From: Bacteroidales bacterium
Lineage (GTDB): Bacteria; Bacteroidota; Bacteroidia; Bacteroidales; M50B96
Direction: 5' to 3'
Assembly: GCA_018401015.1 (NCBI GenBank)
Contig: JAGYLP010000001.1
Span: forward strand, 1-64,000
DNA length: 64,000 nt
Position numbers and translations under genes: made by a program. The notes beneath the pieces are model-generated. The model was given only the letters and a program-made list of their open reading frames with translations, searched no databases and was not told where the DNA came from. Shown here piece after piece: positions 1-64,000 of this stretch; position 1 is the stretch's first letter; each line of letters begins with the position of its first letter.

Positions 1-695
1 GGATCGAGTGCTTGTATCCAGTTCACATACTTATCGGCGGTGAGTGGCCATTGTTCCCAAGCTTGATTGCTAAACCGAAAAGCGATATCGTCGCTCATCC
101 GAAAATTTTTGAGCAATAATTTCAATTTCGGATTATTAGCATTGCAATACACATAGTTCGGACTCTTCCATCCAAGAACGTGTTTAGCACCTTCGGTAAG
201 CATGGTTTTATATCCCATGTTTGCCACGCGCTCTCCAATTACATCTGAGTAAATGAGCTCGGTATTACGGAAAACTTTGGGAGTTAGTCCGAAATGCTGC
301 TTAATCTTATCGGCATGCAATTTAACCTGTTCCTTGAATGCTTTTTCTGTTTGGAGGGAAACCAGCGAGTGGCTGTATGTTTCGGCAAGAAATTCCACCT
401 TACCGGTATCGGCGAGTTTTTTAAAACTCTCCAACACTTCGGGCGCATACCATTCGAATTGCTCCATGGCTGTGCCGGATATGGAAAAACTCAATTTAAA
501 CTTGCCACTGTTTCGCTCAATCAAATCGAGTAAAATTTGATTGGCCGGTAAATAGGAATTCCTGGCTACTTTTTGCATGATGCTCCGATTCGCATAATCG
601 TCGTAGTAATAGGAATCGTTTCCAATATCGAAAAATCGGTAGCGCTTTAAACGAAAAGGCTGGTGCACCTGAAAGTAGAGACAAATCGATTTCAT
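1..695 (-). CDS. Glycoside hydrolase family 57 (alpha-amylase-like), 3' end cut by window edge
   Basis: I translated this partial gene by hand from the ATG at 695. About 231 residues are present and the reading frame stays open to the window edge, so the C-terminus is missing. The N-terminus has the GH57 pattern: a short strand followed by the VHQPFR motif (MKSICLYFQVHQPFRLKRY), then GNDSYYYDD, then a segment with LAETYSHSL, which matches the conserved ETxxHS(L) region of the family. GH57 enzymes cleave or transfer alpha-glucan chains through a retaining mechanism. There is no signal peptide, so it should act in the cytosol. It lies downstream of the GT4 and debranching-enzyme genes on the same strand, the usual Bacteroidota cytosolic glycogen/maltodextrin cluster. 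The exact specificity (amylase, branching enzyme or amylopullulanase) cannot be decided from this part. Confidence 0.85.
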   Translation of the reverse strand, partial: MKSICLYFQVHQPFRLKRYRFFDIGNDSYYYDDYANRSIMQKVARNSYLPANQILLDLIERNSGKFKLSFSISGTAMEQFEWYAPEVLESFKKLADTGKVEFLAETYSHSLVSLQTEKAFKEQVKLHADKIKQHFGLTPKVFRNTELIYSDVIGERVANMGYKTMLTEGAKHVLGWKSPNYVYCNANNPKLKLLLKNFRMSDDIAFRFSNQAWEQWPLTADKYVNWIQALD

Positions 696-783
696 TTCTT
701 TTTATTTATGTTTTGGAGGGTTAATGAAGAATTTTCCAGTCAATCATCCTTCGGCCTCATACGTTATTGATTCGTTTTAATGA

Positions 784-800
784 AAGGGAAAAAATCCCTT
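784..800 (-). terminator. Small hairpin after the GT4 gene (weak terminator candidate)
   Basis: Six-base arms AAGGGA/TCCCTT surround a five-base loop, about 11 nt beyond the GT4 stop codon in the direction of transcription. There is no real U-tract, so this is more likely a pause or processing hairpin than a strong terminator, and read-through into the GH57 gene is expected. Confidence 0.25.
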
Positions 801-810
801 GTAATGTACG

Positions 811-2121
811 TTAAATAGCTGAATTAGTCTTAGAAAAATGCCTCAAAGTTTCGGAATAAACATCGATTACGTTAACGGCAGCATTTTCCCACTTAAGGCT
901 CTCCACTTCGGTTTTCCCATGCTCCCGGAACATCTTGTTGAGACCTTCGTATTGCAGTAAACCATAAATCGCATCGGCCATCGCATCTACATCCCAAAAA
1001 TCGACAGTCACTGCATGTTTTAAGATTTCGGCTACCCCCGATTGTTTCGAAATAATTACCGGAACATTGGAACGCATGGCTTCTAGTGGCGATATGCCGA
1101 AAGGTTCGGAAACCGATGGCATAACATAAACATCGCTTAGATTAAACATATTGGGAACTTCGTCGCCTTTAAGGAAGCCGGCAAAATGAAACCGGTCGGC
1201 TATTTTCAATTGGGCTACCCTTCGAATAATTTTGTGCATCATATCGCCACTTCCGGCCATAACAAAGCGCACATTGGGATATTTTTTCAGCACCTTAGCC
1301 GCTGCTTCCACAAAATACTCAGGTCCTTTTTGATAGGTAATTCGTCCTAAGAAAGTCACAATCTTTTCATCTACTCCTTTGGTGTACTGAAAATCGGATT
1401 TCATTTCAACGGGTTCAACGGCATTGTGCACCACTGTAACTTTCTCGGGTGGAATGCCATACTTCTCGATTACAGTATTACGAGTTAAATTACTAACGGC
1501 AATTACCTTATCGGCGGCCATCATTCCTTCGCGCTCAATCTCGTAAATGATGGTATTTACATTTTCACCTGTACGGTCGTACTCCGTTGCATGAATATGG
1601 ACTACAAGTGGTTTTCCACTTACTTCTTTAGCAGCGATTCCGGCTTTGTAAGTGAGCCAATCGTGCGCATGGATAATATCGAACTCGTTTTCGGAAGCAA
1701 TCACCGAACCCAATAACGCATATCGGGAAACTTCTTCGAGTAAAGTGGGACCATATTTTCCGGAGAATTTAAAATCGCCTGAAAAAACCGATTCAAAATC
1801 GGTCTTCTTTTCAACAAAATCCTCTGATTGAATTCGTTCGTATTCCTCCGGACTCAGATAGGGAATAAGCTTCGCTCCTACTTCGATGTAAGTAAGGCGA
1901 GACCAAAACTCGCTATTCTTATAGATTCGCTCGCTTAGCTGAACTCCTTCGGCTTGCTTAATTTTTAAAAAGGATTCATCCTCATCGCCATAAGCTTTAG
2001 GAACCACAAATACGATATCCACTAAATGATGGGCTAAACCGCGAGTGAGACCATAACAGGCCGTACCTAAACCTCCGGTTATGTGAGGGGGAAACTCCCA
2101 ACCAAACATGAGTACTTTCAT
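811..2121 (-). CDS. GT4 family glycosyltransferase, glycogen/starch synthase-like
   Basis: 436 aa. The N-terminal acceptor domain begins MKVLMFGWEFPPHITGGLGT, with the GGLG loop at residues 17-20 and HAHDWLT at about 151-157, as in glycogen/sucrose synthase-like GT4 enzymes. The C-terminal GT-B donor domain has R260 and K265 in a GRITYQKGPEYF segment and the E-x7-E motif (E339, E347) in SEPFGISPLEAM. It probably transfers glucose from a nucleotide sugar to an alpha-glucan or maltodextrin acceptor in the cytosol. It lies between the debranching enzyme and the GH57 gene on the same strand, which supports a role in storage glucan turnover. Other GT4 functions cannot be excluded, because donor specificity is not readable from sequence. 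Confidence 0.88.
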   Translation of the reverse strand: MKVLMFGWEFPPHITGGLGTACYGLTRGLAHHLVDIVFVVPKAYGDEDESFLKIKQAEGVQLSERIYKNSEFWSRLTYIEVGAKLIPYLSPEEYERIQSEDFVEKKTDFESVFSGDFKFSGKYGPTLLEEVSRYALLGSVIASENEFDIIHAHDWLTYKAGIAAKEVSGKPLVVHIHATEYDRTGENVNTIIYEIEREGMMAADKVIAVSNLTRNTVIEKYGIPPEKVTVVHNAVEPVEMKSDFQYTKGVDEKIVTFLGRITYQKGPEYFVEAAAKVLKKYPNVRFVMAGSGDMMHKIIRRVAQLKIADRFHFAGFLKGDEVPNMFNLSDVYVMPSVSEPFGISPLEAMRSNVPVIISKQSGVAEILKHAVTVDFWDVDAMADAIYGLLQYEGLNKMFREHGKTEVESLKWENAAVNVIDVYSETLRHFSKTNSAI

Positions 2122-2163
2122 CTGTCTATTTTAAAATTTCATTATTCAGAAGAAACTTAATCT

Positions 2164-2205
2164 GCATTCACCGTTTTTTCTATGCGCCTATTAGGCGGTG
2201 AATGC
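2164..2205. repeat. Perfect 10-bp inverted repeat with a nested hairpin
   Basis: The arms GCATTCACCG (2164-2173) and CGGTGAATGC (2196-2205) are perfect complements. A smaller hairpin (CGCCT-ATT-AGGCG) sits inside the loop and partly overlaps the right arm, so two folds compete. A T-rich tract follows on the plus strand, but both flanking genes run on the minus strand, so an ordinary terminator reading does not fit. It may be a processing, stability or regulatory element between the debranching enzyme and GT4 genes. Confidence 0.4.
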
Positions 2206-2236
2206 TTTTTGTTTCTGACTTCTATCATACAACAAG

Positions 2237-2272
2237 AAGGGAGGACTTTTCCTACAACACAAGTCCACCCTT
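2237..2272 (-). terminator. Stem-loop directly after the debranching-enzyme gene
   Basis: Twelve-base arms with one mismatch (2237-2248 and 2261-2272) and a 12-nt loop, starting 10 nt beyond the stop of the 2282-4243 gene in the direction of transcription. The trailing sequence is only moderately T-rich, so it may be a partial terminator or an mRNA-stabilising 3' structure within the glucan cluster. Confidence 0.4.
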
Positions 2273-2281
2273 GCTGTTTTC

Positions 2282-4243
2282 CTAATTAGTTGTTTTTGGG
2301 TTTTCAATTTGATCGATTAAGGCGCGCATTCGTAATAGTTCACCCACACTCATAGCATAGCTTATGGCTCCGCCGGCTGCATGGGGTGGGTCTCCATCGT
2401 GTATTTGAGAAATGGTACCCAGCGCATTTTTCGACATTTCTTCTTCGAAACCGAAGTATAGATTTTTAATCACATTCAAACCCGATTTCTCATAAACCCG
2501 CCAATAAGCATCGGCAAAAGCGCCTAATAGCCATGGCCAGGCAGTACCTTGATGAAAGGCTTGTTCCCTTTCATCGGCATTACCCGAATAATATCCTTTG
2601 TAATGGGGATGTTGCGGACTCAAAGTTCTTACACCTCTTGCAGTAAGCAATTCATTCTTAACCATATCGACCACCTCTTTCATCTGATCGAGGGTAAGCA
2701 TGGTGTAGGGCAAGGAGACTGCGAACAGCATATTGGGTCGCACCGACCAATCGGTTTTCAGATCGTGAGCATAATCGGCTAGGTATTTTCGGTCTCTATT
2801 CCAAAAAGTTCTTAGAAATGATCTTTTTACACGTTCAGGTTCCGCTTTCCACGCTTCAGTAAATTCTTTCTCTTTCAAGCGTTTTGCTAATTCCAGAGCA
2901 AATTCGATGGCATTGTACCACAAGGCATTGATCTCGACGGTAAAACCACGGCGCGGAGTTACGGGCCCTTTCGAAGTGTAAGCATCCATCCAGGTTAGCG
3001 CTATTCCTTCCTGACCTTGCCAGATAAGTCCATTTTCCGCTTGATGAATATTGAAATCCGTTCCTTTTCGATAAGATTCTAAAATAAGGCTGATAACCGG
3101 CCAATAGCTTTTAGCAATCTCGGCTTTTTGGGCCGTAGCATAATACAATTGCTGAACCGACCAGATAAACCATAAGGGAGAATCGGCTGCTTCGTATTTC
3201 ATTTCAACCCCACGACCAACCGTTGGAAAAAGAGGACCCTTCATGTCGCGAATCATCGAATCCAGAACCTGACGATAGGTTTTGGTATTACCATCGGTAA
3301 GGAGTAAACCCGGAAGCGAAATGAAGGTATCTCTACCTCCTCGACCATACCAGGGATAACCGGCCATGATTTCGGATTTTCCTTCGAAGTTTACCAGAAA
3401 TTGTTGAGCCGCATTCTTCAAATTGTTATCGAAACTATCGCGAGGGACGCGCGACTGCAATTCTTTTGTAAAATAACGGGTAATAGTGCTCGGGGTATTT
3501 TCCTTTAAGCCGGCCGAGAAAATAATCGATTCGTCTTTTTTAATGGAGAATTCGAAAAATCCTGGAACGAATAAATCTTCCCGGAACTCATATCCTCTTT
3601 TTTCTTCTTCGATGTATTCGATGTTTCGGTTCCAAGCGGGAACAGAAATAAACTCTGCCTTTTTATTGGTTTGCATGTGCAAAAATGGATATCCTTCGTA
3701 GAGTTTAATTTTGATTCCATTAGGAATATGATCGAACCGGGTATTTGCATACAAGTTTTCTTTACTTAACTGATGCACATTCCGAAAAGCCAGAAAGGGT
3801 TGCAAACGAATCTTGGTTGGGCTGTGAGCATCGAGCAAGGTATATCGGATTAGAATACGCTCATCGTTTTGAACTAAGAGGGTTTCTCGTTTCAACTTAA
3901 CCCCACCAACCCGATAGATGATAGCAGGAATAGGATCAAGTTCAAAATCCAAAGCATATTTATGTCCTTTGGGTTCCCAATTATTTCCCTGGTATTTATG
4001 CAATCCGAGTCGAAACTCGGCACCACGCTGTATAATCGTTTCATCCAGATCGGATAAAATTACATGGTTGTCGAAATCGAGGTTCGGAACCGGAGAAACC
4101 AATAATCCATGATACTTTCGCGTATTGGTACCAATGAGGGTGGTGTTTGAATAGGAACCGGCACGGTTGGAGCGAAGTAATTCCAATCCAAGCGATTGTT
4201 CCAAATTAATCAATTGCTGTTTATTAATTTTAAGATAGCTCAT
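2282..4243 (-). CDS. Glycogen debranching enzyme (amylo-alpha-1,6-glucosidase, GH133-type)
   Basis: 653 aa. The N-terminal beta-rich domain carries the family signature NTRKYHGLLV at about residues 40-49. The C-terminal (alpha/alpha)6 catalytic domain begins near 270 and contains YPWYGRGGRDTFISLPGL (296-313), the hallmark of archaeal/bacterial GDE_C proteins, and a late DGDPPHAAGG motif. The length fits prokaryotic debranching enzymes, which lack the eukaryotic transferase half. The enzyme hydrolyses alpha-1,6 branch stubs of glycogen in the cytosol. It is the first gene of the minus-strand glucan cluster, followed by GT4 and GH57. The start ATG at 4243 gives MSYLKINKQQ; no alternative start is needed. 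Confidence 0.93.
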   Translation of the reverse strand: MSYLKINKQQLINLEQSLGLELLRSNRAGSYSNTTLIGTNTRKYHGLLVSPVPNLDFDNHVILSDLDETIIQRGAEFRLGLHKYQGNNWEPKGHKYALDFELDPIPAIIYRVGGVKLKRETLLVQNDERILIRYTLLDAHSPTKIRLQPFLAFRNVHQLSKENLYANTRFDHIPNGIKIKLYEGYPFLHMQTNKKAEFISVPAWNRNIEYIEEEKRGYEFREDLFVPGFFEFSIKKDESIIFSAGLKENTPSTITRYFTKELQSRVPRDSFDNNLKNAAQQFLVNFEGKSEIMAGYPWYGRGGRDTFISLPGLLLTDGNTKTYRQVLDSMIRDMKGPLFPTVGRGVEMKYEAADSPLWFIWSVQQLYYATAQKAEIAKSYWPVISLILESYRKGTDFNIHQAENGLIWQGQEGIALTWMDAYTSKGPVTPRRGFTVEINALWYNAIEFALELAKRLKEKEFTEAWKAEPERVKRSFLRTFWNRDRKYLADYAHDLKTDWSVRPNMLFAVSLPYTMLTLDQMKEVVDMVKNELLTARGVRTLSPQHPHYKGYYSGNADEREQAFHQGTAWPWLLGAFADAYWRVYEKSGLNVIKNLYFGFEEEMSKNALGTISQIHDGDPPHAAGGAISYAMSVGELLRMRALIDQIENPKTTN

Positions 4244-4336
4244 AATTTTTCTGGTATGGATAATTATGATTGCACTTTCCTTCTAAAGAACTTAAATGGC
4301 TAGTGTTCAACATTTTTTTACCCTGCAAAGAAAAGC

Positions 4337-4357
4337 AAAAAAACCCGATATAGCGGG
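4337..4357 (-). terminator. Rho-independent terminator candidate downstream of ruvB
   Basis: Read on the minus strand, a short GC-only stem (CCCG/CGGG, loop of 6) is followed directly by seven T residues. It lies about 75 nt past the ruvB stop and before the debranching-enzyme gene, so it would separate the nadA-ywqK-ruvB unit from the glucan cluster. The stem is only 4 bp, so strength is uncertain. Confidence 0.5.
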
Positions 4358-4429
4358 GGACATAAGAATTATTTAAAGCTTAAGTGCCGAGGCAGATTGC
4401 AAACGATTGCAAGGATAAATAGTTCACGA

Positions 4430-5458
4430 TTAATCGAATAAACCAACCTGTAAACCGGGGGGAATTTTATCCAAATGACGGTATGCTAACTCTGTTGCTT
4501 CGCGTCCGCGGGGCGTTCGTTTGATGAATCCTTGTTTAATTAAAAAAGGTTCATACACCTCTTCGATGGTACCCGGATCTTCGCTTAGAGCCGTGGCAAT
4601 GGTATTGAGCCCTACCGGACCCCCTTTAAACTTATCGATAATGGTGAGTAGAATCTTGTTATCCACCTCATCGAGTCCATACTTATCGATGTTGAGTGCT
4701 TCGAGGGCAAAACGTGTAATTTCAATTTCGATGGTACCATCGGATTTGACCTGAGCAAAATCGCGCACCCGTCGGAGTAAGGCATTCGCAATACGGGGCG
4801 TACCTCTGCTGCGGCGGGCAATTTCTTGAGCTGCTTGATCGGTAATGGGTACGTTTAAAATTAGGGCCGAACGCTTGATTATCCCCGAGAGAATCGATGC
4901 ATCGTAATACTCCAAATGCGCGTTAATTCCAAAACGAGCTCGGAGCGGACTAGTGAGCAATCCACTTCGGGTAGTAGCACCAATCAATGTAAAAGGTTGT
5001 AAATCAATTTGAATAGAACGAGCAGAAGGTCCTTTATCTATCATGATATCGATGCGAAAATCTTCCATAGCGGAATACAAATATTCCTCTACAATGGGCG
5101 ATAAACGATGAATCTCGTCGATAAAAAGCACTTCATTTTCTTCCAGATTGGTAAGAAGGCCGGCCAAATCGCCGGGTTTATCCAAAACAGGACCCGAAGT
5201 AAGCTTCAAGCTCACATTCAGCTCGTTGGCAATAATATTGGCTAAGGTGGTTTTGCCCAAACCCGGTGGGCCATGCAACAGCACATGGTCGAGCGATTCG
5301 CGACGCTGTTTAGCGGCAGCAACAAAGATTCTTAAATTTTCAACAATCTTCGATTGGCCATTGAATTGAGTAAAATCAGCCGGACGTAGCTGTTTTTCCA
5401 TTTCATTATCCGAACGAAAGGAATCGTCGTTGCGCAAATCGAAGTGTTCCGAATTCAT
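4430..5458 (-). CDS. ruvB: Holliday junction branch migration ATPase RuvB
   Basis: 342 aa, the usual RuvB length. The N-terminal region contains [12 protein letters not shown], then Walker [10 protein letters not shown] (63-71), Walker [12 protein letters not shown] (about 112-122), sensor-1 region [11 protein letters not shown], and the arginine-finger region PLRARFG. The C-terminal winged helix ends with the typical [19 protein letters not shown]. RuvB is the hexameric motor that, with RuvA and RuvC, drives Holliday-junction migration in recombination and repair. ruvA and ruvC are not adjacent, which is common in Bacteroidota. It is the last gene of the nadA-YwqK-ruvB run, 45 nt downstream of the YwqK gene. 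Confidence 0.98.
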
Positions 5459-5503
5459 AGATTAATTTTACGAAAGGTCAAATGTATTAAAACCACAAAA
5501 TTC

Positions 5504-7048
5504 TTACTCATCATCGGATTGGATATCTTTTCCGTTTACTCGAATTTCTTTATCGTCTCTATAAGTAATTGATAAATAAAGGGTTCCATCTTCATTAAAC
5601 TGTCTCCATGTTTTTTCCCGACTACCGTAGATGTAGTATTTCTCCCATTCGGTTTTACCATTTTCGTAATACCAAACTTGTTTTCCGTCCTCTTGCCCTT
5701 GAATAAAACTGCCTTTAAACTTCAATTCACCATTGGTGTAATAATATTTCCAAGTTCCTTCTTTGAAACCGTTGATATATTCGCCTTTTTCTACATGGTC
5801 GCCCACTTGATGCATCCAGGTTCCTTCCCTTAATCCATCGATGTATTCTCCCTGATCGATGATAGTACCATCTTTCAAATATTCGATGCTCATGCCATTT
5901 TCTTTTCCCCGATAAAATTCTTCAGTTCTCCAAATCTCTCCTGTTTCGTAGTACCAGGTCCATGGACCTTGAAATCGATCGTTGGAAAAGGAACCCCGCT
6001 GTTCTACCTGACCTCCCGGAAAATAGTAAACCCATTCTCCGTTCTTCTTGCCATTTTTGTAAGTCCCTAGAGCTTTAACACTGCCGTCGGAATAAAACTC
6101 TTTCCATTTACCCGTTTTTTTTGCATTCTCGTCGAGTATTCCTTCTGCAAGCAACAATCCGGTGTCGTCGAATTCCTTTGCAAGTTCAATGCTGCCATCT
6201 TCGCGATAGTAACGATGCATTCCAACCGGAATCGTATCAATGTAGCCACCAGCTTGTTTAAGTGTTCCATTCGAATAAAAATCCTTTCGATAACTAACCG
6301 CATCTTGTGTTTCCATTTTCTCAACGATGGGAATACCCTGATTGTAGCGAAGTACTTTGATTAACTGACCTCTCGAATCGTACTCTTTAAAGGTTCCGTG
6401 GAGTAAACCATTATCGTAATTCGCTTCTGTTTTAAGCTGATTATTTGGATGAAAACTTTTCCAAACTCCATGCTTTTGACCTTGCTGATTGAATCGATTA
6501 ATGGCTTCGCGATGGAGCAGAATATTATTCCGATAGTTTAAAATAGTAACCAGATTTCCTGCTGTATCGTACTCTTTTGTAAGACCTTGCTTTACTCCAT
6601 TTTCATAATTCACTTCCTGAAACAGAAAACCATCGCGATAGTATTCGCTTACCAATTCCTGCTGATTATTGAAAAAGAGTTCCCTAAAAAGAAGCTGCCG
6701 GATTTTCATGCCTTTATCGTTGGTAAAATATTCGTATCGAATATGATAGCCATTTTTCATGTCTTTCCGGTAATCGATAATTTCCAGGGTATCACCCTCT
6801 TCGTTGTAAAAAATCCAAGGTCCATCGAGTTGAAAAAACTTACGATTCCCCTCCGACTTTAAGTTACCATTCGGATAATAGTTTTTCCAATAGCCATTGG
6901 GTTTCCCATTTTCGAGATAACCTTCACTTGCCAGTGTGCTGTCGGGATGATAAAAACGGACGTATTCTCCTTCGGAAGCTGCAGGGTTTTGTGCCGACAA
7001 ACTCCCGGTAAAGACAAAGAAAAGGAAAAGCCCAAACAGCGTTTTCAT
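5504..7048 (-). CDS. Exported YwqK/MORN-like repeat protein
   Basis: 514 aa. A Sec signal peptide (MKTLFGLFLFFVFTGSLSAQ, residues 1-20) is followed by almost uninterrupted tandem repeats of about 23 residues with the pattern G-x-W-x-x-(Y/F)-Y-x-(N/D)-G-x-(L/V/I)-(K/E)-x-x-G-x-(Y/F)-x-x-G, running to about residue 500. This is the YwqK/MORN-variant beta-repeat architecture, expected to form an elongated beta sheet or solenoid. Databases often call such proteins toxin-antitoxin YwqK family antitoxins, but a secreted, toxin-less, repeat-only protein does not support an antitoxin role. Function is unknown. It lies 17 nt after nadA and 45 nt before ruvB, so it is probably cotranscribed with them. 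Confidence 0.85.
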   Translation of the reverse strand: MKTLFGLFLFFVFTGSLSAQNPAASEGEYVRFYHPDSTLASEGYLENGKPNGYWKNYYPNGNLKSEGNRKFFQLDGPWIFYNEEGDTLEIIDYRKDMKNGYHIRYEYFTNDKGMKIRQLLFRELFFNNQQELVSEYYRDGFLFQEVNYENGVKQGLTKEYDTAGNLVTILNYRNNILLHREAINRFNQQGQKHGVWKSFHPNNQLKTEANYDNGLLHGTFKEYDSRGQLIKVLRYNQGIPIVEKMETQDAVSYRKDFYSNGTLKQAGGYIDTIPVGMHRYYREDGSIELAKEFDDTGLLLAEGILDENAKKTGKWKEFYSDGSVKALGTYKNGKKNGEWVYYFPGGQVEQRGSFSNDRFQGPWTWYYETGEIWRTEEFYRGKENGMSIEYLKDGTIIDQGEYIDGLREGTWMHQVGDHVEKGEYINGFKEGTWKYYYTNGELKFKGSFIQGQEDGKQVWYYENGKTEWEKYYIYGSREKTWRQFNEDGTLYLSITYRDDKEIRVNGKDIQSDDE

Positions 7049-7065
7049 AGCTTATTTCTAATTTG

Positions 7066-8070
7066 TTACAAACCCAAACGTTCCGAAATTTCGAGCATTT
7101 TTAAAATGGGTTTTTCGGCTTTAATCCGAATTGCTTCATCTAAAACTACTTCGGGCAATTCATATTTCATGCACGTATATAATTTTTGTAAAGTATTCAA
7201 TTTCATATACATACAATCATTACAAGCACAAGTTGAATCGTTTGGAGGAGCGGGAATGAATAGTTTATCGGGATTTGCCTTCTGCATTTGGTGAATGATA
7301 CCCGATTCGGTGGCAACAATGAATTTTTGTTTATCGGATTGAATCGTAAATTTCAATAAAGATGCAGTGGAACCAATATGATCGGCTACCATCAAAACCG
7401 GTTTTTCACATTCTGGATGTGCAATGGTGAGCGCATCGGGATTCTCTTGCTGAAGCTTGAGGATTTTCTCCAAGCTAAATTGTTCGTGTACATGACAAGC
7501 TCCATCCCATAAAACCATATTACGACCCGTAATGCTATTCAGGTAGTTACCTAAGTTTTTATCCGGGGCAAAAATGATGTCTTGATTAGCTGGAATGGAA
7601 TCGATAATGTGTTTTGCATTTGTGGAGGTACACACAATATCGGTTTGGGCTTTAATGGCAGCACTGGTATTCACATAAGAAACCACCAGGTGATTGGGAT
7701 AATTTTTTTTAAAGGCTGCAAATTGATCGGCCGGTGCCGATTCAGCCAAGGAACAACCCGCTTTTAAATCGGGGAGCAAGACTTTTTTATCGGGCGATAA
7801 GATCTTTGCCGTTTCAGCCATGAAGTGAACCCCGGCAAATACGATGATATCCGCCTTGGTTTTAGCTGCCTGTTGAGCTAAAGCAAGACTATCGCCAACG
7901 AAATCGGAAATGTCTTGAATCTCGGCAGTTTGATAGTAGTGACCCAAAATGACCGCATTTTTCTCCCGCTTCATTTCCTGAATAGCTTCGACCAAATTAA
8001 TACCCGGCTCGGGTGCAATGGATAAATATCCCAATCGGTCTAAATCGGATTTATTCACAATCAATGACAT
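7066..8070 (-). CDS. nadA: Quinolinate synthase NadA
   Basis: 334 aa. It condenses iminoaspartate with dihydroxyacetone phosphate to quinolinate, the precursor of NAD, using an oxygen-labile [4Fe-4S] cluster. The sequence has the family features: [23 protein letters not shown] near residues 39-61 (split here: AVILGHYYQ then DFVGDS), [11 protein letters not shown], the first conserved Cys in [10 protein letters not shown] (C106), HPEC (C221) and the C-terminal cluster [10 protein letters not shown] (281-290). nadB and nadC are not nearby. It is the first gene of a three-gene minus-strand run with the YwqK-repeat gene and ruvB; a long intergenic region lies upstream. Confidence 0.97.
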
Positions 8071-8571
8071 ATTATAAATAATATAGATTAAAGATTTTAA
8101 AACTATGTTCTTATTATTATACCGGTTAATTTCGTGGTAAAAGTCTTACATTTTATTTGATTTTCCCATAATTAAGAAGCTATTCACAGGCTATTAACAA
8201 TGCTTATTGTACTATAGTTTTGTTACTCTTTTGCTTATCGTAATTTTCAACAAGTTGTTCATGATTGGCATGGTTTAAAAAAATGTGAGTCGAGGCTCCT
8301 ATTTGTAGGTTAATTTCATGTTAATAAATGATAAGCTTAATCTTAAAAAAAGTTCTTGCATCTTTTTAAAAAATGTATAAACCAAGATTTAATCGGTATT
8401 TCCCAAGCATTTTTATCATTTTGTATCCGAAAATTATGAACGCTTTGTAAACAATTTCTATCATCTAATTAACAGCTTGAGAGGAATTATTTCCATGATG
8501 GGAGTTCCCCATTCCATTCAAATTTTATAAATATTAACATATACAGATTTTTAGATGTTTGTAATTTTGCG
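8071..8571. other. AT-rich intergenic region, no gene recognised
   Basis: About 500 bp between the divergent nadA and glutaredoxin genes. It is strongly AT-rich with many T and A tracts and no open frame of useful length. It must contain the nadA promoter and the promoter of the plus-strand unit. At 8562-8569 the sequence TAATTTTG matches the Bacteroidota -7 consensus TAnnTTTG, but I find no matching -33 box at the right distance. A single DnaA-box-like 9-mer near 8178 is isolated and not convincing. Confidence 0.5.
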
Positions 8572-8581
8572 GCTGGAAAAA

Positions 8582-8738
8582 TCGTCTCCTGGTGGAATCA
8601 ATTATTATCCTACCTAGATAGGCGTTTAGACAAGAAAGTAACATGATTGAAACAGACTAGATGAAATTGGTAAAACTGAAAGCAGTAGTGTAATAAAAGG
8701 TTAACAAGCTGTTTTCAGGTCTGATTTCGATGGAACGA
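8582..8738 (+). ncRNA. Candidate structured leader or small RNA upstream of the glutaredoxin gene
   Basis: Several complementary segments nest in order. An apical 10-bp stem (8676-8685 with 8709-8718, one G-U pair) lies inside a lower stem (8653-8657 with 8719-8723, then 8646-8652 with 8725-8731 after a single bulged base). A weaker closing helix may form between 8582-8589 and 8732-8738. The 3' strands of the three helices are contiguous, whereas the 5' side has large unpaired bulges. A -7-like box lies just upstream (8562-8569), so a transcript starting near 8573 would contain the whole fold and end about 20 nt before the ATG at 8761. It could be a regulatory 5' leader or a separate small RNA of about 170 nt. 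I do not recognise a known family. Confidence 0.35.
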
Positions 8739-8760
8739 ATACCTAATTAAACAAAAATAG

Positions 8761-9327
8761 ATGAAAGCAATTGAATCCTTGAATGAGTGGAAAGATTGGT
8801 TGAAAGAACATCCAAATTCAGGTTTATTAATTTATAAATCGGGTTCGGAAATTAGTGAATGTGCTTACGGAAAACTGGCCGGTTTAGAAACTAAATTAGC
8901 TTTAGCTTTTGTCGATGTAAGCCAAGTGCGCGATGTTCATCCTCAGTATCAAATTACTTCGGCTCCAAGTTTATTATTATTTGAGCATGGTCAAATGACT
9001 CAAGTGGTTAAAGGCTGCATGGACGAAGATTATTACAAGGCGTTATTTGAAAAATCGCTGTTTACAGCTTCCGGAGTTGAAGGTAAAAAGCAAAACCGAG
9101 TGATTCTATACTCTACTCCTACATGCAGTTGGTGTAATACCATTAAAGGTTATTTAAGGAAGCGTCAGGTTGCATATCGAGAAATTGATGTGAGTAAAGA
9201 TGAAAAAGCATTGCAAGAGATGGTTCGCAAATCGGGTCAGCAAGGAGTGCCGCAAACCGATATTAACGGACAGGTAGTAGTTGGATTCGATCAGAAAAAA
9301 ATCGATCAACTGCTCGGTCTTAACTAA
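8761..9327 (+). CDS. Thioredoxin-like / glutaredoxin two-domain protein
   Basis: 188 aa, no signal peptide, so cytosolic. Residues 1-100 look like a thioredoxin fold with a retained cis-Pro segment (SAPSLLLF, P69), but the active-site loop reads KSGSEISEC and lacks the CxxC pair, so this half is probably not a redox catalyst by itself. Residues 112-188 are a glutaredoxin/NrdH-like domain with CSWC (C122, C125) after VILYSTPT, the cis-Pro in GVPQ and a GFDQKK end. The protein may reduce disulfides, with the degenerate domain serving docking or substrate recognition. It sits downstream of the candidate structured RNA and about 95 nt before the GroES-like gene. Confidence 0.8.
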   Translation: MKAIESLNEWKDWLKEHPNSGLLIYKSGSEISECAYGKLAGLETKLALAFVDVSQVRDVHPQYQITSAPSLLLFEHGQMTQVVKGCMDEDYYKALFEKSLFTASGVEGKKQNRVILYSTPTCSWCNTIKGYLRKRQVAYREIDVSKDEKALQEMVRKSGQQGVPQTDINGQVVVGFDQKKIDQLLGLN

Positions 9328-9420
9328 TTTTAGCGATTGCATCGTTTAAGGATTATTATTTTCGCACGAAAATTTGAGTAGTCATAATTGCCGAATCGTA
9401 AATTAAAAACTTATACTGTC

Positions 9421-9702
9421 ATGAAAGAATTACAGCCATTAAATGAAAATGTTTTGGTCGAAATAGAAGTAAAAGAAGCCAAAACGAGCAGTGGAATTAT
9501 CATACCCGATTCTGCACAAGAAAAACCTCAATATGCTAAGGTCATTGCGATTGGTAGCATTGAGAATGCTGGAATTAGTATTGGAGATTATGTATTCTTC
9601 AAGCAATATTCCGGAACCGAAGTTGAATTTGAAGGACGAAAACTCTTGTTTTTACCTTACGCCGATTTATTGGCAAAAATTGTTGAAACCGAAGCCATTT
9701 AG
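9421..9702 (+). CDS. GroES-like co-chaperonin (Cpn10), stand-alone
   Basis: 93 aa from the ATG at 9421; an upstream TTG in frame would only add a non-conserved tail, so ATG is preferred. The fold signature is present: LQPLNENVLVE at the N-terminus, the mobile-loop region TSSGIIIPDSAQEKPQ (about residues 20-35), then VIAIGS, GDYVFFKQYSGTEVEFEGRKLLFL and a C-terminal DLLAKI. It is more divergent than a housekeeping GroES, and no groEL is adjacent, so it may be a paralogue of the main groES or the relocated sole copy. A GroES heptamer caps GroEL. The gene is closed by a terminator at 9733. Confidence 0.82.
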   Translation: MKELQPLNENVLVEIEVKEAKTSSGIIIPDSAQEKPQYAKVIAIGSIENAGISIGDYVFFKQYSGTEVEFEGRKLLFLPYADLLAKIVETEAI

Positions 9703-9732
9703 GCTTTTCATAAAGTAAGTGCCCAATAATCG

Positions 9733-9764
9733 AAGGTTGCATTCAGGTGCAACCTTTTTTATTT
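9733..9764 (+). terminator. Rho-independent terminator after the GroES-like gene
   Basis: A perfect 9-bp stem (AAGGTTGCA 9733-9741, TGCAACCTT 9748-9756) with a 6-nt loop runs into a T-rich tail. It ends the glutaredoxin/GroES-like unit 30 nt past the stop codon. Confidence 0.85.
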
Positions 9765-9800
9765 CCGATAGCTTAGCATTTCAAATTGATAGAAGGAATC

Positions 9801-9808
9801 TATCTTTG
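9801..9808 (+). promoter_or_regulatory. Promoter -7 box candidate for rpiB
   Basis: TATCTTTG matches the Bacteroidota -7 consensus TAnnTTTG exactly. It lies between the terminator at 9733 and the rpiB ATG at 9852, giving a leader of about 38 nt. The -33 region about 20 bp upstream is only a weak match (ATTT). Confidence 0.4.
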
Positions 9809-9851
9809 TCGGCCTGTTACATTTAGTATTCAATAAATTTCGCAAACGATC

Positions 9852-10286
9852 ATGAAACGATTGGCTTTTGCATGCGATCATGCCGGTTATCAAACCAAAA
9901 AGTATCTTATCGACATTTTGAAACAAAGAGGGTATTCGATTATCGATTTTGGAACGAATTCGGAAGAAAGTGCCGATTATCCCGATTTTGCACATCCCAT
10001 GGCACAAGCAGTAGTGAATAGTGAAGCCGATTTTGGCATTTCTCTCTGTGGAAGTGGAAATGGAATTAATATGGTGGCCAATAAATACCCCGGTATTCGT
10101 TCAGCACTTTGTTGGGAACCTGAATTAGCTCGCTTAGCTCGCTTTCATAACGATGCCAATGTTTGTGCTTTACCAGCTCGATTTATTTCGCAAGACGATG
10201 CACTTAGTATTGTGGAAGCATTTTTATCGACCGATTTTGAAGGAGGTAGGCACATTGCGCGTATCGAAAAAATTCCTATTGGCTAG
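9852..10286 (+). CDS. rpiB: Ribose-5-phosphate isomerase B
   Basis: 144 aa, the normal RpiB length. The enzyme interconverts ribose-5-phosphate and ribulose-5-phosphate in the non-oxidative pentose phosphate pathway. Family residues are all present: ACDHAG at 7-12, DFGTNSEESADYPDFAHP, the catalytic Cys in CGSGNG (C66) and the phosphate/ring-opening His in ARFHNDANV (H99). LacA/LacB galactose-6-phosphate isomerases are the close alternative, but the lone gene and C66/H99 pair favour RpiB. It has its own candidate promoter and precedes the Rrf2 regulator on the same strand. Confidence 0.95.
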   Translation: MKRLAFACDHAGYQTKKYLIDILKQRGYSIIDFGTNSEESADYPDFAHPMAQAVVNSEADFGISLCGSGNGINMVANKYPGIRSALCWEPELARLARFHNDANVCALPARFISQDDALSIVEAFLSTDFEGGRHIARIEKIPIG

Positions 10287-10416
10287 CATTTATCAGGATA
10301 ATTCACGTTCGCTTGGCGGAATGCTGTTATGCTGAAGCATGACAAGATTTATGTTAAATTGCGACGTAATTTTTTGAATGATTTTACTTTTATAAGTGCC
10401 ACAAAATTCAGCCATT

Positions 10417-10854
10417 ATGCTATCGAATACATGTAAATACGGAATACGAGCCATGGTTTATCTGGCGGTACATGCCAGCGAAGGGAAAAAAATTGGGATT
10501 AAAAAAATATCCGACGATTTAGATATCCCCACCCCTTTTCTTGGAAAAATCCTTCAAATGTTAACCAAAAAAGGTTTCCTGAGTTCCTTAAAAGGACCTC
10601 ATGGTGGATTTGGTATTGGCAAAGATCCAAACGAGATTTCGCTCTACGATGTGGTTCTTCTAATCGACGGAGAAGGAATTTTTACAGGTTGTTTGGTTGG
10701 TATTCGTAGTTGCGAAGAAAGTGGTAAACCCAAATGTGCCATTCACGACGATTATGTCCCCATTCGAAATGATATCAAAAAATTATTTCAAAAAAGAACC
10801 ATTGCCTACCTTGCATCCATCTACGATGCCGACGACGGTTTAGTTGGTTTATAA
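10417..10854 (+). CDS. Rrf2 family transcriptional regulator with three-cysteine motif
   Basis: 145 aa from ATG 10417 (an upstream GTG is less likely, since Rrf2 proteins begin MLSNTCKYGIRAM or similar). The N-terminal winged helix contains TCKYGIRAMVYLA, IPTPFLGKILQML and the wing motif LKGPHGGF. Three cysteines (C92, C99, C107; spacing x6 and x7) occupy the position where IscR, NsrR and RsrR bind iron-sulfur clusters, so redox, NO or Fe-S sensing is plausible. Its targets are not apparent; autoregulation is usual in the family. The stop codon abuts the stop of the convergent asparaginase gene with no space for a terminator. Confidence 0.9.
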   Translation: MLSNTCKYGIRAMVYLAVHASEGKKIGIKKISDDLDIPTPFLGKILQMLTKKGFLSSLKGPHGGFGIGKDPNEISLYDVVLLIDGEGIFTGCLVGIRSCEESGKPKCAIHDDYVPIRNDIKKLFQKRTIAYLASIYDADDGLVGL

Positions 10855-11886
10855 TTAACTGCTTATTTCGCCGCTAATGTTGCTTTGTAGTAAGGCTACT
10901 TGTTTTTGGCGTTCTGTTTCTTTTCCAAGTACAAACATCAACTTTGCTAACGCAGCTTCGCTCGTTATATCGTGACCCGAAAGTACCCCAATATCCAATA
11001 ATTTTAGAGAGGTGTCGTACCGACCCATTTGTACACTACCAGCACTGCATTGCGTTACATTTAAAATTATTTTTCCCTGGTCGATGGCATGCTCTATAGC
11101 TTCTAAAAACCATGGAGAAGTGCTTGCGTTTCCAGCTCCATAGGTTTCCATTACTAAAGCTTTTATATCGGGATTGTGTAAAATACATTGGGCATATTCG
11201 GCCGACATTCCCGGAAATATTTTCAAAATACCTACCCGATTATCCAGTTGGGTATGAATTACTAAATCCTTTATAAGAGCCGGATAATGAATACTTTGAT
11301 AATTGAATTTAATTTCAATTCCAGCCTCGGCGAGTGGAGGATAATTGGGCGAATGAAAGGCATTGAAATGTTCTGCGCTGTATTTACTGGTTCTATTTCC
11401 GCGAAATAATCGGTATTCAAAATAAATGCACACTTCCGGTACCAGAGCCATTCCATTTTGTTTTTTCGCAGCAATTTCAATCGCGGTAATTAAGTTTTCC
11501 TTTCCATCGGTGCGAATCTTTCCAATCGGTAATTGCGAACCCGTTAGAATAACCGGTTTATATTGATTCTCCAGTAAAAAACTTAAAGCCGATGCAGTAT
11601 AAGCCATGGTGTCGGTTCCATGAAGAATAACAAAGCCGTCGAAGCGATCGTAATGTTCTTTTAGGATTTCTGCCAATTGTATCCATATTTTCGGATCCAT
11701 GTTCGAACTATCCACTATCGGATTAAAACTGAACGTTTCCAAGTGATATCCAAATGCTTTTAGCTCAGGAACCTGCTTTAAAATGTGATCGAAGTCGAAA
11801 GGTCGGAGTGTACCGCGTACCGGATCTTCGACCATTCCGATGGTTCCTCCGGTATAAATAATCAAAACAGACGGACGTTGATTCAT
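10855..11886 (-). CDS. ansA: Type I asparaginase
   Basis: 343 aa, no signal peptide, matching cytosolic type I L-asparaginases that hydrolyse asparagine to aspartate and ammonia. Both catalytic threonine motifs are present: YTGGTIGM (T15 region, N-terminal) and HGTDTMAYTAS, with DSSNMD between them. The C-terminal half has METYGAGNA and QCSAGSVQMGRY, typical of the type I (E. coli AnsA-like) dimer family. It starts 6 nt after the stop of the TMTC-like gene and probably belongs to that transcript. A glutaminase side activity cannot be judged. Confidence 0.93.
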   Translation of the reverse strand: MNQRPSVLIIYTGGTIGMVEDPVRGTLRPFDFDHILKQVPELKAFGYHLETFSFNPIVDSSNMDPKIWIQLAEILKEHYDRFDGFVILHGTDTMAYTASALSFLLENQYKPVILTGSQLPIGKIRTDGKENLITAIEIAAKKQNGMALVPEVCIYFEYRLFRGNRTSKYSAEHFNAFHSPNYPPLAEAGIEIKFNYQSIHYPALIKDLVIHTQLDNRVGILKIFPGMSAEYAQCILHNPDIKALVMETYGAGNASTSPWFLEAIEHAIDQGKIILNVTQCSAGSVQMGRYDTSLKLLDIGVLSGHDITSEAALAKLMFVLGKETERQKQVALLQSNISGEISS

Positions 11887-11892
11887 GCTGCG

Positions 11893-13818
11893 TTAGTCAT
11901 TACAATGTTGTTTCAATAAGGATTCGGCTTGCCGGAATCCGAGTTGCAAAGCTCGCTTAAAATCGGCACAAGCGCTACGATTATCCATCATTTGTAAGTA
12001 AGCGATTCCTCGATTCAAATAAACATGGCTAAAATCGGGTCGCAGGGCTAAACTCTGATTAAAATCCTGTATGGCCAGCGGATATTCTTGCACATTTAAA
12101 TAGATGACTCCACGATTCAGATAGGCTTCGGCTCCATATCCTTGATCGACCGCATGGTTCAGATCCTGCAAAGCAGATTCAATGTTTTCTTGCTTGAAGT
12201 ATTGAATACCTCTTGATACATAAGCTTTTAAATATTCCGGACGTAAACCCAGAAAGTAGCTATAATCGGAAATAGCTCCATTCAAATCGTTTCTGGCTGC
12301 ACGGGTCTCCGCACGATTAAACCAAGCTTGAGCAAAGCTGGAATCAGCAGCAATCGCTTCGCTTAAGTAAAATTCCGATTCTTCTGTTTTTCCCATTTCC
12401 CGGAGTACAATCCCCAGGTTATTGTATGGAAATAAGCTACTCGGATTAAGGGCGATCGCTTCTTTGTAATCCTTTATTGCTAAGGCGTATTGTTTCGTGT
12501 CGGCATAAGCTAATCCTCTATTATTGAGGGCAATTGACGATTTCGGATACTTGGTCGCCATATCGTCGAACAAACTGAGGCTCGATTCCCAAATTCCACT
12601 CCGTTGATTAGATTGAATGGTATAAAAAAGACCCAAAACAACCATTATGGAAAGGCTAAGATTACGAAGGTTTTTCTTGCGAGCCCATTGAACCAAATAA
12701 TGCGATAAGGGAAACCATACACCCAAAGCAGGCAGGTAGAGGTAGCGGTCGGCAATAATGAAATCGCGTAAGGGCATTACCTGTAGTACCAAAATAATGT
12801 TGGCCAAGAAAAAGTAAGTACCGAATATCCACCAACGGAACCGACGGATTTGCTTGAAAAAGAAATAAGCGAGAGCCACCACCGGAAGAATGCTTAAGTA
12901 AAGCAACATGGGAAAAGCTTCATGTGCTTCGTTCGGATAGGGATAAAATGCCGATAAATGAACGGGTAATACCAATTTGTAAGCATAAAGCAACAAGGAA
13001 TAGGAAGAATAGGCCAATTGCTGTAGAAAATGAACCGATCGGCTATCCTGCAAAAACTCTCCACTTTGGGTCGAATAAATGGTGATTAATCCCATTACAA
13101 GGGCAAGTAAAAAGAGGGGAATTTTTTCCCAATAGACTTTTTTGTCTTTAAAATCTCTGCGCAGCAAATAGTCGATTCCGAAGGTAGTTAAGGCCAGGGT
13201 TACGGCCTGTTCTTTTGCTAAAAATGAAAGGGTAAAAAAGAGATAGAAGAGGAGCAGCGATCGTCGGGGTTGGATTTTTTTTACATAGCTTACATACTGA
13301 TCAAGGGCCAATAGGAAAAAGAAACTGAAATTCAGCACTTTCTGAGCCGAAATCCAGGAAACACTCTCTACTTGCACCGGATGCAGCATGAACATGCCTG
13401 CTGTGAGTAGAGCAACCCAATCGTTCTCCGACAAACGACGAAAAATCCTGAAAACCAAAGCTGTATTTAACAAGTGAAGGAGAAGGCTAACCCAATGAAA
13501 AACCGATGCCGACCCTTCTCCTAATGCGTATTGACCGGCCATGATTAAGGCGGTAACCGGACTATACTGTCCTTGGTAGAATTCGCTAAACAAGCTTCCT
13601 ATTCGATCGAAACTGAAATCGTTTACGTATGGATTATCGTAAACAAACCAATCATCGTCCCATCGCACAAAACCGTGCGACAAAGAGGACCAGTACACCA
13701 TGAATCCAGCCAGTGCAAAAAGCACGGCATATAGCACTAGCTGCTTGGTTGGTAGTGTCGTAGCAGTCGAGTTGGGGCTTGTATGTTGCTTATTTTTTTT
13801 CGAAGGTGTTTTTTTCAT
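11893..13818 (-). CDS. TMTC-like membrane glycosyltransferase (GT-C fold) with C-terminal TPR repeats
   Basis: 641 aa. A basic N-terminus and first membrane helix (about 26-46) lead into an extracytoplasmic WDDDWFVYDNPYV segment (53-65), the acidic motif position of GT-C transferases, and HPVQVESVSW (146-155), matching the conserved His-Pro...Glu-Ser loop of eukaryotic TMTC and related O-mannosyltransferases. About ten hydrophobic helices extend to near residue 410. From about 425 to the end lie at least six TPR units (for example SIALNNRGLAYADTKQYALA). GT-C enzymes use polyprenyl-phosphate sugars; the gene overlaps by 29 nt the gene for a polyprenyl-phosphate sugar synthase, so protein O-glycosylation at the outer face of the inner membrane is a reasonable inference. 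Acceptors are unknown. Confidence 0.8.
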   Translation of the reverse strand: MKKTPSKKNKQHTSPNSTATTLPTKQLVLYAVLFALAGFMVYWSSLSHGFVRWDDDWFVYDNPYVNDFSFDRIGSLFSEFYQGQYSPVTALIMAGQYALGEGSASVFHWVSLLLHLLNTALVFRIFRRLSENDWVALLTAGMFMLHPVQVESVSWISAQKVLNFSFFFLLALDQYVSYVKKIQPRRSLLLFYLFFTLSFLAKEQAVTLALTTFGIDYLLRRDFKDKKVYWEKIPLFLLALVMGLITIYSTQSGEFLQDSRSVHFLQQLAYSSYSLLLYAYKLVLPVHLSAFYPYPNEAHEAFPMLLYLSILPVVALAYFFFKQIRRFRWWIFGTYFFLANIILVLQVMPLRDFIIADRYLYLPALGVWFPLSHYLVQWARKKNLRNLSLSIMVVLGLFYTIQSNQRSGIWESSLSLFDDMATKYPKSSIALNNRGLAYADTKQYALAIKDYKEAIALNPSSLFPYNNLGIVLREMGKTEESEFYLSEAIAADSSFAQAWFNRAETRAARNDLNGAISDYSYFLGLRPEYLKAYVSRGIQYFKQENIESALQDLNHAVDQGYGAEAYLNRGVIYLNVQEYPLAIQDFNQSLALRPDFSHVYLNRGIAYLQMMDNRSACADFKRALQLGFRQAESLLKQHCND

Positions 13819-14563
13819 GAGGCATTTCAGGTTTTAAATAATAACCGGTTTTCAATCGCCAGGCAATCGAAATAAGATCACCTAACATACCTAAACCATG
13901 ATACATCATACGAACCGTACTTAGTTCTTTGTTTCTCAATCGGACCGGTAATCCGATGGATACATATCCTTTTAAGGCTGCCAGACTTAGAATTTCTACA
14001 TCGAAAGCAAAACCGTCGATAGTACTTTGCCGAAAAAGCGTTTTTCCCACCGCCGATTTAAAAGCTTTTATGCCACATTGGGTGTCGGGTAAGCCTTTCG
14101 TAAAGACTTTACTAACCAAGAAGTAAAACAGATGACTTCCCCATTTTCGAAGGGGGGAAATGGATGCAAAGTATTCTGATTGCGGATGAGTGCGGTCGCC
14201 AACTACCAGGTCGTATTGCTTCTCGAAAATCAACTGATAAAAGCTCGCAATGGTTTCGTATTCGAATGGAATATCTACATCGGTAAATAAAACTACAGGA
14301 GCCCGTGCTGCAGCCATTCCTGTTCGAATAGCAGCTCCTTTTCCTTTATTCTCGCTTAAGAACAAGTACTTTACACCGAACTGTGTGCACACCTCACGGG
14401 TTTTCCCAGCATCGTTCGATCCATCGTCGATGATGATGATTTCAAAATTGGTAAACCGATGCTGCATAAACTGGAGCAAACCTCCTAGTTGCTTCGCCAA
14501 AATATCGGCTCCACGATAGGAAGGAAGCAAGATGCTTATTGCCGGTTTTTCCTTTTCCATCAT
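13790..14563 (-). CDS. GT2 glycosyltransferase, polyprenyl/dolichyl-phosphate hexose synthase-like
   Basis: 257 aa. It is a GT-A fold enzyme with ISILLPSYRG, IIIIDDGSND (DDGS at 46-49), ENKGKGAAIRTGM (71-83), and the metal-binding DxD in LFTDVDIPFEY (95-97), then VVGDRTHPQS and GLPDTQCGIKAFK. This set is typical of ALG5/DPM1-type enzymes, which move glucose or mannose from a nucleotide sugar to a polyprenyl phosphate. There is no C-terminal flippase-like helix pair, so it resembles soluble or peripheral DPM1 forms. It is the first gene of the run GT2, TMTC-like, ansA, and its 3' end overlaps the TMTC-like start. Either ATG (14563 or 14560) could start it. Confidence 0.88.
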   Translation of the reverse strand: MMEKEKPAISILLPSYRGADILAKQLGGLLQFMQHRFTNFEIIIIDDGSNDAGKTREVCTQFGVKYLFLSENKGKGAAIRTGMAAARAPVVLFTDVDIPFEYETIASFYQLIFEKQYDLVVGDRTHPQSEYFASISPLRKWGSHLFYFLVSKVFTKGLPDTQCGIKAFKSAVGKTLFRQSTIDGFAFDVEILSLAALKGYVSIGLPVRLRNKELSTVRMMYHGLGMLGDLISIAWRLKTGYYLKPEMPHEKNTFEKK

Positions 14564-14731
14564 AGCACGAAAGTATAAATTACATCGGAAAGCTTTTCGG
14601 TTGATGCTTAATTGAACGCTTAAATCGTAATATCTTTTTTCGAGCTTGAAATTTCACTTGTTTTGTGCCTACTTTTAAAGGTTTATTTATCATGATTCTG
14701 TTTCGGACTGGCGTCCACCATACCCGCTGTT

Positions 14732-16045
14732 ATGAGCCAAGTAAGGGATAAATTTTACTATGCAAAAAAAGAAGGATGGGTTTCTCTTTGGGCAAACCTT
14801 TTTCTCTTTATCATTAAGTTTTATGCGGGTATTGTTTCCGGCTCCGTAGCGTTAATTGCTGATGCCTGGCATACCCTTTCCGATTCGCTTTCATCTTTAG
14901 TAGTGCTTGTAGGTGCCAAAATCTCCCAAAAACCTGCCGACCACGATCATCCATTCGGACATGGCAGGGCCGAATCGGTAGCCTCTATCATTATTGGCGT
15001 TTTACTCGTATTGGTGGGGGTTAATTTTGCAGTGGAAGGAGTACAACGGCTTATGGATCGACAAGATGCCAACTACGGAACCATTGCCATTGTTGTAACC
15101 ATTATCTCGCTCGTTGTTAAAGAATTACTGGCTCAATATGCCATACGCCTGGGCAAGCGTTTTAAACTGTATTCCCTCATTTCCGATGGTTGGCATCATC
15201 GATCCGATTCCATTTCCAGTTTCGTTATTCTAGTGGGTATTTTTCTGGGTTCCTATTGGTGGTGGATCGATGGAGTGCTTGGCTTTTTAGTAGGCCTCAT
15301 GATAGTTTATACCGGTGTGGTCATTATTCGAAATACCATTCAACCCTTGCTCGGCGAGCATCCTAGCGAGGAATTGGTTCAATCGATTACCGAACTTGCC
15401 GAACAAATATCCGAACATAACTTACATCCGCACCATTTCCATATCCACAAGTATGGCGAACACAGCGAAGTAACCTTCCATATCCGTTTGCCCGGTGAAA
15501 TGATTTTGAGTAAAGCTCATCAGATTACCTACGATTTTCGAAATATTTTACGTGAAACATTAGGCATGGAAGCGACCATTTATCTTGAACCGGAACTACC
15601 CGACTTGGAAAGGGGAAATATTATTCGCTTTTCAGGAAACGACGAAAAACTCTTACATCGTGCAATCGAAATCCGAAAGAAAGTATTTGTCGAAGAACAA
15701 GGAGTCGACGAACAACTGGAAGTGGATGGGAAAGACAAAAACTGCATTCATTACTTGGTTCACAGTAAAGGAAATTACTATGCTACTGCCCGATACAGAC
15801 AAACAACCGAAGGAATCAAGTTAGAGCGATTTGCAGTAATGAAGCCTTTTAGGAATAAAAAAGTAGGAGAGGTCTTACTACGGTTTATTCTCGACGAGTT
15901 AAGTCATCAAAATCAAAAGGTGTACCTCCATGCTCAGGACCGTGCCGTGAATTTTTATTTGCGGGCCGGCTTTGAAATTAGGGGTGATGAGTTCGAAGAA
16001 GCTGGAATTAAGCATTTCAAAATGATTTATCCGGTAAAACAATAA
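14732..16045 (+). CDS. Cation diffusion facilitator (CDF) transporter fused to a GNAT acetyltransferase domain
   Basis: 437 aa. Residues 1 to about 290 form a complete CDF antiporter: six membrane helices, the metal site D44-x2-H47-x3-D51 in IADAWHTLSD, a second site SDGWHHRSDS, the GHGRAE loop, and a cytoplasmic domain with HNLHPHHFHIHKYG and HSEVTFHIRLPG. CDF proteins export Zn, Fe, Mn or Co in exchange for protons. Residues from about 295 to 437 form a GNAT domain resembling ElaA/PhnO-like acetyltransferases: IEIRKKVFVEEQGV, ATARYRQ, LERFAVMKPFRNKKVGEVLL (acetyl-CoA loop), and VNFYLRAGFEIRG. No stop or frameshift separates the halves. The next gene starts 3 nt after the stop. Confidence 0.9.
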   Translation: MSQVRDKFYYAKKEGWVSLWANLFLFIIKFYAGIVSGSVALIADAWHTLSDSLSSLVVLVGAKISQKPADHDHPFGHGRAESVASIIIGVLLVLVGVNFAVEGVQRLMDRQDANYGTIAIVVTIISLVVKELLAQYAIRLGKRFKLYSLISDGWHHRSDSISSFVILVGIFLGSYWWWIDGVLGFLVGLMIVYTGVVIIRNTIQPLLGEHPSEELVQSITELAEQISEHNLHPHHFHIHKYGEHSEVTFHIRLPGEMILSKAHQITYDFRNILRETLGMEATIYLEPELPDLERGNIIRFSGNDEKLLHRAIEIRKKVFVEEQGVDEQLEVDGKDKNCIHYLVHSKGNYYATARYRQTTEGIKLERFAVMKPFRNKKVGEVLLRFILDELSHQNQKVYLHAQDRAVNFYLRAGFEIRGDEFEEAGIKHFKMIYPVKQ

Positions 16046-16048
16046 TCC

Positions 16049-17548
16049 ATGGGAGCTATACAAAAACTTGCCGGTCAAACCCTCATTTACGGAATGGGCA
16101 CCATTGCTCCCAGGTTGCTCAATTACCTGCTGCTAACTCCTTTTTATACCGAAATTTTTGAGAAGAATGAGTATGGAGTAGTAACCGAATTGTATGCCTA
16201 TGTAGCTTTCTTGTTGGTAATTCTTACCTATGGAATGGAAACAACTTTTTTCCGTTTTATCGAAAAAGAAGCTAAAAAATCAACCGTTTTCAGTACGATT
16301 TCTTTTTCATTGCTGGCTACTTCAACGCTGTTCCTGGTGGTGGTTTTTGCCTTTACCCAACCCATCGCCGATGCCATTCGCTATGAATACAATCCGGAAT
16401 ACATTCAAATGCTGGGAATCATTTTGGCGCTCGATGCATTTATGGCTATTCCCTTTGCTCGTTTGCGGTATGAAAATAAAGCGGTTCGTTTTTCTTTGCT
16501 CAAAATCACCAATATCCTTATCAATATTGGTTTCAACTTGCTCTTTTTTGTTGGCCTTCCTATCCTTTCGAACACCGATCCAACACATTGGGCTTTGCAA
16601 TTCTATAACCCCGAGGTAGGGGTTGGCTATGCCTTTGTGGCAAACTTAATTGCCACTGCTGTTACCACGATCTTATTACTTCCTGAAATCCTTAAGATTA
16701 AGTGGGAATTTGATTGGACCATGTATCGATCGATGCTCCGCTACGCCTGGCCTTTAGTCATTTTAGGTGTTGCCGGAATGATCAACGAAGTGAGCGATAA
16801 ACTGATTTTCAAATTTTTGATGCCTGTTCCCGATGGCATTGAAAACCCCGACGATTATTTGTTAAGCCTGATTGGGGTGTATGGAGCAAATACCAAGTTA
16901 GCCGTGCTCATGATGCTCTTTATTCAAATGTTCAAATTCGCGGCTGAACCCTTCTTTTTTAGTCAGGCTAAAGAGAAAAATTCGAAAGAAACCTATGCCT
17001 TAGTCATGAAATATTTCGTGGCCTTTGGTCTCCTTATTTTTTTGGGGGTAATGCTTTATCTCGATGTGGTTAAGCATTTTATCAACGAACGATATCACGA
17101 TGGCTTATTTGTGGTTCCGGTCATTTTGATGGGGAATTTATTCCTTGGAATTTTCTATAACCTGTCGGTTTGGTATAAGCTGAACGATCTTACCCGTTAC
17201 GGAGCCTTAATTGCAGTGGTCGGTTCGCTTATTACCTTGCTCATTAATGTGATTTTTGTTCCCCTCTATGGTTATGCAGCCGCTGCTTGGGCGCATTTTT
17301 TCTGCTACTTTTTCATGATGCTCATTTCTTATTTTTGGGGAAGAAAATATTTCCCGATTGCCTATCCGATACGTTCCATTTTGGGATTCTTTGGATTGGC
17401 TCTCCTGCTGTTTTATGCACATCGCGAAATGCCCGATTCTTGGCCAACCCTTGCCAAATATACCTTCCGAACCTTGCTCGTGCTGGTTTTCGTGTCGGGC
17501 GTTTATCTCTCCGAATTATGGAGCCGAAAGAATAAAACGATTCTTTAG
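16049..17548 (+). CDS. Oligosaccharide flippase (Wzx/MATE-like, MOP superfamily)
   Basis: 499 aa of nearly continuous hydrophobic helices (about 12-14). The start GQTLIYGMGTIAPRLLNYLL and the segment EKNEYGVVTELYAYVAFL match the polysaccharide-biosynthesis flippase family common in Bacteroidota. It should move lipid-linked sugars, perhaps for O-antigen, capsule or a peptidoglycan precursor, across the inner membrane. No dedicated sugar-biosynthesis cluster surrounds it, so the substrate is unknown; MurJ-like function is possible. It is tightly coupled upstream to the CDF-GNAT gene (3 nt) and downstream to dut (28 nt). Confidence 0.88.
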   Translation: MGAIQKLAGQTLIYGMGTIAPRLLNYLLLTPFYTEIFEKNEYGVVTELYAYVAFLLVILTYGMETTFFRFIEKEAKKSTVFSTISFSLLATSTLFLVVVFAFTQPIADAIRYEYNPEYIQMLGIILALDAFMAIPFARLRYENKAVRFSLLKITNILINIGFNLLFFVGLPILSNTDPTHWALQFYNPEVGVGYAFVANLIATAVTTILLLPEILKIKWEFDWTMYRSMLRYAWPLVILGVAGMINEVSDKLIFKFLMPVPDGIENPDDYLLSLIGVYGANTKLAVLMMLFIQMFKFAAEPFFFSQAKEKNSKETYALVMKYFVAFGLLIFLGVMLYLDVVKHFINERYHDGLFVVPVILMGNLFLGIFYNLSVWYKLNDLTRYGALIAVVGSLITLLINVIFVPLYGYAAAAWAHFFCYFFMMLISYFWGRKYFPIAYPIRSILGFFGLALLLFYAHREMPDSWPTLAKYTFRTLLVLVFVSGVYLSELWSRKNKTIL

Positions 17549-17576
17549 TCAGTTTGTAACTATTTAACGCTATCCT

Positions 17577-18023
17577 ATGAATGAAACAATACCTATCCAA
17601 ATCGTTAACCATTCGAAACATCCTTTACCTCAGTATAGTACATCCCAGAGTGCAGGGATGGATCTGCGGGCTAATCTTTCGGAAAGCATTTCCTTAAATC
17701 CCTTGCAGCGTGTGCTGGTCCCAACCGGATTGTTTATTCAATTGCCAACCGGATTCGAAGCTCAAGTTCGACCACGAAGCGGGCTCGCTTTGAAAAAGGG
17801 AATTACGGTGCTCAATTCTCCAGGTACCATCGATTCCGATTACCGGGGCGAAATTGGCGTAATCCTCATTAATCTTAGCTCGGAGGTCTTTGTTATCGAA
17901 AATGGCGAGCGAATTGCTCAATTAATAATCAGCAAGCACGAAACCATTGCGTGGAAACCAGTGGAGGTACTCGACGAAACCGAACGTTCTTCTGGTGGAT
18001 TTGGTCATACAGGTGTAAACTAA
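17577..18023 (+). CDS. dut: dUTP diphosphatase (dUTPase)
   Basis: 148 aa, the trimeric dUTPase length. All five family motifs are visible: SAGMDLRA (1), [12 protein letters not shown] (2), [16 protein letters not shown] (3, catalytic Asp region), GERIAQLII (4) and SSGGFGHTG (5, P-loop-like tail). The enzyme hydrolyses dUTP to dUMP and pyrophosphate, keeping uracil out of DNA and feeding thymidylate synthesis. It sits within a packed plus-strand run of envelope genes; this position next to a flippase and a TPR lipoprotein is a recurring arrangement in Bacteroidota as I recall it. Confidence 0.97.
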
Positions 18024-18074
18024 TCCATCAATTGACTTAGCTTTGCTTGCTTTTACCTAAAAGGTCCAAATCCT

Positions 18075-19817
18075 ATGATCAACACTAGCTTAAAACGGAT
18101 GGCTTTTGCCGGATTCCTCTTGAGCTTCATCCTCTTGCAGGCTTGTAAATCGACTCAAAATCAGCCGAATCAAACAGTCGATCAGCGTCAATTGCAGAAG
18201 AATGAGATGGAATATCTCCATTATTTTATGGAAGGGCATCGGCTGAAAACCCTTGGTTATCTGGCAGAAGCACTCGCTGTATATCAAAAATGCCTCGGTA
18301 TGAAACCCAACAATGCCACCCTGCATTACGAAATAGCTACTGTGTACTTGTTCAATAGTCAACCTGGCGATGCTTTTTATTATGCTAAGCGTGCTGCTGA
18401 AATCGAACCGGCTAATCCGTGGATGCAATTGCTCTACGCTAGCATGCTCATTCAGAAAGAAGATTGGAAGGAAGCTCAAAAAGTGTATGAAAATTTAGTC
18501 GAAAATACCGATAAGCTCGAATATAAATTGGATCTAGCGGAGCTTTACAGCCTCGATGCCAAATCGGGTAAAAAAGCGATCGCCTTGTTCACCGAAATTG
18601 AAAACGAAGTTGGAGTTAATGAGTACCTGAGCCTGAATAAACATAAACTCTTTAAAACGGAGGGAAAGCGGCAAGATGCACTCGATGAACTGAAAAAACT
18701 GGCTTTTACCTATCCCGGAGAACTCAAATTCAGCCTCATGTATGTCGAGGAACTCGTCAGGATGAATCAAATGAAGGAAGCAGAAAACTGGTATCAACAA
18801 AGCCTTACTGTTCATCCCAATCAAGGCATTTTATCGCTCTCCTATGCCAGCTTTCTCATGCTCAATAAGCAGCCCGATAAAGCGATTCCGTTTTACAAAA
18901 CAGCACTCGAAACCCCCGACCTCGATTACGAACTTAAAAAAGAAGCACTTGCCTTGCTTTTTGAATACTATTACCAACCCGATAACCAGGAAACCATGAT
19001 CGAACTGGTCGAAGGGGTCAATCAACTACATCCGGAAGAGTCGGAAGATAAAATCATTCGTGCCCTGATTTACATGAATCAGCAAGAATGGGAAAAAGCA
19101 CACGAGTTGGTACGGACTCAAATCAAAAAAGGTAAAGTAAGCCAGGAACTGATGAATTTAGCTCTCCAAATAAGCCTCAACTCCGGCGATAATGAACGGC
19201 TCTATCAGGATACCAAAACCGCTTTGGATCTTTTCCCGCTCTATGCCAATTATTATGTCCTCCACGGTCAAGCTTGCCTTTTTACGAAACGCTATCAGGA
19301 GGGAATAAAATCGCTCGAATCCGGATTGAACTTCGCCATTGGCGATACCTTACTCCTTTCCGATATGTATAATTTTCTGGGGGAACACTATAATCGCATG
19401 GAAAACCATGCTGCTTCCGACGAAGCTTTCGAGAAAAGCATTCGCTTTAACCCCGATAATCCGTTTACTCTCAATAACTACAGTTACTATTTAGCCTTGC
19501 GAAAAGTAAAGCTTGAGCATGCTCTGGAATTATCGGCTAAAAGTCTTGAAATGGAACCCAATCGGGTCGCCTTTTTACATACCTACGGATGGATTAATTA
19601 TTTGCTGGGAAATTATCCTGCGGCAATGGAATACCTGGAGCGAGCCATCGAATTGAGCTCCGAGGAGAAAGCGCTTTTCAGGGAACATTTGGGCGATATC
19701 CATTGTAAGCTTGGCAACCTCGAAAAGGCTTCCATGAATTGGGAAAGGGCTGCTTCGCTCGGAAGTGAATCCGAAACCTTGAATCAAAAAATGAAGGATA
19801 AAACATGCTTGGATTAA
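18075..19817 (+). CDS. TPR lipoprotein
   Basis: 580 aa. The N-terminus has a lipoprotein signal ending in LLQAC (Cys24), so the protein should be lipid-anchored on the periplasmic side. The rest is helical repeats: at least eight TPR-like pairs, clear examples being AEALAVYQKCLGMKPNNATLH, KAIPFYKTALE, and PAAMEYLERAIELS near the end. Such proteins usually scaffold envelope complexes. Its 3' end overlaps the DUF4292 lipoprotein gene by 13 nt, and the pair is followed by the EnvC-like gene, suggesting translational coupling and a joint envelope role. The partner proteins are not known from sequence. Confidence 0.88.
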   Translation: MINTSLKRMAFAGFLLSFILLQACKSTQNQPNQTVDQRQLQKNEMEYLHYFMEGHRLKTLGYLAEALAVYQKCLGMKPNNATLHYEIATVYLFNSQPGDAFYYAKRAAEIEPANPWMQLLYASMLIQKEDWKEAQKVYENLVENTDKLEYKLDLAELYSLDAKSGKKAIALFTEIENEVGVNEYLSLNKHKLFKTEGKRQDALDELKKLAFTYPGELKFSLMYVEELVRMNQMKEAENWYQQSLTVHPNQGILSLSYASFLMLNKQPDKAIPFYKTALETPDLDYELKKEALALLFEYYYQPDNQETMIELVEGVNQLHPEESEDKIIRALIYMNQQEWEKAHELVRTQIKKGKVSQELMNLALQISLNSGDNERLYQDTKTALDLFPLYANYYVLHGQACLFTKRYQEGIKSLESGLNFAIGDTLLLSDMYNFLGEHYNRMENHAASDEAFEKSIRFNPDNPFTLNNYSYYLALRKVKLEHALELSAKSLEMEPNRVAFLHTYGWINYLLGNYPAAMEYLERAIELSSEEKALFREHLGDIHCKLGNLEKASMNWERAASLGSESETLNQKMKDKTCLD

Positions 19818-20557
19818 AAATAAGAAAACGGGTAATTAATTGGCTATTAATATGGGTTTTAGTCCTAGCTCTACCTGCTTGTTCCCTTTTTAGACCCTCG
19901 GGCAAACAGATAACCGATAAACCCACGGCCATCGATCAAGCTCCCATCGAAACCCTCGAAGCCCGACTCCGTTTGCAAAGCGAAACAATGAGTAATATCA
20001 ACGAGATAAAGGCTTTGCTGCGCATTCAGAAAGACAGTATCATCTGGTTAAATTTGAATCTCAATAGTGGCGTATTGGTTGCCAAAGCTGCCTTGTATCC
20101 CGATAGCTTTGTGATTTATAACCGTATCCAACAAGAAACCATCCGGGGAAATTATTCCAATTTATACGACATTTATGGTTGGCAAATCGATTTCCCAATG
20201 CTGCAAGCAATCCTCTTGAATCAATTGCTGCCCGGTAAAGAAAAATCTAAATCCAACCCCGATCCGTTTACTGGAATCGAAACCATAATCCGCGAGGCCA
20301 AAGGTGCTTTGCCGCTCAGTGCGACACACCTTATTCAGCAACCCCCTATGAATTTGCTTACCTCTCAATTTATTACTCCGGAAGCAATCTGGATTATCGA
20401 TTATACGAACTTCGAAAAGCACCAATCCTATCAGTTTCCCAGCCAAACCGACCTGGAAATCAGGAAAAAAACAGAGGTCGTTCAAATTCGAATCCACTGC
20501 GATAAACTCCGTTTCAACGATCAGTTGAGTTTTCCCTTTAATCTTCCCAAAAACTAA
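19805..20557 (+). CDS. DUF4292 family lipoprotein
   Basis: 250 aa. The signal peptide ends in a lipobox LALPAC (Cys26). The body has the DUF4292 pattern: MSNINEIKALLRIQKDSIIWLNLN, KAALYPDSFVIYNRIQ and YSNLYDIYGWQIDFPMLQAILLNQLL. This resembles the LolA/LolB/LppX-like half-barrel fold proteins that bind lipids or lipoproteins, so a LolB-like outer-membrane role is a possibility but not established here. The start overlaps the TPR lipoprotein by 13 nt and the EnvC-like gene starts 5 nt after the stop. Confidence 0.82.
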   Translation: MLGLKIRKRVINWLLIWVLVLALPACSLFRPSGKQITDKPTAIDQAPIETLEARLRLQSETMSNINEIKALLRIQKDSIIWLNLNLNSGVLVAKAALYPDSFVIYNRIQQETIRGNYSNLYDIYGWQIDFPMLQAILLNQLLPGKEKSKSNPDPFTGIETIIREAKGALPLSATHLIQQPPMNLLTSQFITPEAIWIIDYTNFEKHQSYQFPSQTDLEIRKKTEVVQIRIHCDKLRFNDQLSFPFNLPKN

Positions 20558-20562
20558 ATCCA

Positions 20563-21753
20563 ATGAGCAAACGGTTTTTACTTGGTTTATTGTTGAGCTT
20601 TGGGGCATCAATCCTCCATGCACAAGATCTCGATCAACTGAAAAAAGATCGGGTTAAAACCTTGCAAGATATCGAGTACACCAATAAATTATTAGCCGAA
20701 ACAGGCTCCGAAAAAAAAGCTAGTCTCAACCAATTGAGCCTGCTCCGAAAAAAAATTAAACAACAAGAAAAACTAATCCAGTCTATTCAACAAGAAATAA
20801 GCATATTAGAAGAAGATACCCGTAACAAAGAGGCACAAATTCAATCCTTGCGCGACGAAACGAAACAGCTAAAGGAGGAATATGCTCAAATAATTCGAAG
20901 CATGTATAAAAATAAACACGATTACGATACTTGGTTGTTCGTGTTCAGTGCGGGCGACTTCAATCAAGCTTACAAGCGACTCAAATACCTGGAACAGTAC
21001 TCTGAATATCGAAAGCGTCAGGTCCAATTAATCGAAGTAAAAGATTCTCTGATACAACTCGAAATTGATTCCTTACTTACCATTCGAATCCAAAAAGAAG
21101 CGAGTTTACGCGAATTGAACGAGGAAAAATTACAGTTGGATAGTAACCGAAAACAAGTTAATAAAGTAGTAAGTTCGCTCAAAACCAGAGAGAAAGAGCT
21201 CAAAAAAGAATTAAAACGAAAAGAAGCTGCCGCTGAACAAATTCGGAATACCATCGAGAAAATTTTGGCGGCCGAAAGAGAAAAGGCAAAAAAAGCCAAA
21301 ATGGCTTTCGCCCTTACCCCCGAAGAACAGCTGCTGAGCGACGATTTTAGTAACAATCGGGGGAATTTTCCCTGGCCCACCGAAAAAGGAATCATCACCG
21401 CTCCTTATGGGGAACAACCGCATCCGGTCCTGCGTGGTATCAAAATTAACAATACCGGTGTCGATATTAGTACCGAAGCAGGTAGCCCTGTACGAAGCAT
21501 CTTTGCCGGCGAAGTGCGCGATGTGTGGAGTATTAAAGGAAAGAATATGGCCATCATCATTAAACATGGTGAGTTTTTTACTGTTTATCAGAATCTGGTC
21601 GATGTAAAGGTGAAAACCGGCGATAAAGTAAATACGAAACAAGTGATAGGAACGGTTTATACCGACGAAAAGGAAGAAGATAGCGCTGTAATTCACCTTG
21701 AAATTTGGCGCGGTAGTAGTCGGGAAAATCCCGAATTATGGTTGGCACGATAA
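20563..21753 (+). CDS. EnvC-like murein hydrolase activator (degenerate M23/LytM domain)
   Basis: 396 aa. A signal peptide (MSKRFLLGLLLSFGASILHAQ is 21 residues; cleavage after HA) is followed by about 230 residues of coiled coil (for example LLRKKIKQQEKLIQSIQQEI) and a C-terminal LytM fold from about 265. The zinc ligands of active M23 peptidases are not kept: the first motif HxxxD is NNTGVDIS and the HxH motif is HLE. So it is probably not a peptidase but an amidase activator like E. coli EnvC, acting at the septum or in daughter-cell separation. It lies 5 nt after DUF4292 and its stop precedes the DUF4175 ATG by 2 nt. Confidence 0.87.
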   Translation: MSKRFLLGLLLSFGASILHAQDLDQLKKDRVKTLQDIEYTNKLLAETGSEKKASLNQLSLLRKKIKQQEKLIQSIQQEISILEEDTRNKEAQIQSLRDETKQLKEEYAQIIRSMYKNKHDYDTWLFVFSAGDFNQAYKRLKYLEQYSEYRKRQVQLIEVKDSLIQLEIDSLLTIRIQKEASLRELNEEKLQLDSNRKQVNKVVSSLKTREKELKKELKRKEAAAEQIRNTIEKILAAEREKAKKAKMAFALTPEEQLLSDDFSNNRGNFPWPTEKGIITAPYGEQPHPVLRGIKINNTGVDISTEAGSPVRSIFAGEVRDVWSIKGKNMAIIIKHGEFFTVYQNLVDVKVKTGDKVNTKQVIGTVYTDEKEEDSAVIHLEIWRGSSRENPELWLAR

Positions 21754-21755
21754 AT

Positions 21756-24700
21756 ATGCTCGAGAGTTATCAACATATCATCCAAAAAATAGACGGGTTC
21801 ATTCGTAAGTATTACATGAACCTGCTCATCCGTGGTGCACTCATCGCTGGTATCATTGTGCTTGCCAGCTTTCTGCTCGTTACGGCACTAGAATATGTGG
21901 GGCATTACTCGGTGCAAGTCAGAACCGTGTTGTTCTATTCCGTCTTGTCACTGTATCTAATCGTCTTCTATTTCTTCTTTCTCCGACCTTTACTCTGGTT
22001 TCTCGGTATAAAAAGAAAAATTGGTCGGAAACAAGCTGCAGAACTACTAGCCAAATCTTTCCCCGAAATAAAAGATACCCTTATAAATCTCATCGAACTT
22101 AAAGAACTGTCGGAACAAAATGCTGCTCAAAACGACCTGATTCTGGCAAGTATCCAACAACGCTCGGAATGGCTATCTCCCGTTCCCTTTGTTAAAGCCG
22201 TAAAGTACCGAACCAATTACAAATGGTTGGCTTGGTTTAGCCTGCCACTTTCGATTCTTTTACTACTCTTACTCATTCATCCTAACCTAATTAGTTCTGG
22301 TACAGAGCGAATAATCAAGCATCGGGAATATTTCGAAATTCCCTTACCCTTTTCCTTCCACCTTTTAAACGATTCGCTCGAGGTCGAAAAAGGAAACGAT
22401 TTCGAAATCGTGCTGCAAATGGAAGGCTCCGAAATTCCCGATCAAGTCTTCCTCGAATATAGTGGAACTCGATTCCTTATGACAAAAGTGCAAACAGGTC
22501 GCTTTACCTACTCCTACCGAAACTTGTATAATCCGGTTAGCTTTCAGTTTTATGCCAATGGGGTCAATTCAAAAAAATATACCATCAAGGTCCTTCCAAC
22601 ACCTACTATTTTGAACTTTAAACTCAAAGTGCAACCTCCTTCCTATACCGGGGAAGAAATGCGGGAATTTTCGAATATTGGCGATGTATCCGTTCCACAA
22701 GGCTCTATCCTAACCTGGAATATCCAAACAAACGACCTGGATAGTCTTAGCCTTTCGCTTGCCGATACAATGCTCGCCTTTCAACAAATTGACAATCAAC
22801 ATTATCAATGGGAAAAAGCTTTTCTGAAGTCTCAGAAATACACCATTTCAGCAGCAAATGAATTCATTCGCAAAGAGAACCTGCTTTCCTTCTTCATCGA
22901 AGTGATTCCCGATGTAGCTCCCGCTATCGAAGTGGTCCAAAGTCAAGATAGCCTGCAGCCGCAATACTACTATTTTAAAGGTGGTATCTCCGACGATTAC
23001 GGATTTACAAAATTGCAATTCATTTTGGAGTTAAATGGCGAAATCGATTCGGTTATCAATATCCCATTTTATAAAGAAACGCTTACCCAATCGTTCTATT
23101 ATGCCTTCAATTTCGCAGGCTTAAAGCTGTCGAACGAGGCTACTCTCGATTATTATTTCGAGGTTAGCGACAACGATGAAGTCAACGGCTACAAAACTAC
23201 TCGAAGCCAAAAGTATTCCTTCTATATTCCCGGAAAAGAAGAATTGGAAAATCTTTCCGAACAAAGCAATGAGAAGATGGAGGAAATCTTGCGTGAATCC
23301 TCTAAAATGGCAGAAAAAATGCGCAAAGACCTCGAGGAACTCAAAAAGAAATCGCTTACGGAAGATCTTACAAACTGGGAAAAGAAGGAGATGATTGAAA
23401 ATCTCATGAACCAGCAGAAGTCTCTCGAAGAAATGATTCAAGAGGTAAAACAGGAAAATGCGGTCAAAAATCAAATGGAGAATACCTTCGATCCTATGAG
23501 TCAGGAACTGTTCGAAAAACAACAGCAACTAGAAGAATTGATGGAGGAATTGTTCGATGATGAACTGAAAGAGCTGCTCGACGAACTGCGAAACATGCAG
23601 GAACAATTGGACGAGAAACAACTCAATGAACTTACAAAGGATTTGGAGTTCAGCATGGAAGATCTAAATAAACGCTTAGATCAAAGCCTGGAACAGTTAC
23701 GAAAATTTGAGGTGGAACAAAAGATTGAAATAAGTATCGAAGACCTGATGGAACTTGCCAAAGAGCAACAGGAGCTTTCCGAAAATATCGATCAAAAGGG
23801 AGTGGGAGAGGAGCAGCTTAAAAAGAACGAGGAACAGGAAAAACGATTCGAAAAAGCAATGGAAAACTACCAGGAAGCCCTGGAGAAAAACGAAGAGCTA
23901 AAGCGTCCGATGGATCTCGATGCAATGGATAAGGACCAGCAAGAAGTGAAGGATCAGTTCCAGGAAAGCAATCAGGAAATGCAGAAAGGAAACGAAAAGA
24001 AAAGTTCCTCCAGTGCCAAAAAGAATGCACAGAAACTGCAAGAAATGGCTCAAAAAATCGATATGAAAATGAAGTCGATGAAGAAGAAGAAACAAGCAGA
24101 AGATATCGATAACTTAAGGCAGATCATGGAGAACCTAATTAAGTTTAGCTTTAACCAGGAGGACTTGTTGGTCGAAACCGGAGAACTCGACCCCTTCAAC
24201 CCTCGCATAAACGATATCGTCATTCAACAAAACAAGATTAAAAACGATTTTACTATTATCAAGGATAGCCTCGATGCTCTCGTTATACGGAATCCTATGG
24301 CAGGAAATGGAATCAATCCCGACTTACTTACTATCCGTAAGAAAATGGCCTTATTGGAAGGAGCATTCGAGGATTTGAACCTGGGCTTCATTACCAGGGA
24401 ACAACAATTCATCATGACTTCTGCCAATAACCTGGCTCTACTGCTGTCGGAAACCCTCGACCAAATGATGCAGGAAATGAACAGCATGGGTGGAAAATCC
24501 GATGGCGATCAGGATTGTGAAAAGCCGGGTTCTCAAAGCGAAGGATTCGAAGGATTAAAGGAAATGCAACAAGGGCTAAAAGAGCAAATCCAAAAAATGA
24601 TGGAGCAAATGCAACAAGGGAAAGGAACGGGACAACAGCCAGGTAATTCGGGGCTAAATCGGCAAATTGCTCAAATGATGGCGCAGCAAGAAATTTTCAA

Positions 24701-25076
24701 GGATATGCTCCAAAAAATGAATGGACAAGAAGGACTCTCCCAGGATACTCGCGAAATTCTCAAAGAGATCAATAAAATGGTGGAAGATAGCGAACGGGAT
24801 GTGGTGAATAAAAAAATTACCAAAGAGCTATTTAAACGCCAGGAAGAAATATTAACCCGACTCCTTGAGGCTGAAGAATCCGAGAATCAACGTGAAATCG
24901 AAGAGAAACGGGAATCGAAAGAAAATAAATCTATCGAGATCAGTAATCCCGAAGACTATTTTAAACAGAAAAAAGAGTGGGAGAGTGGTGTGGAAATAAT
25001 TGAATATCAAGAAATTAAGTTAAATAATTATTACAGAAAACGTTACAATACTTTCATCCAACGTCTAACAAATTAA
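21756..25076 (+). CDS. DUF4175 family membrane protein with long charged coiled coil
   Basis: 1106 aa from the ATG at 21756, which follows the EnvC stop by 2 nt; an in-frame ATG at 21738 would overlap it. Two or three membrane helices near residues 25-100 and one near 155-175 anchor a beta-rich periplasmic region (about 190-500, Ig-like strands), then about 450 residues extremely rich in E, K, Q and M with heptads (MEEILRESSKMAEKMRKDLE), including several MQ-rich stretches. The architecture matches the large DUF4175 proteins of Bacteroidota, whose function is unknown. The context of EnvC, lipoproteins and a flippase suggests an envelope-spanning scaffold. Confidence 0.85.
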   Translation: MLESYQHIIQKIDGFIRKYYMNLLIRGALIAGIIVLASFLLVTALEYVGHYSVQVRTVLFYSVLSLYLIVFYFFFLRPLLWFLGIKRKIGRKQAAELLAKSFPEIKDTLINLIELKELSEQNAAQNDLILASIQQRSEWLSPVPFVKAVKYRTNYKWLAWFSLPLSILLLLLLIHPNLISSGTERIIKHREYFEIPLPFSFHLLNDSLEVEKGNDFEIVLQMEGSEIPDQVFLEYSGTRFLMTKVQTGRFTYSYRNLYNPVSFQFYANGVNSKKYTIKVLPTPTILNFKLKVQPPSYTGEEMREFSNIGDVSVPQGSILTWNIQTNDLDSLSLSLADTMLAFQQIDNQHYQWEKAFLKSQKYTISAANEFIRKENLLSFFIEVIPDVAPAIEVVQSQDSLQPQYYYFKGGISDDYGFTKLQFILELNGEIDSVINIPFYKETLTQSFYYAFNFAGLKLSNEATLDYYFEVSDNDEVNGYKTTRSQKYSFYIPGKEELENLSEQSNEKMEEILRESSKMAEKMRKDLEELKKKSLTEDLTNWEKKEMIENLMNQQKSLEEMIQEVKQENAVKNQMENTFDPMSQELFEKQQQLEELMEELFDDELKELLDELRNMQEQLDEKQLNELTKDLEFSMEDLNKRLDQSLEQLRKFEVEQKIEISIEDLMELAKEQQELSENIDQKGVGEEQLKKNEEQEKRFEKAMENYQEALEKNEELKRPMDLDAMDKDQQEVKDQFQESNQEMQKGNEKKSSSSAKKNAQKLQEMAQKIDMKMKSMKKKKQAEDIDNLRQIMENLIKFSFNQEDLLVETGELDPFNPRINDIVIQQNKIKNDFTIIKDSLDALVIRNPMAGNGINPDLLTIRKKMALLEGAFEDLNLGFITREQQFIMTSANNLALLLSETLDQMMQEMNSMGGKSDGDQDCEKPGSQSEGFEGLKEMQQGLKEQIQKMMEQMQQGKGTGQQPGNSGLNRQIAQMMAQQEIFKDMLQKMNGQEGLSQDTREILKEINKMVEDSERDVVNKKITKELFKRQEEILTRLLEAEESENQREIEEKRESKENKSIEISNPEDYFKQKKEWESGVEIIEYQEIKLNNYYRKRYNTFIQRLTN

Positions 25077-25080
25077 CCTC

Positions 25081-25503
25081 ATGGATATTTATTTCCACAG
25101 CGAAGAAATTGATTTCTCATACCCCAGCCAGCAAGAAATGAAAAACGTTCTGGATAAGCTCGTTACCGACCAAAATAGGCAGATGGGCACCCTGAATGTT
25201 ATTTTTTGTTCCGACGAGTATTTGCTTAAAATGAATCGCGATTATTTAAATCACGATTACTATACTGATATCATTACGTTTAATTATAACGAAGCAAATT
25301 TTATTTCAGGCGATTTATTCATCAGTATCGACCGGGTAAACGAAAATGCGGTAAGTCTAGGCGTGGAATCCATGCATGAGCTTAGCAGGGTAATTATTCA
25401 CGGTGTCTTGCATCTTGTCGGATTCAACGATAAGTTAGAGCAAGAAAAAGCCGAAATGACCCTGCAGGAGGATTTATACCTCAACAAACTACAGCAATCT
25501 TAA
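25081..25503 (+). CDS. ybeY: Endoribonuclease YbeY (rRNA maturation)
   Basis: 140 aa. YbeY is a zinc-dependent RNase acting in 16S rRNA 3' processing and ribosome quality control. The metal motif HGVLHLVGFNDK is present with H-x3-H; the third ligand position carries D where many phyla have H, a variant I recall as usual in Bacteroidota (GFxDK). LNRDYLNHDYYTDIITF-type sequence (here MNRDYLNHDYYTDIITFNY) is the second family signature. It follows DUF4175 by 4 nt and precedes mnmG by 43 nt. Confidence 0.94.
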   Translation: MDIYFHSEEIDFSYPSQQEMKNVLDKLVTDQNRQMGTLNVIFCSDEYLLKMNRDYLNHDYYTDIITFNYNEANFISGDLFISIDRVNENAVSLGVESMHELSRVIIHGVLHLVGFNDKLEQEKAEMTLQEDLYLNKLQQS

Positions 25504-25546
25504 AATGATGTTGTAAACGAATGATTGAATTTTATTTTTGAAAACT

Positions 25547-27421
25547 ATGCTACCTCAGTACGATATTATTGTTGTGGGTGCAGGTCATGCTGGCTGCGAA
25601 GCCGCCGCTGCAGCCGCAAATATGGGCTCTAAAGTCTTGCTCATTACCATGGACTTGACTAAAACAGGTCAAATGAGCTGTAACCCTGCCATTGGCGGAA
25701 TCGCCAAAGGGCAAATCGTTCGCGAAATTGATGCATTAGGAGGTTATTCCGGGATTGTTACCGATCGAAGCATGATTCAATTCCGAATGCTCAATCAGTC
25801 GAAAGGACCGGCTATGTGGAGTCCTCGTGCGCAATGCGACCGTTTCCAGTTCACCCGTACCTGGCGCGATGTGTTGGAGCAAATTCCAAACCTCGACTTT
25901 TGGCAGGACATGGTTAGTGAACTTCTTTTCGAAAGTGACCGCCTGGTCGGTGTTAAAACCAGGCAAGGAATCCCTTTTCATTCTAAAGCAGTTATTCTTA
26001 CCAATGGTACTTTCCTGAATGGTGTCATGCATGTTGGAAAATCCAAAGTTAAAGGAGGACGCGATAGCGAACCACCTGCCATGGGTTTAACCGAACAACT
26101 CTTTCAACTCGGTTTTACTACGGGTCGGATGAAAACAGGAACTCCTGCAAGAATCGATGGACGATCGATCGACTTTACTAAGTTACAAGAACAAAAAGGC
26201 GATGAGGGTAGGGCGCACTTCAGTTACCTACCCGGTACTCGTCCCGATGTGGCTCAGCGTAGTTGCTGGATTGCACATACCAATACCGACGTCCACGATA
26301 GTTTACGGATTGGATTCATGGATTCGCCGCTGTTTAACGGCGATATTCAAGGAATTGGACCTCGCTATTGTCCAAGTATCGAAGATAAGGTCGTTACTTT
26401 TGCCGATAAGAATAGCCATCAGCTCTTTTTAGAGCCGGAAGGGCACGATACCATCGAATACTATCTGAATGGCTTCAGTTCGAGTTTGCCGTGGGATGTG
26501 CAGCTTCGTTCTCTGCAAAGAATTCCTGGATTTGAAAACGTCCGTATTTTTCGTCCGGGTTATGCTATCGAATACGACTTTTTCGATCCTACACAACTGA
26601 AGGCAACCTTGGAGACCAAGCTCTGCGAAAATCTTTATTTTGCCGGGCAAATCAATGGTACTACGGGTTACGAAGAAGCGGGTGCTCAAGGCATCATGGC
26701 AGGTATTAATGCTCATTTGAAGGTTCAAGGTAAGGAAGCTTTTACCCTAGGTCGTTCAGAGGCGTACATCGGTGTTTTAATCGACGACCTTATCACCAAA
26801 GGAGTGGATGAACCATACCGAATGTTCACGAGTCGTGCAGAATATCGTATTTTATTGCGTCAAGATAATGCTGACTATCGATTAACAGAACGGTCCTATA
26901 AGATTGGTTTAGCCTCAGAGGAACGATATCGCATCATGCGTGAGAAATATGAATGGGTTGATCGCTTAATCGAGAAACTAAAGACCTTCAGTATTAAACC
27001 TGAGTTCATTAATCCTTTATTGGAGAAACTGGGAACTAGTCCAGTTAAACAACGTACTCGTCTTTACGATATCATTCTTCGTCCGCAAGTGAGTATTCAT
27101 GATTTGAAGGAAATTGAAGGTCCCGTGGAGAAAATGCTTTCTTTCGATCATCCATCAGCCGGTGAAATTTTAGAAGCAGCAGAGATTAGCATCAAGTACA
27201 GTGGCTATATCGATCGGGAAAAACAAATTGCCGACAAGATTAAACGCTTAGAGCATATTAAAATTCATTCCGATTTCGATTATCAGAGTTTACATTCTCT
27301 GAGTACCGAAGCACGACAAAAACTGACTAAGATCAAGCCTGCCTCCATCGGTCAAGCGAGTCGTATTTCCGGAGTGAGTCCTAGTGATATAAATGTGCTG
27401 CTGGTTTTCTTAGGAAGATAA
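25547..27421 (+). CDS. mnmG: tRNA uridine-5-carboxymethylaminomethyl modification enzyme MnmG
   Basis: 624 aa from ATG 25547; an upstream TTG is in frame but adds only three residues. The FAD-binding motif VVGAGHAGCEAA is at 9-20, followed by SCNPAIGGIAKGQIVREIDA, GTFLNGVMHVG, RMKTGTPARI, the RPGYAIEYD segment, the FAGQINGTTGYEEAGAQG motif, and TSRAEYRILLRQDNAD. The C-terminal helical domain binds MnmE and tRNA. With MnmE it makes cmnm5U34 in tRNAs using methylene-THF and FAD. mnmE is not adjacent. Two parS-like palindromes follow its stop, consistent with the origin-proximal position of gidA (mnmG) in many bacteria. Confidence 0.98.
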   Translation: MLPQYDIIVVGAGHAGCEAAAAAANMGSKVLLITMDLTKTGQMSCNPAIGGIAKGQIVREIDALGGYSGIVTDRSMIQFRMLNQSKGPAMWSPRAQCDRFQFTRTWRDVLEQIPNLDFWQDMVSELLFESDRLVGVKTRQGIPFHSKAVILTNGTFLNGVMHVGKSKVKGGRDSEPPAMGLTEQLFQLGFTTGRMKTGTPARIDGRSIDFTKLQEQKGDEGRAHFSYLPGTRPDVAQRSCWIAHTNTDVHDSLRIGFMDSPLFNGDIQGIGPRYCPSIEDKVVTFADKNSHQLFLEPEGHDTIEYYLNGFSSSLPWDVQLRSLQRIPGFENVRIFRPGYAIEYDFFDPTQLKATLETKLCENLYFAGQINGTTGYEEAGAQGIMAGINAHLKVQGKEAFTLGRSEAYIGVLIDDLITKGVDEPYRMFTSRAEYRILLRQDNADYRLTERSYKIGLASEERYRIMREKYEWVDRLIEKLKTFSIKPEFINPLLEKLGTSPVKQRTRLYDIILRPQVSIHDLKEIEGPVEKMLSFDHPSAGEILEAAEISIKYSGYIDREKQIADKIKRLEHIKIHSDFDYQSLHSLSTEARQKLTKIKPASIGQASRISGVSPSDINVLLVFLGR

Positions 27422-27447
27422 GCTAATTTGGTGTTGTTTTAATTTGC

Positions 27448-27465
27448 GTGTTCCACGTGGAACAC
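27448..27465. promoter_or_regulatory. parS: parS-like centromere site 1
   Basis: GTGTTCCACGTGGAACAC is a perfect 18-bp palindrome. Its core TGTTCCACGTGGAACA differs from the well-known ParB consensus TGTTTCACGTGAAACA only at two symmetrical positions. It lies 27 nt after the mnmG stop, in non-coding DNA. Confidence 0.85.
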
Positions 27466-27503
27466 AACGGTATTTTTCTCCGGTTCTTTAAATGAAGAAC
27501 AAT

Positions 27504-27521
27504 CTGTTCCACGTGGAACAG
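27504..27521. promoter_or_regulatory. parS: parS-like centromere site 2
   Basis: CTGTTCCACGTGGAACAG repeats the same 16-bp core in another perfect 18-bp palindrome, 56 bp downstream of the first. The flanking base pair differs (C/G here, G/C there), showing that the core, not the flank, is conserved. Two clustered sites are typical of ParB loading regions. Confidence 0.85.
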
Positions 27522-27566
27522 CGTTGGAAATAGCTGATACTATTGAATTTCTAAAAAAATACTCCT

Positions 27567-29240
27567 ATGGAAAAAGCTGGTTTTACAATTCAAGGCAAAT
27601 TAGTCGATGTAGTTCATCGCAAAATTTTTAATGCCGAAGTTCAGGTAGAAAATGGAATAATTCAACAAGTTAAACCCATCGATCAGGCTCCAAACATATT
27701 TATTGCTCCCGGGTTTGTGAATGCGCATGTGCATATCGAAAGCTCGATGCTATCGCCGGTTCAATTCTCCAAATTAGCAATGAAAGCTGGTACCGTCGCA
27801 GTAGTGTCCGACCCCCACGAAATAACCAACGTATGTGGCTTGGAAGGATTCGATTACATGTACCGAAATGCAGCCCAAACACCTCTCAAAGTATTCCTTG
27901 GTGCTCCCTCCTGCGTCCCGGCAACTCCATTCGAAACCAGTGGTGCCATTATCGCTGCAAAAGATGTCGCTCATCTAATTGATACTTACCAGTTGAAGTT
28001 CCTTTCGGAAATGATGAACTTCCCCGGCGTTGTTTTCGACGATCCGGAGGTTTCGCTTAAATTGAAAGAAGCCCAAAAACGCAAGGTAAAAATCGATGGA
28101 CATGCTCCCGGTTTGAACGGAAAACAACTGGAGAAGTACGTCCAAGCCGGAATCTCCACCGACCATGAATGTACCACGATAGAAGAAGCTCGGGAAAAAA
28201 TTAAACTGGGAATGAAAATCCTCATTCGCGAGGGTAGTGCTGCCAAAGATTTCGATGCACTCAATGCGCTCATGGATGAATATCCGAACGAGGTTATGTT
28301 ATGCACCGACGATTCCCACCCCGACGATTTGGTAAAAGGACACATCAATCTAATCGTTGCCAAAGCACTCCGAAATAAACGCGACTTTTTCAATGTGCTT
28401 CGGGCTGCTTCCTATAACCCGATAAAACATTATCAGCTAGAGGTTGGATTGTTGCAAGAAGGCGATCCGGCCGACTTTATCCTTATCGAATCATTCGAAG
28501 AAGCTTCCGTTTTAGCTACCTTTATCGACGGAGTGAAAGTTTTCGATGGAAAAGAATTGACCATCGAGTTGCACGACACTCCTGGCGTGAATCAGTTTTT
28601 TGCCGAAAATGTTGCTCTAAACGATCTCAAAATTGAAAATAAAGGTTTGCCAGTTCGAGTAATCGAAGCATTCGACGGATCGCTCCTGACGGGAGAATTA
28701 ACCCATCTTTTCGCATCCAATCAACCTTTCCTCGAGTCGGACACTGCAAACGATATCCTTAAGCTTGTAGTCATTAATCGCTATAAACCGAGTACACCGC
28801 AAATTGCTTTTATTAACAAGTTTGGGCTTAAAAAAGGAGCAATTGCCTCCTGCATCGCGCACGACAGTCACAATATCATTGCCTTAGGGACGAACGACCG
28901 CGACCTGCAAGCGGCTATCAATATCATCATGGCGAACCAGGGAGGAATTGCCATCGCTCATGGTGAATATCAGCAAGCGCTTCCGCTGCCAATTGGTGGA
29001 ATCATGACGAACGAAGATGGGGTGGTGGTCGCAGAAAAATACCTCGACCTGCAAGCAAAAGTACACGAGTGGGGATCGCCGCTTCGTGCTCCATTCATGA
29101 CGCTTTCCTTTATGGCACTGCTTGTTATTCCTAGTTTGAAATTGGGCGATCAGGGACTATTCGATGTAAACCTCTTTCAATTTGCCGATTTGTTTCAATT
29201 GCCCGATAATCGGGATAAACAAACTGAAACAACCGCTTAA
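27567..29240 (+). CDS. ade: Adenine deaminase
   Basis: 557 aa. It is an amidohydrolase converting adenine to hypoxanthine and ammonia in purine salvage. Motifs include FIAPGFVNAHVHIESSML (metal-binding HxH), VVSDPHEITNVCGLEG, GVVFDDPEVSLKL, the IDGHAPGL metal His and TDDSHPDDL with the metal Asp. The C-terminal domain includes IASCIAHDSHNIIALG and PLPIGGIMTNE, typical of this family and not of dihydroorotases. It starts 146 nt after mnmG, beyond the parS pair, and precedes uvrC by 18 nt. Confidence 0.96.
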   Translation: MEKAGFTIQGKLVDVVHRKIFNAEVQVENGIIQQVKPIDQAPNIFIAPGFVNAHVHIESSMLSPVQFSKLAMKAGTVAVVSDPHEITNVCGLEGFDYMYRNAAQTPLKVFLGAPSCVPATPFETSGAIIAAKDVAHLIDTYQLKFLSEMMNFPGVVFDDPEVSLKLKEAQKRKVKIDGHAPGLNGKQLEKYVQAGISTDHECTTIEEAREKIKLGMKILIREGSAAKDFDALNALMDEYPNEVMLCTDDSHPDDLVKGHINLIVAKALRNKRDFFNVLRAASYNPIKHYQLEVGLLQEGDPADFILIESFEEASVLATFIDGVKVFDGKELTIELHDTPGVNQFFAENVALNDLKIENKGLPVRVIEAFDGSLLTGELTHLFASNQPFLESDTANDILKLVVINRYKPSTPQIAFINKFGLKKGAIASCIAHDSHNIIALGTNDRDLQAAINIIMANQGGIAIAHGEYQQALPLPIGGIMTNEDGVVVAEKYLDLQAKVHEWGSPLRAPFMTLSFMALLVIPSLKLGDQGLFDVNLFQFADLFQLPDNRDKQTETTA

Positions 29241-29258
29241 GACCTCCGCCGATCCCTC

Positions 29259-31049
29259 ATGGAATTAGAACGACAAATAAAAAATTTGCCCGATACACCA
29301 GGTGTTTACCAATTCCTCGACTCTCAAGGGAAAATTATTTATGTAGGGAAGGCTAAAAATCTTAAAAAACGCGTCAGTTCTTACTTTACTAAAAACCACG
29401 AACACGGAAAAACGGCTGTGCTCGTGCGCAAAATTCATTCGATCGAACACATTGTGGTCGATTCGGAACAAGATGCCTTACTGCTCGAGAATAACCTGAT
29501 AAAGAATTACCAACCGCGCTATAATGTGCTACTCAAGGACGATAAAACTTTCCCCTGGGTCGTTATCCGAAAAGAAGCCTTTCCCCGCGTTCACAGTACC
29601 AGAAATCGAACCAACGATGGTTCGGAATATTTTGGCCCCTTTACTAGCGCCCGATCTGTGCGAATTATTCTCGATTTGATTCAGCAGGTTTACAAACTCA
29701 GAACGTGTTCCCTACCCTTAAGCCCGGAGGCTATTCAGGAAAAACGATTCAAACCATGCCTCGAATATCATATTGGTAATTGTCATGCTCCATGCATAGG
29801 CAAGCAAACAGAAAAAGATTACAACGAGAGTATTCAAGTAGTTCGGAAAATCCTTAAGGGAAACCTCTCTTCGGTGCTTAGTTACCTCAAAACCTGGATG
29901 GCAGATGCAGCAGATCAGTATCAGTTTGAATTAGCTCAAAATTTTAAAGAGAAAATTGAGCTGATAAAGAAGTTTCAGAGTCGATCAACCGTGGTCTCTT
30001 CAAAAATCTCGAATGTCGATGTCTTTTCACTCTACGATGCCGATCCCTACGTTTATGTAAATTATCTCCGCCTAATCGAAGGGAGTATTATTCAGGCGCA
30101 CACCATGGAATTGAAACGAAAACTCAATGAATCGAACGAAGAGCTGCTTACACTTGCCATTACAGAGATTAGAACTGCAGTTTATAGTTCCTCCTCCGAA
30201 ATCATCCTCCCTTTCAAAATTGATTATCCGGTAAGTGGATTAAAAATTACCGTTCCAATGGTAGGAGAGAAAAAGGATTTACTGGATTTATCGCTCCGAA
30301 ATGCCCGATTATTTGGCATGGAAAAGAAGAAAATGCGAGGGGAACAATCTCGCCTGAAACCGGTCAATCGGATACTGAAAACCTTGCAAGAAGATTTATC
30401 GCTTTCGAAACTACCCGTCCATATTGAATGTTTTGATAACTCTAATATTCAGGGAACCAACCCAGTAGCTTCCTGCGTGGTCTTTTTAAATGCCAAGCCG
30501 GCTAAAAAGGAATACCGTCATTTTCACATCAAAACCGTTGAGGGACCGAACGATTTTGCCAGTATGGAAGAGATTATCGAGCGCCGGTACAGTCGTTTAC
30601 TCAAAGAAGAAAAATCGCTTCCGCAGTTGATCGTAATCGATGGAGGAAAAGGGCAATTGAATGCCGCAGTTAATAGCCTGGATAAATTAGGTTTGAGGCA
30701 TCAAATAGCTATAGTTGGGATCGCAAAACGGTTGGAGGAAATCTATTTTCCCGACGATCCCCTTCCCCTTTATCTCGACAAAACAAGCGAATCACTGCGC
30801 ATTTTACAGCACCTTAGAAACGAAGCGCATCGTTTTGCTATCACTTTTCACCGAAACTTACGTAGTAAAAGCTTCCTCAAATCCGAATTAGAAGGGATCA
30901 AAGGTGTCGGTCCACAAACCATTGAAGAAGTGTTAAAGCATTTGAAATCAGATGAATCGATAAAAGATTTAAGGGTTGATCAACTTAGCAATTGGATTCC
31001 GAAGTCTAAAGCAATACTTATAGTTAATCACTTCAAAACTAAGTCATAA
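29259..31049 (+). CDS. uvrC: UvrABC excinuclease subunit C
   Basis: 596 aa. The N-terminal GIY-YIG nuclease (DTPGVYQFLDSQGKIIYVGKAKNLKK, shown here in part: DTPGVYQF and IIYVGKAKNL, residues 12-35) makes the 3' incision. Four cysteines (CSLPL ... KPC ... GNC ... APC) lie in the region that carries an iron-sulfur cluster in UvrC proteins. A UVR domain near 200-235 binds UvrB, the RNase H-like domain (CFDNSNIQGTNPVAS; VIDGGKGQLNAA) makes the 5' incision, and a helix-hairpin-helix pair (LEGIKGVGPQTIEEVL) ends the protein. Nucleotide excision repair. It probably shares a transcript with ade. Confidence 0.98.
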   Translation: MELERQIKNLPDTPGVYQFLDSQGKIIYVGKAKNLKKRVSSYFTKNHEHGKTAVLVRKIHSIEHIVVDSEQDALLLENNLIKNYQPRYNVLLKDDKTFPWVVIRKEAFPRVHSTRNRTNDGSEYFGPFTSARSVRIILDLIQQVYKLRTCSLPLSPEAIQEKRFKPCLEYHIGNCHAPCIGKQTEKDYNESIQVVRKILKGNLSSVLSYLKTWMADAADQYQFELAQNFKEKIELIKKFQSRSTVVSSKISNVDVFSLYDADPYVYVNYLRLIEGSIIQAHTMELKRKLNESNEELLTLAITEIRTAVYSSSSEIILPFKIDYPVSGLKITVPMVGEKKDLLDLSLRNARLFGMEKKKMRGEQSRLKPVNRILKTLQEDLSLSKLPVHIECFDNSNIQGTNPVASCVVFLNAKPAKKEYRHFHIKTVEGPNDFASMEEIIERRYSRLLKEEKSLPQLIVIDGGKGQLNAAVNSLDKLGLRHQIAIVGIAKRLEEIYFPDDPLPLYLDKTSESLRILQHLRNEAHRFAITFHRNLRSKSFLKSELEGIKGVGPQTIEEVLKHLKSDESIKDLRVDQLSNWIPKSKAILIVNHFKTKS

Positions 31050-31167
31050 GTACTAAATAAATTGCTAATTACTTTTCTGTAAAATTTAGTTCACAAGTTT
31101 GTAAACAAAAGTGCTGAATCCCGCTCTAAATCAGATGTTCAGACCATCATTATTAAATTGTTTATAA

Positions 31168-31199
31168 TTTGTTTATTACTTTTATGTTCTCTATATTTA
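31168..31199 (+). promoter_or_regulatory. Promoter candidate for the T9SS adhesin locus
   Basis: TTTG (31168-31171) and TATATTTA (31192-31199) are separated by 20 bp, matching the Bacteroidota -33/-7 consensus TTTG/TAnnTTTG in all but the last base. Predicted start is near 31205, leaving a leader of about 58 nt before the ATG at 31263. It is the only good promoter match in the 213-nt uvrC/adhesin gap. Confidence 0.5.
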
Positions 31200-31262
31200 C
31201 TGCTTATTTTAGGTAAAATCTAAGTTTTGAAGGAAGATAAATTTGTGGAGTACAGAAAAAGT

Positions 31263-34200
31263 ATGAAAAATCTTTTCTTGTTGCTGGTTCTTGTTGTGTT
31301 AACAGCAGCTTTTGGTAGAATAAATGGGCAACAATCGGTCAATATTTCAGTCTATTATGGAGGATTTGGAAATGAGTGTTCGTGGGAAATCGTTGAGAAT
31401 CTTTCCGGCGATGTAGTCCTGTCAGGTGGCCCCGGCGCCAGTTCCAGCTTCAGTTATAATAGTCCCATTAGTTTAAATCCCGGAGAATATACCTTCCGCG
31501 CATTCGATTCCGAATCCGATGGATGGTCCGATCCCGCCGGTTATTACGCCATTACACCAAACTTTGGAACAGCTACCGGGAATATTCTTTTTCCAACAGG
31601 ATCTGAACAAGAAACAAGCTTTACTATCCTTTCTCCCAATCCAGTCGAGGTAGGTGTAGTGGAATGGCTCAATCCTACCTCGGGTGCCGGTCTGAGCGCA
31701 AACCAAAGTATCACAGTAAAATATCGGAACTACGGAACTACCGCATTATCAAACCCGAGTTTTAGCTATTCCATCAACGGAGGTAGTAGCTTTACAACAG
31801 AACTTTATGCTGGTTCAATCGCACCGGGAGCTACCGTCGATTATACTTTCTCCCAGTCGGCGAACCTAGCAAACCCCGGAACCTATGCTTGTGTAGCAGC
31901 GGCCGATAAAGCAGGCGATACCTACAGCGGAAATGATACCCTCGAAATTTCCATTCAATCGATTGCAGCGATTACGAGCTACCCATACAGCGTTAATTTT
32001 ACAAACTGGCCTCCCGCTAACTGGCAGCTTACCGGCGGAACCAATCAATGGCAACAAGATCCTAGTAATGCCGCCATCGCTAAATTTTCGTTTTGGAATG
32101 GAGGCAATGCCATCCTTACAACACCTCCATTTAGCCTGCCTAGTCCGGCAACCCTTTCCTTTAATTGGTCCAGCTACTTTAGTCCTATCGCACTGAACGA
32201 TGCATTGTACCTGGAAGTTTCTACTAACAACGGACAAGCCTGGCAAACAATCTGGTCGAAAGAAGGGAATGAGCTTTTTTCCAACGATGGGGTTACCTTA
32301 GCTGCTCCTGGTTCCTATGCCTCCGAATCGATCGATCTGTCATCCTACGCCAGCTCCATCGTGATGTTCCGCTTCAGAGGAGTATCTGGTTACGGCCACG
32401 ATGTTTATATCGACGATTTTCAAGTGAGCATAAACCCTACCTACGACCTTGCTATAACCAGTCTCGCCAGCCCGGAATTAAATGCTTGTAACCTGGGTCA
32501 AAATGTTCCAGTTACCATTGCGGTCAAAAACCTGGGAGCACAAATGGCCAGTAATTTTAGTTTGAGTTATAGTCTCAATGGTATTGTTGTCGATACCGAA
32601 AGTTTTACCTCCTTCCTTCCTGCAGGTGCTACGATACAACATACTTTTTCGACTCCGGTCGATTTTTCAACGCTCGCTCAAGCAGAATTCGATTTTTCAC
32701 TCTCTTACGGACTAGACCTGAATGCCAACAATAATCAACTTACCGATGTAGTTGTCTTAAATTCAACTTCCATCAGTAGTTTCCCAGCATCAATCGATTT
32801 TGAATCATCAACCGAGAACTATTTTTCCTTCCTATCCAACGATCAATCCAATGCCTCGGTTCAACCCGATGGAAGTAACAATCAAAGCCTTCGTTTCGAA
32901 GGAGGAAATGTTTCGCAATTATGGATAGGTAGTGCTGATCCAAGTGCAAGCAATGCAACAACACCCGCTCAAGCCTGGGAAACAAATACGCCCTATCATG
33001 CTGAAGCTTATTCCTGTTCGATCGATGCAACCTCTTTAAGCACACTCGAACTATTTTTCGACTTAAAACAACGATACAATTCAGGAAAATTAAACTCCTG
33101 GTTCAGGGTATTGGTCAATGGAACGCCCATTGCCGACATCGATGGCAATATTAACTTTAACCCCGAAACATCCTACAACGATACCTATGTGAATCGGCAC
33201 TACGATTTATCGGCTTATGCGGGAACTCAATTTGTGCTTCAATTTCAAACAGCCAACAAATTTAGCTCTAGCTATTCCTTTCCCGGAGATGTTGCTTTCG
33301 TCGATAATATCCTGTTGCGTGAAATTCCACCGCCCGATATCGCATTGGTGGAGCTTATCAATCCTGTCACCACTTGTGGTTTAGGGAACGATGAGGCAGT
33401 TAGTTTCTCCGTTACAAATCTTGGAGGAGAGAGTGTTTCTAATTTTACGGTTGAAGTTGATATCGACGGAGTAAACCTTATTTCGGAAGTATTCACAGGA
33501 ATTTTATTGCCGGAGGATACCTTGACCTACACCTTAAGTAATACATTGGATCTTTCCGCTATTGATACCTACGCTTATGAAATGGAGTTTATCTTATCGG
33601 GCGATGTAAACACTCAGAATAATGCGATTTCAACCAGTATTGTAAATCATACAAGCCCAAATGTCTCAATAAATGGTTTAAATAGTGAGTTTTGTTTGTA
33701 TGAACAGGCAGTCACTTTGCAAGGAAGTCCAACTGGTGGAAGCTTTTCTGGAAATGGAGTAGAAAACTCTGTTTTTTATCCTTTTAACGCCGGTTTAGGT
33801 CAACACACCATTCACTATGTTTACTCCGATCCTCTTATCAATTGTGAGGTAGAAGTAGAGCAAAGCGTTTCGGTTATTGGCGAAGAAGTGTCTTTCACTG
33901 GACTCGACGAAAATCCGGAATTAATCGATGTTTTAGTGGTTGTCAATTATAATTCCTTTGCACCCTTAGAACAATCGTGGCAAATTATCAATGAGTCGGG
34001 TACTATAATCCTCGATAGTCCTACCGGAAATTACAATGGCTTTACATACAATGGTTACATCCAATTACCCGTCGGGGAGTATTACTTCATTGCTTCCGAC
34101 GTACCCGGAAACGGTTGGAATAATAGCTATTACGAAATTACTCCCGATTTGGGCGAAGGAACCGGAGTTCAAACATTTACTGTTTTACCCTTCAACGTTC

Positions 34201-36464
34201 CAACAAATCAACAAATAGATACTTTTCAAGTGGGTGTTCCTGTAGAATTTTGTGCCATCGATACGGCTATTGTACTTACGGGAAATCCTGTTGGTGGTAC
34301 TTTTAGTGGACCTGGTATCAGCCAGAATCATTTCAACCCCTCTCTTGCCGGACCGGGCACACATCAGATTAGTTATACCTATGAATCCTTGAATGCATGT
34401 GTTGCTACCGTAACGCAGGAAGTAACCATTCTTGAAACACCTCAAGCTTTTCTGGGGAGCGATATTACCGTGTGTAATAACAATGCCAGTATTGCTCTGG
34501 CTCCTTTCAACGGTCCTCAAGATGGAGTGTATAACTGGAGTAATGGTAGCACCAACGATACGATTTGGGTCGATACGAACGGAACCTATAGTCTCACCAT
34601 TACCGGTGATAATAGTTGCTCAACCATCGATACGATTGAGGTTGTGTTTACCACCGCGCTGGAATTAGATTTAGGCAACGACCTCTTGTTGTGCGAAGGT
34701 TCTTCTATAAGCATTCAAGCTCCTGCCGGATTCGATCAGTACCTCTGGAGTACGTCTGAAACGACCTCGTCCATATCCCTTACCGAAGCTGGAAGTTATT
34801 CCCTTACAGTTACTTCCGGTCAATGTACTGCTTCCGATACAGTAGAAATTACGGGTTATGTCCCCGAAACAGGAGTATCCAGTGCCTATCAAACTTGCCC
34901 TGAAACAGCCCTCACTATCGATGCCAATCCTTCCTTATCGACCTACCTTTGGTCCACCGGCGAAAGTTCTTCTTCGATTATTATTACTGAGGAAGGAAAC
35001 TATAGCCTCACCGTTACCGACCAAAATCAATGTGAGAATATTCAAGAATTTGCTGTAAGCTATTATCCTCTGCCGGAGATTGATTTAGGTCCCGACCAAA
35101 TTATCGAAGACACCTTAGTTATTCTCAATTTAGGTTCAGCCTACAGTAGCGTTCTTTGGTCAACCGGAGCAACCACTTCCTTCATTTCCATCGATACTGA
35201 GATTTATGGTGAAGGGGTTTATGAAATTTGGGCGCAGGTAAGCGACCAAAATAATTGTAGTAACTCCGATACGCTTACCATTACCGTATTGGAATCCATC
35301 GTCAGCCATTCCATATCGCTATCCAATGGATGGAGCATCATTTCCACTTATGTTAATCCTCAAAGTACTGATGTAGTTCCCCTTTTCAGCGATATTTACT
35401 CCAACTTGATTATTGTTAAAAATACTGCAGGCGACGTGTATTGGCCAGGATTCAATTTCGATGGGATAGAGGTGTTTAATCCGCTCGAAGGTTATCAGAT
35501 ATTGATGAATCAGGCTGATGTACTAACAATCCAAGGTTCGCTTATCGATCCTCTTTCAACCCCACTCAACTTACCGGTTAACTGGAGCATCATTGCTTAT
35601 TCTCGTACCTCTGCAGCTCCCATCGTCACTCTTTTGAGCCCCATCGTTAATGATATGATCATTATTAAAAACAGCGCAGGCGAAGTGTATTGGCCCGACT
35701 TGGGTTTCGATGGAATTGGGTTGATGCAACCCGGTGAAGGGTATCAGATTTTAATGCAGCAAGCTGCTACACTCACCTATCCGGCCAATTCAGCTTCCTT
35801 TGCCCCTGTTCCTGTTAAAAGTATCCCTGCTTTAACTGCATTTGAACAAGTTGCTCCATCAGGAAATAGCATGACGCTTGGAATTATCGCTCAAGCCCTT
35901 CCCAAACAACATTTCTACCCCATAGAAGTAGGTGTGTTTAATTCCAATCAGGAACTGGTTGGATCCGGTCTCCTTGTCAATAGCCAGGAAGCTTTGGCCA
36001 TCAGTTTATGGGGAATGGACGAAACACATGTATCTCAAAATTGCCTTTCTCCATTTGAATCCTATACCATTCAACTTTATTCTCAGGCTAGTAATGAATA
36101 CTTGAGCCTAACTGAAGTTGCCTATAGCAAAGGGGATGGCCAGTACGAACATAACGACTGGGAAATCATCGAAAAACTTGTAATCAGTGAGCGAACTCCA
36201 CTGGAAGCCCCAACGATGACCCTTTATCCCAATCCAATACATCAAGCTCCCTTGCAGCTTACTATGGAAATTATGGAAAGCTCTAAAGTAAACGTTGAAA
36301 TAGTTAATGTCGAAGGTGAAACGCTTAAACAAGTGATAGACGATTATTATCTTTCGGGAAAATATCATCAACTAATCGATTTGAACGACTTAGCGGCAGG
36401 ATCTTATTTTGTCATTTTGTCGTCGAATCAGCATCGAATTGTAAAAGGCATTGTAAAGCAATAG
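31263..36464 (+). CDS. Large secreted multidomain protein with T9SS type A sorting domain
   Basis: 1733 aa from ATG 31263 (an upstream TTG would put a charged tail before the signal peptide). Signal peptide MKNLFLLLVLVVLTAAFGRI..., then a C2-like domain (CSWEIVENLSGD ... GEYTFRAFDSESDGWS), a choice-of-anchor J/MAM-like domain near residues 240-385, CARDB domains (DLAITSLASPELNACNLGQ; DIALVELINPVTTCGLG), a second anchor-type domain, gapped Ig-like units (GSPTGGSFSGNGV; GNPVGGTFSGPGI), several short Ig/PKD-like WSTGETSSSI units, and a duplicated unit of about 95 aa (GWSIISTYV ... GYQILM; NWSIIAYSR ... GYQILM). The C-terminus LYPNPIHQAPLQL ... GSYFVILSSN is a type A sorting domain. It should be surface-exposed, an adhesin or enzyme-free matrix protein. 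Confidence 0.88.
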   Translation: MKNLFLLLVLVVLTAAFGRINGQQSVNISVYYGGFGNECSWEIVENLSGDVVLSGGPGASSSFSYNSPISLNPGEYTFRAFDSESDGWSDPAGYYAITPNFGTATGNILFPTGSEQETSFTILSPNPVEVGVVEWLNPTSGAGLSANQSITVKYRNYGTTALSNPSFSYSINGGSSFTTELYAGSIAPGATVDYTFSQSANLANPGTYACVAAADKAGDTYSGNDTLEISIQSIAAITSYPYSVNFTNWPPANWQLTGGTNQWQQDPSNAAIAKFSFWNGGNAILTTPPFSLPSPATLSFNWSSYFSPIALNDALYLEVSTNNGQAWQTIWSKEGNELFSNDGVTLAAPGSYASESIDLSSYASSIVMFRFRGVSGYGHDVYIDDFQVSINPTYDLAITSLASPELNACNLGQNVPVTIAVKNLGAQMASNFSLSYSLNGIVVDTESFTSFLPAGATIQHTFSTPVDFSTLAQAEFDFSLSYGLDLNANNNQLTDVVVLNSTSISSFPASIDFESSTENYFSFLSNDQSNASVQPDGSNNQSLRFEGGNVSQLWIGSADPSASNATTPAQAWETNTPYHAEAYSCSIDATSLSTLELFFDLKQRYNSGKLNSWFRVLVNGTPIADIDGNINFNPETSYNDTYVNRHYDLSAYAGTQFVLQFQTANKFSSSYSFPGDVAFVDNILLREIPPPDIALVELINPVTTCGLGNDEAVSFSVTNLGGESVSNFTVEVDIDGVNLISEVFTGILLPEDTLTYTLSNTLDLSAIDTYAYEMEFILSGDVNTQNNAISTSIVNHTSPNVSINGLNSEFCLYEQAVTLQGSPTGGSFSGNGVENSVFYPFNAGLGQHTIHYVYSDPLINCEVEVEQSVSVIGEEVSFTGLDENPELIDVLVVVNYNSFAPLEQSWQIINESGTIILDSPTGNYNGFTYNGYIQLPVGEYYFIASDVPGNGWNNSYYEITPDLGEGTGVQTFTVLPFNVPTNQQIDTFQVGVPVEFCAIDTAIVLTGNPVGGTFSGPGISQNHFNPSLAGPGTHQISYTYESLNACVATVTQEVTILETPQAFLGSDITVCNNNASIALAPFNGPQDGVYNWSNGSTNDTIWVDTNGTYSLTITGDNSCSTIDTIEVVFTTALELDLGNDLLLCEGSSISIQAPAGFDQYLWSTSETTSSISLTEAGSYSLTVTSGQCTASDTVEITGYVPETGVSSAYQTCPETALTIDANPSLSTYLWSTGESSSSIIITEEGNYSLTVTDQNQCENIQEFAVSYYPLPEIDLGPDQIIEDTLVILNLGSAYSSVLWSTGATTSFISIDTEIYGEGVYEIWAQVSDQNNCSNSDTLTITVLESIVSHSISLSNGWSIISTYVNPQSTDVVPLFSDIYSNLIIVKNTAGDVYWPGFNFDGIEVFNPLEGYQILMNQADVLTIQGSLIDPLSTPLNLPVNWSIIAYSRTSAAPIVTLLSPIVNDMIIIKNSAGEVYWPDLGFDGIGLMQPGEGYQILMQQAATLTYPANSASFAPVPVKSIPALTAFEQVAPSGNSMTLGIIAQALPKQHFYPIEVGVFNSNQELVGSGLLVNSQEALAISLWGMDETHVSQNCLSPFESYTIQLYSQASNEYLSLTEVAYSKGDGQYEHNDWEIIEKLVISERTPLEAPTMTLYPNPIHQAPLQLTMEIMESSKVNVEIVNVEGETLKQVIDDYYLSGKYHQLIDLNDLAAGSYFVILSSNQHRIVKGIVKQ

Positions 36465-36510
36465 GACATATAAAAAAGAAAACTCAAATAAATAGTAATA
36501 ACTTAATAAG

Positions 36511-39500
36511 ATGATTATGAAGCACTTTTTATCATTTAAACATTTGTTGGCTTCTTTACTGCTTGTTCTACTGGGAACAACGGTAATTGCTCAGCCTGCT
36601 ACCTGGTCCTTCTATAACACGGGAGCAAATCATACGATTCTCGTCCAACCGGGAACAGTAACGATTGATGGGTCACCTATTGTATCCGGTGATTACATAG
36701 GTGTATTTTATACGGTTGGAGCAGGTCCCGACTTGGCTTGTGCCGGATATCTGGAATACAATAGCGCGGCTAATAATGCAATGACTGCCTGGGGTACCGA
36801 AGCCGGTTTGAATAATGGTCTTGCTAATGGAGAAGAATTTAAGTGGAAAGTATGGCGTGCTGCCGATGGTGCTATCATCGACATGACGGCAACGTATCAA
36901 ACTGCTGGTTTCCCAAATTTAGGAACTTATGTAACCAATGGTATTTCCGCAATTGCCACCATGACAGGTTCCGGTCCGGTCGTTTCTTTCTCGGCTACTG
37001 GCGATGCGACCAATGTTAGTTGCTATAATGCCTGCGACGGAGAAATTGCTTTAACTGTAATGGGGGGCCAAACTCCTTATTCATTCAGCTGGTCGAATGG
37101 CGAAACTACTCAAAACCTTAGTGGTTTGTGCGCTGGTTCTTACGCTGTTACCGTTAGCGATGCAAATGGAGGAACTACTCCTGAACCTTTCGATTGGACA
37201 TGGGTAAATACCGGAGCTAATCACACCATCCTGGTTCAACCGGGTGTAGCTACAATCGATGGCGATCCTATTCAAAACGGTGATTACATTGGAGTTTTCT
37301 ATACCGTTGGTGCGGGTCCAGATTTGGCTTGTGCAGGGTATGTCGAATGGCTTGGTATCAACACCGCCGTTACAGCCTGGGGTACCGAAGCAGGACTGAA
37401 TAATGGATTAGCAAATGGGGAAACATTCAAATGGAAAGTTTATAGGGCTTCAACCGGTGAAGTAATCGATATGGATGCAACCTATCAATCTGTCGGCTTC
37501 CCCAATCAAGGAACTTATGTAACGAACGGTATTTCTGGTTTAGCGACCTTAGCTGGAACATCGACCCAATCGGGTGGTGCTGGAAATTCTACCACTCTCA
37601 GTTTTGAAATTACTCAACCCGACGAAATTATTATCACCTCTGTATTGTCAAATTACGATGGCTTCAACGTGAGTACTTTTGGTGGTTCCGATGGAACAAT
37701 CGATCTTACAGTTAGTGGAGGGGTAAGTCCTTATACTTTTGCTTGGAGCGATGGTGCTTCGCTAGAAGATAGAACCGGACTGAGCGCAGGAACGTATTCG
37801 GTCACAGTTACCGATGCCAATGATTGTACGTCCGAAGCTTCGTTGGAATTAACCCAACCACTCATTATACCTCTTGAAATTTCAACAAGTGCGACCGATC
37901 CTACTTGCTTCGATCTTTGCAATGGAACTATTAGTGTCGTTGTAGCAGGTGGTATTGAACCATATTCGATTGAGTGGACAGGTGGTTTAAGCGGTTTTGC
38001 TCCGGCAGATGTTTGTGCCGGAACGTATTCTGCAACTGTATCCGACGCCGGAACAGGAGCTCAGGCTCAATCGCAGGTGATTAGCTTTGAATTGACCTCT
38101 CCCAACGCCATCGTAGTGACAGCCGATATCATAGCTGCAAGCTGTAATGGCTCCATCGACGGTGCAATTGATGTTAGCGTTTCAGGTGGAACAGCTCCTT
38201 ATACGTTCTCCTGGAGTAATTTAGCCTCTACAGAAGATTTACTCGATCTGGCAGCTGGTTTCTATACCCTCACCGTATTGGATGCTAATGATTGTAGCCT
38301 TATCGAGTCTTTCGAAATTACTGAACCTCTTAGTCTTCTTGTTTCGGCTGAATTAATCGATGTAAACTGTAATGGCGACGCCTCTGGTGCTGTGTATGCT
38401 GAAGTATCCGGAGGGACTTCTCCTTACAGCTATACCTGGAGCAACGGAAGCACGCTTTCTTCTGTTACCGAAGTAGTCGCTGGTGAATACACCCTTACTG
38501 TTACCGATGCGAATAACTGCGAAGTAATCGAGATGTATGAGATTATGGAACCAACCATGATTGATGTACTTACCGATGTATCAGGAGTTTCTTGCAATGG
38601 AGCAAACGACGGCGAAATTACCGTTAGTGTTTCGGGTGGTGTTAATCCTTACACCATTGCCTGGGCCGACTTCCCAACTTCGACCAATTTTTCTTTAACC
38701 AATCTGGCACCTGGTCTCTACGTTTATACCGTAACCGATGCGAACGATTGCGCTTATGAATATGAAGACCTTATCACAGAGCCTGAATTACTTACATTAA
38801 GCGGAACGTTATCCGATTATGCCGGATTTAACGTTAGTATCTTTGGTGCAAGCGATGGTTCTATTACTACTACTGTTTCAGGTGGAACTACTCCCTATAC
38901 GTATAGTTGGTCAAATGGAAGTACGAGTGCTAATTTATTGAATATCCCTGCTGGTTCTTATTCTCTTACCCTAACCGATGCTAATGGTTGTACTGCCGAA
39001 TACAGCGCTAATCTTACGGAGCCCGACCCAACCAATCTCTTAAGTATTTCGGGTGCTATTAATCATGTTACCTGTAACGGAGCTGCCGATGGTTCAATCA
39101 ACTTAACCATTACCGGTGGAACTGCCCCTTATGTTGTTCTTTGGAGCAATGGAGCTAGCTCAACCATGATTGACCAATTAGTTGCAGGTACTTACGCTGT
39201 AACTGTTACCGATGCCGATAACAACGAGATTGTTGGTAACTACGTGGTTAACCAACCGGATATGCTTGTTCTTGACCTTATCCCATCTGATTATAATGGA
39301 TTTGGAGTAGGTTGCTATGCTGCTACCAATGGTTTTGTTGAAACTTCAATCACCGGTGGTACCGCTCCTTTTACATTTGCTTGGTCTAATGGTGCCACTA
39401 CTTCGTCTATCCAAAATCTTGCAGTAGGAACGTATAGCCTCACCATTACCGATGCTAATGGTTGTGTTGCTATGGCCGAAGCTTCTATCAATCAACCAAC

Positions 39501-42500
39501 TCCTATGGCCGCTTCTTCAACAGCTTTCAATGTTAGCTGCTTTGGAACAGCAACTGGTTCAATCAACCTGAATGTAGTTGGTGGAGTTGCACCTTATACC
39601 TTTGTATGGAGTACCGGCGCAACCACTCAAAATTTGCAAAATGTTGTAGCTGGAACGTATTCAGTTACCGTATCCGATGCAAATGGTTGTCCATTCATCA
39701 TTGACCGTACCCTTACCGAACCAGCTCTTTTAACGATGGACCTGGAAATCGTTCAAGAAGTATCTTGTTTTGATTTTACCAATGGTGAACTCTTTGCCAA
39801 CGTTAGTGGAGGTACTACTCCATATACTTATACTTGGTCTACCGAGATTCCAGTTAATGGTCCAACACTGGCTCAAATTGGTTCGGGTAGCTACAGCGTC
39901 ACCGTTACCGATCATAATGGTTGTGAGGTTTCTGCTACCGAAACCCTTGCCAATCCTGTGGCTATCGAAATGACTTATTCCGTTACCAATATTCTTTGTA
40001 ATGGCGATGAAACCGGTGCAATCGATGTTACTACAGCTGGTGGAACGGGCAACTTGGCCTACAACTGGAGTAATGGTGCCTCTACGCAGGATCTCGAAAA
40101 CGTGGCTGCCGGATTTTATACGCTTACCGTTAGCGACGATAACTTCTGTGAATACATAGAAACGATTGAAGTCCTTGAAAATACTGCCATCCTTTCCAAT
40201 GCTTCCATGGTTGACTTAGTATGTAATGGTGCAGCTAACGGTAGCATTGAACTGATGATCGAAGGGGGAACCGCTCCTTATGCTATTCTTTGGAACACAA
40301 ACGAGACCACTAGCACGCTTAACGGCTTAAGCGGTGGTGAATACGCCGTTACCATTACGGATGCAAATGATTGTGTGCTAACAGAATCTTACTCCGTATT
40401 CGAACCTACTGCCATTGAAATTATGGGTCAGGTGGTGAATATTACCTGTACCAACGATAACGATGGTTCTATTAATGTATTCGTTTCCGAAGGAACTCCC
40501 GGATATACCTATGCCTGGTCCAATGGCGCTACTACTATGAATTTGACTAATCTGGCGGGAGGTACTTATGTACTTACTGTTACTGATGCAAATGAATGTA
40601 CCGCTACTGCAAGTTTCGATGTTATTAATCCTGAGCTCGTTTCTGGTGAAGCTGTAGTTAACAATCTGCTATGTTATGGCGATGACAACGGAAGCATCAA
40701 CCTTACTGCTCAAGGTGGTACCTCTCCTTATTATTATGCCTGGTCTACCGGCTCGTTCGACGAAGATCTCAATGATTTAGTTGCTGGTGTTTATGAAGTG
40801 ACAATTACCGATATCAACGGATGTCAAGGGGTTGAATCTTTTGCTGTAAACCAACCCGCTCAGTTAATGGTATCGCATATTACAAGCGATTATGCCGGAT
40901 TTGGTGTAACTTGTTTTGGAAGCTCCGATGGTTATGTTGAACTCTCCGTAAGTGGTGGAGTTTTACCATACACGTATTTATGGAGCAACGGAGCAACAAC
41001 TCAAAACGTTTATGACATCCCTGCCGGCGATATTTCGGTTGGTGTTATTGATGGTAATGGTTGTTCTATTTCCGAAGGTCCGGAATTCCCCTGGTCGTAT
41101 GCCAATACAGGAGAAAATCACACTGTTTTCATTCCATCTGCTCAAATAAATGGTCTCGATATTCAAGTAGGTGATTATATCGGAGTTTTCTATAACAATA
41201 ATGGCGAAATGGCTTGTGCAGGTTATATCGAATGGACTGGTTCTCAGAATGCTATTACTGCTTGGGGCTCGGAAGAAGGTTTGAATAATGGATTCCAAAC
41301 AGGCGAAGCATTTAGTTGGAAAGTATGGCGTGCAAGCGACGGTGTCGAAATTGAAATGACTCCTGTTTACGACCTCGTTCAATTCCCGAATGCTGGTACC
41401 TATACCATCAATGGAATTAGTGGATTATCCTCTTTAACCGGATCAGGCCCATCGGTTCAACCGAATTTGGGTTACTTCATCAATCTTACCTCACCCGAAC
41501 CGCTTACGGCTTCTGGTACGGTATCCGACTATAACGGTTATGGTGTAAGCTGCAACGGCGCAGAAGATGCTTCCATCAGCCTTGATATTGTTACTTGTAT
41601 CGAAGATTATGAAATTCTTTGGAATACAGGTGCCACTACCCAAACAATTACCGGTTTAAGCGCTGGTAACTATTCCGCTACCGTGAGCTATGTCTTTGGC
41701 GAAGTTACCGAGCCTACTCCTTTTAACTGGACCTATAATAATACCGGTGAAAACCATTCTATCTATATTCCAGGTGCTACCATTAATGGATATAGCATAG
41801 CCGTTGGTGATTATATAGGTGTATTCTACGATCAAAATGGAAGCCTCGAATGTGCCGGTTATGTTGAATGGCAAGGAATTCCTACTGGTTTGTCTGCATG
41901 GGGAACCGAAGTTGAATTAAATAATGGTTTGGCTTTAGGCGAAGAATTCAAGTGGAAAGTTTGGCGTGCTATCGATGGTATGATTATCGATATGACCGCA
42001 ACCTATGGAACCAACTTCCCGAACACTAACACCTACACTACCAACGGTATTAGTGGATTAACCAGCCTTGTTGGTGAATCAAGCCTTGAATTCTTTGTAG
42101 GTGATTTTGAGGTTGACTTTACCGTTACTGAACCAGAGGCTCTCACAGCAACAGCTCAGGTAGCCGGAAATGCTTGCTTTGGTGATGCAATGGGTACGGT
42201 TGTGCTGACCGTGGAAGGTGGCGTTGAGCCATATACCTATGCTTGGTCAAGTGGTGAAACTGGAAATGAAATTGCAAATGTCGCTTTTGGTGAATACACA
42301 ATTACTGTAACCGATGCCAATGCTTGTACCTTGGTTGAAACCTTTATGATTAGCCAACCGGAAGCACTTGATATTATGGAAACCCTTTCACCCGTTCTTT
42401 GTAATGGAGGTACCGATGGTGCAATTGATATTACAGTTACCGGTGGTACCGAGCCATACGCTTATGCATGGTCAAATGGCTCTGTAGAGCAGTCAATTAA

Positions 42501-45500
42501 CGGTTTATCGGCTGGTGTTTACACGCTTACCTTAACCGATGCAAACGGTTGTAACCTCGTTGAATCTTTCGAAATTACCGAACCAGCTGCATTGACACAA
42601 GCTGTCGACTTAATCCATGTCGATTGTTTTGGAAACGCGAGTGGCGAAATTTATCTACTGGTTGAAGGTGGAACTTTACCTTACACTTATTCTTGGTCAA
42701 ATAATGCTACTTCAGCCAATATCGATCAATTGCTTGCTGGTACTTACTCCGTTGTGGTAATGGATGCCAATAACTGTAGCATCGAAGCAGAATTTGTTAT
42801 TACTGAACCTACTCAACTGGTTATGGCCGATATGGTTACTCCAATTTCTTGTTTTGGAGGTTCGAATGGTGCTATTGACTTAACAATTAGCGGTGGCGTT
42901 GAGCCATATACCTATGTATGGGCTAATGGAGCCACCACCGAAGACTTGAGTAGCTTATCGGCTGCTGCCTATGGCATCACCGTTGTCGATGCAAACGGAT
43001 GTTCAGTTTCTGACTTAATCTTCGTAAATCAACCAACTCAACTTAATGTTAGCGGTGTAATCAGTCAAGTTAGCTGTAATGGTGCCGCCGATGGTGCTAT
43101 CGATTTGAATGTGACCGGAGGAACTGCTCCATACAACTACACCTGGACCGGTGGTGCTACCAGTCAGGATATCGCCCAACTCGAACCGGGTACTTACAGC
43201 GTTTTAGTCATGGATGATAATGGCTGTACCGCTTCTCGTAACTTTGTAGTTACCCAACCTGCTCCTCTTGCAGTTACCAGCCAAACCATCAACGTAAGTT
43301 GTTACGGTGGCAGCGATGGACAAATTAATCAGTCGGTATCAGGTGGTACCTTGCCATACACTTATGCTTGGTCGAATGGAATGATAAGTAAAAATGTTAG
43401 TGGTCTTGCTGCTGGTAATTATACTGTCACTATTACCGACGCAAAAGGATGTTCTATCACTAGTGACTACACAGTCACTGAGCCTCCTGTTTTATCAGTT
43501 GATGCGATGGTTTCTACCTGGGGACAATACAACGTAAGTTCTTTTGGAGCTACCGATGGTTATATTATACTTCTACCCGAAGGTGGTACTTTCCCATATA
43601 CCTTTAATTGGAGCAATGGGGCTACTACTTACTACCAGATCTTTGTTGGTGCTGGAACTTACACCGTTACTGTTACCGATGTTAAAGGTTGTTCCGTAGA
43701 GCTAGAGGTTGAGTTAACTTCAGCTCCCGATTATACTCCAATGGCCCTTGACTTCAACCTCAGTGAATACAATAATTTCAATGTGTCTTGTTTCGGAGCA
43801 AGCGACGGTTCTGCTGAAGCGATTGTTAGTAATGGTTTAGCTCCATTTACCTATACCTGGAGCAATGGTGCAACTACCTCCTCCATTTCCGGATTGAGCG
43901 TGGGTGCTTACAGTGTTACTGTTGTTGATGCAACCGGTGCTTCCATTAGCGGATCCGTCGATTTAGCTGGTCCTGATGCTTTAGTTGCCACTGCCACCGT
44001 AATTGCTCCAACTTGTTTCGGAGGTTCCGACGGTAGTTTAGTTACAGATGTTGCTGCCGGATTCAGTCCTTATACCTATGCTTGGAGCAACGGCGAGACT
44101 ACCGCTAATCTTGCCGGACTTGCTGCCGGTTCCTATACCGTTACCTTGACCGATGCTAATGATTGCTCGGCCGAGTTTACCTTCGAAGTTGAGAATCCAG
44201 CTGAATTATCGATTGACTTTACCGTAGTACAGCCTGTTTGCGGTGGTGATGGTCGTATCGAAACAAGCGTTTCGAATGCACTTGAACCAATTCAATACGT
44301 CTGGAGCAACGAAGCAACCACCGCCGACCTCGAGAATTTAAGCGGAGGACTTTATACCCTCTCGATCATCGATGCTAATGGTTGTACTGCTTCATCGGAG
44401 GTTGAGTTGAATGTTGGAAACGCGATTAGCGCAACTGCTATTCAATCGAACGTTACTTGTAACGGATTGACCGATGGTTCACTTTCCCTCGTTGTTGAAG
44501 CTGGCTTAGCTCCTTATTCATTTACTTGGAGTAATAACGCTACCACTCAGACAATTATGGACTTAAGCGCAGGTCTTTACCTGGTTACTATTTCGGATGC
44601 AAATAGCTGCGAAGGAAGTTTTGAGTTTGTGATCACCGAACCTGAAGTATTAACCGTAGATGCTACCGTTACTCCAGTCGATTGTTACGAAGGTAATAAT
44701 GGTGCAATTCAACTTATTACTGACGGAGGAACAGCTCCCTATTCTTACACATGGTCCGATGGAAGCACCGCAGCTTCTCGCAGTCAATTAGTGGCTGGAA
44801 CCTATGGCTTAACACTTAGCGATGCAAATAATTGTGTTGTAACAGCTTCGTTCGAAGTAGAACAACCCGAACAAATTCAGATTGAAGGTGAGTTAACTCA
44901 TCTGAGCTGCTTCAAATCAAACGACGGAGCTATCGACATTACCGTTACCGGCGGCGTTGGCCCATACACTTACAATTGGACAAATTATGCAACCACCGAA
45001 GACTTGACTCAACTCAAGGCTGGTGAGTATCGCGTTATTGTTACCGATGCGAATGGTTGCATGGTCTATTCTGAATTATTTGTAATTACTCAACCTGCTG
45101 CCTTTATTGCAACCATAGTTGAAAATCAAGCAGTTGATTGTAATGGTGGTGGAGCTGAAATCGAAGTGGTCGTCTCCGGAGGAACACCTGATTTTATCTA
45201 TACCTGGAATAATCAAGCCAGCGGAACGATTCAATCGGGTCTGTCTGCAGGTACTTATGCTGTAACCGTTATCGACGATAATGGATGTGTTGCTGAAGCA
45301 AACTATACGTTAGTTGCTCCTCCTGCACTAGACCTTACAGTCTTTAGCAGCGATGCTTCCTGTTATGGTGAAGCCGATGGAGAAGCTTTCGCTTCCGCTA
45401 CTGGAGGTCAAACTCCTTACACCTATTTATGGTCTGATGCGAATAATACCACTACGGCCGATTTAATGAATGTTCCTGCAGGTACGTACACTGTTACCGT

Positions 45501-46107
45501 GAGTGATGCAAACAACTGTACTAGTATCCAGTCTGTTACAATTGCTGAACCAACTCAAATTCTGATTGATTTGGGGGTTTACGCCTTCGCAACATCTGGA
45601 ATCGTTGTCGCTGAAGTTGATGGAGGATTTGGACCTTATACTTATTCTTGGATGGTAAATAGTGTTCAAACCACGGTACAGTCGAACTTTATTAAAAATG
45701 TTCCTCTTGGTTCAGAGGTTACACTCACCGTAACCGATGCTAATGGATGTACTGAAACCGCTACTGTAACGGTTGTTAGCCCGATTACCATTACTCCAAA
45801 CGATACCCATTTAGTAGAAGCTTTTGCGCTAAATGTGAATGAATTGGTAGAGTCGAGTATGGAAATTTATCCTAATCCATCCAACAACGGACGATTCTTT
45901 GTGAAAGTTGCTGGCTTGTCGGCCAATAATTTCCGCATGGAAATCCTCGATGGATTCGGCAAACTCGTTCGCGATGTAACTTATCAATCAAGCGATGATC
46001 AAACCGTTGAAGTAATGCTTCACCAATACGCTTCGGGTATTTACATGATTCGTATTACCGACGGACAAAACTTGAACTTAACCAAACGTATCATTTTATC
46101 TGAGTAA
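36511..46107 (+). CDS. Giant SprB-repeat surface protein with T9SS type A sorting domain
   Basis: 3198 aa. A Sec signal peptide (start at 36511 or the ATG at 36517, MKHFLSFKHLLASLLLVLL...) is followed by a ~120-aa module, then about 33 SprB-type repeats of 70-77 aa (consensus VSCNGxxDGxIxLxVxGG, TxPYTYxWSNGATTxxL, LxAGTYxVTVTDANGC, ITEP), with three more copies of the 120-aa module nested in the array. The C-terminus SMEIYPNPSNNGRFFVKV ... GIYMIRITDGQ is a type A sorting domain. SprB of Flavobacterium johnsoniae, a gliding adhesin, has similar repeats but a type B C-terminus. Likely an extended cell-surface adhesin. The cysteines in nearly every repeat could form one disulfide per unit (CNG...NGC). 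Confidence 0.92.
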   Translation: MIMKHFLSFKHLLASLLLVLLGTTVIAQPATWSFYNTGANHTILVQPGTVTIDGSPIVSGDYIGVFYTVGAGPDLACAGYLEYNSAANNAMTAWGTEAGLNNGLANGEEFKWKVWRAADGAIIDMTATYQTAGFPNLGTYVTNGISAIATMTGSGPVVSFSATGDATNVSCYNACDGEIALTVMGGQTPYSFSWSNGETTQNLSGLCAGSYAVTVSDANGGTTPEPFDWTWVNTGANHTILVQPGVATIDGDPIQNGDYIGVFYTVGAGPDLACAGYVEWLGINTAVTAWGTEAGLNNGLANGETFKWKVYRASTGEVIDMDATYQSVGFPNQGTYVTNGISGLATLAGTSTQSGGAGNSTTLSFEITQPDEIIITSVLSNYDGFNVSTFGGSDGTIDLTVSGGVSPYTFAWSDGASLEDRTGLSAGTYSVTVTDANDCTSEASLELTQPLIIPLEISTSATDPTCFDLCNGTISVVVAGGIEPYSIEWTGGLSGFAPADVCAGTYSATVSDAGTGAQAQSQVISFELTSPNAIVVTADIIAASCNGSIDGAIDVSVSGGTAPYTFSWSNLASTEDLLDLAAGFYTLTVLDANDCSLIESFEITEPLSLLVSAELIDVNCNGDASGAVYAEVSGGTSPYSYTWSNGSTLSSVTEVVAGEYTLTVTDANNCEVIEMYEIMEPTMIDVLTDVSGVSCNGANDGEITVSVSGGVNPYTIAWADFPTSTNFSLTNLAPGLYVYTVTDANDCAYEYEDLITEPELLTLSGTLSDYAGFNVSIFGASDGSITTTVSGGTTPYTYSWSNGSTSANLLNIPAGSYSLTLTDANGCTAEYSANLTEPDPTNLLSISGAINHVTCNGAADGSINLTITGGTAPYVVLWSNGASSTMIDQLVAGTYAVTVTDADNNEIVGNYVVNQPDMLVLDLIPSDYNGFGVGCYAATNGFVETSITGGTAPFTFAWSNGATTSSIQNLAVGTYSLTITDANGCVAMAEASINQPTPMAASSTAFNVSCFGTATGSINLNVVGGVAPYTFVWSTGATTQNLQNVVAGTYSVTVSDANGCPFIIDRTLTEPALLTMDLEIVQEVSCFDFTNGELFANVSGGTTPYTYTWSTEIPVNGPTLAQIGSGSYSVTVTDHNGCEVSATETLANPVAIEMTYSVTNILCNGDETGAIDVTTAGGTGNLAYNWSNGASTQDLENVAAGFYTLTVSDDNFCEYIETIEVLENTAILSNASMVDLVCNGAANGSIELMIEGGTAPYAILWNTNETTSTLNGLSGGEYAVTITDANDCVLTESYSVFEPTAIEIMGQVVNITCTNDNDGSINVFVSEGTPGYTYAWSNGATTMNLTNLAGGTYVLTVTDANECTATASFDVINPELVSGEAVVNNLLCYGDDNGSINLTAQGGTSPYYYAWSTGSFDEDLNDLVAGVYEVTITDINGCQGVESFAVNQPAQLMVSHITSDYAGFGVTCFGSSDGYVELSVSGGVLPYTYLWSNGATTQNVYDIPAGDISVGVIDGNGCSISEGPEFPWSYANTGENHTVFIPSAQINGLDIQVGDYIGVFYNNNGEMACAGYIEWTGSQNAITAWGSEEGLNNGFQTGEAFSWKVWRASDGVEIEMTPVYDLVQFPNAGTYTINGISGLSSLTGSGPSVQPNLGYFINLTSPEPLTASGTVSDYNGYGVSCNGAEDASISLDIVTCIEDYEILWNTGATTQTITGLSAGNYSATVSYVFGEVTEPTPFNWTYNNTGENHSIYIPGATINGYSIAVGDYIGVFYDQNGSLECAGYVEWQGIPTGLSAWGTEVELNNGLALGEEFKWKVWRAIDGMIIDMTATYGTNFPNTNTYTTNGISGLTSLVGESSLEFFVGDFEVDFTVTEPEALTATAQVAGNACFGDAMGTVVLTVEGGVEPYTYAWSSGETGNEIANVAFGEYTITVTDANACTLVETFMISQPEALDIMETLSPVLCNGGTDGAIDITVTGGTEPYAYAWSNGSVEQSINGLSAGVYTLTLTDANGCNLVESFEITEPAALTQAVDLIHVDCFGNASGEIYLLVEGGTLPYTYSWSNNATSANIDQLLAGTYSVVVMDANNCSIEAEFVITEPTQLVMADMVTPISCFGGSNGAIDLTISGGVEPYTYVWANGATTEDLSSLSAAAYGITVVDANGCSVSDLIFVNQPTQLNVSGVISQVSCNGAADGAIDLNVTGGTAPYNYTWTGGATSQDIAQLEPGTYSVLVMDDNGCTASRNFVVTQPAPLAVTSQTINVSCYGGSDGQINQSVSGGTLPYTYAWSNGMISKNVSGLAAGNYTVTITDAKGCSITSDYTVTEPPVLSVDAMVSTWGQYNVSSFGATDGYIILLPEGGTFPYTFNWSNGATTYYQIFVGAGTYTVTVTDVKGCSVELEVELTSAPDYTPMALDFNLSEYNNFNVSCFGASDGSAEAIVSNGLAPFTYTWSNGATTSSISGLSVGAYSVTVVDATGASISGSVDLAGPDALVATATVIAPTCFGGSDGSLVTDVAAGFSPYTYAWSNGETTANLAGLAAGSYTVTLTDANDCSAEFTFEVENPAELSIDFTVVQPVCGGDGRIETSVSNALEPIQYVWSNEATTADLENLSGGLYTLSIIDANGCTASSEVELNVGNAISATAIQSNVTCNGLTDGSLSLVVEAGLAPYSFTWSNNATTQTIMDLSAGLYLVTISDANSCEGSFEFVITEPEVLTVDATVTPVDCYEGNNGAIQLITDGGTAPYSYTWSDGSTAASRSQLVAGTYGLTLSDANNCVVTASFEVEQPEQIQIEGELTHLSCFKSNDGAIDITVTGGVGPYTYNWTNYATTEDLTQLKAGEYRVIVTDANGCMVYSELFVITQPAAFIATIVENQAVDCNGGGAEIEVVVSGGTPDFIYTWNNQASGTIQSGLSAGTYAVTVIDDNGCVAEANYTLVAPPALDLTVFSSDASCYGEADGEAFASATGGQTPYTYLWSDANNTTTADLMNVPAGTYTVTVSDANNCTSIQSVTIAEPTQILIDLGVYAFATSGIVVAEVDGGFGPYTYSWMVNSVQTTVQSNFIKNVPLGSEVTLTVTDANGCTETATVTVVSPITITPNDTHLVEAFALNVNELVESSMEIYPNPSNNGRFFVKVAGLSANNFRMEILDGFGKLVRDVTYQSSDDQTVEVMLHQYASGIYMIRITDGQNLNLTKRIILSE
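36601..36975 (+). repeat. Nested-type 120-aa module, copy 1 (N-terminal, not nested)
   Basis: Encodes the first copy directly after the signal peptide: WSFYNTGANHTILVQPG ... GDYIGVFY ... LACAGYLEY ... TAWGTEAGLNNGLANGEEF ... KWKVWRAADG ... FPNLGTYVTNGISAIA. It shares the framework W-x-(F/Y)-x-NTG-x-NH of the other four copies and has no SprB strand before it. Confidence 0.8.
37189..37563 (+). repeat. 120-aa module, copy 2 (nested in a SprB repeat)
   Basis: FDWTWVNTGANHTILVQPG ... GDYIGVFY ... WKVYRASTGEVIDM ... GTYVTNGISGLATLAG. It interrupts SprB unit 1 between SDANGG and FEITQP. It is the copy closest to copy 1 (both have VGAGPDLACAGY and AGLNNGLANGE), suggesting the pair arose by duplication. 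Confidence 0.8.
41086..41448 (+). repeat. 120-aa module, copy 3 (nested)
   Basis: FPWSYANTGENHTVFIPSA ... GDYIGVFYNNNGEMACAGY ... AWGSEEGLNNGFQTGE ... WKVWRASDGVEIEM ... GTYTINGISGLSSLTG. It interrupts a SprB unit between DGNGCSISEG and INLTSPEPL. Confidence 0.8.
41721..42078 (+). repeat. 120-aa module, copy 4 (nested)
   Basis: FNWTYNNTGENHSIYIPGA ... GDYIGVFYDQNGSLECAGY ... AWGTEVELNNGLALGE ... WKVWRAIDGMIIDM ... NTYTTNGISGLTSLVG. It interrupts the next SprB unit, which carries an aberrant strand (VSYVFGE) in place of DANGC, before FTVTEPEAL. Confidence 0.8.
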
Positions 46108-46136
46108 TCCATTATACAGGATTATTCCCTCTAATC

Positions 46137-46173
46137 AAAGATGGTTGGCCTTTTCTTGGGTCAACCATCTTTT
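46137..46173 (+). terminator. Rho-independent terminator between the two giant adhesin genes
   Basis: AAAGATGGTTG (46137-46147) pairs perfectly with CAACCATCTTT (46162-46172), and three further pairs (one G-U) extend the stem towards an 8-nt loop. A short T run follows. It lies 30 nt after the 3198-aa gene and 35 nt before the next ATG, so it would reduce but perhaps not abolish expression of the downstream genes. Confidence 0.75.
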
Positions 46174-46207
46174 AATAGCAATTCAATAAACTTCTAAGAA
46201 AATAATT

Positions 46208-49200
46208 ATGAGAATTATTTACCTTTTGTTATCGGTAGCAATCTTGCTAGGGAATCGCAGTAATGCTCAAGATAACCTTCTTTTCTATCAAGGTTTTGAA
46301 GGTTCCCCCATCGATTCAGGATGGACTGTCAATAATGCCCCTACATCTCCCGGGTGGACATTTGGAGATAATCAATTCTCTGGATTCTTGTATCCTGTTC
46401 CTCCATTACCCGAGCTGGGAGCCTATGCAGTTGCTAACGATGAATTAGCCCCTGCTACAAGGTCTGCGGACTGGTTAATTAGCCCGTCGGTTTCTCCTGT
46501 TAATATAACCCAGCTTTTACTCGATTTTCATGCCTATTTTACCGGTAGCGAAGGGGCCGAAGCTCATGTCATTTTAAGTTTCGATAATGGCGCAACATGG
46601 AACGATACCATCTATTCCATGATGCCCGCAACCTCTTGGCAGGAAATTTCGCTCAACCTCGATTCCTATGCTTCGAATAATAGCATTAAAGTAGGATTCT
46701 TGTTCAGTGATAATGGCTCTGATGAGGATATTTTCGCAGTGGACGAAGTTTATTTATATGAACCTATTTATATCGATTTATCGGTTTCGGACTTCGACGC
46801 CCCACAAACGGGGTGTGGATTGAGTCCTAACGAAACTCTTATGGTTGAGGTCACCAATAATGGGTTGGACGACGCACAGAATTTTACCATACAGTACAGC
46901 CTCGATGGCGGTTTGAACTTTATAAGCCAATTAGTTCCTACTGTTCTACTCGCAGGTACAAGTGAATGGTACACATTTAATATTACAGCTAATTTTTCAC
47001 AAGTAGGACAATATGACCTAGTATTTGAAGTAATTCTTCCACAAGATCAAGTGCCAGGAAATAATGTTACTGCCGTTCAAACGGTAACAAGTTTGGCAAG
47101 TATCGACCAATTTCCTTTCACCGAAGATTTTGAATCGGGTAGTTCAACCTATTTTTATTTTGTAAGTAATGATGAGTCCAACGCTGGAGTTATTAGTGTT
47201 GGAGGAAATCATGTTGGAATTCTCGATGGTGGAACCGGCGGTACTTGGGTAGGTAGTTTTAACGATCCATCTCCCGTTAATGCCTGGTCGAATAATCCCG
47301 AATATATCTCGCAGATTAATTCTTGTACCGTGGATGCTACTTTCCTTTCCTCGGTTGAATTAACGTTTGACCTGCAGCAATTTGCAACTAACTCATTGTA
47401 TTATTCCTGGTTCCGTTTGCTTGTGAATGGGAATCCAATTCCCGATGTAACCGGTAAAGTTGATTTCAATCCAGATGCTATCAATGGCACGCTGCAAGAG
47501 TTGACCTACGATTTATCCGACTACGCTGGATCAATCTTTACCATCGGTTTTGAAGGGTTAAATCGACTCAGTTCTACGCTGGCAAATCCGGGGAATGTTA
47601 CTCATATCGACAACATTTCAATTACAGGAACCGATACTATTTCCAATTTCGTTTATCCCTTACCTTTCTACGAAAATTTTGAAGGATCACCCACTAATTT
47701 GGGTTGGACAACTGAATCGAACGGTGGAGAGGCTTGGGTTTTTGCCGCCGATTATTTCGACTCTTTCTGGTATCCTCAGTCTAACCTGAATACAACGATT
47801 GCAGCCAACTCGAACGACATTATGTGTTTCAATAATTTTGGATCCGATTGCGATAAATCCCAGGATTATTTGGTTTCACCCAACCTCGATTTCGTTAATT
47901 ATGACACGCTTACGCTTAGCCTCGATTACTTTTTTACCGGAGAAGATGGTTCTGCAGCGTACTTATACATCATGACCGATAATGATTGGTCCTCGATGCA
48001 GTTGGCTCATACATTTGCACCTCTGAATGCTGTTGATGGATGGTCGAGCGTTACCATCGATCTTACTCCCTTTGCAGGTCAGGCTGCTAAACTTGTTTTC
48101 CATCACGACGACGGCGGTAGCCTCGGAACAGGTATATCCATCGATAATGTATTTCTTTCTGGAATCCCATCCTCCTTATTCGTATACACCCTTCCTTTTG
48201 TCGAAGATTTTGAAGCCTCTCCTTCCAACCCCGGTTGGTTTAATCTGTATGCTCCCGGTTCCGATGGTTTTGTTTATGGTGCCAATTATTTCAATACATT
48301 CTGGTATCCAAATCCTTCAGGTAATTTGAATAATACAATCGCTGCTAACTCTAACGACGCTCTTTGTTCGGAAGCTAATAATTCCGATTGTGATAAATCT
48401 TCGGATTACTTTGTTTCTCCTTTAATTAACCTGTACGGTTACGATACGGTAGATTTATCGCTCGATTATTTCTTTACCGGCGATGATGGTTCGCAAGCTT
48501 ACATCTATGCAGTGAACGATGGCGATTACACCAATTTGCAGCTTCTACATACGTTTACGGGCTCTACCCTGGGTCAATGGGAGAGCCTTACCATCGATAT
48601 GGCTGGTTACCTCGGTGATACAGTTGCACTCGTCTTTCACCACAACGATGGTGGTTTGATTGGTTCCGGATTATCGATCGATAATGTGAGTTTAACCGGG
48701 GTGGAAACACCTATTCCTACCTATCAACTTCCTTTTAGTGAGGATTTTGAAGCTACACCTTTAACTACTGGCTGGAGAACTTCCCAAGCAGGTTACGAAG
48801 GTTGGGTTTATGCGGCTAATTACTATAACTCATTTTGGTATCCAATTGGAAACCTCAACAATACGACTGCAGCAACTTCAAACGATGTAATGTGTTTCGA
48901 TAATTTTGGGGCCGATTGTGATAAATCTAACGACCTGCTCATTAGTCCTAAGCTCGATTTATTCCCCTATTATTCCGTTGAAATGAGCTTCGATTATTTC
49001 TTCACAGGCGAGGACAATAGTACTGCCGAAGTTTGGGTAATGTTGAATGAAGACCCCAATAATTTTGTTCTTGTTGAAACAATTTTAGCTCCTCCCTCAA
49101 ATATTGGATGGCAAACGGCTACCATGGATTTATCGGCCTTCACGCAGGATACCGTTCAACTGGTTTTCCGCCATTCGGATAATGCCGGTTTTGGAACAGG

Positions 49201-52200
49201 CTTTTCCGTTGATAATCTCTTCATCGATGGGGTTCTGCCTCAACCTATTGAATACTCGTTTACAACGACCGATCCTTCTTGCTATCAATCAACCGATGGA
49301 ACCATCGACGTGGTGCTTTCAGGCGGTAATGGAGGCCTCTTCTATCAGTGGAATACTGGCGATACCGGATTGAACCTGACTAATTTAGGAGCAGGAATTT
49401 ACATCATTACTGTAACCGATATGTCGAACCAGGAAGAAATTATCGAAATTGAGTTATTCGAAGTTTCTCCCATTGTATTAACGAGCAGTGTGAGTCAATA
49501 CAACGGTTTTGAAATTAGCTGTTATAATGCTAATGATGGTTCTATTGATGTTATGGCTTCCGGATCGCATGGTGGTTTTACCTATGCATGGTCCAATGGT
49601 GCCACCAGTAACCTAATCGATGGCTTAATTGCCGGTAACTACGCTTTAACCGTGACAGATATGAATGGATGTAGCTTTGATACCTCCTTTACCTTGAATC
49701 AACCTTTTGTAATAGGTACATCAAGTTCTGTATCCCCGGTTAGCTGTAATGGCGGAAACGATGGTGCTATTAATTTCAATATAAGTTTTGGAGGGGTTCC
49801 TCCCTTCCAGTACAACTGGAGCAACGGTGCCACCACAGAAGATTTAAGTAATCTCGTAGCCGGAAGCTACTCAGCCCTTATTGTCGATGCCAATGGTTGT
49901 CAATATAACTCGAATACGTTCGTAATTAGCGAACCCGATCCATTAGCGCTCAATACTTCCTTAAGCGATTATAATGGTTTCCAAGTATCTTGTTTTGGCG
50001 GTACCGATGGAGCTATTACACCATCGGTAACAGGCGGAACAACTCCTTACAGTTACTTATGGTCGGTAGAAGGGAATGCTACAACCTCTTCCATTAGTGG
50101 ATTGATTGCAGGAACCTATACCTTAACCTTAACCGATGCCAATAATTGTGAATTGGTAGAGACCTACACTTTAACCGAACCGACTGCATTAGAATTGCTT
50201 AGTTTTGAAATAGAGGAGGTTCTTTGTAACGGTTTTAGTACCGGATCAATAAGTCTCACCGTTCAAGGTGGTGTTGGAACCTATTCCTTCGCTTGGTCGA
50301 ACGGAGCTACCGACGAGGACTTAACAAACCTTCCTGCAGGCAATTATACCCTTACCATTAACGACGATAACGCTTGTAGCTTAATCGAATCCTTCACCAT
50401 TACCGAACCAGCAGCCTTGCTAGCGAATGAATCGCTTACTAATATCAGCTGTTTTGGTGGAAACGATGGATCCATTCAATTGTCTCCTTCCGGTGGAACA
50501 GAACCTTATCTATATTCGTGGAGTAATGGAGAAACCACTAGTAGCCTCGCTAATCTTATAGCAGGTCCGTATTCGGTTACCATTACCGACGCCAATCTGT
50601 GTGAGTACAACTTTACCTACACCTTAACGGAGCCACCACTTTTAACACTATCCAGCACCCAAATAGATGTTGATTGTAATGGAAATAATAATGGTTCAAT
50701 CAATATAACTACTGCAGGAGGAGTTCCGCCATACGCATTTTTATGGAATACCGGGGAAACTACCGAGGATTTATCGGCGCTTTCAGGTGGCGATTATACC
50801 CTCACCGTTACCGATGCAAATGCATGTACTACAACCCTCACGGTTAGTATTTTCGAACCGGATGCGCTCGGTGCCGACGAAGTCTTTACCATGGTTACTT
50901 GTAATGGTTTAAGCGATGGTGCCATTGATGTTACCACTTTGGGCGGAGTAGCTCCCTATTTTTATAACTGGAATACCGGGGCAAATACCGAGGATATCGA
51001 TAACTTACCAGCGGGTACCTATTCGCTTACTATCACCGATGCAAATTGGTGTAGTTACTCAGAGAGTTTTGTTGTAACCGAACCTGCTGTATTAGCTATG
51101 ACTAGCGTAACCAGCGACTTTAATGGATACGGGGTCAGCTGCTTTGGTGCAAACGATGGATTCATCGATTTAACCGTAACCGGAGGTACAACCCCTTACA
51201 ACTATGCATGGAGCAATGGTGAATCAACCGAAGATCTTAGTGCGCTAATTGCTGGAACCTATTCAGTTGAAATTACGGATGCAAATGGTTGTGAAATTAG
51301 TGGCTCTTTAACTTTACCTTGGAATTACGTCAATACCGGTGAAAATCATACGGTTTTACTCGAGAATCCACCTTTGGTAAATGGGGTATCCATTGAAAGT
51401 GGCGATTATGTAGGAGCCTTTTACAATGATAATGGAACCTTGGTTTGTGCTGGATATGTCGAGTGGGTTAGTGGTGTGTTTAATGCCGTAACCGTATGGG
51501 GAACAGAGGCATCTCTGAATAACGGCTTCCAAACTGGTGAAGCGTTCAACTGGAAAGTTTGGCGTGCTACCGATGGCGAAGTTATCGATATGACTGCAAG
51601 CTACAGTGCTACCTTCCCCAATGCGGGAACCTATGTAACGAATGGCATTAGCGGTGTAAGTTCTTTATCCGGAACTGGTCCGGCTCCCGTGCCCGCAGGT
51701 AGTGGAAGCTGGATTTTAACTACCCCCGATGCACTTACAATCAATTTAAACTCATTGAATAGTTATTCAGGGTTTGATATTAGTTGCCATGGTGCACAAG
51801 ATGGCGATATCGCAAGTCTTGTAACAGGAGGTGTGTTACCTTATACGTATACTTGGAGTAACGGTGAAACAACTACCGGTCTTTCCGATGTTGGAGCTGG
51901 GGTTTACACCCTTACTATTACCGATTTGAATGGTTGTACGCTTGAACAAAGTATTGAACTATTTGAGCCAGATCCATTGGAGATTAGTTATATTCATGGA
52001 TTTTCCGATTGCTTGCTCGATAATACGGGCTTCATCGATATAACTGTCACAGGCGGAGTTCCTCCTTTTACTTACCTATGGACTTTCCCCAATAGTATTG
52101 GAACCTCTACCAACGAAGACCTTACAGGCTTAAGTGGTGGCGATTATCAAATTCAAATAGTAGATGCCAATGGTTGTGTCCTTGTTGAAAATTACTACCT

Positions 52201-52717
52201 GCCTCAACCTGCAAATGCTATCGAAGTAAGTCTGGTAGATCTCATGGATATTAGTTGCAATGGTGCCAACGATGGTAGCATTCAAGTAATGCCTCAAGGC
52301 GGAGTTGGGCCATTTACCTATTTGTGGGATAATGGAGCCACAACTGCTTCTATTTCAGCTTTAGCTCCCGGAAACTATACAGTTAGCATTACCGATGCTA
52401 ATAATTGTACGAATAGCCAGACCTATACCATCAATGAACCAGCCATTCTTACTCTTGCTCTCTCAGGCGATGATGTGGATTGTAATGGCGCTGCAACGGG
52501 CAGCATCACTTCGACTGTTTCAGGAGGAGTAACACCTTACACCTATGCGTGGTCGAATGGCGGCACTACTGCCAACCTGATCGATTTGTCGGGTGGTAGC
52601 TATAGCCTTACGGTAACCGATGCAAACGGCTGTACTATCATCGAAACACAGGTAATCAACGAACCGGCTGTATTAACCCAGCAGCCTGGCGGGTACACCG
52701 GTTTTGGTGTGATTTAG
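46208..52717 (+). CDS. Second giant SprB-repeat protein, N-terminal part of a frameshifted gene
   Basis: 2169 aa to an apparent premature stop. Signal peptide MRIIYLLLSVAILLGNRSNA, a choice-of-anchor J-type domain (FYQGFEGSPIDSGWTV), a CARDB-like domain (DLSVSDFDAPQTGCGLSPNE), another anchor-type domain, three tandem ~178-aa anchor J domains (47655-49235), then 13 intact SprB units with module copy 5. The frame stops at 52717 in the middle of unit 14. The same frame resumes after the damaged patch and carries the missing repeats, a PKD domain and a sorting domain in 52946-54373, so the two parts are one gene of about 2720 codons that is either mis-sequenced or inactivated. Without its C-terminus the product could not be sorted by the T9SS. 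Confidence 0.85.
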   Translation: MRIIYLLLSVAILLGNRSNAQDNLLFYQGFEGSPIDSGWTVNNAPTSPGWTFGDNQFSGFLYPVPPLPELGAYAVANDELAPATRSADWLISPSVSPVNITQLLLDFHAYFTGSEGAEAHVILSFDNGATWNDTIYSMMPATSWQEISLNLDSYASNNSIKVGFLFSDNGSDEDIFAVDEVYLYEPIYIDLSVSDFDAPQTGCGLSPNETLMVEVTNNGLDDAQNFTIQYSLDGGLNFISQLVPTVLLAGTSEWYTFNITANFSQVGQYDLVFEVILPQDQVPGNNVTAVQTVTSLASIDQFPFTEDFESGSSTYFYFVSNDESNAGVISVGGNHVGILDGGTGGTWVGSFNDPSPVNAWSNNPEYISQINSCTVDATFLSSVELTFDLQQFATNSLYYSWFRLLVNGNPIPDVTGKVDFNPDAINGTLQELTYDLSDYAGSIFTIGFEGLNRLSSTLANPGNVTHIDNISITGTDTISNFVYPLPFYENFEGSPTNLGWTTESNGGEAWVFAADYFDSFWYPQSNLNTTIAANSNDIMCFNNFGSDCDKSQDYLVSPNLDFVNYDTLTLSLDYFFTGEDGSAAYLYIMTDNDWSSMQLAHTFAPLNAVDGWSSVTIDLTPFAGQAAKLVFHHDDGGSLGTGISIDNVFLSGIPSSLFVYTLPFVEDFEASPSNPGWFNLYAPGSDGFVYGANYFNTFWYPNPSGNLNNTIAANSNDALCSEANNSDCDKSSDYFVSPLINLYGYDTVDLSLDYFFTGDDGSQAYIYAVNDGDYTNLQLLHTFTGSTLGQWESLTIDMAGYLGDTVALVFHHNDGGLIGSGLSIDNVSLTGVETPIPTYQLPFSEDFEATPLTTGWRTSQAGYEGWVYAANYYNSFWYPIGNLNNTTAATSNDVMCFDNFGADCDKSNDLLISPKLDLFPYYSVEMSFDYFFTGEDNSTAEVWVMLNEDPNNFVLVETILAPPSNIGWQTATMDLSAFTQDTVQLVFRHSDNAGFGTGFSVDNLFIDGVLPQPIEYSFTTTDPSCYQSTDGTIDVVLSGGNGGLFYQWNTGDTGLNLTNLGAGIYIITVTDMSNQEEIIEIELFEVSPIVLTSSVSQYNGFEISCYNANDGSIDVMASGSHGGFTYAWSNGATSNLIDGLIAGNYALTVTDMNGCSFDTSFTLNQPFVIGTSSSVSPVSCNGGNDGAINFNISFGGVPPFQYNWSNGATTEDLSNLVAGSYSALIVDANGCQYNSNTFVISEPDPLALNTSLSDYNGFQVSCFGGTDGAITPSVTGGTTPYSYLWSVEGNATTSSISGLIAGTYTLTLTDANNCELVETYTLTEPTALELLSFEIEEVLCNGFSTGSISLTVQGGVGTYSFAWSNGATDEDLTNLPAGNYTLTINDDNACSLIESFTITEPAALLANESLTNISCFGGNDGSIQLSPSGGTEPYLYSWSNGETTSSLANLIAGPYSVTITDANLCEYNFTYTLTEPPLLTLSSTQIDVDCNGNNNGSINITTAGGVPPYAFLWNTGETTEDLSALSGGDYTLTVTDANACTTTLTVSIFEPDALGADEVFTMVTCNGLSDGAIDVTTLGGVAPYFYNWNTGANTEDIDNLPAGTYSLTITDANWCSYSESFVVTEPAVLAMTSVTSDFNGYGVSCFGANDGFIDLTVTGGTTPYNYAWSNGESTEDLSALIAGTYSVEITDANGCEISGSLTLPWNYVNTGENHTVLLENPPLVNGVSIESGDYVGAFYNDNGTLVCAGYVEWVSGVFNAVTVWGTEASLNNGFQTGEAFNWKVWRATDGEVIDMTASYSATFPNAGTYVTNGISGVSSLSGTGPAPVPAGSGSWILTTPDALTINLNSLNSYSGFDISCHGAQDGDIASLVTGGVLPYTYTWSNGETTTGLSDVGAGVYTLTITDLNGCTLEQSIELFEPDPLEISYIHGFSDCLLDNTGFIDITVTGGVPPFTYLWTFPNSIGTSTNEDLTGLSGGDYQIQIVDANGCVLVENYYLPQPANAIEVSLVDLMDISCNGANDGSIQVMPQGGVGPFTYLWDNGATTASISALAPGNYTVSITDANNCTNSQTYTINEPAILTLALSGDDVDCNGAATGSITSTVSGGVTPYTYAWSNGGTTANLIDLSGGSYSLTVTDANGCTIIETQVINEPAVLTQQPGGYTGFGVI
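47655..49235 (+). repeat. Three tandem ~178-aa choice-of-anchor J domains
   Basis: Units begin near 47655, 48187 and 48722 (periods of about 531 and 537 bp). Shared pattern: LPF-x-E-(D/N)-FE-x-(S/T)-P, FWYP-x-x-(N)-LN-x-T-x-AA-x-SND, DCDKS-x-D, DYFFTG-(E/D)-D, and a final FHHDDGG or equivalent before GxSIDNV. They predict three similar jelly-roll or lectin-like domains in a row, a plausible ligand-binding head in front of the SprB stalk. Confidence 0.75.
49255..52690 (+). repeat. SprB repeat array 2 (13 intact units)
   Basis: It has the same consensus as array 1: for example ISCFGGNDGSIQLSPSGG, PYLYSWSNGETTSSL, GPYSVTITDANLCEYN, TLTEP. One 120-aa module is nested after unit 9. The array continues through the damaged patch into at least three more intact units at 53150-53835. 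Confidence 0.88.
51314..51680 (+). repeat. 120-aa module, copy 5 (nested, second giant gene)
   Basis: LPWNYVNTGENHTVLLENP ... GDYVGAFYNDNGTLVCAGY ... VWGTEASLNNGFQTGE ... WKVWRATDGEVIDM ... GTYVTNGISGVSSLSG. It interrupts SprB unit 9 between DANGCEISGS and WILTTPDAL, the same place as copies 2-4. Confidence 0.8.
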
Positions 52718-53035
52718 CGGTTCGTCGGATGGCTTTATCCAACACAACCGTAAGTGGCAGCACGACTCCTTATACCTTCGCGCCGGAGTAATTTTGAAAC
52801 GAGCGCTAACCTGAGTGGTCTAATGGCCGGCACGTATGCGGTTACGATTACCGATGCGAATGGCTGTAGCGAAACACAGGTTCATACGATTACTCAACCA
52901 ACCGTTTAACAAACGGCATTAAAGTGACAGGCTTCATTCTGTGTAATGGCGGCAGCCGGGCCCAGACGCCACGCGCCACGTATCGCGTCTCGCGCGTGCT
53001 CTACCAATACAGCACGTTCGACGGGGAGCAATGGA
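52691..53035 (+). other. Damaged patch with multiple frameshifts inside the second giant adhesin gene
   Basis: SprB-like sequence can be followed only by jumping frames: GFGV, then SGSSDGFI after one shift, TVSGSTTPYTFA after another, SNFETSANLSGLMAGTYAV ... TITQPTV after a third, then LCNGGS, then SNGATTEDVSGLMAGTY back in the original frame. A GC-rich stretch at about 52953-53005 has no counterpart in any repeat. The frames before and after the patch are the same, so the indels sum to a multiple of three. Confidence 0.8.
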
Positions 53036-54373
53036 GCAACTACCGAAGATGTAAGCGGCTTGATGGCCGGCACGTATAGCGTAACGGCAATCGATGCCAA
53101 TGGCTGCGAGACTTATGAAACGCACGTGATTACTGAACCAGAAGACCTTGTTGTCACGGGTGCTATCACTTCCGATTACAATGGTTTTTCAGTAAGTTGT
53201 TTTGGAGCAAGTAATGGTTCTATTGTTACCAATGCAAGTGGAGGTGTTACACCTTATGCTTACGCTTGGAGCAATGGAGCAAGTACCGCAAACCTGGATG
53301 ACCTTCCTGCAGGAGTTTATACGCTTACTTTAAGCGATGCAAATGCTTGTGAAGAAGTAATCTCCTTTACGCTCACTGAACCTAGCCTATTAAGCCTTGA
53401 TGCTCAGGCTAGTCCTATTAATTGTTATGGTGTTTGGGATGGTAGTATCGATTTAAGTGTAACAGGTGGCGTTGCTCCTTTCGTTTATGCTTGGTCGAAT
53501 ACCGCTATTACTCAGGATATTATCAATCTTGGTCCTGGTACATATACTGTTACTGTAATCGATGCCAATGGATGCATGGCTGAAGCTTCTGCCATGATAA
53601 CCCAACCGAATCAGTTGGAGGTTGAAGTTGTAAGTATTACGAATGCTACTTGTGGGGTTGGTAACGACGGAGCAATCGATGTGAGTGTTACCGGAGGTAC
53701 TTCACCTTATTCTTATACTTGGAGTAATGGTGCTACAACGCAAGATATTAGTTCTTTAGCACCAGGTCTATACGATCTTACAGTGATTGATTCGAACGGT
53801 TGCGAAGCTTATATTGAGGCAGAGGTTCTCCCTGGAACAGGATCTCCCGTAGCGATGTTCACCTGGGTGGATGCCGGCGGAAATGTTTCATTCATTAATT
53901 TCTCGGTGAATGTTGGTCCGAACGATGAATGTATTTGGGATTTTGGTGATGGTTCAGCTTTAGGAACAAGCTATGGTTTGGATAATATCTTGCATGAGTT
54001 TACTGCTTCAGGTGTTTACGAAGTGACTCTGATTGTTTCGAACGATTGTGGTTCCGATACCTTAACCCAACAGGTAGAGATTAAGTTGGTTAGTATTGAA
54101 GATTTAGACAACGAAGAAGTCTTTACGGTTTATCCTAATCCTAATAGAGGCTTATTCAAGGTTCGATTGGCAACCGAATATCAGTTAGGAGAAGTGACTA
54201 TTCAGATTCATGATGTTACTGGCCGAATCATTCTAACCGACCAGTTGTATTCTCAAGGCGAGAATTTGGAACGTAGCTATGATTTAAGCTCTGTAAGTCC
54301 CGGAACCTATTTCATTCGTTTACTCACCGAACCGGGAGTACTCACTCGATCCATTATTATTGGACATAAGTAA
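52946..54373 (+). CDS. C-terminal part of the second giant SprB-repeat protein (PKD, T9SS type A)
   Basis: The open frame starts at an ATG in the GC-rich patch and the first 27 or so residues look spurious; SprB homology begins near 53028 (SNGATTEDVSGLMAGTY). Three intact SprB units follow, then a PKD domain (PVAMFTWVDAGGNVSFIN, WDFGDGSALG, HEFTASGVYEVTLIVSN) and a type A sorting domain (FTVYPNPNRGLFKVRL ... PGTYFIRLLTEPG). There is no signal peptide, so it cannot be a separate exported protein; it is the 3' end of the gene that starts at 46208. Its frame is identical to that of 46208-52717. Confidence 0.85.
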   Translation: MAAAGPRRHAPRIASRACSTNTARSTGSNGATTEDVSGLMAGTYSVTAIDANGCETYETHVITEPEDLVVTGAITSDYNGFSVSCFGASNGSIVTNASGGVTPYAYAWSNGASTANLDDLPAGVYTLTLSDANACEEVISFTLTEPSLLSLDAQASPINCYGVWDGSIDLSVTGGVAPFVYAWSNTAITQDIINLGPGTYTVTVIDANGCMAEASAMITQPNQLEVEVVSITNATCGVGNDGAIDVSVTGGTSPYSYTWSNGATTQDISSLAPGLYDLTVIDSNGCEAYIEAEVLPGTGSPVAMFTWVDAGGNVSFINFSVNVGPNDECIWDFGDGSALGTSYGLDNILHEFTASGVYEVTLIVSNDCGSDTLTQQVEIKLVSIEDLDNEEVFTVYPNPNRGLFKVRLATEYQLGEVTIQIHDVTGRIILTDQLYSQGENLERSYDLSSVSPGTYFIRLLTEPGVLTRSIIIGHK

Positions 54374-54397
54374 TAGAAATTCAGAAAATTAATAGAA

Positions 54398-55741
54398 ATG
54401 ATAGAGTCTATGAAACGTTTATTAAAAAAGCTAGGTTTTTCCGCGATACTTATTGCTTTTCTGGGAGGAGCGGTGCAAGCTCAGGTTGCTGATTTTGAGT
54501 ATTTGAATCCTTGCGAAGGACAAACGACCACGTTTGTCAGCACTTCTACTTATCCTTCGGGAATTACATCGTATTGGTGGAATTTCGACGATGGGTCTAT
54601 GCTGATACAGGGACAGGAAGTAGAGCATCTTTACACTAATTCGAATGTTTATTCTGTAAGTTTAAGTGTATATAACAGTGCTCTAGGCTCCGACTCTTTG
54701 GTCAGTGTGAAGACCAAGAACGTAGCTATTTATAATTTGCCAAACGCTTCCTTTACAGCCACAGTAGCTTGCGATGGAGAGCCGGTTGTTTTTACCAATA
54801 GCTCGGTGAGCAGCGAAGGAGATATGGTTTCCTGGGTTTGGGATTTTGGCGACGGAGAAGGCGATTTGTTGGAAAATGTGGAACATCTTTATGCTGAGCC
54901 TGGTCAGTATCCGGTTAGTTTAACCGTTGAGACCGAGTATGGTTGTAAAGATGATTTTTCTGCCGATGTAGCTGTCTTCCAATTGCCTAATGCCACTATC
55001 TTCTCCGATGATTTCGAAGTATGCGAAGGAGATACGATTCAATTGCATGTCGATGATACCTATCAGAAGGTTATTTGGAGCACACCTCCATCGCTTACCA
55101 CTCCGAATGTGGAAGCCTTTAAAATAGGCGTAGCGTATTCTCCGGGGGTTTATTCAGTAATTGCAAGTGTTTACGAGGTACATGCGACTTATCCTTTCTT
55201 TCAGGTTTGTAAAAGTGAAACCGAGGTGGAAGTGATTGTAAGTCCTACACCGGAAATTTCGATTGCTGTTACCGATGAGGTAATTATTCCCGGAGAGGCA
55301 ATTCCCATGGAAGTTATTAGTACAAATACCGAATTAGTGAGCTTTCAGTGGTTGCCATTGCAAGCGTTTGCTAATCCATACATAGCAAAACCGATGGCTC
55401 AAGTTTTTGAAACCACCGAATTTGAAGTTACGGTGGTTGATCGATACGGTTGCGTTAACACAGCAAAAGCGACGGTTGAAGTGGATTTAGAGCCTAATAA
55501 TTTGCTCACTCCCAACGGCGATGGTAAAAATGATACCTGGTTTGTTTCAGGCAAAGGCTTATCGCAAGATTTTGAGGTAGTCATTTATAATCGATGGGGT
55601 GCTGAGGTATTTTCCCAGAAAGGTTATAACAATGAATGGGATGGTAACTCAAATGGAGAAGCTCTTCCGGAAGGTGCTTATTACTACATTATTAAGAACC
55701 AGGATGCTGTTTATACCGGTTCAATTAGTTTATTACGATAA
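54398..55741 (+). CDS. PKD-domain protein with gliding-motility/type B (CHU_C) sorting domain
   Basis: 447 aa (ATG 54398, or 54410 giving MKRLLKKLGFSAILIAFL). The signal peptide ends at VQA. Two PKD domains follow: ADFEYLNPCEGQTTTFVST with WWNFDDGS, and ASFTATVACDGEPVVFTNS with WVWDFGDGEG. The C-terminus LLTPNGDGKNDTWFVSG ... VVIYNRWGAEVFSQKGY, WDGNSNGEALPEGAYYYII is the CHU_C/type B sorting domain. Type B cargo of the T9SS generally needs a partner of the PorP/SprF family encoded next to it; the next gene, 12 nt downstream, is such a protein. Likely a surface protein or adhesin subunit. Confidence 0.92.
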   Translation: MIESMKRLLKKLGFSAILIAFLGGAVQAQVADFEYLNPCEGQTTTFVSTSTYPSGITSYWWNFDDGSMLIQGQEVEHLYTNSNVYSVSLSVYNSALGSDSLVSVKTKNVAIYNLPNASFTATVACDGEPVVFTNSSVSSEGDMVSWVWDFGDGEGDLLENVEHLYAEPGQYPVSLTVETEYGCKDDFSADVAVFQLPNATIFSDDFEVCEGDTIQLHVDDTYQKVIWSTPPSLTTPNVEAFKIGVAYSPGVYSVIASVYEVHATYPFFQVCKSETEVEVIVSPTPEISIAVTDEVIIPGEAIPMEVISTNTELVSFQWLPLQAFANPYIAKPMAQVFETTEFEVTVVDRYGCVNTAKATVEVDLEPNNLLTPNGDGKNDTWFVSGKGLSQDFEVVIYNRWGAEVFSQKGYNNEWDGNSNGEALPEGAYYYIIKNQDAVYTGSISLLR

Positions 55742-55753
55742 AAATTGAAGGAT

Positions 55754-57391
55754 ATGAAAATAAATAAACTTTACCACCTCATACTGGCCGCTTTCTTTGT
55801 CTCCGGCCTGGTAAATTCCGGCTTAGCACAGCAAAATCCGCATTTGAATTTGTACCAACAGGATTATTTTATGATTAATCCTGCTTCGGCTGGAATTGGC
55901 TCCGATGTGAATGCTTTCATAAACATGAATCGTCAGTGGTCTGGAATCGAAGGAGCTCCCAAAACATCTACTTTTGGATTACACAGTTCGTACAAGAAGT
56001 ATGGTTTTGGATTAATCGTGATGGACGATCAAGCATCTATGTTTGGGAAGACATCCGCAAATTTGAATTACTCCTATAAACTGCGAATTTCGACTAAAAA
56101 GAATCACTTTTTGTCCTTTGGACTTGGTTTTGGTTTTGTCGAAAACAGTCTCAATTTTAACGATGCCAACGCCACCGATTATAGCGATCCGATTTTAGCT
56201 TATGGCAATTACGAAGGTTGGGCCATGGATGCTCGTTTCGGAATCTTATATCAGCTTTCGAACTTCCATTTTGGCGCTGCTGTTTCCAATTTACTTGGTA
56301 ATGAGGCTTCTTTTGCCCGTCCCGGAATGGATGATTTTACCTTTAGTATGGATCGGCATTATCTGGCTTATACAGGCTATCGTTTCAGTTTTAATGGACA
56401 TACTTACGACGAGAATCAGAACAAGATAAAAGGGAAGGATGAAAAGTATTTCTTAACTCCTTCTGTATTGTTCCATTTCCTACCCAATGTGTCCGAACAA
56501 TTGGATATTAATGTAAAGGGAGGCTTAGCTTCCGGACAATGGATTGGATTTACTGCTCGTCCATTGACGAATTCGTATCTGATTTCTGCTGGTATTAACG
56601 TAATGGATTTGGGTATTGCTTACTCCTATCAAATTCCGGGTGCCGATATTACACTTACTCCCTATTCTAGCGGAACGCATGAGATTATGCTGACCTACAA
56701 CTTCAATCGTTCGTCGATCGATACCAAGGCGATTAAAGAAGATATTTCTAAGCTAATGGATCGTAGCAGTAAGTTGGAAGCCCGCACCGACACCTTAGAG
56801 CAAGATGTGGATATTCTTAAGAGCCGCGATGCCAAAGGAGTTAGCCGAGAGGAAATGGAGGCGATGGAAGAAAAGTACATGGAAGAGATTGAAAAATTGA
56901 GAAAAGAGCTCAACGAATTAGCCTTACGCGAAGCTTCGGAAGGAGAATTAAATGGAGGAGGTAGTACTGGAAGAGCGACTATTGGCGGCAGTAACGGTGC
57001 CGGAAGCGAAGGCGAATTGGGTTCTACCTTGGAAAAATTGCGTTCCGATTTAGATAAATTATCGCAGAATGTAGCTGTTTCATCGACCGACGATGTTGTA
57101 GGTTTGGAGCTCCGAAAGGGGGCAAACAACGAGGAGATTATCGACGAAGTTCGTTTGAAAGATGGTAACTATGTGATTATTTATTCGTTCCGCTCCTTGG
57201 AGTATGCGAAGCGAGGGGTTAAAGTGGGACAAGAAAAAGGGTTTGAACCTAAAATCCTTTATAATAAAAAACGCAAGTGGTACTACATTTATGTAGCTTA
57301 TTATCCGGAGTTGAAACCTGCGCTTATGCACATGGAAGATGTGCGCAAGGGTCATTACGACGATAGTTGGGTACATATTTTCAGGCAATAG
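55754..57391 (+). CDS. PorP/SprF family outer-membrane protein with coiled coil and SPOR-like C-terminus
   Basis: 545 aa from ATG 55754 (an upstream TTG is less likely). Signal peptide, then the family start QQNPHLNLYQQDYFMINPASAG, NRQWSGIEGAPKTSTFGLHS, and beta-barrel strands to about residue 320 (EIMLTYNFNRS). The PorP/SprF domain is normally about 300 aa; here it is followed by a coiled coil (DISKLMDRSSKLEARTDTLE ... KYMEEIEKLRKELNEL), a Gly/Ser-rich linker, and an ~80-aa domain (NYVIIYSFRSLEYAKRGVKV ... KWYYIYVAYYP) that looks like a SPOR peptidoglycan-binding domain. It probably assists export or attachment of the type B protein encoded upstream. Confidence 0.88.
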   Translation: MKINKLYHLILAAFFVSGLVNSGLAQQNPHLNLYQQDYFMINPASAGIGSDVNAFINMNRQWSGIEGAPKTSTFGLHSSYKKYGFGLIVMDDQASMFGKTSANLNYSYKLRISTKKNHFLSFGLGFGFVENSLNFNDANATDYSDPILAYGNYEGWAMDARFGILYQLSNFHFGAAVSNLLGNEASFARPGMDDFTFSMDRHYLAYTGYRFSFNGHTYDENQNKIKGKDEKYFLTPSVLFHFLPNVSEQLDINVKGGLASGQWIGFTARPLTNSYLISAGINVMDLGIAYSYQIPGADITLTPYSSGTHEIMLTYNFNRSSIDTKAIKEDISKLMDRSSKLEARTDTLEQDVDILKSRDAKGVSREEMEAMEEKYMEEIEKLRKELNELALREASEGELNGGGSTGRATIGGSNGAGSEGELGSTLEKLRSDLDKLSQNVAVSSTDDVVGLELRKGANNEEIIDEVRLKDGNYVIIYSFRSLEYAKRGVKVGQEKGFEPKILYNKKRKWYYIYVAYYPELKPALMHMEDVRKGHYDDSWVHIFRQ

Positions 57392-57422
57392 GGCTCAGTA
57401 AGATTTTTCTTACCAACCTATT

Positions 57423-57458
57423 AAAAGCGGAAACAAGCGAGTCCTTGTTTCCGCTTTT
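57423..57458 (+). terminator. Strong rho-independent terminator closing the adhesin locus
   Basis: A perfect 15-bp stem (57423-57437 with 57444-57458) with loop CGAGTC; the right arm ends in TTTT. It sits 32 nt after the PorP/SprF-like stop. The left arm's A run would also make it work on the opposite strand. Confidence 0.9.
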
Positions 57459-57535
57459 CGTATGGATTCATTTTAAACTAATGTTAACTAATTTCTAAGT
57501 CCCCGGTCATTTTAAACGGCGTATAAATCGCTATC

Positions 57536-57567
57536 CTTGCGTTGTTATTTTAATCTCTATAAATTTT
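57536..57567 (+). promoter_or_regulatory. Promoter candidate for the PPK2 gene
   Basis: CTTG (57536-57539), 20-bp spacer, TAAATTTT (57560-57567): one mismatch in each box from TTTG/TAnnTTTG. It gives a leader of about 35 nt before the ATG at 57608 and lies just after the terminator. Confidence 0.4.
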
Positions 57568-57607
57568 CCTCAAGTGGTTGCTTAAAACCGAATAAATTGC
57601 GTTAATC

Positions 57608-58360
57608 ATGGCTTTACTGGCATTAGAAAACAATCCGGAGTATATCCAATTACAAACTGAATTGATCCGACTTCAGGAACATGTAAAGAATTTCAATTTA
57701 AGAGTGGTGATTATTTTTGAAGGCCGCGATGCTGCCGGCAAAGGTGGTGCCATCATGCGCTTTATCCGTTTTCTAAACCCTCGTCTGTATCGTGTGGTTG
57801 CTCTGCCAAAACCCACCGAAGTCGAACGAGGGCAATGGTACTTTCAACGGTATGTAAAAGAGCTACCTGCCCCCGGCGAAATCGTTTTTTTCGATCGTTC
57901 CTGGTATAATCGTGCCGTGGTTGAACCCGTTATGCATTTCTGTACCGACGATCAATATCGCTTATTTAATGAGCAGGTTAATTTGTTCGAAAAGATGTTG
58001 ATCGACGACGGCCTTATGTTATTTAAGCTATGGTTTTCGATTGATAACGAAGAGCAAAAGAACCGCTTGAAGGAAAGGAAAGAAAACCCCCTTCAGATGT
58101 GGAAGTTAAGCACGGTAGATGCGCTTGCGCAAAAAAAATGGCATGAGTACACTGAATACAAAGAGGCCATGTTTCGCAATACTTCCACTTCCTATTCCCC
58201 TTGGATAATTATTCAGGGAAACGATCGGGAGTTAGTTAGAAAAGAAGCCATGCGGTATATCCTGTCATCCATTGAATATTTCAAGAAGGGACGAACAGGC
58301 GTGCGTTTAAATCCGGACCCAAGTGTAGTGTATGCCTACAACGAGGCCAGGGCCCATTAA
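57608..58360 (+). CDS. ppk2: Polyphosphate kinase 2 (PPK2 family)
   Basis: 250 aa, a single-domain PPK2 of typical length. Walker A EGRDAAGKGGAIMRF (38-52), Walker B FFDRSWYNRAVVEPVM (94-109) and the lid-module segment ERKENPLQMWKLSTVDA are present. PPK2 enzymes transfer phosphate between polyphosphate and nucleoside mono- or diphosphates. The subclass (class I, II or III) sets the direction and substrate; the single domain argues against class II, and I cannot separate I from III. It is monocistronic, with its own promoter candidate and a terminator upstream. Confidence 0.94.
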   Translation: MALLALENNPEYIQLQTELIRLQEHVKNFNLRVVIIFEGRDAAGKGGAIMRFIRFLNPRLYRVVALPKPTEVERGQWYFQRYVKELPAPGEIVFFDRSWYNRAVVEPVMHFCTDDQYRLFNEQVNLFEKMLIDDGLMLFKLWFSIDNEEQKNRLKERKENPLQMWKLSTVDALAQKKWHEYTEYKEAMFRNTSTSYSPWIIIQGNDRELVRKEAMRYILSSIEYFKKGRTGVRLNPDPSVVYAYNEARAH

Positions 58361-58581
58361 ATCGGTTTAAATAAGTGGGATTATCGGCAGGGCTCCGGGC
58401 AGTACAAGGTCGAAATACTACGCGGAACCAAGCATTAAGTTTCTTCGGAAGAAGTTTTTTTGCCTTCTTGGGGTTAGTTTTAAAGACAAATACTTCTTTT
58501 CGATTTCACTATTTTGCGTTAACTAGTAGTTGCCGATGCGCCTAAACACTTATTTTATCTTTGCTTTCGGGAACCCTTCAT

Positions 58582-59334
58582 TTAGACGTTATAGTTTTCC
58601 AGGGCTCGAAGCAGATTTTCTCTGTTCCGTTTAGAAACAGGTATTACCTTCCCATTGGTCATTAAGACCTGATTATCCCGCGATAAGTACATTTTTACAT
58701 ATTCTAAGTTCACTATCCAGGAATTGTGAATACGAACAAATCGCCCTGGATCGAGCTTCTCTTGAATGTCTTTCAGCTTTTTAGACAGAACTCTTTTCCT
58801 ATCCGACATGTACAAAATAGAGTAACTCCCGTCTGCTTCGACATACAGCATATCGCTCTGATTTAAATATTCCTGTCCCTGACGAGTTGAAACACAGAAT
58901 TTTTTAAACTGACGGGGTTGAATGGTATTGATTAAATGTTGGTATTCCTTAACCAGTTGACGCTGAATCCTTTTTTCGTCGTACCGAATTAAGGTGTCAT
59001 TTAATTCGCTCGATTCGAAAGGTTCGAGGATGTAATCAGTTAAGTTTAGTTCGTGGTCAATTTCAGGAACTTGAGGAGATTGAGTTGTAACAATGACTTC
59101 GATATCTTTCCCGGAGAGCATGCTTAGGAAGGTTTCTTCGTTAAGCGGGTTCATTTCCAGTTTGATAAAAACCAGATGGGGGGTGAACTCAGCCAGGATA
59201 TCTTCCGCCTCCTTGTAATTGGTGGCGAATTGGACTTGAACCCCAAGTTTACCGTAACGAAAATGAAAGACCTGAATCATTTTTTTAATTTCCTCTAAGT
59301 TGCTGTGAATGATGAGGATTAGGGTTTTCTTCAT
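58582..59334 (-). CDS. LytTR-type DNA-binding regulator with degenerate receiver domain
   Basis: 250 aa. The C-terminal ~100 residues are a LytTR domain: SDMLYVEADGSYSILYMSD, KKLKDIQEKLDPGRFVRIHN, SWIVNLEYVKMYLS and GKVIPVSKRNRENLL. The N-terminal ~120 residues follow the receiver fold (LILIIHSNLEEIKKMIQVF, HLVFIKLEMNPLNEE), but the phospho-acceptor Asp is replaced by Lys (K58 in FIKLEM) and the N-terminal acidic pair is absent. It is probably not controlled by ordinary aspartyl phosphorylation. No histidine kinase is adjacent. A 9-bp inverted repeat lies 45 nt upstream and may be its own operator. Confidence 0.88.
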   Translation of the reverse strand: MKKTLILIIHSNLEEIKKMIQVFHFRYGKLGVQVQFATNYKEAEDILAEFTPHLVFIKLEMNPLNEETFLSMLSGKDIEVIVTTQSPQVPEIDHELNLTDYILEPFESSELNDTLIRYDEKRIQRQLVKEYQHLINTIQPRQFKKFCVSTRQGQEYLNQSDMLYVEADGSYSILYMSDRKRVLSKKLKDIQEKLDPGRFVRIHNSWIVNLEYVKMYLSRDNQVLMTNGKVIPVSKRNRENLLRALENYNV

Positions 59335-60097
59335 AACTTTAATCTTTAAGAGTGTTAAATATTTAGTAGTTAATTAATGGGTGCTCGGAGTATTACACCA
59401 CAAATAGCTCACGAGCATCCGGTATTAAATTCAAAGATTCCTGATTCGAATGAGATTACTCATTGTCTGTAATGTTACATCAATAAAACTTGAGAAATTG
59501 TTGTACTTACATATGCCTTATCTTCCCCTTTGGCATAAGTGCCACTAAAAATAGGAATATTTATCACTTAACGAATTGTTTGAGCGTAAAAATTTCACAA
59601 TCCTATACATTCGATGTAGTGTAATCTACAGGATATAAGGGTATTAACCTTACACGTAAAATCGAATTTCTTGACAATAATTCTGGATAAAAGCAAGCTT
59701 TTCATAGTAAAAATATTTTAGGTTTATAGAAAAGCTCCAACACGTCACAATAGCTGCTAATTATTGTAAACCAAATAATTAAATGTTTAAAGGAGAGGGA
59801 AAATCCGGTATTTTCCAACTCTGGGAAGCCTATTGGATTGTTGGAGCTATTTTCAAAAGAACATAAAAAATGAATTGAATAATCTTCTAATTCATGGTTT
59901 ATGATATTTTTTCATAGATGGTTTATAGAAGCCCATAATTGATCGACGGAGGGGTATGAGGTATCCTTTTCGCTGCACACACGAACATTCATAGGACGGC
60001 CTTACTGATGGCTGCGTTGTGACATTTTAGGGTACATCCAGCTGCGCAACAACACGCAAAAGGTCAAACCTTAGTGAATACGTTGTGACTTTTTGGG
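59335..60097. other. Long intergenic region, no gene recognised
   Basis: About 760 bp, AT-rich, between the LytTR gene and the 3' end of the GT9 gene. It contains the inverted repeat at 59379-59420, a small perfect hairpin (AATGAG-ATTA-CTCATT, 59449-59464) and a direct repeat at the GT9 end. I see no convincing open reading frame on either strand and no known RNA family. It may hold the LytTR promoter and an unrecognised small RNA. Confidence 0.45.
59379..59420. promoter_or_regulatory. Inverted repeat upstream of the LytTR regulator
   Basis: GGGTGCTCG (59379-59387) and CGAGCATCC (59412-59420) form nine pairs, one of them G-T, around a 24-nt spacer that contains an AT-rich tract. The position, 45-86 nt upstream of the ATG, suits a dimeric operator or looped leader. 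Autoregulation by the LytTR protein is an inference. Confidence 0.4.
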
Positions 60098-60112
60098 CTA
60101 CATCCAGCGGCG
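60015..60112. repeat. Imperfect 32-bp direct repeat spanning the GT9 stop codon
   Basis: Copies at 60015-60046 and 60081-60112 (66 bp apart) match at 28 of 32 positions by eye (both start CGTTGTGAC, contain TACATCCAGC and end GCG). The second copy includes the last codons and stop of the GT9 gene, so the first copy is a duplicated gene end, a trace of a local tandem duplication or recombination. Confidence 0.6.
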
Positions 60113-61081
60113 GGCAATCGTGATGATTTGAGCAATATTTTGCTCTCGCATGCATTTAAAATGCTTCTTGGGGCAGGTGTCGAACCCAATCTTGGAGCAT
60201 GGTCGGCAGCTAAGATTTTTTACTTCCGATTGAAAAGATTCGGGGTTGCTTAGGTAAGGGGTCATCCCAAACTCGGGAATGGTATTTCCCCAAATCGAAA
60301 TAATTTTCTTTTTAAACGCTGCAGCTATGTGCATTAATCCGGTATCGTGAGTAATGACGAACTGCGCTTCTTTAACTAGCGAAGCAGATGCAAACAGGCT
60401 GATTTGACCACATAGATTAACGATTTTACTCCCTAGTTCTTGTTCCAGTTCATTGGCATTGGGTACGTCGTCTATTCCTCCGAGGAGGATAATAGGGTAG
60501 TTTAATTCCTGAATGATAGCTGCGATTTGCTCGTTTGGTAGGCGCTTGGTAGCATGTTGGCCTCCAATAACAAAGACTGCAAAGCCCGCCTGGAAACTTT
60601 GAGGTAGCCGGTTTACCGGAAATGCTTCTTCGGGTGGGTAAAAGAAATCTAAACCTTGTTGGTCGTTTGTAAGGGAGAAATGTGAGGCCGCTTCGCAATA
60701 ACGATCTACGATGTGAATGGGAGGTAGCCGGTCGATTTTAAAATTTACTTTCAGAAATTTGGCCCAGTTTAATTTATGAAAGGTTTTGGAAGGAACTTTT
60801 AGGGCGGCTCGAATTCGGGCGGTTCGTATGTTATGATGGAGGTCGATGAGGTAGTCGAACGATTCCTGCTTTAGTTGGGCAATGGTTTCCTGCATGTTCC
60901 CATCGTAGGCATGAACCTTATCGATATGGGGATTTTGAAGGAGGATGAATTGAAAGTTCTTTTTCGTTAAAAAATGAATCTCAGCTCCTTCGACTTGATT
61001 TTTAATCATTCTTACAATTGGACTTGTAAGAACGATATCGCCGATGGAGCTGAGACGTATTAAGAGAATCTTGATTTTCAA
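60098..61081 (-). CDS. GT9 family glycosyltransferase (LPS heptosyltransferase-like)
   Basis: 327 aa if it starts at the TTG at 61081. The longer open frame to 61249 only translates the opposite frame of atpC, and GT9 proteins start exactly with KILLIRLSSIGDIVLTSP. Other motifs are HFLTKKNFQFIL, DYLIDLHHNIRTARI, VIGGQHATKRLP, and THDTGLMHIAAAF near the C-terminus, the GT9 donor site. A cysteine-rich end (CRPCSKIGFDTCPKKHFKCM) is the usual GT9 tail. It transfers a heptose or related sugar in LPS core synthesis at the cytoplasmic face. The start is 8 nt after the atpC stop, so it is translated from the atpDC transcript. Confidence 0.88.
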   Translation of the reverse strand: MKIKILLIRLSSIGDIVLTSPIVRMIKNQVEGAEIHFLTKKNFQFILLQNPHIDKVHAYDGNMQETIAQLKQESFDYLIDLHHNIRTARIRAALKVPSKTFHKLNWAKFLKVNFKIDRLPPIHIVDRYCEAASHFSLTNDQQGLDFFYPPEEAFPVNRLPQSFQAGFAVFVIGGQHATKRLPNEQIAAIIQELNYPIILLGGIDDVPNANELEQELGSKIVNLCGQISLFASASLVKEAQFVITHDTGLMHIAAAFKKKIISIWGNTIPEFGMTPYLSNPESFQSEVKNLSCRPCSKIGFDTCPKKHFKCMREQNIAQIITIARRWM

Positions 61082-61088
61082 GCTTTCG

Positions 61089-61334
61089 CTACTTGCTGGT
61101 TTCTGCCAGGATAATCGCTTTATTTTGAGCCATTTCGAGAACTCCGCCACCGATATCGAATAGGATTTCTTTTTTCTCGTTGGTGATGATTCGAATTTTC
61201 CCTTTGGAGAGGGTCGAGATAATCGGAGCGTGGTTATCGAGAAGCTCAAAGGAACCGTTGCTTCCGGGGAGTTGGATGAGACTCACCTCGCCGCTAAACA
61301 ACTTTTTATCCGGTGATACGATTTCGATATTCAT
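61089..61334 (-). CDS. atpC: F1 ATP synthase epsilon subunit
   Basis: 81 aa. It contains only the N-terminal beta-sandwich (MNIEIVSPDKKLFSGEVSLIQLPGSNG ... in part: IVSPDKKLFSG, LPGSNGSFELLDNHAPII, FDIGGGVLEM) and lacks the C-terminal helical hairpin that inhibits the enzyme in many bacteria. Short epsilon subunits are usual in Bacteroidota. It connects gamma to the c-ring. It lies 40 nt downstream of atpD. The other atp genes are not in this window. Confidence 0.95.
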   Translation of the reverse strand: MNIEIVSPDKKLFSGEVSLIQLPGSNGSFELLDNHAPIISTLSKGKIRIITNEKKEILFDIGGGVLEMAQNKAIILAETSK

Positions 61335-61374
61335 GTTGGTTCATTAAGGCATCTGGTTAGGAGCCGGTTTAACA

Positions 61375-62901
<1,527 letters not shown>

Positions 62902-62964
62902 TTAAAGTTATTATTTATCTAATTCAAAGAATATTAAGCAAAAGCCTTCTGTTTTAAAGCTGGG

Positions 62965-62995
62965 CAAATTTAAACTTTTTTGACGCAATACGAAA
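62965..62995 (-). promoter_or_regulatory. Promoter candidate for atpD-atpC-GT9
   Basis: On the minus strand TAAATTTG (62972-62965) matches the -7 consensus TAnnTTTG exactly and TTTC (62995-62992) lies 19 bp upstream as a one-mismatch -33 box. The predicted start near 62959 leaves a leader of about 70 nt before the atpD ATG. Confidence 0.5.
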
Positions 62996-63021
62996 TGCTA
63001 AAGTCTTGAATTAAAAGCAAT

Positions 63022-63996
63022 TTATTTTTTACGGGTTGTGGTGAATTCGACCAATTGAATGAGTGCCTTTTTCGATTCACTTTCGGGTATTTCATCGAGT
63101 AAACGGATCGCTCTATTTTTATAATCGTTCATGGTATCGTAGGCATATTGAATTCCCTGCTTTTGATTCACAAAATCGATTACATCGTATATTTTATCGG
63201 GTTGAGCGTTTCTGTTTTTTACAATGCGAATAATTTCCTTTTTCTCGGAGGAGGAAGCTTGATTGAGGGCATAGATTAAAGGCAGGGTCATTTTCTTTTC
63301 TTTAATGTCGTTGCCTGTTGGTTTTCCGATTTTACTTCCGGTATCGTAGTCGAAAATATCGTCTTTTATTTGGAAGGCAATTCCAGTAAGTTTCCCAAAT
63401 TCCGACATCCGCTGTACCATGGGGTCTCCGGCATTAACCGATCGGGCACCGCAGGCTGCGCAGCTCGAAATGAGGCTGGCTGTTTTCTTGGTGATAATCT
63501 CGAAATAGACTTCCTCGGTGATATCGAGTTTCCGGGCTTTTTCGATTTGTAATAATTCTCCTTCGCTCATTTCCCTAACAGCGGTAGAAACGATTTTAAG
63601 CAGATCGAATTCATTGTTTTCGATCGAAAGCAGAAGCCCTTTCGATAAAAGATAATCGCCAACCAACACGGCGATTTTATTTCGCCACAGTGCATTGATG
63701 GAAAAAAAACCGCGCCGTTCATAGCTTTCGTCAACAACATCGTCGTGGATAAGGGTTGCAGTATGGAGTAACTCAATAAGGGAAGCGGCAGTATAGGTTG
63801 CTTGATTAATTTCGCCGAGGGTCTTCGCCGAAAGAAACACGAACAGGGGGCGCATTTGCTTGCCTTTTCGACGGATGATATAATGCGTAATAATATCGAG
63901 CAGAGGAACCTTGCTTTTCATCGAAATTCGAAAGTGCTTTTCGAACAAATCCATTTCAGTTTTAACCGGTTCCTTAATTTTTGCTAATCCCGACAT
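63022..63996 (-). CDS. Polyprenyl diphosphate synthase (octaprenyl/IspB-like)
   Basis: 324 aa from ATG 63996. Both aspartate-rich motifs of trans-prenyltransferases are present: the first in LIHDDVVDES (D85, D86, D89) and the second in FQIKDDIFDYD (D212, D213, D216). GKQMRP and GKPTGNDIKEKKMTLPLIYAL are further family features. The enzyme condenses isopentenyl diphosphate with an allylic primer; with no bulky residue pattern that I can assign, chain length (C40 or similar, for menaquinone side chains) is a guess. It precedes atpD on the same strand but is separated by an independent promoter. Confidence 0.93.
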   Translation of the reverse strand: MSGLAKIKEPVKTEMDLFEKHFRISMKSKVPLLDIITHYIIRRKGKQMRPLFVFLSAKTLGEINQATYTAASLIELLHTATLIHDDVVDESYERRGFFSINALWRNKIAVLVGDYLLSKGLLLSIENNEFDLLKIVSTAVREMSEGELLQIEKARKLDITEEVYFEIITKKTASLISSCAACGARSVNAGDPMVQRMSEFGKLTGIAFQIKDDIFDYDTGSKIGKPTGNDIKEKKMTLPLIYALNQASSSEKKEIIRIVKNRNAQPDKIYDVIDFVNQKQGIQYAYDTMNDYKNRAIRLLDEIPESESKKALIQLVEFTTTRKK

Positions 63997-64000
63997 GCTG

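Follow-up and report, generated by a model that had tools for sequence, protein, structure and literature searches.

The window, by which we mean the whole stretch of 64,000 nucleotides analysed here, carries on its reverse strand two overlapping genes coding for glycosyltransferases; all coordinates of their features given below refer to this strand. The upstream one (13790..14563, 257 aa) codes for a GT2 glycosyltransferase, a predicted polyprenyl-phosphate sugar synthase as judged from its ORF, PF00535, profile matches, and predicted fold. The downstream one (11893..13818, 641 aa) codes for a GT-C membrane glycosyltransferase with C-terminal TPRs, as judged from its ORF and the PMT_2 and TPR families. 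The overlap of 29 nt (13790..13818) can be read directly from the sequence, where the ATG of the GT-C gene sits within the 3′ end of the GT2 gene; both ORFs and the overlap are thus as given in a preliminary description of this DNA. A type I asparaginase gene (10855..11886, same strand) lies 6 nt downstream of the GT-C gene. An asparaginase gene likewise takes third place in G002 and also in G001, where an inserted ORF precedes it, but none adjoins the pair in G067 or G082. The ORF at 14732-16045 codes for a cation diffusion facilitator with a fused C-terminal GNAT acetyltransferase domain; its orthologue in G002 is of similar length and the one in G001 is shorter (296 aa). PADLOC gave no match. 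Farther away, a tRNA-Gly call (35313-35396) inside a large ORF (31227-36464) is probably a false positive.

The GT2 protein belongs to Glycos_transf_2 (Pfam PF00535, E = 5.9e-22). When a profile built from nine relatives is compared with solved chains, the top matches are GtrB (1.2e-18) and 5mlz, a dolichol monophosphate mannose synthase (DPMS, 1.3e-18) that we take to be from Pyrococcus, followed by chondroitin synthase and ArnC (3.8e-18 each); a broader profile of 21 rows places chondroitin synthase first, then DPMS, ArnC, and GtrB. The predicted model (pLDDT 90.3) has ArnC, GtrB, and DPMS as best folds, with TM-scores of about 0.6-0.7 on the query, and a DxD motif (D95-x-D97, 14273..14281) is invariant in 9/9 relatives and in 21/21. 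The profile and predicted-fold matches to GtrB, DPMS, and ArnC indicate that the protein is likely a polyprenyl-phosphate sugar synthase, the class originally proposed for it. The motif DTQCG (residues 160-164, 14072..14086), invariant in 9/9 relatives, has only the D and the G in common with DPMS of P. furiosus at this position and is, we presume, of the ALG5 type. Hence, glucose is as open as mannose for the identity of the sugar. Relatives of ALG5 and DPM are treated in PMC4973528. The secondary structure of the model shows no transmembrane segment, only a C-terminal helix (219-239). Human Dpm1-type enzymes lack a membrane anchor, whereas GtrB-type enzymes are anchored by one or two transmembrane helices. 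The latter description is that of PMC11127046.

The GT-C protein matches PMT_2 in Pfam (E = 1.5e-6, 28.9 bits for a cut-off of 26.1), and its Pfam TPR matches span residues about 430-626. A membrane domain of residues about 1-403 (12610..13818) is delimited by averaged hydropathy together with the positive-inside loops, and residues 1-420 match PMT_2 at 6.6e-7. The TPR array (residues about 425-632, 11923..12546; TPR_1, 4.6e-34) matches PDB chains of designed TPRs and of the TPRs of OGT. Positive charges are found in the loop ARKKNLRN, before the last helix of the membrane domain, and at the N-terminus, and by the positive-inside rule this would place the TPRs in the periplasm, together with the active site. 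We aligned the five proteins of the window's clade with 68 other GT-C-TPR proteins. The DD pair of the first outer loop (D54 D55, 13654..13659), which corresponds to motif M1 of the eukaryotic TMTC proteins (PMC7801869), is present in 72 of the 73 sequences, with a gap in the 73rd. KEQAVT (residues 202-207, 13198..13215) corresponds to TMTC motif M4, KE(T/Q)xxT, and DRYLY (residues 357-361, 12736..12750) to M7, ERxxY, with D for E; K202, R358, and Y361 are found in 73/73, and so is E151. E203, at the position of the metal-binding glutamate of M4 (motif list in Table 4 of PMC7801869), is present in 5/5 proteins of the window's clade and in only 1/68 of the others, the copy at C23 (locus L011), which is also adjacent to a GT2 gene. 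The assignment to the GT-C class with C-terminal TPRs made in the preliminary description therefore stands, given PMT_2, the catalytic motifs, and TPRs predicted on the catalytic side. Single-sequence structure prediction of the GT-C protein (pLDDT 52) was too poor for fold comparison, and the membrane domain has no match among PDB sequences at E ≤ 10, for either the window copy or the C23 copy. No relatives of the GT-C protein were found among viral contigs, and in a plasmid collection the protein matches 13 records, in each case by its TPRs alone and never reaching 80% coverage.

The likeness to TMTC1-4, eukaryotic protein O-mannosyltransferases, holds in part. The window protein shares with them the succession of a GT-C domain and TPRs, the location of the TPRs on the catalytic side (predicted here), and motifs M1, M4, and, with D replacing E, M7. 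In contrast, it lacks TMTC_DUF1736 (PF08409, no match even at E ≤ 10), M3 (RxD), and M5 (DW), and its M2 is reduced to Y-x-P. In the window's clade, which has no match to DUF1736 either, QKV or IKV stands at M3, whereas among the 68 other proteins the R of this motif is found in 55 and its D in 56. Another difference is that in the window the donor synthase is encoded next door. The same genome contains four GT-C-TPR genes, two of which are unpaired. The second pair, at C23, resembles the first in that a GT-C-TPR gene (9057-11066) adjoins a GT2 gene resembling polyprenyl-phosphate sugar synthases (11078-11830, 11 nt downstream of the GT-C gene), but the order of the genes is reversed and the GT2 is of another type. 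The C23 GT-C protein has the motifs YRP, KENTIT, and ERFVY and a sub-threshold match to TMTC_DUF1736 (2.1e-5, 24.8 bits for a cut-off of 27); on its sequence it is this copy, rather than the one of the window, that best matches TMTC. Full-length prokaryotic homologues of TMTC were already noted in PMC7801869.

Orthologues of both genes are rare. A search of 393 genomes from this order finds the GT2 in seven (E ≤ 1e-40) and the GT-C in five (E < 1e-140, the next match being at 1.7e-113), and all five genomes with the GT-C are among the seven with the GT2. In a sample of 392 genomes of the phylum, two have the GT2 (E ≤ 1e-35) and one has the GT-C (E ≤ 1e-90), the genome of the window being counted in both. 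The GT2 lies directly upstream of the GT-C, in the same order and on the same strand, in 4/5 genomes: the window, G002, G067, and G082. In the latter three the genes are separated by 91, 216, and 18 nt, respectively, and the exact 29-nt overlap is not kept. The two genes of G001 are on different contigs, the GT2 at the end of one and the GT-C at the start of another, and the genes that flank the pair in the window, upstream and downstream, lie on the corresponding sides. Neither the GT2 (E ≤ 1e-40) nor a close GT-C was found in G003, from the same genus, but with this genome only 60% complete the absences mean little. The genes flanking the pair are common to the window's family, where a Wzx-like transporter gene is found two genes away, and differ in the two other families (G067 and G082). 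Hence, the linkage does not merely reflect slow rearrangement. The GT2 is upstream in G002, G067, and G082 versus 5/68 other GT-C-TPR genes (Fisher test, 1e-3, computed without the window and the split case of G001, and not a strict probability since the copies are related). The five GT-C proteins of the window's clade group with a support of 100. The GT2 phylogeny unites the other four paired copies in a single clade (95/99) and places the window copy, on a long branch, outside both this clade and the copies linked to a methyltransferase (see following). In conclusion, the pairing is real and occurs more than by chance, but it is rare. Of the co-occurrence expected from the preliminary description, the linkage is kept in three families of one order, but pairing is not obligatory, as 63/68 other GT-C-TPR genes are unpaired.

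These 68 genes (>480 aa) come from 63 loci, namely the 60 highest-ranked loci of the order list outside the window's clade and the three paralogues of the window's own genome. A GT2 gene on the same strand within 400 nt is found for at least five of them (L011, L136, L139, L146, and L153), a lower bound because contig ends truncate some loci. The GT2 proteins of L011, L136, and L146 (type B) are 70-73% identical across families, whereas identity among the GT-C proteins of these loci is no more than 24-37%; those of L139 and L153 (type C) are 41% identical. Such repeated association with three types of GT2 speaks for polyprenyl-phosphate sugars as the donors of GT-C-TPR enzymes in general; unpaired ones could be fed in trans. 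At L144 (genome G027) there are at least three GT-C-TPR paralogues in tandem, and a fourth is truncated at the edge of the locus.

Some relatives of the window GT2 have no adjacent GT-C-TPR gene: those of G134 (L035), G672 (L187), and L037, a MAG labelled Chitinophaga pinensis, each adjoin a gene for a methyltransferase of 247-255 aa. The one of G134 is within a polysaccharide-type cluster, and the one of L037 (49% identical) overlaps a PMT_2 gene without TPRs. This GT2 type is therefore used with other partners too. G067 combines methyltransferase, GT2, and GT-C at one place, G082 has the methyltransferase elsewhere in its genome, and G000, G001, and G002 lack it. A Methyltransf_23-type gene (242-255 aa) recurs beside GT2 relatives in L035, L037, L187, and L033, which suggests that in that branch either the sugar or the acceptor is methylated. 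A scan of named genomes with the GT2 yielded 80 loci, almost all of them only distantly related (identities of 29-39%, and 49% in one case), and no TMTC-like GT-C was found near them at E ≤ 1e-4; the scan was rough, as the longest-ORF rule hid some GT2 ORFs. At many GT2 loci of Acidimicrobiia, a many-helix protein adjoins the GT2.

Pairs of GT2 and GT-C enzymes with genetic evidence have been described in other bacteria. The pairs CsbB-YfhO and GtlA-GtlB glycosylate lipoteichoic acid (PMC5836110), and Gtr and pentofuranose systems, comprising a GT2, a GT-C, and a flippase, act on O antigens (PMC11127046). As we propose for the window, in CsbB-YfhO and GtlA-GtlB a GT2 making a C55-P-sugar works with a GT-C, and csbB and yfhO are in one operon that does not include a flippase gene, another likeness to the window pair. 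The differences are the acceptor (lipoteichoic acid), the GT-C family, and the TPRs, which the consulted portions of PMC5836110 do not mention. The three-component system GtrABC, responsible for O-antigen glucosylation, likewise combines an undecaprenyl-phosphate sugar synthase with a GT-C, but has a flippase of the GtrA family; no GtrA (PF04138) was found in the genome of the window, the control being positive in 7/14. A limited literature search, judged by titles and the openings of abstracts, revealed no published description of a bacterial GT2/GT-C-TPR pair.

As for possible acceptors, the preliminary description pointed to nearby surface proteins, named SprB giants. The 3198-aa and 2169-aa ORFs concerned match only a T9SS type A sorting domain and choice-of-anchor J (NCBIfam), which does not bear out the name, and they are >20 kb from the gene pair, with no link to it found. 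The motif D-[ST]-[AILVMT] is absent from the 3198-aa protein, where shuffles give 15.2; it occurs 6 times in the 2169-aa protein (12.1 in shuffles) and, unremarkably, 8 times in a neighbour of 1745 aa (6.5 in shuffles). In the 3198-aa T9SS cargo (36511-46107) D followed by S/T is observed once versus 34.8 expected by shuffling, and S/T followed by D is enriched. This scarcity could reflect avoidance of the O-glycosylation motif or repeat composition; N-[ST]-X and E-[ST]-X are likewise scarce in this protein, and the composition of its repeats may therefore account for part of the effect. In Porphyromonas gingivalis, O-glycosylation is reported to be biased against abundant T9SS cargo (PMC8729774). 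These observations weigh against the giants as substrates of the general system of O-glycosylation and are silent on an enzyme with another preference.

We infer the use of the donor, its flipping, the nature of the sugar, and the acceptor from the observed genes, classes, motifs, and linkage. The GT2 would charge polyprenyl phosphate with a hexose at the cytoplasmic face, a flippase would move the lipid-sugar across the inner membrane, and the GT-C would transfer the sugar onto a periplasmic acceptor by means of DD, K202/E203, and R358, while the TPR array, likewise periplasmic, would hold the acceptor or a partner. This two-step reading, with a protein as first guess for the acceptor, seems to us evenly poised between right and wrong; that a donor synthase works with a periplasmic GT-C transferase is likely, and a protein acceptor is a reasonable guess. 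The two-step reading is supported by the profile and fold of the GT2, the PMT_2 match and near-invariant catalytic residues of the GT-C, the conserved linkage, and the recurrence of GT2 types B and C. Against it are the 63/68 unpaired genes, the GT2 copies linked to a methyltransferase, and the position of the window GT2 in the tree, as well as a GT2 model without an anchor, the lack of GtrA, the poor GT-C model, and the lack of PDB matches for the membrane domain.

The same chemistry might instead act on a glycan or a lipid, whether LPS, exopolysaccharide, or some other polymer of the envelope, with the TPRs docking the enzyme to envelope assembly machinery. We regard this as a serious possibility, if one short of even, since the published pairs with genetic evidence act on glycans (PMC5836110, PMC11127046), and since one GT2 relative lies in a polysaccharide-type cluster (G134) and another overlaps a TPR-free PMT_2 gene (L037). 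However, a fused TPR array suggests a protein partner, and no polysaccharide cluster was recognised near the pair in any of the five genomes with the GT-C orthologue, where few neighbours are assigned to families. It is rather unlikely that the two genes are neighbours without a common pathway, the GT-C receiving its donor from another GT2, such as the type B enzyme at C23, and the window GT2 feeding something else. Most GT-C-TPR paralogues are indeed unpaired, the genome has 13 GT2 loci, and GT2 relatives are found with a methyltransferase instead; yet the linkage is kept across three families with different flanks, and E203 is in all five orthologous GT-C proteins and in only one of the 68 others, itself GT2-adjacent.

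Finally, the pair might be the undiscovered initiating enzyme of the general D-S/T O-glycosylation system of Bacteroidota, of which the oligosaccharyltransferase (OTase), the ligase, and the core flippase are described as undiscovered and the first sugar as a hexose, mannose (PMC12871550). The motif of that system is enriched in nearly all families according to the same source, whereas the orthologues of the GT-C are restricted to 5/393 genomes of the order and 1/392 of the phylum sample at the above thresholds, and the largest T9SS protein of the window has no such motif. The distribution nearly refutes this idea for the window's clade, and we consider it extremely improbable.

Bacteroidota may have a second, lineage-specific route of periplasmic protein O-glycosylation, a reading that we offer tentatively and think somewhat doubtful. 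It would use polyprenyl-phosphate monosaccharides and TMTC-like enzymes, with several GT-C-TPR paralogues per genome, each having a set of acceptors of its own read by its TPRs, and one or two dedicated donor synthases to feed them, and would be separate from the system based on oligosaccharides assembled on Und-P. On this view, the C23 pair would correspond in bacteria to the TMTC pathway of eukaryotes. The prokaryotic relatives of TMTC are uncharacterised, and a compact pair of this kind would offer a two-gene system for testing their targets and the choice of acceptors by TPRs. A possible monosaccharide-donor route would also be added to a phylum where the enzymes of O-glycosylation are largely unidentified.
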